Positions 1-64,000 of a stretch of DNA of 64,000 nt are shown here, piece after piece. A model generated the notes under the pieces. It was not told the origin of the DNA and did no database searches. It was given only the letters and a program-made list of their open reading frames with translations. The position numbers and the translations under genes were made by a program. How positions within the stretch are numbered: position 1 is the first letter of the stretch; each line of letters opens with the position of its first letter. The stretch is from Cliona cf. orientalis (lineage: Eukaryota > Porifera > Demospongiae > Clionaida > Clionaidae): contig OZ005693.1 of NCBI GenBank assembly GCA_963930775.1, forward strand, positions 2,232,001 through 2,296,000, read 5' to 3'.

Positions 1-129
1 CTACCTCTATACTACCCTCTTGGTGCTACTCTTTTGCACCAATATGTACTCTCTACATTATTCCCTACACATGTCTCTTATTTGTGCATGCAGTTAATAT
101 ATTATTATTATTATAATATACTTGTATAC

Positions 130-3100
130 CTGTGAAGCACTGTGCTTGACTCCTCCAGCACTGCGAGTCCTCTTCTCGTTCTCCTTGAGCCACGAGAGGT
201 AGGACTCTCTGGCCACCGCCTCCTCTATCGCATCGTAGGTGGCATCCCAGTCACTGTGGCGAAGCTTGTCCTCTAGCATCGCCTGAAGGGAGAGGGAGGG
301 GGGTTAAAGGTCAAATACTACATCTCCATTAAAAATACAATTTCTAGTGAGATCCACATCTGTGACTACTCGTATAGTTTGATACCCCTAGACATGCATC
401 ATGGTTTTGATCGACCTTTAGAGAGTTACATAATGTGTGTGTAAGGGTCAGCGGCATAGCGTTCCGCTTTAACTAACGTTGCATAATATCCTGTCAAGCA
501 AATCCTGCCAAGGGATGCGTAGCTAGCTCCCTACAAAAGAGCCAAAGGCCTAGCCCAATCAGCACAGCTGTAGGGCGAGCTAGCTTAGGTGCAGTCAGTC
601 ATGCATGTACATGTGTAAAGGGCATGCAGAGCATATGCTCACAACCAACAGGCTGTAGCTGAACCGGTAGTGTACATATTACATGCTTAGCCCACACATG
701 TCCAGTAAAGCTTAGCCTAATATAAATGGAGGCCTTCACATTCATTAATGTCTGTATTGATAGCAGCCAAATAATATGTGTACGTGTACATGTACAGTGC
801 ATAATAATATGACATTGTAGGCAATGATCAGCGCAGCTAGTGGATGGAGATGGAAACGTGAAGCTCACCTTCTCCAGTTCGACGTTCTCTGATTCCCTCA
901 TCGCCTCACCAACCACCATCTTGTCAGCAAGCTACAGGGAGGAGGGAGGAATGGAGGGAGGAGAGTGGTCAAAACTTAATATGAAGAAAGCAACACCGAT
1001 GTGCACATAATTATATACATGCTATATATACAGAGAATTCCAAATACTCCATATCAGATTCTATGAAATAACTATCCATACATAATTTATGCACATAATT
1101 ATTCCTAGATATGCAAAAAGAAGTGCCAATACTTGGCAACGATTTAATCATTGGGACCAGGTGCTTTTGCTAACTATAGCTACACAGCTAGCTAGTTATC
1201 ATCTTCCTCACCCCTGGCTGGTGTCCGGCTAGCCCCAGTCCCACGCCAATGGTGGCGGCATAGGGGTCCACAACGGAGTTGTAGTGTATGCGTCCGTGGT
1301 AGCTGAGGCGGATGGGAGCATTGTCCGTCTTGTACACACCAAAGAAGATGTTGATGGGCTCTAAAGGGGGAACAGAATGGGAGGTGGGAATGAAGTCATC
1401 TTACTGGACAATTCACAATCGTTAGCAGAATAATCTATATGTACGGTATACATACACGAAAGGTCAGAAAGGTAGCTAAATTGAATATCAAGTCCTGAGA
1501 GATCACCCCTAGAGTCTGTACAGCACCTAGCAAAAGGCAGAGCCACTCTTAGGTGTCCCAGACAGTAAGTGATGCAGGGTTGTACCATCAGTCTAAGGCG
1601 AGTATGAAGCTAAAAATTACTTGGGAAGGGTCTACATGCAAGGGAGAGGGGGAAACGTAATATAAAGCTACATGTATGTCTAAGCAGTATGCTTTTCACT
1701 CCAAACGGCCCAATATTAAATTAATTTTATGTTCACCTGTAGTGTACTGAAAGACTTCAATGGAGCGATTGTAGATCTCGGCAATGGCCTGCATCTCAAT
1801 GTTGTTGCCATAGCAACTGTCAAATCTCTTCCGGTTGATGTAGTGCTCAAAATCCTCATCAGTCACATACTGGGAAAAGTAGTCCACGTTCTTGAGCTGG
1901 AGGGAGGGAGGGAGGGAGAGAGAGAGAGAGAGAAGGGAGGATGAGGGAGAAGGAAGATGGTAAAGGATCATCACACTACCATGTATACATTGACGACCTT
2001 TACCAACTCACCATGTAGTCTAGGCATAGGTTCCTGACAGTGGAGTGCATCTCCTGATCTCCATACACCTGATCGGCTGAAACGCAAACATACAACATGA
2101 ATAAAGACACACAATATCAATTTCTGCAAAAGCATGCATAATAATGCAATCCATTACACATGTACAGGAAGTTAGCGCTATAAGCAATGTAACCTTAAGA
2201 ATCCACCCAAAAGTTAAGTGTACACTGTACATGAACCTGGTGCTTGGGTCACAAGGCTGCTAGGCTAGTGGACTAACTCACCAACGGCTCTGAAGAGACA
2301 AGCTCCATCAGGTCTCATCTTCTTGATCATCAGACCACGACTGGCCTTCAGCGTCTGCTCAAACTGACGCTCCGTCTGGAAAAAAAAGGTGCGATACATC
2401 ACATTTCATTCTAAAATTTGGCACAATAATAATATTATACTCTCGCCTCGCCCAATTTCTAGAGATAAACATTCACAGCTGTGCTGGCTTTAAAGTATTC
2501 ATAATCATGACAATCTTTACCAGAGGCTGTATCAAGTACATGTAAATGGGGTCAAAATTTAATAGAGATACCGAACTTCTAAAAGCAGTATGGAATAAGC
2601 TAATATCTTGATTACATATAGTCATAAATCGATAAAATTAATAAGTACTATTATGCAAGTGTACATGTGTAGACTACATGTAGGTAGAGTACATGTTCAG
2701 TACATGCGGTGCACAAGTTTGAATGCTTAACGATATTCACAATCATTTTTGTATGCATTAACTATAGCAACCAGTGGAGATTATTATTGGATGCACAGAA
2801 AAGCTGGACACACACATACATACACTATTCAATTTTTGTGTAGGAGCACATAATATTACATGATGCAATATCTCAGTCTCTCCCTCCCCCTTCCCTCCCT
2901 CCCCCCTCCTTCCCCCCCCCCCCCTCTCTCTTTCTCAGTCTCTCTTTCTCCCTCCTTCATCCTCCTCTCCCTCTCTCACCATCCCTTTCTCTTTCCCTCT
3001 CTTTCCTTCACACACACACACACACAGACCAAACTCACATCTAAGTCCATATACGGTTGTCTGGTTCCATCATACTCCTCTGAGCTGTTATAGCCGCTGT

Positions 3101-4796
3101 AGTATGGACTGGAGTTGGGCGGAGGCTTCTTGCCTCGGGCACCGGCCGCGGCTGACGGGGAGGAACGATAGGAGGAGCCTCGCTTACTCAGGGCCGGGAG
3201 CTCAGGGGACGACTCACGGCTACTGCTACTGCTACCACTGCTCAGGTCATAGCGTCTGGAGAGGGAGAGAGGGAGAGGGAGAGAGAGAGAGAGAGAGGAA
3301 GGAGAGAGTACGTAGATGGGTAAGGGGGAGTGCTTACAACTGCATGCTACAATGAACAGTTTTGAATATGCTCTTCATAATCCAATTTAAAATTCATTAT
3401 CACTACTAGGAGCAGGGATGGGGGTTTAATGAATCCTCTCTCAAGTATGCATAAACACAGCAGAATGACGTTTCAAAACGACGAGCATATTATGAACCAG
3501 TACAACAGTGTAATAACTAATTAGCTTTCTAGTACAACTGTTATCACAACATTGATAAGTACAGGGCATAGTGATGGCTACACCTGTACACTATACTAAC
3601 ATGTAGTACATGAAACTGGCAACTAACAATAGGGACATCCCCTGGGTAGTGCCCTACATAACTTGAAATAATAATAATGGAACAATTATTACATGTACAC
3701 ATGGACCAGGTGCATGTCACCTGAACACTGGCTGATTGATAACTTATTGTTGGCCAACCACACAGTTACGCGTTCCCTAGGGTATAGTTAACACAAACAC
3801 ACGATTCCCAGTCCCTCTCCCTCTCTTTCTCTTTCATGCCATACCAACTTACTCCTTATATTCATATCTACATGTACCTGTCACAACATTATACAGTTTT
3901 TTTCTTTTATACATGTACCGTAGTATCCCGGGCAAGCACCCACTCCTGGGTAAGCTCCCATGTACCTTATTCCAAGGGGTCAGTGTAGCAGATACTATAC
4001 AAATGTATGGAAATTATATCCTGGGTAAGTGCCCCTGTGGGCCAAAATCGCGATGTATGCTTAAGCGCCCATGGGCGCTTACCCGGGACACAAAACAATA
4101 GCATGTATGATAATTCAACATGGCCAGCTCCTCATAATTATATACATAACGACATGCACTTACATGTACATGTACATGTACTCATACTCGACTCGTACTT
4201 TTGTCCAAAGCTACACACACACACACACACACACACCAACGGTTTAATTTTCACTATGCAAACCCATCTTCTCAGAAATCTATAGGAATATCTAAACACA
4301 ACATCTTCTTAGAAAAACTCCAGAGGAGGCAGGTACTAGTAGCGTAGCCTTCAGTAAAGCAATAAGGCTCTTTTGTCCCATACAGAAATGCAACTAACCA
4401 GTCTAACATCAGGAACATAAGGGGAAGCTTAGTCATGCCATAAGCTTGCCAAGAACATACTCCCTACTATATAACTACTTTGTACACTTTGGAAATTCCA
4501 GAGAGGGGGAATCAATCTCAGGGGTGGATGGAAAATCCCTGTACTCCCCCCCCCCCCAAAAAAACCGTCTAAACTCTAAACAAAATCCCTGCGTACCTAT
4601 GGTAGAAAGTGTCTGGGCTTGCCCTGTGGTGGTGAGGACTGAAGGAGTCATCGTAGGGGTCGTCTAGCTGGTGCGGGGAGCCGTGGGTGGCACCGTGACC
4701 CGACGCTCCGTGGGGACTGGCACTGTGATCACTAGACTGCTCATCGTCTGAGCCCCCCTTCTGCTGATCGGCCTTCTTCTTTGGAAGAATCGTCAT
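130..4796 (-). CDS. OTUD5: OTUD5-like OTU-family deubiquitinase (3' end outside window)
   Basis: Cysteine protease that removes ubiquitin from target proteins; vertebrate OTUD5/DUBA acts in the nucleus and cytoplasm in interferon control and chromatin regulation (family knowledge). Exons on the minus strand: 4597-4796, 3039-3255, 2282-2375, 2012-2076, 1737-1896, 1212-1360, 869-931, 130-282; all join in frame with GT..AG borders, giving 367 codons so far. The protein starts MTILPKKK, like the vertebrate protein. The catalytic block DGACLFRAV places Asp162 and Cys165; RIHYNSVV supplies the His (271). YNSSEEY (123-129) matches the site whose Ser is phosphorylated to activate human OTUD5. Exon 8 matches the post-catalytic helix (MLEDK..WDAT..AIEE..ARESYL). 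The C-terminal ubiquitin-interacting motif is not seen and presumably lies left of base 1. It faces the first reductase gene head to head. Confidence 0.93.
2880..3030. repeat. Polypyrimidine and CA-repeat microsatellite in OTUD5 intron 2
   Basis: A long C/T-only tract (CTCTCC and CCCTCC words, with a run of 14 C) is followed by an ACACAC run just inside the minus-strand donor at 3038. A GAGAGA tract also abuts the acceptor of the same exon (about 3257-3300). These are simple repeats with no coding content. Confidence 0.8.
3915..4095. repeat. MITE-like repeat in OTUD5 intron 1, related copy at about 6604-6792
   Basis: The segment begins GTATCCCGGGCAAGCACCC and ends with the imperfect inverse GGGCGCTTACCCGGGACAC. 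Internal words (AAGGGGTCAGTGTA, TATACAAATGT, GGGCCAAAATCG) recur in the same order in reductase intron 3, where the right end reads CTTACCTGAGATACTGCGG. Two dispersed copies with inverted ends suggest a small non-autonomous DNA transposon. Its superfamily is not identified. Confidence 0.6.
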
Positions 4797-5425
4797 GTTT
4801 GAGTTTGAGTGAGTGGGATGAAGAAGTGCCCACAGGTAATCAAGGTGCAGGTAGATGACTGGAGAAGTTAGCTACGTACTTCTGAGCTGATGAGAAGATG
4901 TAGTGTGGTAGTCACCTAATAAAGTGATGAGAGTAGTTGATAATATTAAAATCAAGAGCTCCAGATTTCATAAAGTATTGCCTAACAACAAGTGTTTAAG
5001 CTACATGTATGTTGTAAGTCTACTCTTTACCTGAACGTCAAATTGACTATGAAGGGACGTTACGTTGGCTTAGAGGGGAAGAGAGCGGTGCTACTCGGTA
5101 TAGCGTCCCCTCGAGAAACGCAGCTGTTGGAAATTTTTAACGGAATTCTCTTTCTCTGTGAACGAAGATCTAGTGGAGGAAAGTAGAAAGGAGGCCTAGG
5201 AGCTGGCAGTGGCTCACCACAACTCCAGGAACACACGAGTTGTGGACAAAGAACACGATCTAATTTCGAGAACGATTTTCAACAAGGGGATATTATTTGG
5301 TCATGTGACAGTCATGTGACTTATTGTGTTAGCATTATGGGCGTGTCCCAACGCTTTGTAGGCGTGGTCAACCATCTAATATGCGCGGATGCAGCATTCA
5401 GAGTGTATTTTTACAGAAGATCAAG
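4797..5425. promoter_or_regulatory. Shared divergent promoter region of OTUD5 and reductase gene 1
   Basis: The 629 bases between the OTUD5 start (minus) and the reductase start (plus) hold no supported ORF. Two copies of TCATGTGAC lie in tandem at 5301-5309 and 5312-5320, an E-box/M-box type site of the class bound by bHLH-zip factors (family knowledge). A possible minus-strand donor near 5030 suggests a 5' UTR intron for OTUD5. No clear TATA box is visible. Its use as a bidirectional promoter is inferred from geometry only. Confidence 0.5.
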
Positions 5426-8400
5426 ATGGCATTACCGGTAACTTCTAAAAGAGTTGCGCTTGTAAGTGACCTATCGAGGATTTCCTTGATAATGGAAAAA
5501 AAATCGATTTGAGCATGATGATTTGTACCTCAGGTGACTGGTGCCAATCAAGGCGTTGGCCTCGAGATGGTCAGACAGCTCTGCAAGACTTTTGATGGAT
5601 ACACTCTACTTGCAGGTACAGAAAAGGTTCAGTACTCGTATTACTGCTATGATAGACTATGCTGCACCTCATTACCGTCACAAGATAAGGATGTACATTA
5701 ATTTTGAAATTTTTAATAACCGTTGCTGGAGGCCCGGTGCTAATACGTAATTATTGCAAGCTATTATTGCATAGCTGCAAAAATTACCTATAATCAGATG
5801 TTTAGGATGCCTCAGACATTTAGCGGTCATGCTTATTAAACGTTCGCTATAGCTCATATTAAAATTTAATGATCTACGACAGCTACTAATATCTGTTATA
5901 ATAATAATATTATTATTTTCATACAATGGTATGAAACTAAAAGTAATAATTGTGCGATGATTGACACAGCTCGTAACCGTGAGCGAGGTGAGGGGGCAGT
6001 GAGGCAGCTGGAGGAGGAAGGTCTCCAGCCCGAGTTCCTACCGCTGGATGTGGACAGTGAGGAAAGCATCAGAATAGCCAAGGAGACAGTCGAGAAGAAA
6101 TATGGACGACTGGATATACTTATAAATAATGCAGGAGTGCTGCTTAGGGTAAGCAAGCATGTGGGAACCTCTCATGGAAAAATTCCTTAATTTAGAGATG
6201 GTGTGTTTAATAATATTATACTATGAAGGTAAATATTTAGGCTATGCTTCCATTAATTATCCGATTCATAAAGCAGTAGAAAAATAAATTTTTAGTGTAC
6301 TCAATACTTATTTCTACACATTCAACCTAGCTCACTGTTATTGAGCTAGGGCTTCACCAAACGGTATTAATTTTGCAAATAAGTATTATAAGACTTAGTT
6401 TTACTATGGCTGGTATGTCAACAAGGAAAGGGAAGGGAAGGTAAAGTCAGCATCATATTATGTAATGAATACCCCCCTCTCTCTCTCTAAAGAACTGCTG
6501 ATGTACTTAACAACTAGTGCATGAATTATGCACACAGAATTATGACTCATTCAATAGCTAATTGTTTACACTGCTTTGAATTTGAAAAGGAGTATTGAAG
6601 ATTCCCATACTGTGGTGGGTGGGTATGTAAGTATGTACCCACTCCCTGTGCAAGTGCACCACATTTCAAGGGGTCAGTGTATATAGTAGCTTCTATACAA
6701 ATGTGTGTATGCACTTAAGTGCCCACGTGGGCCAAAATCGTGAGTTATTATTCAACCTGCTACTGATGCTTACCTGAGATACTGCGGTACTGGACTAGTT
6801 ACATGTATAATAATATGAAGAAGTACAACTCATAGATTAGTTATTCAAGGGATACATGTAATGTACTGTACCGGAAGCAGATGTCTGCAATAAAGCCTAC
6901 ATGCTCAAAGTAATTGGTTCCCCTGAACTTTGCAGATGGATAGCGGGCTTAGTTTCCAGGAGAAGGCAGAACAGACCATCAAGACAAACTACTTTGGTGT
7001 GCTCCACGTCACAAACGTATTCGCCCCACTGCTCCAGCCTAACAGCAGGTGAGTGTGTGTGTGTGTGTACTGTGTGTGTGTGTGCGTTTGGGTGGGTGGG
7101 TTTGTTTAAAATCACCTAGCAACCGAAGTTTTCATAGGAAAATTATTGACTATGTATCTTGTGCACTATATCATAAAATTAATGTTTGTCATAATATTAT
7201 ACGGTGCATGTATGTGTTTTTTTGTGTGCATGTGTGTATGTGTTTATGAGCCTGTGTATTTGTATGTGTAGCAGTTCCGTGAAGGGAGCCATCAGAAGAT
7301 CGACTTAAACTCTAATCTAGAGGAAGACTTCTTAGTGCATGCTCAGTGTTATTGACCTTGCTAAAGGCAAAGCGGCTTTTATCTCAAGCATGTGTACACA
7401 TTATTATTATAATAATATATGTATATGACTTATTATTAGAAGGTGAGTATACTAACTAATCTCTGCTTTACATGTTGCTTTCAATATCAGTTGATTTTGG
7501 AACTAGAATTTTATGCAGCAGGGCTATAGCACAACTACATATACCGTGCTTTTGCAAGTCAGTTGTCAAGTAAATAGGCAGTGGCTCTCAAGTGCTTAAT
7601 TCAGTTATACTCTACAAGTCACAAAGGTTGTCAGTTTATATAGTGACAGAGACAGGTGCCATTCCCTAACTTTTATAATATAGCTTTTCTAGATAACTGA
7701 CCTGCACAGCGCAGTAGCAGAACTGGGAGATTATTGTGTTGTTGTTATCTTAAGACCAAGGATACACAAGCTAGGGACTGGATTAACTCTGCGTCAGATC
7801 ATGGGCAACTGTGATTGTGTGTGTAGCTGGCATGTTCCGTTTTAGTTTCAGGTTATCCAACTGTATAAACAGCGAGTATACGTCTATTACTCATGCGTAC
7901 ATGCAGCTGTACATGTACGTGTTGCTAGAGTAGATTGTCGTTATAATTATTATGAATTTTTGTTACTGAGTATGATTTTGGAATGAAAAACTACTTCAAC
8001 TCTATTCCAATTATGCATTTGTGATCCATTTTTTCAATTCTTTGCTCACTTTCATTCACTCATGCATTAATTGACACCCCTTCTTCCTCTTCCTCTCCCC
8101 CTCCCCCTCCCTCCCCCACAGGATAGTGAACCTGTCCAGTGGCTTGGGCCGTATCACTTACGTCAGCAAGGAGCATCAAGCGGAGATTCTCTCTCCTGAC
8201 TTGACCGAGGAGAAGCTCAGTGCTATAATGGAGCAGTTTGTCCAGTGAGTCCAAAGCACGCATGCTGTGCATGTAGCCTAGCCCATTGTTCTCCTAAATC
8301 TATTATTAAGGTAATTTTTTAATACCAGCAGTGGAGTAGGAACTGGGGAGGGGGGGGGGGTGGCCAGGGGGGCCACTCCCCCCCCCCCCCCCCCCCCAAA

Positions 8401-10706
8401 TAATCAGGCTTGATACATAACCCTTGTGTATGTATTCTTCCAATTTTTATCATATTATCAGATTTTCTTCATAAAAGTCTGGTTTAAATTACTGAAATAC
8501 GAGCTCTACAAAAGAATTATTATGGTCATAAAATTCAGTAATCAAAATTACACACACAACTTATATCGGTGGCCCCTGCAACACGCGATTGCTTCCTACT
8601 CCGCTGTTTAAATCCAAGAATAACTGATTGAGATAGATGTATTATAATATTATAATAATACTATGTAGTTTCAGAGCCAACATTAAAGAGTGTTGTAATA
8701 TCTCACCAAAAAATAGCAATATCAGAAGGGTAGAAGCAGGTGTCCCCCCCTCCAACTCTTAGTTCCTGATTATCTATATTGTGTAACATGATAGTTACGT
8801 GTATTACCCGTGATTACTTATGGAATTGGAAGTGTATTATACTTGCATGTATGTACGTCCCTATAGTTTGTTTTCATTGTACATTAATTGAGGAAAGCCA
8901 CCTGCATGTGAGATATTTACTGACTTTGATCTGTGTACTCTATCACTGTTTTATTAATAATAATTTATTATTAACTAACAGTATGATGCTCCAATAATAT
9001 TGATAGCATTACTGATAATAGTAATTATTAGATAGAAGCTATATCCGTGCAGACCATCAGTGTTGTATAATAGGAGAGTCATTCGATCATGCATGCATGT
9101 ACGCACATTCGTATTATGCCATGGCTGCAACTCCGGCTGTATGGCATTTTAGACCGCAAACAAGTGGTGTTTCTTTCTGCCAAATTCACCTGACCCTTTC
9201 CTCATGTCGTTGAGCGGGTGTATGAACAAGGAGATACAAATTTACATGAAGCCATCTGTTAATCAGTGGTCTTAATTACAGGGACTCTCATTCGAATGAC
9301 TATGCTTCTAAAGGATGGCCCTCTATGGACAGTGGTAAGCCCCGCCCCCCCCCCCCCCCCCCACCCCCACTCCCCACTCCCCTGCATATTTCATACCCCT
9401 CTTATTTTGATGTGTTGTACTATAGACTACTGTACTTACAATGTGTCAAAGATTGGTCTGAATCGTCTGACAGAGCTCCAGGCTAAAGCCCTCTCTGGTG
9501 ATGCCTCCAGACCTGGCATTCTAGTCAACAGTGTGAGCACTATAATAATTATTATCATACGTCTTCTATCTCTACTATGGCTATAATAATAATAATATAG
9601 AAATTTACCTAAGATCAGCCATCATGGTACGTAGCTATCTTTTCAATCTTTTGACGGTTAAATGCTGAGTTTTTTTTTGCACTTTTGTAATGCATTAATT
9701 ATGGGTGTGTCCAGGCCAACCCTATTTATAGAGTCTACTGATTGATTCTATTATTATAGTGCTTTTTTGGCCATAATATCATCTAATCAATAGAGCTTTT
9801 TTTCTCCACGACGCATATACATGTACAGTGCAGTCCAGGCTGGGTCAGGACCCAAATGGGAACATACGCTGCAACAAGAACTGTTGATAAAGGTACGATA
9901 CTAAGAATCTTAGATGAAAGAAAAATTAAAAGCTATGGTGACTTCCATTTGCCATTTACTGTTGAGTCATCCTAGTAATTATTATATCTAATTACTAAAG
10001 GCAAAGCGGCTTTTTTTCACAAGCATATGTGCACGTATTATAATAATGTACATGACTTAACAAGGAGCCTGCCTCACAATTGACATCACACAGGTATGTA
10101 TAACAAATACTGTGATCCGATTGGTCACTCAGAGGCCCGAGGCTGTAGCATCCCGAGCAAAGCGAAGTGAAGTAGTGGACCGCCAACTGACCAATCAGAT
10201 TCCTGACCTACATTAATTACCCTACAAAAGCTTACAATAGCTTACAATACCTTAAAATACCTTACAATACCTTACAATACCTACAATACCTACATTACCC
10301 TATAGTTGTAACAAATGCTGTGATCTGATTGGTCACTCAGAGGCCCGAGGCTGTAGCATCCCGAGCAAAATAAAGTGAAATAGTGGACCGCCAACTGATC
10401 AATCAGATTCCTGACCTACATTACCCTATATACAATACCTTACAATACCTATATACATTACCTACATTACCCTATAGTTGTAACAAATACTGTGATCTGA
10501 TTGGTAGTAAGCGTCCATGTAGGCCACCATTCCAAGTTATGTTCAAGCGTTTATACGTATACCTGGAGCAATACAGTATCATATCTCTATAATACCTCTT
10601 TGCAGGAGCTGAGACTCCACTCTACCTGGCACTACTGCCTCCAGGGACTACGGAACCAAACGGAGAGTATCTCTACGACAAAGCCATTGCCAAGTGGAGG
10701 AGTTAG
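5426..10706 (+). CDS. CBR1-like short-chain dehydrogenase/reductase, copy 1
   Basis: NADPH-dependent carbonyl reductase of the short-chain dehydrogenase family, expected to be cytosolic and to reduce ketones, quinones or aldehydes. Exons: 5426-5461, 5534-5615, 5970-6148, 6936-7048, 8122-8244, 9282-9334, 9426-9532, 9829-9892, 10606-10706. They sum to 858 bases, giving 285 residues, close to the 277 of human CBR1. The cofactor motif TGANQGVG is at residues 14-21, NNAG follows LDILI, NLSSGLG carries the catalytic Ser, and YNVSK gives Tyr200 and Lys204. CSPGWVRTQM and AETPLYLALLPP are typical CBR1 C-terminal blocks. All splice sites are GT..AG. It is tandem with a second copy and divergent from OTUD5. 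Introns contain MITE-like repeats. The substrate cannot be told from sequence. Confidence 0.92.
7364..7440. repeat. Dispersed repeat, second copy at 9997-10066
   Basis: The phrase CTAAAGGCAAAGCGGCTTTT, then CAAGCAT(A)TGTG and an ATTATTATAATAAT run ending in ATGACTTA, occurs in reductase introns 4 and 8 in the same orientation. Too short and unbounded to classify. Confidence 0.5.
10081..10505. repeat. Two tandem copies of a small inverted-repeat element plus CTTACAATAC array
   Basis: In the last intron of reductase gene 1, a ~100-base unit (TGTGATCTGATTGGTCACTCAGA... to ...TGACCAATCAGATTCCTGAC, words given in part) occurs at about 10110-10210 and again at 10318-10420, with a third start at about 10480. 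GATTGGTCA and TGACCAATC at the two ends are inverse of each other. Between the copies lies a short array of CTTACAATAC units. It looks like a foldback MITE duplicated with its flanking array. Confidence 0.6.
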
Positions 10707-10999
10707 TTAGGTGAAGAACATTGGTCTAATTTTGAATTATTATTAATTTTTCACTTTTTACACAATGTCATAATTAATTAATTTTGGTCAGTTTAACCCC
10801 TATAATTATTTGTCCATGATCCCCTTTCATTATCAGCAAAATAATTAATAGCTGCAGCTACATAATATTATTATGCACTGTTATTATGTAGCTGGCATGG
10901 GATCCTAGAATATTAAAAATTTTTAATACAATGTTATATGAATGCCAGCCTGGGGACATTTAATACCGAGACACATGAGACAGCTCAGTACAGTATACA

Positions 11000-11308
11000 C
11001 AGTGTTACCAGGTTGGTTCCTCCAAAAATCCAGAAATCACAGAAAAAGTGTGCATTTCTTCTTATGTCCCATAGTAAACTATACCTCATCTGTTGATCAA
11101 AAATCCGTAGATTCTGGATAAATCCGTAGACCTGGCACTAGAAAAAAGTTGTATTTCCTTCAATCTGCGTTGAAAGAAATATAAAGGAAATTGTACAGTA
11201 TAGGGCAAAATTTCCTTCAGTTTCAGAAAAGTCTACGTGAAATTTTGCCCTACACTGCACATTTCCTAGCATTGGAAATCTGATTTTTAGTCCAGTGTGG
11301 CAACACTG
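11000..11308. mobile_element. Probable hAT-like MITE between the two reductase genes
   Basis: The stretch opens CAGTGTTACCA and closes TGGCAACACTG, an 11-base inverted repeat with one mismatch of a form common in hAT elements. An inner inverted pair, GGGCAAAATTTCC and GAAATTTTGCCC, is also present. TATAC lies next to both ends, but an exact 8-base target duplication is not evident. It carries no coding potential. The rest of the 10707-11537 intergenic stretch shows nothing further that I recognise. Confidence 0.5.
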
Positions 11309-11537
11309 TATACGTGCTTTGCATACTAGCTACAAATATGCCTGTAGTAACGTCATGCATGCTATTGAAAATAAAGTGACCACGTCCACTTAGCCATATT
11401 ATGGAGTCTTGTGGTACATGGTTTCGCATCCTATTATACCCGGAAGTATTGTTTATTGGGTGGGTGTGGCTCATGTAGGCGTGTCCGATGGGATCGGCCG
11501 GCCGCGCCCAGCAGTGCAGTGTATACACGTAGCAGTG

Positions 11538-14053
11538 ATGGCGTCTCTGTCTTCGAGCAGGGTAGCTCTGGTGACTGGAGCCAACCAGGGCATTGGACTA
11601 GAGATTGTCAGGCAACTGTCAAAGAGATTCGATGGAGTAGTGCTTCTTGCTGGTACGTACAGAACCATACAAAAACTATAGTAGTACAAATTTATAATAA
11701 TTATATAGCTAAAATGGTCTGTTTTGATAGCAGTCAATCTGCATCTATACTTTAATTGACGTGTGAGAATGAGGCTAAATCACAGCTAGTGGCTGTTAAG
11801 ATCTTGAGTAGCGATTTCAGACCTCCAAATTTCACCGATTTTTCCGCGGATTATTTTTAAGTGGAATATCAATGTTCGAGTATCAGAAGATAGCTCTCCA
11901 CAAGCTCTATCTAACGGCGCTTGTAACGCGTCCGTACATAAAACCGTTACGTAGCCACGCCCACCTAAACTTTCCCCATAGAAACTTAATACAAACAAAA
12001 ACGAAGCTAGCGGCGGTTCCGCTGAACCAATTTGCACAGTTAAGGTATCAGTAGATAGCTCATTCAGTGAGCTACCTAGCGCAAGTTTTTCTGTGAGTGT
12101 ACTCCTAGCCAGAGCCGAGATATTTTCGATTTACTGGAGGCCCTTGGAGGTCTGATATCGCTATCTTGAGCATTTAATATCCAGTATCAGCGAATTGCTC
12201 AAACTGCTAGCAGAGCTGCATCTCCATGCCCAAACTAAGTCCAACAATTAGGAATGAGCCATGCACATCCATGAAGCTAAAATCTGCAATAAGTTGCTTA
12301 TTATATTATTATGCTTATAATACCATGTGATGATTGACACAGCTCGTAACCGTGAGCGAGGTGAGGGGGCAGTGAGGCAGCTGGAGGAGGAAGGTCTCCA
12401 GCCCGAGTTCCTACCACTGGATGTGGACAGCGAAGAGAGCATCAGAACAGCCAAGGAGACGGTCGAGAAGAAATATGGACGACTGGATGTGCTCATCAAT
12501 AATGCTGGAATACTTTTAGATGTAATATTGCATGATAACAATTATTATGTGTCATAGAATGATAGTAGTAACTAGATCTATTATTTTTTTCTCCTCTTTA
12601 GAGCAAATCTGAACTATCGCGGAGTGAAAAGGCTGAGAAAACTATCAAAACTAACTACTTCGGTGTTCTCAACGTCACTAATACCTTCACTCCACTTCTC
12701 CAGTCTAACAGCAGATAATTTAGGGATATAACTGCTCCAAGACAAGAGTCTTTGCTCCCCCAAAATCAAGATACCATGTCAGTTCGGCATAATAATATAA
12801 TATTATTGTATTAAACACATGCAGGATTGTGCATGTTTCCAGTGGTAGTGGTTCTCTGCATCACATCGGCAAAGCTCAACAGGACAAGGTGCTGGCCTCA
12901 GACCTCACTGTTGATGCTCTGTCAGCTCTCATGAAGCAGTTTATCATGTAAGTCAGTATTAATATTATTGATACGCCTTTACTGGTGTATTGTACTACGG
13001 CTAATAATGTTGTATCGTGTGTGTTGAAAAAGTATGAGTCAGACAATGGTATTGATCTTTTGTATTACCGTGCAGAGATTCCAAGGGTGCTGACTATGCA
13101 TCAAAAGGGTGGCCACCATCTGATACAGGCAAGCTATATACTACATACTCGCGTATTAATCTGGCCGATATATACCCCAAGTGAAAGAACCTTAAGTGCT
13201 CGCCAAAGTTACACACTACACAATGTCATACAGTTCAATCTCTCTTGGGGTATATATATATCGGTGGGACTTAATCTGAATGCTCAATCTTGGCAAGAAT
13301 CATTGCCAGCTATAGCTACGATATTATATTACCTGCTTCATTGTTGAACCTCTAGTTACACCAATGTAACTCTGCAGGTAATGATTATTCAGCTTATTCT
13401 GTGTCCAAGATCGGAGTCAACCGCCTTGCTGAACTACAAGCCAAAGTATTTTCAACTGACCCATCGAAGCCTCGTGGCGTCCTCGTTAATGCAGTAAGTA
13501 CCAATAACACAATATAGATATCTGGTATAGGCTCATTGTTATGTGAGTGCTCTAATATTGTATTACTGTTTCATCCGATGCTACTAGAAGCTTAATAATA
13601 TCTCTGACCAAAAATATGATTGTGTACGTGTATTGTCATTGATATTAATTTTGTCACATGATGTAGGTGTGTCCTGGTTGGGTACGCACTCAAATGGGGA
13701 CATCAGCCGCAACAAGATCACCCGAACAAGGTATGATCAGGCTGCAATAATAGTAAAGGATGTTTGCAGGGCCGTAGGAGCTGGTTAGATCAATCTTTGG
13801 TAAAGGTCGTTGGTGCTAGGTGTGCATTCACGAGCAATTTTTCGACCCTTTACCATATTCAAAATGTGCCTGCAACCAATACGTGCACATGGGGTTACTA
13901 ACTGGCTCTGCTCATCTTGGTGCTATTATCTATCATTCTATAGGTGCTGATACTCCAGTCTACTTGGCTCTGCTGCCTCCGGGAACCACCCAGCCCAACG
14001 GAGACTTCCTGAGAGACAGAGCTCCGGTAAACTGGAAAAACTGTCAAAAATAA
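11538..14053 (+). CDS. CBR1-like short-chain dehydrogenase/reductase, copy 2 (aberrant donor)
   Basis: Tandem paralogue of the gene to its left. Exons: 11538-11652, 12343-12521, 12602-12714, 12825-12947, 13076-13128, 13378-13493, 13667-13730, 13944-14053; in frame these give 290 residues. It has TGANQGIG, NNAG, HVSSGSG, YSVSK, CPGWVRTQM and ADTPVYLALLPP. Copy 1 has an extra intron inside the N-terminal ALV/TG block, absent here; the other exon lengths (179, 113, 123, 53, 64) match exactly. Two splice oddities: the donor after exon 3 reads AG|ATAATT at 12715 instead of AG|GT, and read-through gives an immediate TAA; the donor after exon 5 is GC (13129). The protein is otherwise fully conserved, so this is either a recent null allele, a rare AT-AG intron or a base error. 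Confidence 0.85.
11809..12163. mobile_element. Short DNA transposon (MITE) in intron 1 of reductase copy 2
   Basis: The ends are near-perfect inverted repeats (TAGCGATTTCAGACCTCCAA and the inverse of TTGGAGGTCTGATATCGCTA). The 7-base direct repeat TCTTGAG flanks it at 11802-11808 and 12164-12170, as expected for a target-site duplication. It is 355 bases long with no ORF of note, hence non-autonomous; superfamily not assigned. Confidence 0.75.
13157..13276. repeat. Foldback repeat in intron 5 of reductase copy 2
   Basis: CCGATATATACCCCAAG at about 13165-13181 is mirrored by CTTGGGGTATATATATATCGG at about 13244-13264, making a hairpin with a ~60-base loop. It begins 30 bases after the GC donor. 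Confidence 0.55.
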
Positions 14054-14267
14054 TTATAAACACTATTGCCTGAATTTCTAGAGCTTAATAATCCAAAACA
14101 TCTTGCAGTTATTAAATTTTTTGTACAAATAATCATTTCCATGATTCACGTGAATGACAGCTCTAAACATAATATTATTATTATCACATTTATCTAGCAG
14201 TTACATATACATGTACATACAATACTAGACTTTCACGGCATAAATAATAACACTTTCTAACTAAATC

Positions 14268-17200
14268 TCAGGCTTGAATTTGAACAGTCATGTTTGTCAG
14301 TAAAGTGGAGATGAGTAGAAAGCTGGGTCTCTTGCCTGGCTTCTTCTGCCAGCAGGCCTTCATGATGCTCTCCACGATGGACGGATAGGCTAGAGGGATC
14401 GAGAGACGATGACCTGTCATTATTCTAGTGGGGACTTGGACGTTGCTGAGCTCAGCGTAAGGCAGCTGGTTTGGGTAGTACATCTCCCAGAGCAGCACGC
14501 CAAAGCTCCACACGTCGGTGGCTGGAGAGAACTCTCTGTTGTCCAAGCTCTCAGGAGCCATCCATCGTATTGGCCAGGGCAGCTCAGTCGTGGCCTGGTA
14601 GATGGTGTTGTCCTTGGGGATCTCACGCAGAAGACCGAAATCGGCTACTTTACACGTCTCACGGTCATCAACCATCACATTGCGAGCAGCCAAGTCCTAT
14701 GTATACATACAAAATTAATGTCATGCTCACATTAATATTTGGGATTTTTTTTATCTTCCATAATCCATACATGGTCATGTGCATGGGCATGCTACCAAAA
14801 ATTACCTATAGGGTCACCAAGAGGTACCAGTAGCAAAGCGTCAGATGGCTCTAATGATTGAGTTTGTGTTGTTTTGTATGTAACTCACCCTGTGAACTAA
14901 GCCTCTCTCCATGATGTAATGCATCCCCATGGCAACATCAATCATGTACTTGATGAGCTGATCCACACTACGCTCGTTTCTCTTTGAAACAGAAACAATA
15001 TCAGTGAAACCAGCTGCTAACAAGTGTGATTTTTACTATGCACTCACAATCAAGTAATTCTTCAAGTCTCCATTTGGTAGATACTGCAACACAAGCCATG
15101 GGGATTCTGAAGGAAGACACACGAAACAAATACTCTCACAGCTGCTATCTTTGTTTAGTTACGTACACTATGAACTGCTTTATTGTGATGATGAGGGTTG
15201 GTGCATGATTCCAAATAACCACAGACCTCTACTGTTCTCATAATCACGTGCACAGCAGTATTCTTAAGGGGATATCGGCCTGATGCAAACTTAAATTTGG
15301 TTCTTTGATGTGGGAACGGGGCATGCAGGGTTAAGAAGCTTAATGTGGTTTCAGGTCCTATCGAAATCATACCCCTCAATAATATATTTTAGCTGTAGGA
15401 GGACACATGAATCATAAAACTAAAAATTAATGATCACTGACCTTGTTGCACGATGCCATAGAGGTGGATGATATTGGGGTGCATCAGGTCCATCATCACC
15501 CCCATCTCGTGGAGGAAATCGCTAGTCTCTTGCTCTGATTTGTACTGTTTGATGGTCTTTACTGCCACTGTCATGTCCTCGGACCTGGACCGAACCAGGG
15601 AGGCCTTGTACACCTTACCAAACTGACCTGTATACAGTGTAGTGTAGCTACCTTAGGGTGACAATTGTTTGCAGGGTATATTTTTCTGTGATAATTATGG
15701 ACTTAAAATACAATTTACGAGTACTAAATTTTGTGATTTGTATGTGAAAATGGTACAGGGTTGACTGTTGACAAATTCTACTGCTCTGTAGTGCATACAG
15801 CTAATGTTAGCAGGTATATACAAAATTTTGCATCTTTGGACCAATCTGCAGAAATATCAAATGTTGGTGCCCGCAAAAATAGTCACCCTATGGTACCAGT
15901 TAGGTGATTAAGGAGCTACAATAATGTTATCATTGTACCTTATGTACACTGTCAAGTGCTGTTAAAATTTTAGTTAATTTTGCACATGTCAGTAAACAAC
16001 TGTTGTTTACAACTTAAGAGGAGCCCTGCTCTCTAGATCTGATACCACAAGAGCATAATTTTGGGAAATAGATATTAATTGTGATGCTATATATCCGGGG
16101 AAGAACCAGGGGAACATGCACACACACCTTTGCACCTATGACACAATAATATTATGTAATCTTTACATGCATGGCGCATGCATGTAGCCAGTGGAACCTC
16201 TAGTTTTTTAGCAACCAAACGAAGGTTACTGTAAAGAGTATCAGTAGTCTAAGAGTATTAGTACTATTCCAGTCTACTGGAATACTTATTATTGTTTGTG
16301 ACACTCTTAGACTAGTAAATTAATTGGGATTCATCTTAACAGGCTAGGTAAACAACAAATGTGCATGCAAAGGGTGCCTATGGTGCACTGCAGGTCCTGG
16401 TGTATGGATTGGCATGGGTGCAGATGAACCGACATGCACACACACAAAAATGAAATCTACTTTTATTGGCAATGCAATGCGCCCAGCGATTCAGAAATAA
16501 GAGGGCCCACAGTATTTGAGACTAAGAGCCATGTACCTTCACCAATTTCCTGAAGATCCTTTAGTGCTGATCGCCGCATAAACAAAGCCTGCTTTCTTAG
16601 AAGAGAGAGGGGATCATCCTTTGGCAGTGGACTATGAACTGGAGTAGTTCCGGTACCTACAAGTATGATAAAAATAATATATCTACATGTACATACATCA
16701 ATGCAAGTGTATCGTAATAGTTTTGTCTATGTTTAGCATGTTATATTATATGCATTATTATACTAACTTGCTTTTGCCCAATCCGGTCTTTCTTCATATG
16801 CTTCAGGACTGTCTCCTGTGACCAATCTGGAAAATTTTGCAGAGTTATGTTTTTCTTTTAGCCAAAACATAGCTAATACTTACAGTGAAGATTTTGATGT
16901 CCCATCTGTTTCACTGAGTAGTCTGGCTGAAAGAGAAACCACGTGCATGCAAAGGTCACATAGACAGCAGAGACTGTGGGAGGATAATTCTGCCTAGACT
17001 AAGCTAAACTACGGGGAATTCCTTTCAATTAAGGCCATCATCAATAATCACAACATTGCCTCACCCAGCTTAAATTTGATGGCATTTGCTGTCTCAGTAG
17101 TGTTCAGTAGTCCCGCTGACTTCCTACGCTGCATAGGAGGAGCTGATTCTTCATGATCAGTTGATTCAACAACCAGTGTTGGAACAGATATCCCTTCTCT

Positions 17201-20200
17201 TTCACCCTCTCCTTTGTCACCTTTCCCATTCTCTTTCTCACTGGCTAATGGGACTGTGTTAACGTACACCGAATGCTCTCGGCTACCGTGCATGATACTA
17301 TCGCCATTCATACTGTCTGTGGAGAGACTCAGCTGTGATGGTCGCTGTCGGAAATTTGTAAGAGAAGCAGCAGATCCTGATGATGCTTTAGATATCGCTG
17401 GATCAGGTTTTGGCGGGCGTGGGGGAGGTGTTGTCACAGCTCGTACAGCAGCTGTCTGCTCTGGAATGGGGCCCTTTCCATTCTGAGGCTGGGTAGCAAC
17501 TGTCCTCCTAAGCATATCGATGAGGTGTTCCATCTGGTCGGAGTTGAAGCGAGAAAGCCTGTTCAATGTCTTTGATACACCCATGGGGCTCTCTGGGGAA
17601 GGGAGGGTGGGGTCAGATGATCTGGAGGATATCGGCTGGAGGAAACCAACTGATTGCATTAGTGTGTATTCTTCCTCTCTCAATCTATCCATTGACGACA
17701 GTTCTGGATTCAGCTTCGTAGATACCACAACTGTGCTGTTATTTTTTGTCAGGGTACCGGTAGTAGAATAGGTTGACACAGGTTCTGGTGAAGGTTCAGG
17801 CACCGTGTCCTGAATGTAATCATACCCGGGATCGGACTCTTGTGACAGCGGTCTTGGTTTAGGCTCATCCCTATAATGACCCGCTTCTTTAGCGCGTGGT
17901 TCAGGATCGTCAGATACAAAAGCCTTTTCTATCACATAATAGGATGAGTCAGGAACTGTTACAGCTGGTGGCAGCGCTGGTATCTTTGTTTTGTCTGAGG
18001 CGAAAGCTGTAGCCACAGTGCTAGCAGTGGTTGGTTGTGGAGGGAGATAGCCGTATGCTCTGTTATTCTGCATCTTGGGGAAATCCGTTCCTTCGCCACG
18101 ATTGGGTGACACTGATTGGTTGCCTCGCTGTTGTACGTGTACATGTGGTGATGTCACTATCTGCTGGTGTGGATGTTGCATACTAGCAATGTCAGGAGAA
18201 ATGAGCTGTGTAAGGGCCTTCACCCAGCTGTCGCGCTCATCCTGAAAGTTTGTTTTAAAAGGCAATTCTTTAGTTATTATAAACCATTACTTCGCCAAAT
18301 AGGCAATGGTTATACATACCTTTGACGAAGCTGTCAGTTTCAACTTTCCCTCTTTTCCCTTGACAGTGATTTCAAAAGAGTTATCACATTTACTTTTGTC
18401 TTGAGAGCTAGCACTAACATCAACAATATCGCTCAGTTTTACCTCCCCTTTCGCTTTCTAGTGATATAGAGTGTATACTTAAATTTGGAAAAAAAATTAT
18501 ATGCAATGAGATTCTGACCTCTTCATAGTACACTAAGCTGGCTGTTGAGTGAGATGTGGTTGAAATTTTGAAGGTATACTCTTTCTTGTTCACCGTTCCC
18601 CTCCCTCGTAGACTCCGGGATCTGCGAAGAGAGCCTGTTCCTCCTCCTTTGGACAACGTCAGCTTACCAGGCACCCCAACCTAGTTTGCATGGTTTATTA
18701 CATGGTTTGTCACAATCAGTAACATCAACAAGCTAGTATGCCAGTAAATGTACAAAGACTGTCTATATTTCTTATCATGCTATCAATAGTACTATACTAT
18801 AGTAAACTTTCTCTAATGTCATGCATCCACCTGTGCAATCACCTTCGATTGCTTGCACCCAGTTAATATACTATCTATAATTATTATACAGACACCACTG
18901 TCTGTATTCAGTATAATAACATCTTGACAATTCAATGTGTAATTAATCCATATAGAATAGGTTGGAGAACAACTTTCAGTTTCCTTTGATATCAAATTTT
19001 TATCCGATAATCTTGTATGACAAATTGAAAGCTCTACTAAATCATAATAATAGCTATTATGTGGATCAACACCTTGATAGGCTTAGGTAAACACTTAAGT
19101 TACACATGCAAGGTGTGGGTACACTGTGTATGAACTGAAAACATATGCATCCCCAGCTGGTGATGCTGCTGAATTTTACAGAACTACCCCTGCTGTAATC
19201 AACAATGGTAGCCTTATTATGCATGATAGCCTAGCTCATATCATGTGTCCCCAAAAATGTCACTGAAAAGGATAACTAACATTAGACATTCCTGACTTGT
19301 GTAGCTATGTGTCGGGAGGGTAAAATGCTATCTAAACTATTCCGAGTACTCTAATGGATCAGAAAATTGCTCATAGATTAGCTAATTACTTATTGTACCT
19401 TGATCTTCTCCGCAGATTGATCTGGCATGAAATTAGTGGTGGTATTTGGTGGGGAATTTTCACCAACCAGCTGCAAGTACTCGTGAGCTGTTTTCCCCTC
19501 GGGACCTATGCTCACGTATGGTGATAGGGATGCAACAGATTCAACTCGACTTTTGTGCGTGCTAGTACCATCAAGCATCTTGACCAAATCGAGCTTACTC
19601 ATGTGCTGGTAGTCGTGATAAAAATCGTCCTGCGAGTTTTTGACAGTTTTTGACATTTCTTCGAGGTTTTCGAGCACCTGTAGAGCACTAGGTCTCTCGT
19701 CAGTCATATTATCAAGACACCTCTCGATGATGTGGGTCAGTAGATGACGCTTGCCCAACTTTTGATGTAGGACGCTGATGTATTTCTCTCGTCGTTCAAT
19801 CTCACTCCTGGCACAGAGCTGCCTCTTGCTTTCCTCCATGTAGGTAGCAGGTAGAAGATCCCTGGGAAACTCCTGAATGATAGTGTAGAGGGCTAGATGA
19901 CCGTACGAGAACATATCAATCGTGGAATCATATCTTGCTCGTGTATGAACTGCCTCGGGTGGCATGTAAACTGCCGTTCCCGGCGTTTGTGTCATCGTCA
20001 TAGCTACCGTGTCGGAGTCGATGATAAGAGCATTTCCAAGATCGGTGATCTTAGCTTGCATGGCAAGAGTCAGGAGGATGTTACGAGTTGTCAGATCTCG
20101 ATGAATGATCTGTGGTTTGTGGTTGTGAAGGTAGACAAGACCCTTAGCGGTATCACTGAGGATGGACACCTTGAGGGAGAGGGGAATGTCTTCTTTCTTT

Positions 20201-20604
20201 TTGTTACTCTCATCGAGAAGATCTTCGAGGCTCATTGCAAGCTTCTCCATGACTAGTGTCGGGTGAGTGGCATTTGTGAAGATATGCAATCCAAGAAACT
20301 GGACAATGTTTGGGTGTCGAACACTTGTCATGATTCGACACTCTTCAACAAACCGACTGATGACTCTGTCCACCCCCTGCGTCCTGGGATCGAGCAGTGA
20401 ACTGTGTAGCTGTTTTGCAGCACACAGTGTTCCCTGGACGTAGAGCTCGTCCACCACTCCAAATGATCCATTTCCCAACCGTTTGCATTCAGCTGTCTGT
20501 CTCACTCCCTTGAGTAGGAATGGCTCTAGCTCAGGGTATGCTGCCAGTTGCTGGGGAAAGTCAATCCTGCTCAAAGTGTGAATGCTACTGAGTCTTGTCG
20601 CCAT
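14268..20604 (-). CDS. Dual-kinase protein: TKL-like kinase, PH domain, linker, tyrosine kinase
   Basis: Eleven exons join in frame into 1223 residues: 19399-20604, 18519-18680, 18320-18457, 17065-18241, 16884-16926, 16768-16826, 16537-16656, 15442-15627, 15048-15106, 14889-14981, 14268-14696. Kinase 1 (about 35-330) has LGNGSFGVV, Lys64, HRD 168-170, DLG (not DFG) 188-190 and PPE 215-217, so probably active and TKL-like. A PH domain (about 403-522) spans exons 2-4 and ends DERDSWVKAL. The linker (about 523-960) is rich in Ser and Pro, with PPPRPPKPD (SH3-ligand type) and DPGYDYIQD (possible phosphotyrosine site). The C-terminal tyrosine kinase has GQFGKVYK, HRDLAARN (1080-1087) and DFG from 1100. 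I know no standard family with this order. The start at 20604 is kept in copy B; an in-frame ATG at 20640 is the alternative. It begins 329 bases downstream of the ankyrin gene stop. Confidence 0.82.
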
Positions 20605-20932
20605 TATTGAGCAACTGTGATCGATGATGCAGTGTTGCACAAAGAGATAGCTTTAACGCATCTCGATATGTCGTTGCAACGATAAAATTTCGCCCACTCC
20701 GTACGTGTTGTCGCGATACGTACATGTTCGTTGACTCCACCCACTAATTTTGCGCGCCAAGGTAAGCGCCTCTAGATCTTTCTGTATAATAATAAATTTT
20801 TGACACAGCTACTAGACTAAGAGACACAGAATTCATCATATCCTTCTCGTAATTATAACATATAGCTAGGCCTATAGAGCTACCAAAATATGCAGTCTGA
20901 GAGTATAATTATTATGTATGCACCAAACACAA

Positions 20933-23900
20933 CTATTGACAGTCTGAGAATAGTTTGTATACAGCTTCCACATAGTTTTGATTACCAGCAGCTTTAAATA
21001 TATCAATTAGATTCCTGTAGGTAGCATTGGAGCCATTCTTTTGCTTCCATTTTTTCAGTGCTGCTCTCCTGAAAATAGACAACCATTAGTTTAATTATAC
21101 GCTGTGTCTACAGTGCCGGTACCGGCACCGCAATTTAAGCGTTATAGTGCCGGTAAGTCCATATAAAATACTGTACTCTTACGTAGCCCTAGTCCCCGCC
21201 CCCTCCTGCATATGGCAATATAAATTTGTACATAAATTTGCCGGCACTCTAGACACTGCGTTAATTATAATAATTATCTAGTGCATGCACGAATATTACA
21301 GTGTTCGCCTATACATTACATTATTATTGGCTCACGTTTGCAATTTCGGCTTCCCGGGGTATTCTGTCTTGATGGCAGCAACATCGACGTCTGTCAGTCC
21401 TAACCGCTCAGCGATGGGTCCCTCCCATTCATTAATGGCGTCAGCTATCAGGCCGAGGTGTGTTGAGACTCCACCACTTTCAGAGTCCAAACCTTGATCT
21501 AACTTTTGCCTATTATGTATAACATAGAGCGTTTCAATAACATTCTTTAGCATCTGCATACTAGATAATATCTTACATACTGACTTACTCGAATCCTGTT
21601 AGCTGAGCCTGGGTCGCCAAATCTTCAGAACCATGACTTCGAGTGCTCATATTTTCTACATTACATAGACCTTCAAGGACAAAACATTATCTTAAAACCA
21701 TGACTTTGTCGTATCGTTAGGCCAATTAAACTACATTATTAGTTTCTCGTCCACCCGTTTTTATATTTCTATGCGGGCCTATTCATTATTACCCCGCGCG
21801 CATGTGCAAGGGGTAATACCCCGTGCGCGCGCATGCGCAAGGGGTAATGTGTCTGTCGTCTATCGTTAGCACAAAAATCGTCAGATCTGGAGATCTAGGC
21901 ATCTGAGCGACTCGTAAATGCAACGTATCCGTAAATATTGTCGAAAAACTGGCTTCAGTATGCTTCGAATCGTTTGGCAAGGCCCATGAGCGTTGCAAAT
22001 ACTGCGTTTTGTTGGCCACACCTACGTACACTACCCACTATGTGCTCTCTGCTCATGTGCACAACCTGGCACAATGTGTCGGTATAGGTCGTCAACAGGC
22101 TGCTCGCATCATCGAGCTCTCTGATGCTCTATAGAGCTCTAGTTACCCCACGCACATGCGCAAGGGGTAATGTAATCGGTTTTGTCTGTCGTCATCGTCT
22201 GTCGTTAGCACAAAAATCGCCAGATCTGGAGATCTAGGCATCTGAGCTACTCGTAAATACAACGTATCCGTCAATATCGCCGAAAAACTGGCTTCAGTAT
22301 GCTTCGAATCGTTTGGCAAGGCCCACGAGAGTTGCAAATACTGCGTTTTGTTTGGCCACGCCTATGGACACTGCCCACTATGTGCTCTCTGCTCATGCGC
22401 ACAACCTGGCACAATATGTAGGTAAAGGTCGTCAACAGGCTGCTCGCATCATCGAGCTCTAGCCAGAGTCTCTGACCACAGATATGCTTTGATATCGACG
22501 ATGCAGGCGCGCGCGGGGTATGTGCTCTATAGAGCTCTAGTTACCCCGCGCGCATGCGCAAGGGGTAAAGTGATCTGTTGTTAGCACAAAAATCGCCGGA
22601 TCTGGAGATCTAGGCATCTGAGCGACTCATAAGTATAGTATATCCGTCGATATCGTCGAAAAACTGGCTTCATTATGCTTCGAATCGTTTGGCAAGGTCC
22701 ACAAGCATCGCAAATGCTGCATTTTGGCATTTTGTTGGCCACGCCTATGTACTATGGACACTACCCACCATGTGCTTTCTGCTCATGCGCACAACCTGGC
22801 ACAATATGTAGGTAAAGGTCGTCGACACTGCAGCGCGCGGGGTATGTGCTCCTTTGAGCTCTAGTTGTTGTCTGTCGTTAGCACAAAAATCGCCAGATCT
22901 GGAGATCTAGGCATCTAAGCGACTCGTAAATACAACGTATCGATCCGTTAATATTGCCGAAAAACTGACTTCAGTATGCTTCGAATTGTTTGTCAAGGCT
23001 CACGAGCGTTGCAAATACTGCGTTTTGTTGGCCACGCCTATGGACACTGCCCACCATGTGCTCTCTGCTTAGCTCATGCGCACAACCTGGCACAATATGT
23101 AGGTAAAGGTCGTCAACAGGGGGCTCGCATCCTAATCTGACCGGTCGACCATAGATAGAATCTCGTTATGTACAGACTTACTCATTGGTATTTAATCACA
23201 GGGTTTCCCCCAACCTGCCAAGGAGCATCAAGTTTAACCACTTTCGTATGGAATTCCACGCCCGTGCGCTCTGATAGTCTATGGATGTTCAATAGAAATT
23301 GTATGCGTAGTTAAATTTATAGTCTCTAGGATTTTGTTAAGTAGACGGAGACGACTGGATGCTGTTTTGACATCTCTGGAGCTTCAAGTCTTCAATAAAT
23401 CTCGACTCGATACGAAATTCATTAGGTGGTGGAGGTAGGCAATGCTGTGTTTGTATCTCATCCACCCCCAACTTCTATCTTCACTGGATTTATCGAACAT
23501 GAATATACTAGTGTCATGCAGGGCCTGTTTGGGGCGAGCCTGAGCTGAGCCTCTGTTGTACTCTGGGAGTAGCCAAAGACAAAGCCATAGCACGATAGAT
23601 CCTGAAGACCATGCACTGACATATATGTAGATGAAGCAGACAATGACAGTCATAGTGCCGTATAGCTGCATGACAGTTCCCTCCACGTACGTATCTACCC
23701 ATAGCCAATAGTCAAAATTATAGCGTAGCTGCCTCTCAGATTATCACAGGCTCAGTGAGCAGCACGTCTATCTTTATCACGTTCTTAGCTGCTCCTCGCG
23801 CTGTTGAGCTGACGATGAGTTTGTCTTTCTCTCTCTTCTGCTTTGGAGCTTTACTGTACTTCTCGATCTCGTCCCAAACGAGGGTAAATTTGCAATTCGC

Positions 23901-26900
23901 TAAATTAGAACGGTATATATACGTCAGGCATGAGAATGCGCAATAGACTATTTCGCGTTTATGTCCATAGCTGGCTATTATAGGGTGACCAGCTATGGTT
24001 ATACTTTGCAAGGCTCAGCTTGTCATGCAATAGCTCCGAGCAGCCTCGTACCCAGGCCCTTTCTCCTCCTCCTCAAAGGGCCTGGGTACGAGGCTATTAA
24101 AGTATCGACCTGTAATTTGGCGATAACTTCGTTACGAATTTTATAATATTATTATTATTATTATGCGTTTTGTAGGGACAGAATATTATTATTCGCTTCT
24201 GTATAGCAAGCTATATATTGAATGTGTGTGTGAGCGCAAGCGCAAGGGCGTGGAATTTCATACGAAAGGGACAGGTTGGGGGAACCCCTGTGATTAAATA
24301 CCAATGAGTAAGTCTGTACACAACGAGATTCCCATAGATACGCTCTGACATTGACGCTGCAGCGCGTGGGGTATGTGCTCTATAGGATTTACTCACACGA
24401 GATCAACTCTTGTGGCATTAACTCCCACGTGATCAATTCTTATAAGAGCAACCTTTTCGTCAAGTCAACTCCCAATTCTTATAAGACCAACTTTTCATCA
24501 AGTCAACTATCACAAAACCAACTGTTTTTAAATCAACTTACAAAAATATGGGAAATAACTAGCTAGGTAAGGTAAATAAATAGGCACATAGTTTAAAGTC
24601 CAGTAAGATGCTTGATGGCTGCCAGGTACTCATCAAGAGTCAAGCTTCCAGCATTAAAACGATCAAAGAGAGTCTATATTCGTTTCTCCTTCTCCCTCAT
24701 ACGACGTCTCCGTGGCCGAACAGTAGCTCCAGACCTGAAGTTCTGAATTTTGGCTTTGGTCACTGCTTCCACTCTTTGCATGTACTCAATCCACGCAAAA
24801 ATGTTTGGGTGAGGCTTGCTGATGACTTTCTTCATCCTGGAATGCCACCTTGCTGATGACTTTCTTCATCCTGGAATGCCACCCCTCAACATGGTTGTTG
24901 GTTCTGGGCTGATGCTGATTAAAATAGTTCCAGTGAATGGGTGGAAAGTTTCCATTGATCCAGGTGGCAGAGAAGTAGTCAACCAGCTCATCAACTCTTG
25001 GGATGCTCGGGGCATCCTGTTGGATGACAAGCCAGGCATGTTACGACGCAAATGCGATCCCGACCCGTTCGCAATACGCCGGTACGTACGCCGCCGCGAT
25101 CGCTGGACGATATGGATGGGCAGGCCCGTACACAGCCTTTCTCAAAGGGGGGTTCCATAGGGGGTGTGCCACCGTCTCAGACTATGTCTGCATTTATGCT
25201 GTGGGCATTAACCCAACTAGGGGGGTCTGGGGGCATGCTCCCCCAGAAATTTTTGGAACTTCTCATTGATTGTGATTCTGAGACCGTTCTGATAGTCATT
25301 ATCACTCTCTAGCATAGCTATTATACATCCGGTGTGCGTTATTTGGAAAGCAACGCTTATATTCGTGTAAAGAAGCATGTAAGTTAAGTTACACCTAGAT
25401 TGTTTCCAATTCCAATACTATGCTAAGTGGCCAAAAAAAGGGGGGTTCGAACGAACCCCCCCTGCGTACAGGCCTAATGGGAGGGGCTGGGAGGTCAGGG
25501 GATGGGTTGCGAATGGTTAGCATGCAGGGTTAGTGTGGGAGGGGCTGGGAGGTCCGGGGATGGGTTGCGAATGGTTAGCAGGGTTAGTCTCTAGGGTTTG
25601 CGTATACGTGGACTGGAGGGGCTGGGAGGTCTGGGGCTGGGTTGTGAATGGTTAGCAGGGTTAGTGTGGGAGGGGCTGGGTTGTGTAGGGTTTGTCTATA
25701 AAATAGTTGAAATAACGGCTGTCAGCAGCAACAACGGTGGTGGCCGAGTGGTTGGGCTCTTATGTATGGGACGGAATAGAGCGGGTTCGAATCTTGCCGT
25801 ACACTGACTTTTTTTCTTTTTTTTTTTCCCTGTCGAATTTTTCTAAGTGTTGATAGATCGCATTTGCGTCGTAACAAGGCAGTCCTGGCATACGTAAGTG
25901 GACAAAATGCCACTGATGCCATCATTTGCACGAACGCTTTCAAATCCCCACTGGCGCTGCAATATTTAGCAGCTAACCCTAGAGCTTGGACCTGGAAAAT
26001 TATATACAGTGTGTAGATGTCGGTTAGCTACATCATATTCTTGAACATACCTTCCTCCAGATAGCTTGCATAAAAATGGTAGTAACAGCCACGATGATAT
26101 ATGAGTTTGGGAAACTCATTGTAGAAGCTTGCACCATGGCCAACTCAAAATCACTCACAATCACTAGTGGATCAAAAGAGATACCTTTCACTAGAGCAGC
26201 ATCTTTGAGTAGCATGAACACTCTATTATACATCTGCCTCTCCTTGTTGGGCAAAAGGCAATAAGCCATTGGAAATGTATGGCCCTAGAGCAAAATGTGG
26301 ATTGTGAATACCTATAGATAGCAAATATAGTGATATTTATACGTAGTTAACAGAGGAAAACTTACTTGAAAAAATAATGAAGGGCACGTGGAGAATGTGC
26401 TATCAATGTAGAAGGCGTCTGCATCAGACATAAGTCTGAGGTTTTCTTCAGTGGCAAAGATCAGGATCTTGTCATCATCTCCGTCATCAACGAGGAGGAA
26501 GTCTTCCCCACTTTGAGTCTTAGTTAACCTGGTTGAGAGGTTGACATCTCTTCTGTGGATCGGGAGAATTGGAGTGTTTTCATGTCTAGCTCTGTACAGA
26601 GATGACCTGATTGACTCGAGACTTGGTAGTTGTGCCAGCGCACCTGCAGAGTTCTGCTCTTGGCTAAGTGCCTCCAATTGGTCATCGTAGATGATGTTTA
26701 TGGAGGTGCTCTCATCTCTGGCCCTTTTCCTCATTCCTACGATGGCTAGCTGAGTGGTGGTCTGAGCTGGATTTGGTGGGTGGTTGTGCTCTCTTCGTAC
26801 AATCACGCTGCTTCCCTCTGAAGTGGCTCTTGCTAAACATCCAGCCTTGTGATTTTGGCATCTCCAGAATCGTAAGCCATTTGCACCATCCCTTATCTTT

Positions 26901-29900
26901 GTGTAGATATGACTCTTGAAGTGAAGGGTCTTTCCTCCTCGATTTGTATCAACAAACTGAGCCATTGCAGAAAATATTGAGTGTGCATTATGCTCAGAAT
27001 GTCACTGGCTTAAATAGAAAAAGCTCACTACTCAATACCTGTCGATACATATTGACCTTTGGTAAGCACTAATTACTCAAAAGACAAGGTCAAAATAGAA
27101 AAAGCTCACTACTCAATACCTGTCGATACCTGTTGACCTTTAGCAAGCACTAATTACTCATATCAATACCTAGTTGATTTGAGGAGTTGAGTTGATTTCT
27201 TACAGAGTTGATCCCATGAAAGTTGATGTCCTGATAGCTAGTTGACATACAAAATTGCTCTTGTAAGAATTGATCACGTGGGAGTTGATCACATAAGAAT
27301 TGATCTCGTGTGCACACACCCTCTATAGAGCTCTAGTTCAATATTATGGCATTTTGAGGGTGTGGTTTCCTGGAATCGCCCAAATAATTAGCAAAAAAGA
27401 GGTGAGGCTGGTGTTTCAAGGCAATAATGAAGGCAGATGCGGTAGGTAGAAACAGACGCGGGAGGTGACGAGAATCAAGTTTGTGTGGCCTTAGCTACCT
27501 TATTTGTACCAATATTTCTATTCTAGTTTTGAGCACGGTTAAATGCCTCAAATTTCATACTGCGTGCAATAGGGGCACACCCCCCCTCCCGCATTCACCA
27601 CTACAGACTGCTTCATTATCAATGATGCACTCCCCCTGATATTGAATCCTAGATAGAATCCTGGGAGGAATTATGATAATAATATTATTATACCTATATA
27701 CATACAGTACCTAAACCCATTCCCACACTATTCATCATTAGAAATGCCAGGATAATTAATAGTGATAATCGCTTACCCCCAAAAGTGTATTTCCTGAATA
27801 TATTATCGAGATGTGATAAATCAAGTAATTTTCGTCCACTGACGCTGGCAACTTTTTTCTTTCCTTCTTTGATAACACTTTCAATTGCGGTTATCTCAAA
27901 TAGTTTATCTTCATTCATAAAAGAAGATATATCATCCGATTTTAGCAGAAAATGGTGGAGTGAGACAATGCTACAAAAGTCAGCTTTGGCTTGCAAGATC
28001 TTACTAATGATTTCACTCAATATATTTGCCCATTCATTTGAATCTTTTTCTGATTTCGTGATTATAACCATTCCTTTGTTATCATTAACCATTTCAAAAA
28101 TACATTCCACTCCTTCCTCCATGAGCCAGTGGATTCCATTCTTCCACATGGTACAACGACGATTTTGAGCTGAGATTTCATTAGATTCTGTTATTTTGCA
28201 GTTTGCAATAGGAAGGGCAAAAGCAAATGCTAGTCTCAGGAGGAGTACGTGCAAAAACCGAGATGGAAAGTAATCTAACTTTCCTGTGCACTTGGCATAC
28301 CATCCAATGCTGAAGTTAAGTAGTGGGTCATTGGGCCAATTGCTTTGCTCACTATCCAACTTACATAATGCGGGAAAATAGAGCAGGGTTTTCTCAGAGG
28401 TACTCTTTGACACTTCTGAGTTATGAAGTCCCACATCAGCACAAGTAAACTCTTGGCAGTACTGGAGTTGAACTAAACATTCTTTAGTGATATGCTTTGG
28501 AAGTAGCCTAGCTAAGTGGCTTTCTGGGAGGATTCCCATGTTAGCATACTGAGGACTATTTGGAGAGCTGAATTTTTCCATGGCGGATTTTGAAAAGAGA
28601 TTTTGATGCACTTCATGTGTCAATGAAGACAGATCTAGTAATAAGAGATAATTTTCAAGCGTATCTTCACTGTGTCCAATCATCATCAATAAACCAATGT
28701 CGTGAAGCTCCTTCACAATGGGAAAGAGTGAATCAGCTATGGTAGGTAAACATATACCAGTATCCTTGATATGGCTCAATAGATCTTGAAATTTGCAAGC
28801 AATAGCATTACTGAAGTCTTTTTCTAGCAATCCATGAAGCAGGGATGCCTCATATGAAATACTGCAAGGAGGTGTATCCTTAGATATTTGCTGCAAAATA
28901 TTTTTTATACTTCTTGTTGAATAAGGCCAAGAGCAGTTGGATGATACCACTTTAATGATATTGAAAATTTCATATTGATTCTTATGGTCATGTAAATAAT
29001 ATTGTCTCATACTCTCCACTTTACTAACACAGTCAGTTGAACTCAGTCGGTCTGAATGGCTTAAGATCAATATAATTTTCAGTCTGCATTTGCTGTCCAA
29101 AGCTTTACCATGATAGGCGACAAATGATAACCAGTAGCCAATCTCATTGTGAATGATCACATTATCTTTCCTCAAATCAGCCACAATAAAACAGACGTTG
29201 CTTCCAACTGTCAAATCGGAAATAATTTCAAGAATCGATGCATGTGAAGAATAGTATTCCCTATCTCCAGCAAAGTCATAATACAGCAACCGTCCAGCCT
29301 TCCTACTTTGTTGAACTGATGGAACTATCCCAGCTGTACGAGGTGGGACATCAGCTTCAGTTACAGTGAACAAGGAAGAAAACCATCTTGAAGTTCGCTT
29401 TAATGATTCAACAAGAGTACTCTTACCAGATCCAGGATTTCCTAAAATGAATACTCTAGTGATACACTGTTGACCTGAATACTTTTGTAAGGATTTAGCT
29501 CGAAGTTCTTCATATTCGTGTTGTATTCTTTTGTGTTCACTAGTTATATATTCTCTAATCACTTCTTTAGTGGAATCTTCTGTTGCAAGATTAAGTGCAG
29601 TCTTTCCTGCCTTATTCCGAACATAGACAGGGGCATGGTATTCATATAACAGAAATCTTACAGATTCAGTCTGTTCAGCTAAAGATGATAGGTGCAAAGG
29701 AGTATTACCATCTTCATCTACACAATGCAAAGATAGATGGAATTTCTCTGTCAGAGTTTTGGCAGTTAAGTTGTGACCGTTTGCAAGAGCATGATGTAAC
29801 AAACTACGTTTTTTGAAGCCCAAGGAATTAGGGCTTACATGAAGATCTACAATTAAACTAATCACTGTACTAGTATGACCAGCTTGTACTGCCACATGGA

Positions 29901-32900
29901 TTGGTTGATCATCGTTAGCATCCTTGGTAGACACATCAGCTTTAAATTCTGAAACACACATTCTAATGAGGGCATGACCATTTTCAGTTGGTGATTGAGA
30001 ACAAAGCAAGTGAAGTGGAGTTTGTCCACTTAAATTCCTGCTATCAATAGGGCAGTCATACTTCTTAACAAGTTGAGCAATCACTTCTTTGTGGCCTCGA
30101 GAAGCTGCTACATGAACTGCTTTATTTCCTTGATCATCCAAAACAGAAGAAGAATCTAAGTGGAAATCTGAAAGAAGTACATATATCAAGTCAATAGATC
30201 CACGCTCACAAACTTGTCGCAAAAGTTTACTGTCGATTGTACGCAAATTGGAATTAAACAATTCAAAAAAAGTACGTTCATGTCCTGTTAAAAATGCTTT
30301 CTTAAGTGGAGTGTCACCATGGCCATCTTTATCTCTGACTGTTATATCTGCCTTGTTGGCCATTAGGAATTTAGCTATTCTGGTATGACCACCGATACAA
30401 GCACAGTGGAGAGCAGTCTGCCCTTGAGTGTTTCTACTGTCTATTTGACATTGGTTGCCATACTCAGCAATCAGTAATTCAGCTATTTCATATTGCCCAT
30501 GCTGAGCTGCAATGTGAAGGAGTGTGTTATCATATTCATCAATGAATACTTTCTCATCTTTATCTCCAAGAGCTTTATTTGCAATGAGTTTGACTATTCT
30601 AACATGACCACGCATACAAGCATAGTGGAGAGCACTCAGCCCTCGACGGTTTTTATGGTCTATTGGGCATTGGTTGCTGTAATTAGTAATCAAAAATTCA
30701 GTTATTGTATATTGCCCATGTTCAGCTGCAGTGTGAAGAATTGTGTTCCCATCTTCATCAGGACAAGCTGGGTCATGGTTGAATTTTGATATTAGTTCCT
30801 GTAGCACTGTTTTAAATCCTCCAGCAGCTAGTTGGTGAAGGAGTGGTTTGGACTCAACATCTCTGACATGAGGTTTGAGGCCATACTCTGTAGAGAGGAT
30901 ATGTACAGCTTCAGCATGATCACGTCTCTTAATTAAAATATCCAAAGGAGTATTGCTATCCTTGTCTAGAGCATTACAGAATTTTTTTCCACCCTCGCAT
31001 TCGGAGACTAGTACTACTGAAACATCAAGTTGACTGAGAGAGCATGCCATGTGAAGTGGTGTTTGTTTATATTTATTTTTATCATTAACAGGACAGTTGT
31101 ACTTTTTAACTAGCAGAGTAACTATTTGTTCATGACCTAGAAGAGCTGCTATATGAATCGCTTTATTTCCTTCATCATCCAATACTGAAGAAGGGTCTAA
31201 GTGGAAATCTGAAAGAAGTACATCTATCAAGTTAACATATCCACGCTCACAAACTTGTAACAAAAGTTTATCGTCAATTTTACGCAAATTGGAATTAAAT
31301 AACTCAAAAAAAGTAGGTTCATGTCCTTTTAAAAATGCTTTCTTTAGTGGAGTGTCATCATCTTCATCCCTGACAGTTATATCTGCCTTGTTGGCAATAA
31401 GGAATTTAGCTACTCTAGTATGACCACCAATACAAGCACAGTGAAGAGCAGTTTGCCCTTGAGAGTTTCTATGGTCAATTGGACATAGATTGCTATAGTC
31501 AGCAATTAGTAGTTCAGCTATTTCATACTGTCCATGTTGAGCTGCAACGTGAAGGAGTGTATTACCACAGTCATCAACTAATGCTTCTTCAGCTTTATCT
31601 CCAAGAACTGCTTGTTTATTTGCAATGATTTTAACTTGTCGCAAAAGTTTACTGTCGCTGGTGTGAAAATTGGAATCAAATAACTCAAATAAAGTAAGTA
31701 CATGTCCTGTTTTAAATGCCTTCTTAAGTGGAGTGTCACCATCTTCATCCCTGATAGTTATATCTGCTTTGTTATCAACAAGGAATTTAGCTACTCTAGT
31801 ATGACCACCGATACAAGCACAGTGAAGAGCAGTCTGCCCTTGAGAGTTTCTATGGTCTATTGAAAGTTGACTGCTGTGACTAGCAATTAAAAACTTAGCT
31901 ATTTCATATTGGCCATGCTGAGTTGCAGTGTGAAGAATTGTGTTCCCATCTTCATCAGAACATACTGGGTCATAGTTGAAGTTTGTTATTAGTTCCTGTA
32001 GCACTGTGGTAAATCCTCCAGCAGCTAGTTGGTGAAGGAGTGGTTTCGACTCAACACCTCTGACATGAGGTTTGCAGCCTTTTGTAGAAAGGATATGTAC
32101 AGCTTCAGCATCACGTCTCTTAATCAAAATATCCAAAGGAGTATTGCTATCCTTGTCTAGAGCATTACAGAATTTCTTTCCACCCTCGCATTCAGAGACT
32201 AGTACTATTGAAACACCAAGTTGACCGAGAGAGCATGCCATGTGAAGTGGTGTCTGTTTATCTTCATTCTCAATATTAACGGGACACTTGTACTTTTCAA
32301 TTAGCCGAGTAACTACTTGTTCATGACCTAGAAGAGCTGCTATATGAATCGGTTTATTTCCTTCATCATCCAATACTGAAAAAGGGTCTAAATGGAAATC
32401 AGAAAGAAGTACATCAATCAAGTTAACATATCCACGCTCACAAACTTGTAACAAAAGTTTATCGTCAATTTTATGCAAATTGGAATTAAACAACCCAAAA
32501 AAAGTACGTTCATGTCCTGTTAAAAATGCTTTCTTTAGTGGAGCATCATCATCTTCATCCCTGACAGTTATACCTGCTCCGTTGTCAACAAGGAGTTTAG
32601 CTACTCTAGTATGACCACCGATATAAGCACAGTGAAGAGCAGTCTGCCCTTGAGAGTTTCTATGGTCTATTGGACACTGGTTGCTATAGTCAGTAAATAG
32701 TAATTCAGCTATTTCATGTTGTCCATGCTGAGCTGCGATGTGAAGGAGTGTGTTACCATAGTCATCAACTAATGCCTTCTCATCTTTATCTCCAAGAGCC
32801 TTATTTGCAATGAGTTTGACTATTCTGGCATAACCATGCATACAAGCACAGTGGAGAGCAGTCAGCCCTTGGCAGTTTCTGTGGTCCATTGGAAATTGAT

Positions 32901-35900
32901 TGCTGTGATTAGTAATTACAAATTCAGCTATTTCATATTGCCCATGCTGAGCTGCAATGTGAAGAATCGTGTTCTTATTTTCATCGGAACATGCTGGATC
33001 ATAGTTGAACTTTGATATTAGTTCCTGTAGCACTGTGGTAAATCCTCCAGCGGCTAGTTGGTGAAGGAGTGGTTTGGATTCAACATCTCTGATATGAGGT
33101 CTGAGGCCATACTTTGTAAACAGGATATGCACAGCATTAGTATCACCTCTCTTGATTAAAAGATCCAAAGGGGTATTGTCATCCTTGTCTAGAGTATTAC
33201 AGTTACCACCAGAGACTAGTACTATTGAAACATCAAGTTGACCACGAGAGCATGCCATGTGAAGTGGCGTCCTCTGAGCTTTATTCTTGACATCAACTGG
33301 ACAATTATACTTCTTAACAAGCAGAATAGCTACTTGTTTGTGTCCTCGAAGAGCTGCTATATGAATTGCTTTATTTCCTTGATCATCCAAAATAGAAGAA
33401 GGATTCAAGTGGAAATCTGAAAGAAGTACATCTATCAAGTTAACATATCCACACTCACAAGCTTGTAGCAAAAGATTACTGTCGATTTCAGTATGAAAAA
33501 AAAAATTAAACAACTGAAATAAAATATGTTCATTTCCTGTTAAAAATGCTTTCTTAAGTGGAGTGTCACCATCCTCATCCCTGACAGTTATATCTGCTTT
33601 GTTGTCAACAAGGAGTTTAGCTACTTCAGTATGACCACCGATACAAGCACAGTGAAGAGCAGTCTGCCCTCGAGAGTTTCTACAGTCTATTGAAACTTGG
33701 TTGCTGTAATTAGTAATCAAAAATTTAGTTATTTTATATCGCCCATGCTGAGCTGAAGTGTGAAGAATTGTGTTCCCATCTTCATCAGAACAAGCTGGGT
33801 CATAGTATATTAGTTTCTGTAGCACTGTGGTAAATCCTCCAGCAGCTAGTTGATGAAGGAGTGGTTTGGACTCAACACCTCTGACATGAGGTTTGAGACC
33901 ATACTTTTTATAAAGGATATGTACAGCTTTAGCATCACGTCTCTTGATTAAAAGATCCAAAGGGGTATTGTTATCCCTGTCTAGAGCATTATAGAATCTT
34001 TTGTCACCACCTACCATGCATTCAGAGATTAGCACTTTTGAAACACCAAGATGACCATGAATACATGCCATATGAAGTGTCGTCTGCTCATATCTATTCT
34101 TAATATCAACAGGACAGTCATATTTGGTGATGAGTAGCCTTGCTAGCTCTTTATGACCACCCATACAGGCCATGTGGAGAGGAGTGTTACCACTGTCATC
34201 AGCTGAGAGTGGGTCTAATTTAAAATCTGTCATTAAAATCACAGCTAGCTTAGTGTGTCCTTTCTTACAAGCGAAGTGCAGGAGTGACCTACCTTCAAAT
34301 CCCTTAACCTGAGGACTACAGTCAAACTCAGTGATTAACATTTGTACTATTGACGCTTGTTCATTCAGAACTGCTACACATAGTGGTGTACTACTCTGAT
34401 AATTACGTGCATTTTTGTCTGCTTTGAATTCAGAGATAAGCATTCGGACAACACTGAGGTGCCCAGAAGAACAAGCTAGGTGAAGTGGTGTCTCATTCTC
34501 TTCATTATTTATATTAACAGGATAGTTACATTTGGTGATGAGTAGTCTTGCTAGCTCCTCATGACCACTTAAGCAGGCCATGTGGAGAGGAGTGTTACCA
34601 CAGTCATCAGCTGACATTACATCCAAGCTGAAATCTATAATTAGCATTTCAGCTAGCTTAATACTTCCACTCCAACAAGCCTCATGCAATAGTGATCTGC
34701 CATCATATCCTGTAACCTTAAGACTAGAACCAAGCTCAGTGATTAGTGCCTGGACAGTTTCCACATGTCCATCCTTTGCTGCTTTGCTGACAGCTGTATC
34801 ATCATAATTGCAATCTCGTTGAGTTGCATCAGCTTTAAATTCAGAAACAAGCATTCCAACGATCATACTACTGTGACCAGATGAACAGGCTTTGTGAAGT
34901 GGTGTCTCTTTGTCTTTATTCTTAACATCAACAGGACAGTTGTATTTGGTGATGAGTAGTCTTGCTAGCTCCTCATGACCACCCAAGCAGGCCATGTGGA
35001 GAGGAGTGTTACCACTGGCATCAGCTGACAATACATCCAAGCTAAAATCTATGATTAGCATTTCAACTAGCTTAATATTTCCACTCCAACAAGCCTCATG
35101 CAGTAGTGATCTGCCATCATATCCTGTAACCTTAGAACAACCAAGCTCAGTGATTAGTACCTGAACAGTTTCCACATGTCCACCCCTTGCTGCTATGCTG
35201 ACAGCTGTATCATAATTGTGATCTCGTTGAGTTCCATCAGCTTTAAATTCAGAGATAAGCATTCTAACGATACTACCGTGACCAGATGAACAGGCTATGT
35301 GAAGTGGTGTCTCTTGAATATTGTTTTTAACATCAACAGGAGAGTTATATTTGGTGATGAGTAGTCTTGCTAGCTCCTCGTGACCACCCCAGCAGGCCAT
35401 GTGGAGAGGAGTGTCACCATTGTCATCAGCTAAAAATATGTCCAAACTAAATTCTATGATTAGCATTTCAGCTAGCTTAATGCTTCCACTCCAACAAGCC
35501 TCATGCAGTAGTGATCTGCCATGATATCCTGTAACCTTAAGACTACAACCAAGCTCAGTGATTAGGGCCCGGACAGTTTCCACATGTCCACCCTCTGCTG
35601 CTTTGCTGACAGCTGTATCATTATTGTCATCTCTTTGAGTTGCATCAGCTTTAAATTCAGAGACAAGCATTCTTACGATATTACTGTGACCAGATAAACA
35701 GGCTATGTGAAGTGGTGTCTCATTATCTTCATTCTTAACATCGACAGGACAGTTGTAGTTGGTGATGAGTAGTCTTGCTAGCTCCTCATGACCACCCCTG
35801 CAGGCCATGTGGAGAAGAGTATTACCGTCATCATCAACTGAGAGTGGATCTAGGTCAAATTCAGTGATCATGAGTTGTACCATTTCTATGCTGCCCCCCA

Positions 35901-38850
35901 TCACTGAACTATCAATTACATCAATTTCATCAATATCTGCTTTGTACTTAAGCACAAGTGTTCTTACAACAGATACATGACCACAGGAGCAAGCTAACCA
36001 TAGTAGTCTCGGCAAATCAGTGCTCTCAAGGGAGCTGTACTTATTAATGAGTAAACACACTACCTCTTCCTGGCCATGTGAGGCAGCAATGTGGAGGGGG
36101 GTCTGGTCTACTGCATCAGTATCCATTGGACTGATGCCATACTTTTCAATGAGAGTGGTAACAAGTTTAATATTTCCAATAGCACATGCAAAATGAAGCA
36201 ATATTCTACCTTGATAGCCTTTGATGTTTGGATTACAAGCACAGACAGTTATCAAATAATCCACAGTGTCTATTTGTCCTTGGGACACTGCTCTATGGAT
36301 GGGAGCATTATTAAAAATATCTTTCATGTATATATCGGCTCCATTGGATATTAATATGTGTACAATGTGTTTGTGACCAAGTACACAGGCAAGATGTAGT
36401 GGAGTTTCATGGTTGGCATTTGTATCATTGATGTCAATAATTTTCTCCTCTATCATTCTCTGAACATCATCTACTCTTCCCAACCTTACTGCAGTATGAA
36501 GAGGACTCTCTTTATCAGCCTGTACTGGTCCATCTATCCACAGTCTGAGACCATCACTGTATAATAATTTGTTAATCAATTGCTGAGTATCAAATCTACT
36601 TCTATCATAAGCATTTTCGTAATTTGAATCTTGAATTAATGGATCAGCACCAAATGCTACTAACAGTTGTACAATAGGACTATCCCTTTTGGAGCAAGCC
36701 AGGTGTAGTGGAGTCTCATGTTTAGAGTTTAGAATATTCACGTCTACCAGTTGTTGGATCAAGATCTCTCTAACATCTTCTATCTGGCCTTGCCTTATGG
36801 CAACATGGAGAAGACTATCACCATTAAAAGTTTTTGGACACTGAAAATCCATGGTGAGTAACAGCATTCTAACTATACTACTGTGACCATTTGAACGGGC
36901 GTAGTGAACTGGCGTCTCTTGAATCTTATTTTTAACATCAACAGGACAGTTGTATTTGGTAATGAGTAGTTTTGCTAGCTCCTCATGACCATACCGACAG
37001 GCCGTGTGGAGAGGAGTGTCACCACTATCATCAGCTGACCATACATCCAAGCAAAAATCTATGATTAGCATTTCAACTAGCTTAATGCTTCCGCTCTGAC
37101 AAGCCTCATGCAGTAGTGATCTAACCTTAGGACTACGACCAAGCTCAGTGATTAGGGCCCGGACAGTTGCCACATGTCCACCCTCTGCTGCTTTGCTGAC
37201 AGCTGTATCATTATTGTGATCTCGCTGAGTTGCATCAGCTTTAAATTCAGAGATAAGCATTCTAACAATACTGCTGTGCCCAGATGAACAGGCGCAGTGA
37301 AGTGGTGTCTCTTGAATATTGCTTTTAACATCAACAGGACAGTTGTATTTGGTGATGAGTAGTCTTGCTAGCTCCTCATGACCACCCCAGCAGGCCATGT
37401 GGAGAGGAGTGTCACCATTGTCATCAGCTAAAAATATGTCCAAACTAAATTCTATGATTAGCATTTCAGCTAGCTTAATGCTTCCACTCCAACAAGCCTC
37501 ATGCAGTAGTGATCTGCCATGATATCCTGTAACCTTAGGACTACAACCAAGCTCAGTGATTAGGGCCCGGACAGTTTCCACATGTCCACCCTCTGCTGCT
37601 TTGCTGACAGCTGTATCATTATTGTCATCTCTTTGAGTTGCATCAGCTTTAAATTCAGAGACAAGCATTCTTACGATATTACTGTGACCAGATAAACAGG
37701 CTATGTGAAGTGGTGTCTCATTATCTTCATTCTTAACATCGACAGGACAGTTGTAGTTGGTGATGAGTAGTCTTGCTAGCTCCTCATGACCACCCCTGCA
37801 GGCCATGTGGAGAAGAGTATTACCGTCATCATCAACTGAGAGTGGATCTAGGTCAAATTCAGTGATCATGAGTTGTACCATTTCTATGCTGCCCCCCATC
37901 ACTGAACTATCAATTACATCAATTTCATCAATATCTGCTTTGTACTTAAGCACAAGTGTTCTTACAACAGATACATGACCACAGGAGCAAGCTAACCATA
38001 GTAGTCTCGGCAAATCAGTGCTCTCAAGGGAGCTGTACTTATTAATGAGTAAACACACTACCTCTTCCTGGCCATGTGAGGCAGCAATGTGGAGGGGGGT
38101 CTGTTCTACTGCATCAGTAGCCATTGGACTGATGTCATACTTTTCAATGAGAGTGGTAGCAAATTTAACATTTCCAACACCACATGCAAAGTGAAGCAGT
38201 GTTCTACCTTGATAGCCTTTGATGTTTGGATTGCAAGCACAGACAGTTATCAAATAATCCACAGTGTCTATTTGTCCTTGGGACACTGCTCTATGGATAG
38301 GAGCATTATTAAAAAAATCTTTCATATATATATTGGCTCCATTGGATATTAATATGTGTACAATGTATTTGTTTCCAAGTGCACAGGCAAGATGCAATGG
38401 AGTTTCGTGGTTGGCATTTGTATCATCGATGTCAACATTTTTTTCCTCTATTATTCTCTGAATATCATCTAGTCTTCCCAACCTTACTGCAGTATGAAGA
38501 GGACTCTCTTTATCAGCCTGTACTGGTCCACCTATCCATAGTCTGAGACCATGACCAAATAATAGTTTGTCCATCAATTGACTAACATTAAAACTACTTC
38601 TATCATGAGCATCATAATCATTTGAGTCTTCAATGTATGGATCAGCACCAAATGCGACTAACAGTTGTACAATAGGACTATCCCTTTTGGAGCAAGCAAG
38701 ATGTAATGGAGTTTCTTGTTTAGAGTTCAGAATATTCACGTCTGCCTGTTGTTGGATCAAGATCTCTCTAACATCTTCTATCTGACCTTGCCTCACAGCA
38801 ACATGGAGAGGACTGTCACCATTAAAAGTTATTGGACTCTGAAAGTCCAT
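20933..38850 (-). CDS. Giant ankyrin-repeat / Roc-like GTPase / COR-like / Death-domain protein, copy A
   Basis: Exon 1 is 27777-38850 (11,074 bases, no stop); exons 2-4 are 21589-21670, 21336-21509 and 20933-21068. Phases match (3821 residues). Residues 1 to ~3060 are ~90 ankyrin repeats (TPLHLACSxGH pattern). A GTPase follows: P-loop GNPGSGKST near residue 3135, DFAGD as the switch-II motif, SHSD where NKxD is usual, so guanine specificity is uncertain. Next is a ~350-residue COR-like region (CKFQDLLSHIKDTG..., WKNGIHW) and a C-terminal Death domain (about 3725-3815; INEWEGPIAERLGL). DAPK-family Roco proteins share ankyrin, Roc, COR and Death domains but carry a kinase too; here kinases lie in the next gene. 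Likely a cytosolic scaffold or switch in death or immune signalling (inference). The start is uncertain: the frame is open to an ATG at 38922, and upstream exons are possible. Confidence 0.85.
21787..23148 (+). repeat. Tandem array of a ~350-bp repeat in the ankyrin gene intron
   Basis: Four head-to-tail copies begin near 21787, 22142, 22541 and 22863. Each unit has the core words CAGATCTGGAGATCTAGGCATCT, GAAAAACTGGCTTC, TTTGGCAAGGC, GGCCACGCCTATGGACACT, GCACAACCTGGCACAAT and CGCGGGGTATGTGCTC (given separately), and copies start with the near-palindrome TTACCCCGCGCGCATGCGC followed by AAGGGGTAA. The fourth copy is broken by two transposons and resumes at 24332-24385 and 27321-27338. A fifth, inverted copy lies at 40028-40400 inside the helicase transposon. 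The unit encodes nothing evident. Confidence 0.8.
23158..24331. mobile_element. Non-autonomous Mutator-like element with 9-bp target duplication
   Basis: Inverted ends of about 115 bases (GAATCTCGTT..ACAGACTTACTCATTGG at the left; its inverse at 24228-24331) enclose 1174 bases. The direct repeat CCATAGATA flanks both sides (23149-23157 and 24332-24340), a 9-base target duplication typical of MULEs. Removing the element restores the ~350-bp repeat unit. The interior has no recognisable transposase and holds a foldback element at 24042-24095. Confidence 0.85.
24042..24095. repeat. 21-bp perfect hairpin inside the non-autonomous MULE
   Basis: AGCCTCGTACCCAGGCCCTT plus one T is followed by a 12-base pyrimidine-rich loop and its exact inverse. 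The outer bases AGCCTCGTnCCCAG are also the terminal bases of the 7-kb helicase transposon at 39637-46685, so this may be a minimal relative of that family. Confidence 0.7.
25040..25875. mobile_element. 836-bp element with 20-bp perfect inverted ends, inserted in the MULE gene
   Basis: GTTACGACGCAAATGCGATC at 25040-25059 is matched by its exact inverse at 25856-25875. The MULE reading frame is interrupted exactly here, supporting insertion. Inside are three to four imperfect ~60-base repeats (GGGAGGGGCTGGGAGGTC.. with GGGTTGCGAATGGTTAGCA) at 25479-25687 and a Pol III promoter-like segment. No clear target duplication was found. Confidence 0.65.
25734..25829 (+). ncRNA. tRNA-like Pol III promoter (A box, B box, T-run): tRNA relic or SINE head
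   Basis: TGGCCGAGTGG at 25741-25751 fits the A box and GGTTCGAATC at 25784-25793 the B box, 43 bases apart, followed by T-rich runs at 25809-25827 that could end Pol III transcripts. The T-arm GCGGG/CTTGC folds, but the anticodon stem and acceptor stem do not form properly, so a working tRNA is unlikely. Confidence 0.5.
34852..38850 (-). repeat. Internal 1998-bp tandem duplication inside the ankyrin exon
   Basis: Sequence at 36852-38850 recurs at 34854-36852 with a constant offset of 1998 bases (666 codons, about 20 ankyrin repeats). For example, TAGGGCCCGG is at 35563 and 37561, and GATGTTTGGATT at 36223 and 38221. The part at about 35200-36090 versus 37200-38090 is nearly identical over hundreds of bases, while 36100-36850 versus 38100-38850 differs more. 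The second unit even repeats the N-terminal start sequence (LLTMDFQ) in mid-protein. Confidence 0.85.
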
Positions 38851-39636
38851 GGTGAGTAGTGGCTTTAGGTTAGCACAATACCGTGAGTCAAAGAAGCAGT
38901 TAGTTATTACAAAGTCTTGCACGGAGAAGTGTTAAATGATTATTACATCAAACACGATGTGATTCAGGGTTAGCTAGGATCTCTGTATCTCTCTATACGG
39001 ATAAGAATATATGTGCAAGTGAACAGAATTTGTTTGTAATTAGTTGAATATCTTAAGTCAATTATATATGGACTGATCCACCCCATATAGTATGACATTG
39101 TGCTTTGTGGTCAATAACTCTGAACAGTTATCATATGACCATTAATTTTTACACACGACATAATGCACATTGTCATAATAATCACTGTTTTTACAGAATA
39201 GTTTGACAATGTGGTATTTACTATAATAAGACATACATAACATTTTTGGTCTGTAGCACTTTCCAGACTCCACTCCCACCCACCCACCTCCCTTCGATAC
39301 ATGTATACAGTGGAACTTCTCATAATGGACCTTCCCAGGAGTGGCCACCCACTACAGTATTATAACAGACAACCACTATGGAACGGATTAAATTTGCCAT
39401 AGGCTTAGCAGGGTTTTATACAGGATTTTATCCCAGGGGGGGAATACAATCGATGATAATACTATCACGGCGTGCATAGCACGCCCAAACCAGGGGGTCT
39501 GGGGGCATGCCCCCCCCCCCCCCCCCAGGAAAATTTTTAATTTTATAACCTCTGAGACTGCTTCCTGAGACCACATCTCAGTTTGGTTTGTTACTGCACC
39601 TTTTCACCTTTTTCATGACCTATCTTGTGGGTATAG
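38851..39636. other. Upstream flank of ankyrin gene A with repeat fragments
   Basis: No gene is seen. At 39306 TACAGTGGAACTTCTCATAA resembles the left end of the pogo-like MITE at 48088. At 39486-39540 is a dispersed motif, GGGGGTCTGGGGGCATGCCC followed by a C-run and AGAAAATTT-like text. Related text is at 25220-25255 and 57058-57095. The promoter of the ankyrin gene should lie here but no element is clear. Confidence 0.4.
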
Positions 39637-40027
39637 CTAGCCTCGTCCCCAGCCTCCCCGATCTTTTTCAACGCACGCGAGAGAAAAGAGGGGGAGCCTG
39701 GGATCCAATGTCACGTGCGTGACGTAGGCCCATATACTAGGAAGGTTAAGGGTGGCGGATCGTGAAAATTGCGCGTGGGCAGGAAAAGTGTACGGGCATC
39801 ATCCTGCCCACGTTTTCGCACACAGTACAGGTCAGTCTGTGAACGTTCACCGATCGTTGGAAGGAGCTCGCCTAGAACTCTGATCGTCGAAGATCTCACC
39901 TCAAACATAATCACATCGTTACCTATGTCTGCTGATCTTCCTGCACTTGCCATCTGCGATTGGTATAGTCCCAGAACCATTGAAGCGCCTTGATTCTCCC
40001 CGACTTGAACAGTACGATATTTAAAAC

Positions 40028-40400
40028 TAGAGCTCTATAGAGCACATACCCCGCGCGCTGCAGCGTCGATGTGAGAACCATGCCATGCCACATAAGCCTG
40101 TTGACGACCTTTACCTACACATTGTGCCAGGTTGTGCGCATGAGCAGAAAGCACATGGTGGGTAGTGTTGATAGGCGTGGCCAACAAAATGAAGTATTTG
40201 CGACGCCCATGGACCTTACCAAACGATTCAAAGCACAATGAAGCCAGTTTTTCGACGATATCGACGGATATGCTGTACTTACAAGTCGCTTAGACGCCTA
40301 GATCTCCAGATCTGGCGATTTTTGTGCTGACGACGACGACAGACGACGACAGACAAAACCGATTACTTTACCCCTTGCGCATGCGCGCGGGGTAATAAGC
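40028..40400 (-). repeat. Inverted copy of the ~350-bp array unit inside the helicase transposon
   Basis: Read on the minus strand, this segment follows the same order of words as the 21.8-23.1 kb array, from TTACCCCGCGCGCATGCGC to CGCGCGGGGTATGTGCTC and CTATAGAGCTCTAG. It sits between the left TIR and the first coding exon. It is thus a mobile or dispersed unit, not a local satellite. Confidence 0.85.
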
Positions 40401-40639
40401 TCTGTTTGAATTGTTTTGACTCTAATTGTGCGCAAACCAGATTTGAAATTATTACATTGTAAAGTTTTATATAATTTTTGTATGCTCTTCGTATTACTCG
40501 TAAATTGTTGATGAAGGTTTTTATGAATAAAAAAAATTAATATCAACACAGTAGAGAGAGTATGTATGTCACATGTACATGTACATGGCATGGCATGAAA
40601 TGAGAACAGCATTACATAACTAATCAAATCTATTTATAG

Positions 40640-42845
40640 ACACTATTTGCAATGGACTAGTGACGTGGTTACGAAAGCGATTTCGAGAAGTGTCTTCGGG
40701 TAGTCCAGCAGAGAAACGTATCAAGTTCCAAACCATCCACCAGTCTTTAGCAACACAATTTCCATCAACGAAGTTCAATTCCAGGATAGTTTCTGAAATA
40801 GTGAACAGTGCATTTCCAGTGTCAACTCGAGTCAGTGTTGGCAAAAGTAAAGCAGTCCATGTGGTTGGCATCGAAGAAGTCATGAGTGAAGAGCAGCAAC
40901 CTGATGACCTTGCACGACAAAAAGCTCTCAATGCCAAGCTAGTTGAGCGGATTCAAGAACTTGAGGCTCGTGTACAGCATCTTGAAGCACGCATCCGTCA
41001 GCTAGAGCAGGAACATCACACGCACTCCCCACACAATCTAAAGGCACAGATGGGAGCTCTGACGATTTCTAGCCATTCCACATACCATGGTCCAGATACA
41101 GTTGGTCATTTTGACATGTTCTCGGTTGATAACATCATTACTGAGTTTAGACAGCACTGTCCTGGTGTCCTCGCACTCCTTGAATGCCTGGGTAATTCTT
41201 CAGTAGACGACGACCCTATCAAACAAGCACACATCATTACATGCTTAAGCACACTGATGAAATGCAATTCCAGGAAGGTACTAGGAGTACAGCTCATGAC
41301 TAGCTTTATGCTACTTGCTAGGGCTACCAGCAAGCAGGTATACATGTATGTTACTTGAATAATATCATAGGCTTACACAGTCACTAGCTATATAGCCTAC
41401 ATGTACATAAAATTCCATTTGATGCACATCTGTGAGTACTATGCTGTAGCTACTCAATAATAACATTCCAGGCTATAACTGCACTGAACCATGGGGGAGT
41501 GTGTGTGTCATATAGTTGTGCTTGGAAGTATCTAAGGCAACTCACACTTGAGGCACGGTACCAAGAGCTCATACAAAGTGGGCATCACATATGGGTCTAT
41601 GACAATGTTAACATACAACAAAGGATAAGGCATGAGCGAGAAGGTAAAAAATACAATCACTTTTTTATACTTGGGTGTACGTCATATACCTCACTACAGA
41701 TCGACACACACACATGCTGAATATTACTTCAAGGCTTGCAGTCAATATCAGATACACCCCACAGGAGCAATTTGATTGGTCCGATGATAGGCCCCAGAGG
41801 AGCATGGAGTCACTTACTATTTCTGATTTCATGTTGAGTGAATCTGATGCAGAAGAGATGGGTGCACGTGCTACTAGCTACATGATGAGGTTTTTGGTCA
41901 CCAACTTCAGTGCCTTCAGTGATCTGAAGAAGTTTGTTCCTGACGAGACACCCCTTCATCCTGTGGTCAAAACAGAAGTGATTCCAATGAAGATCCTTTT
42001 CAGAGATGAAAAATATATCAGTGAAACAATAGAAATACTAACTAAGTTAGTTGAAGATGGTAAACTATGCAGAGATGCAGAGAACCACAGGTTAGCCCTA
42101 TTGCAAAACCCACAGTAGCTGTTACAGTTGCAAATTCACACAGGTTGTTGTGGGAGACCAGCTCACATGTAAAAATGTTAGAAGCAGTAAACTATGGCGA
42201 CAGAGTGAAAAACATAAAACAGATACTCTTTCATGGGCATATGAAGTACCAGGTTATCATATCACACACACAAACATGCTCCTATCAAGGCTATGTAATA
42301 GATAAACTATGGTTGCCCAGGATATACCGTTCATATACCACCCTGAGCTCGAGGGCATAGCCCGAGAGCGAAGGTGGTATATGAACGGTATATCCTGGGC
42401 AAACATAGTTTATCTGTTTAATATCTTGACCGTGATTTGTCAGCGTAATCAGCAGATTGTTTACTTTTTCATATTTGAAACTTGAAGAGTTGGAGTACAG
42501 TAGGTAGCTAGATTCTATCATAATGACAATCTGTATAATAGTTAGTCTATAAAGCTGGAACACTCCTCAGCTAGTGATTGTATTGTGTGTGGGAGCTACT
42601 GGCTATAGCTAGCGAAAAGCTAGTAGCTACAACACAAACTTGGTATGCCAGTGCAACTGTGTTATTGGACTATTGTCAGGGGTAGAAAGTTATAATGCCT
42701 GAGGGCTGGGGTATATGAGAGTTATACCATGGCTGTTACCTAGGATACAAGGCTAAGTCATGATATTATATTCATTACACCTCTCTCTCCTTTTCCTCTC
42801 CTCCCTCTCCCTCCCTCCCTCCCTCCCTCCCTCCCTCCCTCTCTC

Positions 42846-42903
<58 letters not shown>

Positions 42904-44019
42904 ATTCAATAGGAGACTTCCACTTCTTATGGGAGTGCCTTAGGGTAGTTTTTTCAATCTTTTGGGGAATACCATCCCAGCATGGCTCACTAAGCAGTCT
43001 GCGGTGCATAATTCATCGTCTACAAGTTGACCAGAAGGTCAAAGTATTCAACATTGGTGACGAGTTTCTTATGCACACTTTTCAAGCTCACCTAACCAAT
43101 GCTATCATGGACTATTTCAATATCACTGATCCATCGGACACCATACCCCATCCCTGTACACTTGACTGGCTTCAACAACAGGCTCAAACATTGGTCCACA
43201 AGCTACTCTCACCCAGTTCATCCTCAGATCCTATCCAGCAGATGCATAAGTCATTACTTCATGTGGCTTATTCATATGTTGATCTCCGACATGCTATTAG
43301 ATGGGAGAATGGTCCTAATATCATACGCCACTGGAAGTGGTGGTTGCCACGCTTCCTCACAACGGGCTGTACCAACTATGCATCTGAGGCTATTCACTTG
43401 ATAGCAAACCTCACAGCCATTTTCCCCAAACATATTGCCTATATTGCAATTCATAATAGGACCGTGAATGTTCCAGGGAAGCCAGGTAGAGGCAAACCAG
43501 TTGATCAACTGATTGAACATTACAATCTATGAGTTGTAAGGCATGTCCATGTATACAGCTTTAACCTATGTAACGACTTACTCTTTTGTAGGGTTGTTAA
43601 ACAAACACTGCGTTCAGCTGGTGGTAATCTGACAGACAAGCACGTTGAAGATGTCTCCTTAAGTGCGCTCTTCCTTATGGATGCTGCAAAAAAGGCAGAC
43701 AAGATAATGGGTGTTAGTCCACAAACAACTTCCCACACATTCAGTGATGCAAGCTCTGACGTTATGAAAATGGTCACTTACTTAAGAGAAACAAAGTGAC
43801 TTCTTTGATTGAGAACCGCTCGTCTCCTCCATTTGAAGACCCCACTAGCAGTGGCTACAAAAAACTCTGTAGCAGCTGGTGGAAGGAGACTCTCTATCGG
43901 ACGACGGTATCTTCCAACTGTCCAGATCCATCTGATGAGGACATGCACTCTGCTACATGTAGCGATGGAAGGGGAAACGATAGCATTGACTTAGATTATG
44001 AATTATTTGATGTAATATA
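40640..44019 (+). CDS. DUF6589-type transposon protein, candidate transposase (probably disrupted at 3' end)
   Basis: Exons: about 40640-41337, 41472-41643, 41700-42090, 42128-42252, 42913-43530, 43593-43799, then 43800-44019 in another frame. Reading: a basic N-terminus, a coiled coil rich in ELEARVQHLEARIRQLEQE, then VYDNVNI, VVVGDQLTCKNVR, PGDFHFLWE across the 42252/42913 junction, and IEHYNL. GDQLT and the EH-N word are hallmarks I associate with DUF6589; acidic residues in YDN, GDQLT, GDFHFLWE and IEHYN are candidate catalytic residues, unproven. Exon 5 ends in TGA at 43530-43532 before a usable donor, and the last 220 bases are open only in a shifted frame, so this copy may not encode a full protein. 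The start codon is unclear. Confidence 0.72.
42301..42414. repeat. 42-bp inverted repeat (foldback MITE) in the transposon's intron 4
   Basis: GATAAACTATGGTTGCCCAG and the following bases to 42342 (GATATACCGTTCATATACCACC) are mirrored with one mismatch at 42373-42414. The loop is 30 bases. It may be a small element nested in the larger transposon. Confidence 0.75.
42780..42902. repeat. CCCT / CT microsatellite
   Basis: About 120 bases of CTCTCC, CCCTCCCT and CTCTCT units, ending 10 bases before the exon acceptor at 42911-42912; it may serve as a very long polypyrimidine tract. Confidence 0.85.
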
Positions 44020-44085
44020 GGAACCGCTCCATTACACATTTTATTTGATAACAAACCAATACATTTCACAATCACAAAAAAATAT

Positions 44086-46048
44086 TTATTGCTTCCTCCG
44101 CCTTTTGCTAGAGGCAGGACTACTGGACAAGACATCTAATATAACGTTCAAGAATTTATCACTTAGCTCAGAATGTATACCATAAATACTACTCATATCT
44201 TCCTTAGTCTTGATAAATCTACTCTCTGTACAAATATCCTCTATGACACAATTCGGGCACACAGCCTCTTCTCCAAGAAATAAGAAGGCAGGGTGGTCTT
44301 GAATGTACCTATATCTTTCCTGTAATAGTCTATCTTTTAAGTTTTTTTCGAGTGACTCTGTCACATTCCATGCTGCAACACGTCTCTTTTTGCTGACTTG
44401 ATATGCATGGTAGATTACCAGTTTGGGAGCGTGGGACTCAAATGATTTCATACTGGCATCACAATGCCTGCAACAACCAACAATGGTGGTCTCTATGGGA
44501 GATGAATCACCAATTGACCGCAAAATGGTCCTTCGCAAACAATTCTCCTTATTGGTGTAAAAATCTTTAATATCTGAATCAACCACCTTTTGGCGTGCAC
44601 TATAAAAAAGATGAGCTATTGCATTGTCCCCTCCTCTGCCAGCTCGTCCAAACAGCTAAAATATAATAATACAGGGGATAATATAAATAGATATGAACTT
44701 TGTGGTCATATACTATTAACCTGATAAAGTTGACTCATGTTTTTTGGCACGCCATACACGACCACAACTGTAATATCGGGAACATCCATCCCCTACCACA
44801 TATTATTCAATGCAATTATTTGTTCCTTGTATATTAATTTTATCACAAAATACTCACCATGCCGAATGCTATTGTGGCAACTAAGTACCTCAAGGAACGC
44901 CCACCACTAAACATACGTCGAACATCAGCCTTGTTTGATTCAGTTAGCGAGGCATGGTACATATCAACACGCTCAGGATGGGATAGGGATGCAGATTTTA
45001 GGAATGAAAAAACCTTGCAAGCTATGGTCTTTGTCTGGACAAATATAATGGTCTTCGGGATGCTGTTTGCATCATCCGCAGCTAGTTTGGATGCAATACA
45101 ACCCAGATCTTTCTAAACGAGGGAAATACAAAATTATATAAACATATACAGTGATGGAGTATATTGACTCACTTTAAGACCTAAAATTTTGCCGACAGAA
45201 AAAAATATATTGGGCCTATATAAACTATGGGACACGGTCACAGGGTCTTGAAGGTGAAGTGACTCTGATATGGCTTTGGCTGAGCTCTCAGATGCTGTAG
45301 CTGTCAAAGCCATAAACGGCACTTGGGTATGTGCTCGTAAATCCCCAAGTTTGTTAAACATGGGTCTAAACTCATCCTCTCCCCTATGATTGATTACATA
45401 AGATGAAAGTTGTCATAAGTACTATTAACACTGAACATGAATTTACCAGTCTGTTATACAATGAGCCTCATCGACGGCTACCAATGTAAGATTCCGCTTG
45501 ACATATTGTGCCGAAAAGAACTTGTTCATTGGAAGCGACAGCGATAACTCCGGGGACATGAAAACTAACAAACCATGAACATGCATGAATCGCTAAAATT
45601 TACTTCATCACATACCAAAACGATACTTTCCAGAAGCGAAATCGTCTACTCTCATGCTTACTGTCACTCGTACAGCACTGACTCCAATGTGTGTCAGCTG
45701 ACCAACCTAATAAACGCATGCATTAACTTATCCAAACTCAATAGTATAACTTACCTGCTCATCCATCAAACCATTCAAAGGACTTACGATAACAGCCATT
45801 GCGGATTCACTGTATACCAGAGGAGCTAGAAACATGCATAGGGATTTACCGGATCCAGTGGCTAAACGGACGAAGACATCTTTGCCATGCAAAACAGGAA
45901 CAAGAGAATCCAGCTGGCCCGGTCGAAATTCATTAAACTTAAAATAACTATAAAGAGCTGAGTATAACTTGGCCTTCACTTCACAACCACCATCCTCCAT
46001 TCCTCTCAGGACCGGACATTGCGTGCCTGCTTTGCACAGGCTAACCAT
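44086..46048 (-). CDS. Transposon-borne RecQ-like superfamily 2 DNA helicase
   Basis: ATP-driven 3'-5' DNA unwinding is the family activity. Seven exons, 45755-46048, 45616-45706, 45447-45564, 45173-45383, 44858-45112, 44721-44792 and 44086-44655, join in frame to 536 residues, all with GT..AG borders. Motifs: FRPGQLDSLV (RecQ motif 0), ATGSGKS Walker A at 63-69, DEAH at 160-163, FMALTATAS (motif III), TIIFVQTK (motif IV), VATIAFGMGMDVPD (motif V) and FGRAGRGGD (motif VI). A Cys cluster, including CCRHCD and CPNC, follows; no HRDC domain is visible and the tail ends in a basic SSKRRRKQ. Length is near a minimal RecQ. It lies inside the TIRs, convergent with the DUF6589 gene, 66 bases from its end, so it is transposon cargo, not a host RecQ gene. 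Confidence 0.9.
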
Positions 46049-46685
46049 TTTCGGTTGCTCGGGTAGAAGTATGGTTTAAATTTGAAACCGAATTTTGGCA
46101 GTATACATGTACGTACATTTTTGTATACTATGCTATACTGGAGCGGTCCCGAGTCATAATCATTATTATTTATGTAAATTAGCTATAATTTGGATTTACC
46201 TGTTGGCGACGACCGATACCAACGTCTCACAGATAAACGATCAGTAGCGCGCTGACTTTGGAAAGACATGAAGAACACATCGATAGCAGAGCTTGGTGTT
46301 GCCGTGATAGAAAGGACACCTCGTCTCCCAGATGGCCGCAGTGGCGTACGGATTCTTTTCGTTCGTCCACTATCATGTAGTAGCTAATAGAACCCTTAAA
46401 GGAATATTCTTTTTTACTTCTGCCAACATGAGACACCACGAGGGCAGGGAGCCATTTTCCCGGCTACTTCGCGGTATAGAGAACGCTATGCGCACGCGTA
46501 CGCGCTAGCGCGATCGATCGATCGCGTGGGCGACCCACCGCATGACGTCACTGAACGCGCGCTAGCGCCCACGCAGTCTGAACAGCGCGTGCGCGCGTGA
46601 TCATCACGTGACATTGGATCCCAGGCTCCCCCTCTTTTCTCTCGCGTGCGTTGAAAAAGATCGGGGAGGCTGGGGACGAGGCTAG

Positions 46686-48087
46686 GTATAGCCACCCATT
46701 GATCAAAATTTGCACTTGGTTTGTGGGATGTATCTGTAGCATAATCAGCACATGCTCTGTCATCAACATACCCATTGCAAGCTTGCAAAAGTCCAAGTTT
46801 ATCAGTAAGGCAATAGTTGATTTTAGTCGGTAGAGAATTTTCAGTGAGTTGAGTAGAGCTAGATATACATTCAGACTCAGCTAAGGAGTCAAACAGGCAC
46901 ATTTCACTTTAATTCTAGCTAGCAATAGGCAATGTGTTGTGCATTAAGCTATCAATGGCTGTTATTAACAAATATTATTTCTATAATATATGGCAGTTTT
47001 CGGGGGGGGGGGGGGGAGGGGGGAATCCCATGGTTCCCCCCCTCTAAATAAAACACTGCTTAGTACAATATGAACCTCCAAGGAGCGGGCATCCTCCCAA
47101 TTCACTACATCAGATGGATTGTTCGGACCCAATCGAATCTCTCAGTATAAATAATTTTACTTCTAAATAGCTAGCGGATAGCCAGGAAGCCATACACCTT
47201 TTCACAGCCAGTGATGTAATTTCTGGCGCCATGGCCTGGGTAGCCAGCCCCATTGTAGGTGGGGCTGTACTCTGGGCACTATCTCGAGAGTCTGGGACAA
47301 GACTAATAATATTGTGCATTACATGATACAGTTCGAGTATGTATGGTGTATAATATTATATGCAGCTAGCTACATGTAATTGAAGTAGACTCAAATTCAG
47401 CCTATATTCTGCTTGACTCCTTCAGTCACCTCTGCAAAGCTATATTATAGCCATCATAATGTGTATACTGATATATATGACCATGTCCTCAGTAGCTGAA
47501 TAGTGAAGTGGTGTATGTGGTAAAGGTCGTCATTATAGCAGGTTCACAGTATACATCGCGCATCGATCGATGCTGGTATCTTAGTCGTAGACTAGACTCA
47601 GATCATCGGGAGTCTGAGAGTGGCTCTTGACCTCAATAGTGACAAATTTCAAAGCTTTAATCACAGAGAATGACACCGAAGTATATACAGTATCCAAACT
47701 TCAGATTGGTCCGGTGGCACGCTGCTCATGGTATGTGGTATAATATATAGCGCAGGGCTATATCTATATTATATATATCCACGGGATTACGTCAGCCTAG
47801 AGAACGCGTGAAGTTCCACCATCGCTGCTTGTCAGAGAAAGCAACACGTTTATCAAGTATTCGCTGGATACACGTGTAAGATAGCTACTGTACATATTCA
47901 CTGAATTTCAAGTTTCAGAAGGCTCCATTGAGGCCCTGAATTTTTGCATAATTACCTCATCATGATTATCTAATAACCACAAAAAGTAAATTGCTATTGA
48001 GGACATAATCATACAAAAACTGGTTGTATATCCTCTAGTTATGGATCAACTTTGTCTCCGCTTCTGTAAAGTGACAACCTCTGTATA
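46686..48087. other. Intergenic region without recognised genes
   Basis: No ORF with family resemblance or supported splicing is seen. There is a G-run at 46999-47020 flanked by C-rich text, a stretch of dispersed repeat (47481-48008, listed separately) and otherwise A/T-rich sequence. Confidence 0.5.
47481..48008 (+). repeat. Dispersed ~430-530-bp repeat, second direct copy at 51687-52117
   Basis: Both copies start TGACCATGTCC and end GAGGACATAAT, and share blocks such as GGAGTCTGAGAGTGGCTCTTG, GTATTCGCTGGATACACG and ATATTCACTGAATTTC (given separately). ATGTCCTC near the start is the inverse of GAGGACAT at the end, which suggests an old MITE family. The copy at 47481 has extra sequence in the middle. 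Confidence 0.7.
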
Positions 48088-48563
48088 CAGTGGAACCCTG
48101 CTTAGCGGACACCCCTCAATGACGGACACCTGCGATGCAACGGACAATTCTGAATGTCCGGATTGTATTTCCATAGACTTCAATGCATTCAAACCCCCTC
48201 AACAGCGGACACCCCGCTATTCCGTATAACGGGCACTTATTTTGGTCCCAGTTATGATAAAGCACTACTGCGGACGACGATGAAGACCGTATTGATGAGA
48301 GATCTGTCAACTGACAGCTTCTAAGCAAGAATATAAGACATATTTAGGCTTTACTGTAGTTACTGGTCGCTGAAACCGACCGATTTAAATGATGGGTGTG
48401 GCCTAACTGTCCGTTATGCGAGGTTATTCACTGTTGCGCAGGCTCGAACGGCCACGATTGTAGGAGGGGCGTGGTCAACCACTAACCCCTGAGCAAAGGA
48501 CACCTCGCTACAACGGACAAAATTTTTGGTCCCAATGGTGTCCGCTTTAGAGGGGTTCCACTG
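48088..48563. mobile_element. Pogo/Tc1-mariner-like MITE
   Basis: The ends are CAGTGGAACCCTGCTTAGCG and the inverse of GTCCGCTTTAGAGGGGTTCCACTG, with TA on both sides (48086-48087, 48564-48565). The word GGACA(C) recurs in both arms, as in Tigger/pogo-type MITEs with GCGGACA-like inverted ends. It has no transposase. Confidence 0.8.
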
Positions 48564-48613
48564 TAGCTACATTAAAAGGATAAAATGCCCTCCGTCCATT
48601 ATTTGGAAGTTCT

Positions 48614-51600
48614 ACTGTGTAGCGTAAACGACCGATTATCGGCATGTATCAATTATCGGCACCCGCGTTTACGGCAAATTTTACGGGAAATTACAGACCC
48701 GTTTACGGTCCTGGAACAAAAACTCGCGCTATCTCTCGAAGGGAAGTAAACAGGACGTTTTAAGGCCAACAGCCGTTATGTAGGCGTGGCAACGGACCCA
48801 TAGAGCCCAAGAAAGTGACCTTCGACCCCCAGTTTGCTAGCCGAATTTTTGGGATCGAATTTTTTGCTATTTTGTTGTCTGGTAGTCTCCACTGAGTCTT
48901 GAAGTTACTATTTATGAGTTCTATAGCTTCAGGCTATTGCCAGAAGCTAGAGTTTAGCCTACAAAGTGTCAGACTAATGCCGATCATATCTAAGAGAAAA
49001 TTTTGTGTATTTTTGGATGTAATTTCAGCTATTACGTAGCGAATGGAAAGATTCACTCTCTTTAAACGCTACTGTTAGTGGAGCACATTGAAAGGAACCT
49101 GTGGAATTTTTTTCAGAATTTTCCAAGAGTGTCAAGATACACGAAAGCTTGCTGGTACCGATAATTGAGTATAGGCAGTACTATGGGGTGCCGATAATAC
49201 GTACGGGGTGCCGATGATTTTTTGATACCTTGGCTGTGCTGCCCATAGTTTCGCGAAGAACTGTATCTATAGCCTTGGATTTGCGGTATAGTATCACTGG
49301 GCAAAAAGTGAACTATCCTATACGTCACGATGTGCATGATAGATGGAGGATAGACCAGCTGCTACTATCCCTCACCTGTCCACTACTGGCCACACCAACT
49401 ATCATTTTGCCTATCCCAGATACAGGATTACAACTATCTTACGTACGTCATACTGCATATCATGTTGTGGATAGTTGTTCTGTCATAAACCTAACACTTC
49501 TATCAGGATAGATCAACTTGCATAGTACTATCTTATAGCTGATAGTTTCTGACAGAGATCTGCATTCATGATCAGCATGGTACACTGTTATAAAGTTGAT
49601 ACTCGCCGCTTCTATCATAGGCTCACTGGGAGAAAAGCTATCTTCCATGTCTTCTCACAATTGGCAGTTCCAGCGCTAGCGCTAGCACTGCGAGGCCATC
49701 AGGGGGCGGAGTTAAACCAAGGGGTTAAATCTACAGCTGATCGGTGAACTCTGTACCCCAAGATCTGGCGCCAAAAGTTGCATGTGTCTCTGAGAAGCTA
49801 AGAACATGCACTTGAAAGGACAGCATTCTGGGCGGATTCTTTGCGCCATATAAACGTCAACAGGAGGTAAGCTTATTTAATTTTGGCATAAACTTAGGCC
49901 TATAGCTATATTAAAAATCCCATATTAGCGTGCTGCAGGGTGAGCATTAAAAAGAAAATACCTTTCCGAGGTCAATATTGTTTGGTTTCTATGTCCGTCC
50001 GTCAGATATATTGGGATTTGTGGGTGTACTTATGTCAGTCTAATATGTTGGGCTTTGTGGGGGTATGTTCGTCAGTCTGATATGTTGGGCTTTGTTGGGA
50101 TTGCTGCCAATTTCATGATAATAACTTTAAGTGTTTGAATTCTGAACTGAGAACTAGTTATGGTACCGGAACAAGCTAAAATTGGCAGCATTCCTGTCAG
50201 TCTGATATGTTGGGCTTTGTGGGTATACTTCTGTCAGTCTGATATGTTGGACTTTGTGGTGGTACGTCTGTCAGTCTGATATATTGCGCTTTGTGGGTAT
50301 ACTTCCGTCTGTCTGATATGTTGGATTTTGTGGTGGTACGTCCGTCAGTCTGATATGTTGGCCTTTGTGGTGGTACGTCCGTCAGTCTGATATGTTGGGC
50401 TTTGTGGGTATACGTCTGTCAGTCTGATATGTTGGGCTTTGTGGTGGTACATCCGTCAGTCTGATATGTTGGGCTATGTGGGTATACTTCCGTCAGTCTG
50501 ATATGTTGGCTTTGTGGGTATACATCTGTCAGTCTGATATGTTGGGCTTTGTGGTGGTACGTCCGTCAGTCTGATATGTTGGGCTTTGTGGGGGTACGTC
50601 CGTCAGTCTGATATGTTGGGCTGTGTGGGTATACTTCCGTCAGTCTGATATGTTGGGCTTTGTGGGGGTACGTCCGTCAGTCTGATATGTTGGGCTTTGT
50701 GGGTATACTTCCGTCAGTCTGATATGTTGGGCTTTGTGGTGGTACGTCCGTCAGTCTGATATGTTGGGCTTTGTGGGGGTACGTCCGTCAGTCTGATATG
50801 TTGGACTTTGTGGGTGTACTTCCGTCGGCCCGATATGTTGGACGTTGTGGGAGTACATTCGGCAGTCTGATATGTTGGGCTTTGTACTTCCATCAATCTG
50901 GCTTTGGATGATTGTGTATTTTGATGGAGTGTGATTATCATTACTGTTTGTAGGATCAGTGGGAAGGATTGGTCCAGAAAAAAGGAGAGAAAGAAACGAC
51001 AGAAGTGAAAAAAAATGCAGTGATGCCTGCACTAGCACTGGCAGTATCTTAAAAGCAGTATGGAGTTGATATGATGGTTTCAGATGAAGGAAGAACTCAA
51101 AGAATACCAATTTGTGGAGAAAACTTTCGAGACACAAGTTTGCTATAATAATACTAGATTCCTTGATTGCTGTAAATTTGTTGTGGAATGTTGCACTGAT
51201 TATAATGATTTCTGTATATTAATGGTGGGGTGATGTGGCGTGCATGGGATAGTTCATGTGGTTGCAACCTTCCCTGTATTGGATGACCGTAGGATATTTC
51301 ATGTGCTCCAATATCTATCTGCTAGAGTACAGCTGTATGACACGTGATGTGCCCACTATCTGTCCGCTACCCGGCACTTAGCCCTATCCTGCGGTGGGCA
51401 CATCAGCAGAAATTTGAACTGCCATGCAGTCCAGGACATGCCACATCCAATTTCCTATATCAATCCACCATCAATCCAATAGTTTGGGAGATGGATATTT
51501 GCCCAGTGTATATTGAGTTAAAAACCTACCTTTTGGTGCAAGAACCATCATCATAGGTTGTTCTGCTGGTAAGTTATGCGCGGGGCAAATTTAGGTGCCG

Positions 51601-51625
51601 ATAATTGGTACTTTACGCTACATAA
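48614..51625. mobile_element. ~3-kb inverted-repeat element holding a 37-bp minisatellite
   Basis: TGTAGCGTAAACGACCGATT followed by ATCGGCA at about 48617 matches the inverse of TGCCGATAATTGGTACTTTA then CGCTACA at about 51593-51623 with few mismatches. GTGCCGAT(A)AT also recurs inside (about 49150-49220). Most of the interior is non-coding; the longest ORFs lie over the minisatellite or have no family resemblance. This is a candidate non-autonomous transposon, without a convincing target duplication. Confidence 0.55.
49995..50890 (+). repeat. 37-bp minisatellite with alternating unit types
   Basis: About two dozen copies of a 37-base unit built on CGTCAGTCTGATATGTTGGG then CTTTGTGG. Two forms alternate: one with GGGTATACTTC (type A), the other with GGTGGTACGTC or GGGGGTACGTC (type B). 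A non-repeat insert interrupts the array at about 50098-50190, and the units decay at both edges. Confidence 0.9.
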
Positions 51626-52117
51626 TAATATAGAGACTAATACCCACATAATATTAATAACGTAATTTAGTGTTAAATGAAAACTTGACCATGTCCTTGG
51701 TAGCTGCATAGTGAAATGGTGCAGTATTTGGTAAAGTACGCCTCAGTTGCAAACTAGACTCTGATCATCTGGAGTCTGAGAGTGGCTCTTGTTTCAAAGC
51801 TGAGAAGAACTCAACAGCGCAGTACAGCTTTCGAATTTCAGATCGGTCCAGTGATATCCATGGGATTACGTTAGCCAAGAGAACGCATGAAGTTCGGCCA
51901 TCGCTGCTCGTCAGAGAAGGCAACACGCTGCTTGTAAGGTATTCGCTGGATACACGCGCAAGATACTCTACATATTCACTGAATTTCGAGTCTCAGAAAG
52001 GCTCCATCGAGGCCCTGAATTTTCTCATAATTACCTCATAGATTACACCATACATAGGTTTCATCATACAATTACCTAATAACCGCAAAAAAGTAAATTA
52101 TAATCGAGGACATAATT

Positions 52118-53577
52118 AAATTTGGGGGTTTGGTGGTCTGCCTTCATCACGACCATTGACCACCAGATTCAAGTCTACCACTTGTATGCATATGTACGGA
52201 AATCCTGTATAATATTATACCCAACATCCAAATCGAAACCCGTCAATCTTTGCAAAGGCAATTCAGGACCCGAACACCAATTTATTATTTACAGCTATAC
52301 CAGCTTCAGCTTGATGGCACAGAAAATTAATTCAATCTGAGAGCCTTGCCGCAAGTTATTTAGAGCAAGGTTATTTCATGTACACATACTATTTCCTGTT
52401 CTATACTGTGACATTAATTTTAATACATGCACCACCAACACCTTCTCCAGGATTTCTGATAGTGCAGTGCTGCCTATTGTGTAGATGTACTGCCATCAAC
52501 AAGGTGTGACTGGATTCAATTTCTCATAGATTAAGACTATGCCGTCTTATGATACTCTCTATCATTCTGGCAAACCCATGTGCTACCTTTAGGCCATACC
52601 TATTTGATCTTCTGCTGCGCGGGCGGAAACAGCTTGCAAGTCAGGTCGGTAGGTTGGCTTAAAATTATAGTCATGTGACCAGGGGTTCAATGGAAGTCAG
52701 AAACCTTTCACTTGCTTTATGTAGAAGTTTTCCAAACAAGTCTTTCCAGTTGCACTTGATATTCGACCAACTTGATTGTTAGTCCCCTTTTTACGATATT
52801 CAACATTCAGACAAGTGAAGCTAGCAGCCATTTTTGCTGGGCTGAGCACATGCTGTCATTCACGTGTCTAAGCATGATGAAATATTAGGTTAATAATCCT
52901 TGGAACAGAAAATCAGAGTCATGCAGTCGCCAGGCCTGCACAAAATATTACCAAATAGGTATGGCCTTACTAGAAGTTTGCTATAGAACTAAAATTAATA
53001 TTAACAGTGAATGGAGAGGCTGGCACCCAGACTAAATGTACACTTGTAGATTTTAATATAATGTTTAATATTCTAGTATCAAAATATTGGTGCGACCAGC
53101 CAAGCATGAAAAAGGGGTGGGACTGAAAGATCGGCACCCTTCGGAAAACTGTACGCCTATTTGAACTGATCGAAGACATGCATGCACTGTAACTTGACTT
53201 GAAAACAGACAATAATTTAAGTTTATTCACACTTTCACGATTTTAACTTACGAGGATTCTTATTTCGTTGGTGGCTACTTGTCCTTGTCAAGTTAGGAAC
53301 GAGAACTCGTGACTTGTTTAATGCGCATGCGTCTGATAAAATAATTAAATGGTAGGGCGGACTTTTTGAAATGCACAGTAGTGAATGTAATACGATATGG
53401 AACAATAATACAAAATCTGTGTGCATACAAGGCCATATTAAAAGGATAACAATACAGAATCGAAAGCCTGTACTATAATAGTATTATAATGACAAAAATA
53501 ATTATGCCGAAAGTATGATACCAAAATTATTATAGAGTGATGTGTGTATAGTATAATAAATCCAAATGTCCGTCAGA
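52118..53577. other. Region without recognised genes upstream of kinase copy B's 3' end
   Basis: Apart from the MITE at 52592-52966 I see no ORF with family resemblance and no supported splice structure. It would contain the 3' untranslated region of kinase copy B near 53400-53577. Confidence 0.45.
52592..52966. mobile_element. MITE with 15-bp perfect TIRs and TTA target duplication
   Basis: GGCCATACCTATTTG opens the element and its exact inverse closes it (375 bases). TTA precedes (52589-52591) and follows (52967-52969). It shares the GGCC end and TTA duplication with the element at 55399. Confidence 0.8.
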
Positions 53578-55398
53578 TTAGCTTGTAAGCAAGGTTTGTG
53601 ATATCAACAGAAAGCTGGGTCTCTTTCCAGGCTCTCTCTGCCAGCAGGCCTTCATGATTCTAGCCACGGTGGGAGGGTAGTTTGGAGGGATGGGGAGGCG
53701 ATGACCAGAGAGAACCTTGGACAGAACCTGGACACTATTGAGCTCAGCGTAAGGCAGCTGGTTTGGGTAGTACATCTCCCAGAGCAGCACGCCAAAGCTC
53801 CACACGTCAGTGGCTGGAGAGAACTCTCTGTTGTCCAAGCTCTCAGGAGCCATCCATCGTATTGGCCAGGGCAGCTCAGTCGTCGCCTGGTAGATGGTGT
53901 TGTCCTTGGGGATCTCACGCAGAAGACCGAAATCTGTGATCTTACAGGTCTCTCTGTTGTCAACTAGCACATTTCGAGCAGCCAAATCCTAGGTAGAAAA
54001 CAACAAGAAATCGTACCTGCTTTCCCACAACACACAACATACTGTAAAAGGGACTCTGAATCTCCATAATACACAGCAAGTTAGGGTACAAATCTATGAT
54101 ATTAGATTTTGGATTGTATATACTTAACTTACCCTATGGACTAAGCCATGCTCATTGATGTAGTGCATCCCCATGGCAACATCAATCATATACTTGATCA
54201 GCTGCTCAATAGTGCGCTCATTATTCTGGAGGGAGATATAAAGTGAGTCGTAACACAGAGCCTTCGCTGCCTTCAGTAGCTCATACATCAATATTATGCT
54301 CCTGACTGTACAGAGCTACGGGACATGTACAATACCCTGGTAACTGTTACTTACGGTCAGGAAGTCCTTCAAGTTTCCATTGGAGAAATATTGCAGTACA
54401 AGCCATGGAGAATCTGTAAGATGCATTGCAAAGTATAATAATCTTTATGGTTAGCCAATAGGAGACAGAGCTGTGGCTACCTCAATACTGATACATGTAG
54501 CACTGCAGGTGTGCTGCAAATGGCAAAGCTATAGCGCTACCTCACCAACAACTTGGTCTGTACCCACTAGCGTAAGTTGTTAGCTAACACATGCATCAGA
54601 CTGAGAATCATGCTTTATGCTTACCTTGGTCTACAATGCCGTATATATGGACAATATTTGGGTGCATTAAGTCCATCACAACCCTCATTTCATGGAGGAA
54701 GTCGCTTGTCTCTTGTTGAGACTTGTACTTGCTGATTGTCTTTACCACCACTGTCGTGTTCTCTGACTTGGTTTGAACCAACGTAGTCTTGTATACTTTA
54801 CCAAACTGACCTAATTATTGGGTATGTCGATAATCATCATGAATGATGCTCATGCACAATACTCTATTATATAGCCAAAAAGATTTGCTATATAAATTTT
54901 GTCCCACTAGGCGGTGGAATAAATTTTTTATAAATGTGGTGAAGATGGCCACATCTTCCAGGACAAAAAATTTCACAGATAAAAATTTCACCAATGATAG
55001 AGACATGTCATGTAAATGGCCTGGGATAGTGTGTAGAGGGGGAGACTCCAAATCCATGACTGAACAATGAAGGCTATTATCTTCAATCAGGATGACTTTG
55101 TTGACAGGCACAAATAGTTCTAGTGGTGGAGGTGGTCATGATCAGGTGGGTGTGGGGTCAAACCACTGACAACAGTGATACTTGTTTGCAGGGAAATTTT
55201 TGACAGGAAAACCACTTGCTACACTGATAGTACTAGTGAGTCTTCCAAGAAAAACTATTAAAGCTGAAATTGAATAACAGGAAAACACTCTTACATCATG
55301 CACATTCAAGTTAGCTGCATATACAGACCAGATTGACCTGCAGGGCCATGGGAAAGGTGACCTGTGCATTAGGTGGTCAGACAATGGACCTTGAGTTA

Positions 55399-55808
55399 GG
55401 CCACTCCAAATGAGAACATAGTTTCCCGTCCACCGCCCGCCTCTTTCTGATGCTACCGCTTCGTTTGACCATTATATCCATTATTTATGGTTGTAGCTGA
55501 GGAGCAATACTGCTTCATGAATTTGAAGCTAGCAACCAACGGTGATGTGTGTACTTACGTTGCTTTCATGATAATAATGCTCCTTCTTGTCAAGGAGCTG
55601 CTATCAGCGCACACTAGCTAGCGGTAGCACTGGCTAGCTATCCATGCTCTCCTTGTATGCACGTGCACAATTGTGGGATAAAGAATTTTAATTATATTCA
55701 TTGTGCTCATAATGATATTCATAATAATGGTTAATGGTAATGGGCGCCCGCCCGCATGTAAAATGCAGGAAGCCAGGACGGGAAACTATATTCTCATTTG
55801 GAGTGGCC
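55399..55808. mobile_element. MITE with ~35-bp TIRs and TTA target duplication
   Basis: GGCCACTCCAAATGAGAA then ATAGTTTCCCGTCC at the left is mirrored at the right with minor differences; TTA flanks both ends (55396-55398, 55809-55811). It lies in an intron of kinase copy B and belongs to the same end type as the 52592 element. Confidence 0.82.
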
Positions 55809-56929
55809 TTACCACACCCCCACTCCCTCTTGCATGATACATCATTACTAAAATAGATGCTTCAGTGACCAACTTAAGCTGTTTAAGGCAAGCTGAGCTA
55901 GCGCTGCTAGCTAGTTATGTCAGGCCTCCAACTCTACATTTTTGGCATTGCATACAGTATGACATTGTGTATGATAAAGATGCTGACATGGCATTAGTCA
56001 AGGGACTCCCCCCCCCCCCCCCCCCACCACCAATCACTCCAATTAACCACACAAGGATGTGGCTACTTAGCCTAGTCCTCAGGCTTCCCATTCCTGGGAA
56101 GAGGCTTAATTGTGGCTAGAATTGATAAGTTTCCCCTGACCCCTGGCACATAATTTGCTGATCTCATACTAGAGATTCTGATATATTCAAAAGTGATGAA
56201 ATTAATATTATTATGGTGAAGCCACTTGGCATGCAGCTGCCATATGCTCATACCGCTAGCCGGGTGCATGTGGGTTCATTTGTACCCAATCCATGCACCT
56301 GTGCACCCATCCTATGCATGTGTAGTTTTGTTGTTTACCTGTAGCATGCATGTTTCACTACACTGCCACAGCCAGTGATGTGACATGTCATGTAAAATAA
56401 TAATATCACTAGAATAGTATAGTACCTACTGTATTGATAGTACTACATGACTTTGTGCACACTTCCACTAGCTTTATGCATCCACCTGTGCAGTTACTTT
56501 TGATAACTTGCACCCAGTTAAACAGCTACCTAGAGACGCCACTGCATGGCTCAAACCATGACATACCTTGATAAATCTCCTCCAGATCTTGCAAAGCTGA
56601 GCGTTCTATGAATATTGCTTTCTCCCTCAAGCGGTCCCCCATATGCATTGGACTCACCACTGGTGTGACGTGGTTGCAGCTGCATGTGTTAATATTATTG
56701 CCAGAATCATGAAAAAGCACCTGATAAGTGTAGTTAGTTAGTGAATAATATCTGTCCACTTACCTGCTTTGGCCCATTCTGGCCTTCTTTCACATCTATT
56801 TGGGTCATCTTCTGTCACCAGCCTGCATGTACAAGATAAATTCTAGCTATACATGTACATAATATATGACTAATAAGCGGGTATGTAAAATTGTGTGTAG
56901 CAGATTAAAATTAATGGTATCCCCCCCAA

Positions 56930-57340
56930 AATAGACACATACATCCCAGAGGAGTAGGAAGCAATAAAAAAAGTGGGGGGGGGGGGGGGGGGGGGGCATA
57001 CAAACTGATGCAGAATAGGTTGGAACCGAAGGCCCCTGCTGCTTGCAGCTCTCCTAGAGGGGTCTGGGGGCATGCTCCCCCAGAAAATTTTGAGATTTTA
57101 GGTATTACCAGATGCTTTCTGAGGCATTTTGGGGACTAAAATTTGAATCAGCTATTCCTGTGTAATTAGGCTTGTTCAGGCAGTAAGAAAATTTACTTCA
57201 ACAATGCATGGTATGAAATACACAATGAATTCCTAAATTAGCTAATTAATTCAGACTCAAAAAGTGGAGGGGCTATGCCCCCCTCCTAGAAAAGTTGGGG
57301 GGGGGGGGGGCAATCGCTCCCCCCTACCCCCCTGCTCCTA
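56930..57340. repeat. G-rich dispersed repeat with GGGGTCTGGGGGCATGCTCC motif
   Basis: Two G-runs (about 56977-56996 and 57296-57310) enclose GGGGTCTGGGGGCATGCTCC followed by CCCAGAAAATTT and the word TATGCCCCCCTCCTAG. The first motif recurs at 25220-25255 and 39486-39540. It is a dispersed element of unknown type in a kinase copy B intron. Confidence 0.6.
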
Positions 57341-57779
57341 CCCCTCTGCATCCTGATTCCTGGGTGGGTGATTGCATGCAGCTGTATGGCTAGGTGGCTG
57401 TATTTTAGTACTAGCTACTTACAATGAAGTGTTGGAATTTCCATCTGTTTCACTCAGCCATCGCACTACAAATTTAAAGACGAGAGAGACAATTATTGGA
57501 CATGCAGCCATAGCTAATAAGTTAGGTAATTCCAGTGCACTACACAACTTACCTATATAGCTTGAATTTCATTGCATTGGACGTCGTCTCTGGGGCTTTT
57601 AGGTGTCCATCTGAACTCTTGAATTGCTGTTTTGGGGCCTCACATAGATCTGATTCGATGACAAATGATGGAGCCACTGTTTCTCTTTTCTCTCCAGTGC
57701 CTTTCTGTCCAGCCGCACCACGATTAAGGGCTGCCACAGTAACACCATACTCTGTATGCACCTCCGACTCCATTGGTAT

Positions 57780-58240
57780 ATGAATTTAAAATATATGCAC
57801 CCCCTGGTGATGCTGCTGAATTTTACAGAGCTACTCCTGCCCTAGTCAACAAAAGCAGCTGGCCTTATTGAAAGCTCTTACTAATTAAAATCATAATAAT
57901 ATTATGCGGATCAATATCTTGATAGGCTTAGGTAAACAATTAAGTTAGTTACACATGCAAAGTGTGGGTACACTGGTGTATGAAATGCATCACCAGCTGG
58001 TGACGCTGCTGAATTTTACAGAATTACCCCTGCTGTAGTCAACAATAGTAGCTGGCCTGACAAGGCCTAGTAGATCATATCATAATATTATGTCCCCAAA
58101 AATGTACTGAAACACTATCGATAGCTTATGTTATAGGCATTCCTATCATATATATGTGTTGGGAGGGTAAAAATAATGCTATCTAAACTATTCCGAGTAC
58201 TCTAATGGGTCAGAAAATTGCTCATAGATTAGCTAATTAC
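57780..58240. repeat. Intron of kinase copy B with a local duplication
   Basis: A ~75-base block (GGTGATGCTGCTGAATTTTA, CAGAGCTACTCCTGC, AGTCAACAA) at about 57800-57865 recurs at about 57990-58060. The equivalent single block in kinase copy A is at about 19155-19220, in the intron that separates kinase 1 from the PH exons. Here the PH exons are absent. Confidence 0.6.
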
Positions 58241-59399
58241 TTATTGTACCTTGATCTTCTCCGCAGATTGATCTGGCATGAAATTAGTATTTGGTGGGGA
58301 GTTTTCACCAACCAGCTGTAAAAACTCATGAGCTGTTTTCCCCTCGGGACCTACGTTCACGTATGGTGATGGGGATGCAACAGATTCAGCTCGACTTTTG
58401 TGCGTACTGGTATCATCAAGCATCTTGACCAAATCGAGCTTACTCATGTGCTGGTAGTCGTGATAAAAATCATCCTACGAGTTTCTGACAGTTTTTGACA
58501 TTTCTTCGAGGTTTTCGAGCACCTGTAGAGCACTGGGTCTCTCGTCAGTCATATTATCAAGACACCTCTCGATGATGCGGGTCAGTAGATGACGCTTGCC
58601 CATTTTTTCTGGAGGTGAGATCTCGATGAATGATCTGTGGTTTGTGGTTGTGAAGGTAGACAAGACCCTTAGCGGTATCACTGAGGATGGACACCTTGAG
58701 GGAGAGAGGAATGTCTTCTTTCTTTTCATTACTCTCATCAAGAAGATCTTCGAGACTCATTACAAGCTTCTTCATGACTAGTGTCGGGTGGGTGGCATTT
58801 GTGAAGATATGCAATCCAAGAAACTGGACAATGTTTGGGTGTCAAACATGCACTGGTCATGATTTGACACTCTTCAACAAACCGACTGATGACCCTGTCC
58901 ACCCCTTGCGTCCTGGGATCGAGCAGTGAACTGTGTAGCTGCTTTGCAGCACATAGTGTGCCCTGGACGTAGAGCTCATCCACCACTCCAAATGATCCAT
59001 TTCCCAGCCGTTTGCATTCAGCTGTCTGTCTCACTCCCTTGAGTAGGAATGGCTCTAGTTCAGGGTATGCTGCCAGTTGCTGGGGAAAGTCAATCCTGCT
59101 CAGAGAGTGAATATAGTATACTACTAAGTCTTGCTGCCATTGTTGAGCAATTGTGATCGATGATGCAGTGTTGCGCGAAGGGATAGCTTTAACGCATCTC
59201 GATATGTTTTATTATACTTACGTTGCAACGATAAAATTTCGCCCACTCCGTACGATTATGCATGCGTTGACTCCACCCACTAATTTTGCGCGCCAAGATA
59301 AGCGCTTCTACGTAGATCTAATAATAATTAAGTTTTTGACACAGCTACTAGACTAAGAGACACAGAATTCATCATCCTTCTGGTAATTGTAAACAACTA

Positions 59400-62300
59400 T
59401 TAATAGTCTGAGAATAGTTTGTGTACAGCTTTCACACAGTTTTGATAATCAGCAGCTTTAAATATATCAATTAGATTCCTGTAGGTAGCATTGGAGCCAT
59501 TCTTTTGCTTCCATTGTTCCAGTGCTGCTCTCCTGAAAATACATAATCATTAGTTTAATATCTAGTATGTGTACGCCTACGTATATATTATTGGCTCACG
59601 TTTGCAATTTCAGCTTCCAGGGATGTTCTGTCTTGATGGCAGCAACATCGGCTTCTGTCAGTCCTAACCGCTCAGCGATGGGCCCCTCCCACTCATACAT
59701 GGCATCAGCTATCTGGCCAAGGTGTGTTGAGACACCACTGCTTTCAAAGTCCAAAACTTGATCTAATTTTTGCCTAGCATATATTATAGAACATTTCTCA
59801 ATGAGGATCTATACACTAGATACCGCACATACTGACTTACTCGAATCCTGCTAGCTGAGCCTGGGTCGCCATATCGTAATATTCTCCTTCAGTTCCATGA
59901 CTTGGAGTGCTCATATTTTCCTCTTGTACATCACACAGACCTTAAAGGGAAAAACATATCTGAAACCAATGTCATGCTTGCTCTATATTATGATTGTACT
60001 GATGATTTCTAGCAAGATAGCCAGAAATTATATGATAATTTTGTAATTTGAAACTTATTCTTCATTTCCTATAATCAAGGTTTGTAGGACAAGGCAATTA
60101 ACCCTTCCTGAACATTAGAACATGCAGTAAGAGGGAAAATCATCCACACTAAGTTTCACAACTTGTTTGTAACCTACCCCAATATGAATATCTCCTTAAG
60201 ATACGCAAGTGTGATGCATCAAGTGAGCTGTTTCCTCCAACGCTTACTACTTCACTCTTTCTTTGTCTGATAACACGTTCAATGTCATGGATGTCAAAGA
60301 GATTTTCTGGATCAGAATAACAGGAGGTGTCATCAGATTTTGGCTTCAATACATAATGATGCAATGAAACAGCATTGCAAAATTCTGTTTTTCCTTGCAT
60401 GGCTTTATCAATTATCTTGCCAAGTACAGTAGCCCACTCTTCCGAGTTCTCCTTTGAGTTTGTGATGACAACAATTCCTTTATTATCATTGATAACTTCA
60501 ACAATGCATTCCACTCCTTCCTCCATGCGCCAGTGAATTCCATTCTTCCACATGGTACAACGACGACTATAAGCTGAGACTTCATTACTAGAGTTGGTTG
60601 GATTGCGGTTGACAATAGGCAAGGCAAATGCATAAGCTAGTCTTAGTAAGAGTACATGCAAAAATTGAGCTGGGAAGTAGTCAAACTTCTGTCTACACTC
60701 AGCATACCAGCCAATACTGAATGTAAACTTTGGATCATTGTGCCAACGTTAACTGCTTTTCTTTCTGTCCAATTTGCACAATGCAGGAAAATAGAGCAAA
60801 TTACAATCAGAGGCATCATCTGATGTCACTGAGTAATCAAGTCCAACCTCAGCATGGTTAAACTCTTGGCAGTACTGGAGTTGAACTAAACATTCTTTAG
60901 TGATGTGTTCTGGAAGGATGCTAGCTAAGTAGTCTTCTGGGAGTATTCCCATCACCGGCATGTTAGCAAAATGAGGACCAATATCGGATTCTAACCTCAT
61001 AACAGCACAATTGGAAAAGAGCTTTTCATGTACTTCGTTTGTAAGTAAATATGGATTTAGCAATAAGAGGTGATTTTCACGCTCATCTTCACTCCGTCCG
61101 ATCAACATTAACACGCCAATGTCATGAAGTTCCCTCACTAAAGGATAAAGTGTGTCAGCTAAGGTAGGTAAACAAGTACCAGTATCTTTAATATGAGATA
61201 GCAGATCCTGAAATTTGCACGCAACAACATTTCCAAAATCCTTCAACAGCATCCCATGAAGCAAAGTCGTCTTAAATGGGAGAATACTGGGAGGAATATT
61301 CTTAGCTATATCCTGCAAAATATTCCCTATGACTTTTGATGAACGTGGATAGCGACAATCGGAAGTAACAGTATTGATAATCTTGATGTTTAACACTTGA
61401 TTTTCGAGGATATCTAAATACTGTCTTATGCTTGCCAATGCTTTGGGGGCATCAACTTTACTCAAGTGGTCTATATGACTTAAAACAATAATCACTTTCA
61501 ACTTATGTTCGCTATCTAATGCTTTGGCATGATAGGAGATGAAGGACAGCCAGTAGCCAATCTCATCACACACAACCATAATACCTTTTATTAGATTAGC
61601 AACAAGCAAAAATACACTGGTTCCTACGGTTGAATGGGAAACCATTTCAAGAATTGCTGCATGTGAGGAGTAGTACACTCTATCTCCAGCAAAATCATAA
61701 TATATCAGTCGATTGGCATTACTCTGATCTACAGAAGGAACTATACCAGCTGTGTGAAGTGGAACATCAGCTTCACTGACACGAAAGAATGGGATTATCA
61801 CTTTTCGCTTCAAGGATTCAACAAGAGTACTCTTTCCCGATCCAGGATTTCCTAGGACAAAAACTCGAGTGATAGTCTGTGGACCAGGATACTTTGTTGA
61901 TGATAACATTTGCAATTTTTTATACTCTTGTTGTATGCTCTTATGCTCACTGCTCATGTATTCTTTAAATATTTCCTTAATAGATTTATCTTTCGCAAGG
62001 TAAAGTGCTGTTCTTCCAGCTTTGTTCCTGAGGAAAACAGGAGCATGATAATTGAAAAGAAGTAGCCTAACATGAGGTGCATTCCCTAATAGGGATGAAT
62101 AATGCAAAGGAGAATTCCCAGCATCGTCAGTAGAGTACATTAACGTCGGAAATTCTTGCAACAGCATTGTAGCAGTTATTGTATTCCTATTCTGGCAAGC
62201 TTGGTGCAATAGTGATCTACCTTTAAACCCTTTAGTCTGTGGACTACAACCCAATTCTGTGATAAGCACCTGTACAGTATCTTCATATCCATTCAGGGCT

Positions 62301-63976
62301 GCTTTGCTGATAGCTGTATTATTATTGTTATCTTGTTGAGTTGCATCAGCTTTAAATTCAGAGACAAGCATTCTAACCATACTATTGTGGCCAGATGAAC
62401 AGGCTTTGTGAAGTGGTGTTTCTTTGTTCTTATTTTTAACATCAATAGAACAATTGTATTTGATGATGAGTAGTCTTGCTAGCTCCTCATGACCACCCCA
62501 GCAGGCCATGTGGAGAGGAGTATTACCACTATCATCAACTGAGAATACACCCAGGCTAAAATCAATGATTAGTATTTCAGCTAGCTTTATATTTCCACTG
62601 CAACAAGCCTCATGCAGTAGTGATTTGCCATCATATCCTGTAACCTTAGGACTATAACCAAGCTCAGTGATTAGTACCTGGACAGTTTCCACATGTCCAC
62701 CCCTTGCTGCTTTGCTGACAGCTGTATCATTATTGTGATCTCGTTGAGTTGCATCAGCTTTAAATTCAGAGATAAGCATTCTGACAATACTACTGTGACC
62801 AGATAAACAGGCGCAGTGAATTGGACCAGGTGTCTGTTTGGTCTTGTTTTTAATATTAACGGGACAGTTGTATTCGGTAAAGAGTAGTCTTGCTAGCTCC
62901 TTATGACCACACAAACAGGCGAAATGCAGAGCAGTGATGCCATTGTCTTCAGTAATGGAGAGTGGGTCTTGGTTAAAGCATGTAATCATTGTCTGTACCA
63001 AGACTGAGTTACCGCCCATTACAGCTATTAAAAATGGAGATTCATTATGTGCATTCAGGTCTGCTTTGTACTCAAGCAGCAGTGTTTTCATAACGGACAC
63101 ATGACCACAATAGCAAGCCAAGTGTAGTGGCGAGAGCTTACCGTTGCTTCTACAATCAACCATCAAGTTATATTTTGTAATGAGTAAACGCACTACCTCT
63201 TCCTGGCCATGTGAGGCAGCAATGTGGAGGGGGGTCTGGTTTACTGCATCAGTAGCCATTGGACTGATGCCATACTTTTCAATGAGAGTGGTAATAAATT
63301 CAACATTTCCAATACCACATGCAAAATGAAGCAGTGTTCTACCTTGACAGCCTTTGATGTTTGGATTACAAGCACAGTCAATTATCAAATAATCCATAAT
63401 GTCTATATGTCTTTTCGACACTGCTCTATGGATAGGAGCATTGTTAAATATGTCTTTCTTGTATATGTCAGCTCCATTAGATATTAATATATGCACAATG
63501 TTTTTGTTGCCAAGTGCACAGGAAAGATGTAATGGAGTTTCATGGTTGGCATTTGTATTATTGATGTCAACAATTTTCTCCTCTATTATTCTCTGAATAT
63601 CATCTACTCTTCCCAACCTTACTGCAGTATGAAGATGACTCTCTTTATCAGGCTGTACTGGTCCATCTATCCATAGTCTGAGACCGTGACCAAACAATAA
63701 TTTAATTATCAATAGACCAACATTAAAACTACTTCTATTAAGAGCATCTTCATTATTTGAGTCTTTAATGAATGGATCAGCACCAAATGCTACTAACAGT
63801 TGTATAATAGGACTATCTCTTTTGGAGCAAGCCAGGTGTAATGGAGTCTCTTGTTTAGAGTTTAGAATATTCACGTCTACCTGTTGTTGGATCAAGATCT
63901 CTCTAACATCTTCTATCTGGCCTTGCCTCACAGCAACATGGAGAGGAATGTCACCATTAGGACTCCGAAAGTCCAT
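59400..63976 (-). pseudogene. Ankyrin / Roc-like GTPase / COR-like / Death-domain gene, copy B (one in-frame stop)
   Basis: Exons 60178-63976, 59841-59940, 59600-59773 and 59400-59532 have the same phases as copy A and total 1401 codons. The order is the same but with only about 20 ankyrin repeats against about 90. The GTPase has GNPGSGKST, DFAGD and SHID; the COR-like region ends in WKNGIHW text and the Death domain in MYEWEGPIAERLGL. One TAA at 60749-60751, in the COR-like region, interrupts an otherwise open frame; copy A reads SNWPNDP where copy B has the stop plus one extra codon. It may be a fresh pseudogene, a truncated functional protein or an assembly error. The frame is open to the right edge upstream of ATG 63976. 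Kinase copy B starts 260 bases downstream. Confidence 0.82.
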
Positions 63977-64000
63977 AGTGAGCAGTAAATTTAGGTTAAC

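Follow-up and report, generated by a model that had tools for sequence, protein, structure and literature searches.

A sponge ankyrin-Roc-Death receptor gene beside a predicted dual-kinase gene: a candidate sensor-kinase pair in a tandem array

Introduction

DAPK1 is a single chain with a CaMK-type kinase at its N-terminus; calmodulin-regulated autoinhibition is a further DAPK trait. In the ROCO kinases (LRRK1/2 and Dictyostelium Roco4), the Roc(-COR) part is followed by a TKL kinase, and plant tandem-kinase proteins carry two kinase domains in one protein. Animals, among which the sponge lineage branched early, usually combine ROCO GTPase with kinase, and Death domain with kinase, in single proteins.

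In the 64,000-nucleotide window from Cliona cf. orientalis analyzed here, a receptor gene with ankyrin, Roc and Death domains lies upstream of a gene predicted to encode two kinases. Ankyrin, Roc, Death and kinase domains are likewise found in DAPK1, but the sponge pair consists of two genes, its kinases are of the TKL and tyrosine types, and they are placed downstream. The pair keeps the Roc(-COR)-then-TKL order of the ROCO kinases, with a Roc resembling that of LRRK2 and a first kinase resembling Roco4; it differs from them in the separate kinase gene, the Death domain, the tyrosine kinase in second position and the lack of any LRR or WD40 match in the scanned parts. As in IRAK/RIPK proteins, an IRAK4-like kinase is accompanied by a Death domain, but here the two are encoded by adjoining genes and thus sit on separate chains. 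In having a pair of kinase domains, the predicted protein recalls JAK-type and plant tandem kinases, although JAK-type architecture differs from the sponge gene, which has a PH domain between the kinases and no visible FERM-SH2.

Death-like domains combined with ankyrin repeats or kinases have expanded in Amphimedon (PMC8195603), and these, together with the NLRs of Dysidea (PMC12909245), are likewise lineage-specific cytosolic expansions of Death-fold proteins; as far as the accessible text of the two reports goes, they are based on TRADD-N or NACHT, and ROCO-Death/dual-kinase pairs are not described. Literature searches for such a pair turned up nothing decisive. According to the accessible part of a report on brown algae, ROCO genes with variable repeat arrays have been proposed there as immune receptors (PMC11378527). 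That system resembles ours in joining a ROCO family to variable repeats in candidate immune receptors, but it comprises LRR-ROCO genes only and diversifies by LRR exon shuffling (PMC11378527), whereas the sponge genes show growth of a single ankyrin exon.

Results

Anatomy of the receptor gene

Receptor gene A occupies positions 38850-20933 on the minus strand, immediately upstream of a kinase gene that starts at 20604. Exon 1 (27777..38850) is an open frame that encodes an ankyrin array of ~3116 aa (38850-29503), followed by Roc and a putative COR (29502-27777), and ends in a splice donor at 27777. A short linker exon (21589..21670; GT/AG borders, compatible phase) leads to exons 3 (21336..21509) and 4 (20933..21068, including the stop codon), which together encode the Death domain. 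The spliced model of 3821 aa, whose exon joins are predicted, is open throughout. The 6.1-kb intron 1 contains the remnant of a FLYWCH zinc-finger mobile element (26315..27001, minus strand; Pfam FLYWCH 38.6 bits), which we take to be MULE-like.

The earlier note had read the receptor as ankyrin-Roc-COR-Death, and three of these four parts stand. The ankyrin match (1407.7 bits) lies far over the cut-off, and the joined Death exons score 39.7 bits in A and 39.1 bits in the second copy of the window, B (cut-off 22.6). Roc is weak in Pfam (22 bits, under the cut-off of 27), but profile comparison with clear Roc domains gave a probability of 94% with aligned G-motifs, and the LRRK2 Roc was matched at E 0.0006. 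All three domains fall in one predicted chain, with a Roc that is sub-threshold in Pfam and profile-supported. COR was not confirmed by sequence, profile or structure model: Pfam returned no COR for receptor A at E up to 10, none was among 25 of the 32 Pfam families listed for eight receptor members, and no array locus appeared among 150 listed genome matches to COR-A (290 candidates). The profile comparison of the Roc-COR part covered Roc only, and the AlphaFold model was poor (pLDDT 36.5). In brown-algal ROCOs, the COR profile matched in 18 of 111 in the accessible part of that report (PMC11378527). We describe the receptor as ROCO-type, with a putative COR.

Anatomy of the kinase gene

Exon 1 of the downstream gene (19399..20604, minus strand, as are all its exons) encodes a TKL kinase domain by both phmmer and Pfam (Pkinase 126.5 bits). 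In phmmer, its closest matches were IRAK4 and other TKL kinases, save one EGFR-labelled entry, and Roco4 was matched as well; we call it IRAK/RIPK-like. Its donor, after AEKIK, lies at the same place as GT donors in two diverged relatives, so that the position is common to three copies, and it joins two PH exons in frame (18519..18680 and 18320..18457, themselves spliced in frame; Pfam PH 41.2 bits for the spliced exons). The end of the PH domain and a tyrosine/proline-rich linker follow at 17051..18241, with an approximate 3' border; eight stretches matching the linker are found in the genome, A's own counted. A tyrosine-kinase N-lobe exon (15437..15652, borders approximate, with a similar stretch in B) and a C-lobe exon (14271..14696; PK_Tyr_Ser-Thr 149.4 bits, tyrosine kinases by phmmer) lie further downstream. 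Of the 27 first-kinase relatives that lie outside the array, 16 have a same-strand tyrosine kinase listed within 10 kb downstream (14 different ones), two more have one within 19 kb, and for nine none is listed. These in silico data support the dual kinase of the earlier note, and gene A is probably one gene encoding an IRAK/RIPK-like kinase, a PH domain, a linker and a tyrosine kinase. A separate single-kinase gene, suggested by a 404-aa frame with a conserved stop, was rejected, since in three diverged copies the coding similarity runs out at a GT donor, and the splice to the PH exons keeps the frame. Scans of the kinase exon and PH segment gave no Death domain, and no FERM-SH2 precedes the kinases, as the first coding exon opens with the TKL kinase.

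A second, damaged copy

The same order and strand are found in B. Exon 1 of receptor gene B (60178..63976, minus strand) encodes ankyrin repeats, Roc and a putative COR and is interrupted by one in-frame stop at 60751-60749; exons 2-4 (59940-59841, 59773-59600 and 59532-59400) encode the linker, the Death domain and the stop. Kinase exon 1 (58244..59140, minus strand, ATG at 59140) is disrupted by a frameshift near the ATG and another frameshift, and ~320 bp are missing compared with A; tyrosine-kinase exons are placed at 54811-54620 and 53988-53581. With both of its genes disrupted, copy B looks dead.

The receptor array

Receptors A and B of the window belong to a tandem array of 23 copies on C5 (2.24-2.66 Mb), a count reached after joining split matches among the best candidates of a genome search (sequence up to 2651999). 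A kinase lies behind 11 of them and none behind 12, where its absence below the receptor at 2454350 and in parts of the array is read from the listed kinase matches. All 11 close kinase copies (93-97% nucleotide identity) keep the same order and strand, and the pairing spans receptors with two kinds of Death end. A reading in which half of the kinase-adjacent receptors are devoid of a Death domain was rejected, as those receptors bear two other Death domains in tandem.

Decay is widespread. Kinase exon 1 is broken in five of the 11 copies; among the six with an open exon 1, the frame of the tyrosine-kinase exons breaks in K4, K8 and K10, and the receptor breaks in K3. Consequently, only A and K6 are without a break in either gene over the parts examined.

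Copies A and B are paralogous. The proposal that the pair was duplicated as a unit is right only in part, since receptor and kinase have different divergence histories: between units, kinase exons share 93-97% identity while the Roc-COR parts of the same units share 70-94%, which argues against simple unit duplication. The two divergences are weakly correlated (Mantel r 0.27, p 0.054; ten of 11 units, broken copies included and K9, which has no receptor sequence, left out). Selection forms a gradient along the pair. Kinase copies with an open exon 1 are under strong purifying selection (kinase-domain pN/pS of 0.04, pooled over six copies), followed by the Roc-COR part, with pairwise dN/dS of 0.19-0.36 (eight of 16 aligned rows, K6 and K10 partial, stop codons skipped), and the ankyrin array, with 0.42 and 0.57 in two comparisons. 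Among 13 stop-free array matches covering most of the query, the Roc-bearing frame ranges from 872 to 3745 aa, and internal ankyrin duplications of 2 kb are 93% identical. Receptor A itself has a Roc-COR from the tandem-Death group, yet a single Death domain.

Recurrence of the neighbourhood

Adjacency of ROCO-Death and kinase genes elsewhere, the absence of which the earlier note had named as evidence against its reading, does recur in the genome. In another ROCO-Death family, a kinase on the same strand is listed within the next 6 kb downstream for 14 of the 44 best matches, compared with none on the opposite strand and six upstream on the same strand; within 10 kb the corresponding numbers are 15, 1 and 8. 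This count used 75 of 79 matches (four short Death-only rows were left out) and a list of tyrosine kinases somewhat shorter than that behind the Death-neighbour count below. The same kinase order is found with this family on C7, C8, C15 and C19. Both of its members on C19 are followed, after 761 and 1534 bases, by a relative of the first kinase with 48-49% identity; neither of these two kinases is followed by a listed tyrosine kinase before the following first-kinase copy is reached, so that they may not be dual.

When starting from Death matches outside the array, 12 of 93 are followed within 5 kb by a kinase on the same strand, involving 11 different kinases, as against a mean of 2.9 and a maximum of 8 in 1000 position jitters. 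The kinase side comprised 55 of 106 matches and 96 of the 150 in a further listing; array matches, most Death second halves, several same-frame matches and the weakest matches were omitted. One tandem cluster on C7 contributes ten of the 12 recurrences with Death matches and nine of the 14 with ROCO genes, so that these are not independent. On C7, Death and kinase are separated by 1.6-1.8 kb (for example C7:2010137-2011813). Relatives of the array receptor outside the array (20 with 44-61% identity, 27 with 29-33%) have no listed kinase downstream in any of the 47 cases, four of which were inspected in part, and dual-kinase relatives also occur where no ROCO gene is listed.

A possible sensor gene beside a constrained kinase

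Our leading interpretation, to which we assign a probability of roughly 45%, is that a sensor gene lies beside a constrained signalling kinase and that the two may form an immune or cell-death pair. It draws on the uniform order and strand, the recurrence with ROCO and Death genes, the selection gradient and the variation in frame length, as well as on the precedents in Amphimedon and brown algae. The fast-changing ankyrin array would bind a ligand or a guarded protein, and binding would alter the GTP state and dimerization of Roc-COR, upon which the Death domains could oligomerize. The resulting platform might activate the neighbouring dual kinase, either directly or through a Death-domain adaptor (the scanned kinase exons revealed no Death domain). 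Phosphorylation on serine/threonine and on tyrosine would follow as part of an immune or cell-death response, and adjacency might serve co-regulation. The joint pathway or immunity role proposed in the earlier note is plausible from sequence. Against such a pair count the 12 of 23 unpaired receptors, the 0 of 47 among outside relatives, the damaged copies, the weak Mantel correlation and the clustering on C7, as well as the C19 kinases, which are perhaps not dual, and the unconfirmed COR.

If a sensor-kinase pair is the correct reading, ROCO GTPase and kinase, as well as Death domain and kinase, would be linked as separate, shuffled neighbours. The locus would thereby offer a testable candidate for how diversified cytosolic sensors might signal through tyrosine phosphorylation in a sponge, with the 11 paired and 12 unpaired array receptors as built-in controls. 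We are more doubtful of a broader version: an animal immune module that would pair a near-invariant dual kinase (TKL, PH, tyrosine kinase) genetically with hypervariable ankyrin-Roc-COR-Death sensors and would have arisen more than once in one sponge, with different ROCO families and on several chromosomes, as a functional counterpart of split ROCO kinases and plant sensor/tandem-kinase pairs.

Nearly as likely as the sensor-kinase reading is neutral hitch-hiking: a dual kinase that once inserted into a receptor array undergoing tandem duplication would have been multiplied and homogenized by unequal crossing-over and gene conversion, with functionless adjacency as the by-product. The array does recombine, as seen in the ankyrin duplications and the mixed Roc-COR/Death make-up of A, and kinase exons diverged by 3-7% beside receptors diverged by 6-30%, broken first exons, two of 11 pairs with no break seen and 12 receptors with no kinase all fit this scenario. 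Harder to reconcile with it are the recurrence of this order next to another ROCO family (C7, C8, C15 and C19) and the strong purifying selection on kinases with an open exon 1.

The gap between receptor and kinase

The two genes, their order, their strand and their spacing of ~329 (A) and ~260 (B) bases are as previously claimed from stop and ATG coordinates: the Death stop codon ends at 20933 in A and 59400 in B, the kinase ATG lies at 20604 and 59140, and the gaps measure 328-329 (20605..20932, minus strand) and 259-260 bases. The suggestion that this tight spacing is conserved did not hold, as gaps range from 259 to ~1282 bases over ten units.

Short gaps such as these, together with the absence of AATAAA/ATTAAA from gap A and from eight of ten gaps examined, could point to a read-through or polycistronic transcript, or to a fused Ank-Roc-COR-Death-kinase protein. 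The missing hexamers are uninformative, since five of ten kinase-less receptors also have none within 500 bases, and a stop codon closes the Death domain in both A and B. By eye, no splice acceptor before the kinase ATG is common to all copies, and the kinase 5' flank holds a promoter-like block whose type follows the kinase and not the Death type. TTGGCGCGCAAA, at 20760-20749 in gap A, also occurs in B and K5 (3/3 gaps of one flank type), and GCGCATGCGC in 7/7 gaps of the other flank type, although TGCGCATGCGC was found ten more times across the 32 loci (raw count). The blocks and the want of a common acceptor disfavour read-through, which the earlier note had proposed and which we regard as improbable.

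Finally, fission of an ancestral DAPK into two neighbouring genes would account for the ankyrin, Roc, Death and kinase parts common to both, the part of the DAPK comparison that survives, but is rejected as very unlikely, given receptor relatives outside the array without a listed kinase, dual-kinase relatives at places without a listed ROCO gene and, above all, a first kinase that is nearest to IRAK4 and TKL rather than CaMK kinases and that lies downstream.

Receptor and kinase genes of the paired units

The receptor gene of A, one of two receptor and kinase units in the window (A and B), occupies 38850-20933 on the minus strand. Exon 1 (38850-27777, minus strand) encodes an ankyrin array of ~3116 aa, followed by Roc and a putative COR (Roc-COR); the linker and the Death domain come from three short exons, and the whole model of 3821 aa has zero internal stops. 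Roc scores 22 bits, below the Pfam cut-off of 27, resembles the Roc of LRRK2 and reaches 94% in a profile comparison with unambiguous Roc domains from this genome. COR was not confirmed by domain or profile comparison, and an AlphaFold model (pLDDT 36.5) was too poor to use. Internal tandem duplications in the ankyrin exon (34096-38858; 408-bp units and two 2-kb copies at 93% identity) indicate that the repeat array grows within one exon. Receptor intron 1 measures 6.1 kb in A versus 237 bp in B, and a FLYWCH mobile-element remnant lies within that of A (26315-27001).

The kinase gene is probably dual, judging from its predicted exons. Exon 1 encodes a TKL kinase, nearest to IRAK4 (one EGFR-labelled entry aside), with legible motifs that we take to be K, HRD, DLG and PPE. 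Coding similarity to diverged relatives at C5:2645876 and C12:6405101 ends right before a GT donor, and splicing there to the following exons yields an uninterrupted reading frame that includes a PH domain (41.2 bits); tyrosine-kinase exons lie downstream, their join to the PH exons being putative. Among the matches listed, 16 of the 27 best first-kinase relatives outside the C5 receptor array are followed within 10 kb by a tyrosine kinase on the same strand (14 tyrosine kinases, as each of two pairs uses one jointly) and 2 more within 19 kb; the other 9 show none downstream. On the plus strand of C19 (5.56-5.63 Mb), ten first-kinase and eight tyrosine-kinase relatives mostly alternate, likely a second dual-kinase expansion. 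In excerpts from work on holozoan tyrosine kinases (PMC8662651), no such dual kinase was found.

The receptor array and recurrence of the pairing

The array comprises 23 receptor relatives in a row on C5 (2.25-2.63 Mb; split matches merged), every one on the minus strand. A kinase lies directly behind 11 of them (A, B and the further paired units K3-K11), and 12 have none. At the array edge are two more diverged kinase copies (2645876 and 2650744), with no such receptor upstream among the receptor matches listed. Death ends, typed for all array units except the last unpaired one (2454350), are of two kinds: a single domain spanning two exons (in A, B, K5, K6 and K11, plus 10 unpaired units) or a tandem pair of other Death domains (in K3, K4, K7, K8, K9 and K10, plus an unpaired unit that is diverged and broken).

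The distances given in the earlier note were borne out for A and B, the receptor stop lying 329 bases before the kinase ATG in A (ATG 20604) and 260 in B (59400 to 59140); a tight, conserved spacing is not supported across ten units, where the gap is 259 to ~1282 bases. The adjacency also recurs elsewhere, in a second ROCO-Death family on C7, C8, C15 and C19 whose Death domain is in its first part ~60% identical to that of A, with Roc-COR barely alignable. This family gave 79 matches, 75 of them ROCO stretches. Among the matches listed for the best 44 of these 75, a kinase lies within 6 kb on the same strand downstream in 14 cases, on the opposite strand in 0 and on the same strand upstream in 6 (within 10 kb: 15, 1 and 8), and counts are unchanged with all 75. 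The 14 recurrences fall on C7 (9), C8 (2), C15 (1) and C19 (2). Both ROCO-adjacent kinases on C19 are 48-49% identical relatives of the first kinase, with no tyrosine kinase, among the matches listed, between either and the next first-kinase copy. Position jitter (1000 trials) gave a mean of 2.9 and a maximum of 8 Death/kinase neighbours versus 12 observed, the loci being non-independent in tandem clusters. The array receptor's own relatives outside the array (20 at 44-61% and 27 at 29-33% identity) have a kinase within 10 kb in 0 of 47 cases among the matches listed; in four of them, one with its Death domain called by eye, 2.6-3.8 kb read past Death held no match to the kinase queries.

The window corresponds to C5:2232001-2296000. 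The searched genome comprises 216.8 Mb in 149 contigs, versus 217.17 Mb in 307 scaffolds given for odCliOrie1.1 in the part available of its description (PMC12639293), so small scaffolds may be missing from the search. Nine genes of a ROCO-Death cluster at C7:1.88-2.15 Mb have a tyrosine-kinase-like frame 1.7-3.5 kb downstream, with which they may form fused genes. A ROCO protein at C2:1192100-1193900 (L036), with Roc-COR barely similar to that of A, has a ~60% identical Death domain, possibly acquired via exon shuffling. A first-look Pfam Death search of the genome gave 1292 candidates (150 scored); if most are real, the Death-domain expansion is large.

We favour, at a probability of about 0.45, a sensor and kinase neighbourhood working in one pathway, one of the options raised in the earlier note. 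Its main rival, neutral hitch-hiking within a recombining array, is a serious contender at somewhat under even odds. The selection gradient fits a variable sensor ahead of a constrained enzyme: pooled pN/pS over six open kinase copies amounts to 0.04 for the kinase domain against 0.22 for the tail, Roc-COR has dN/dS values of 0.19-0.36, and two ankyrin comparisons gave 0.42 and 0.57. Repeats under relaxed constraint would yield a comparable pattern.

To our knowledge, animal precedents carry these parts within one chain. The kinase comes first in DAPK, whereas here its gene lies downstream of the receptor; in LRRK-type ROCO kinases it stands behind Roc-COR, a domain order that the gene order here mirrors, although in separate genes rather than a single chain. 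Excerpts of published work describe Death-fold expansions in sponges (PMC8195603; PMC12909245) and put forward ROCO genes of brown algae as immune receptors (PMC11378527). Our literature search, largely without opening full papers, found no publication on ROCO-Death/dual-kinase pairs.

Kinase flanks and divergence of the units

Two flank types precede the kinase. All 7 gaps examined of one type (K3, K4, K6, K8, K9, K10, K11) contain GCGCATGCGC, which in the six aligned gaps sits within an almost invariant block; TTGGCGCGCAAA is present in 3 of 3 gaps of the other (A, B, K5), its pattern matching twice in the window (≤1 mismatch) versus 0.10 expected. TGCGCATGCGC gave 18 matches in the 32 loci, of which 8 precede kinase copies (counting K7) and 10 lie elsewhere, as raw counts with the chance rate aside. 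The blocks resemble NRF1 and E2F sites. K6 and K11 combine a single-Death receptor end with the other kinase flank, indicating that the flank travels with the kinase; this favours a kinase promoter of its own over the read-through suggested earlier, and points to it without proving it.

Duplication of the pair simply as a unit, also claimed earlier, does not hold, since kinase and receptor divergences differ (dS between A and K6: 0.13 in the kinase, 0.91 in the compared part of Roc-COR). Between units, divergence is 3-7% (mean 4.6%) in the kinase exons versus 6-30% (mean 19.5%) in Roc-COR, a mismatch indicating that kinase copies spread or were homogenised across receptors. Correlation between the two sets of distances is weak (r 0.27, p 0.054), and A is a hybrid, with a single Death domain and the Roc-COR of the tandem-Death group.

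Many copies are decayed. Receptor B has one in-frame stop within the Roc-COR region (60751-60749), and its kinase exon 1 carries two frameshifts, one of them near the ATG, and has lost ~320 bp. Exon 1 is also broken in K5, K7, K9 and K11 and keeps an intact frame in A, K3, K4, K6, K8 and K10; frames break in the tyrosine-kinase exons of K4, K8 and K10 and in the receptor of K3. In the parts examined, only A and K6 (2 of 11 pairs) are without a break.

Two frames lie between units A and B: one with a DUF6589 domain on the plus strand (42744-43529) and, on the minus strand, one for a DEAD-box helicase, RecQ-like by eye (44086-46075). The window also contains short-chain dehydrogenase exons (5873-6190 and 11394-12541), where a 184-bp stretch is duplicated at 93%, and a 37-bp tandem repeat of 18.7 copies (50196-50885).
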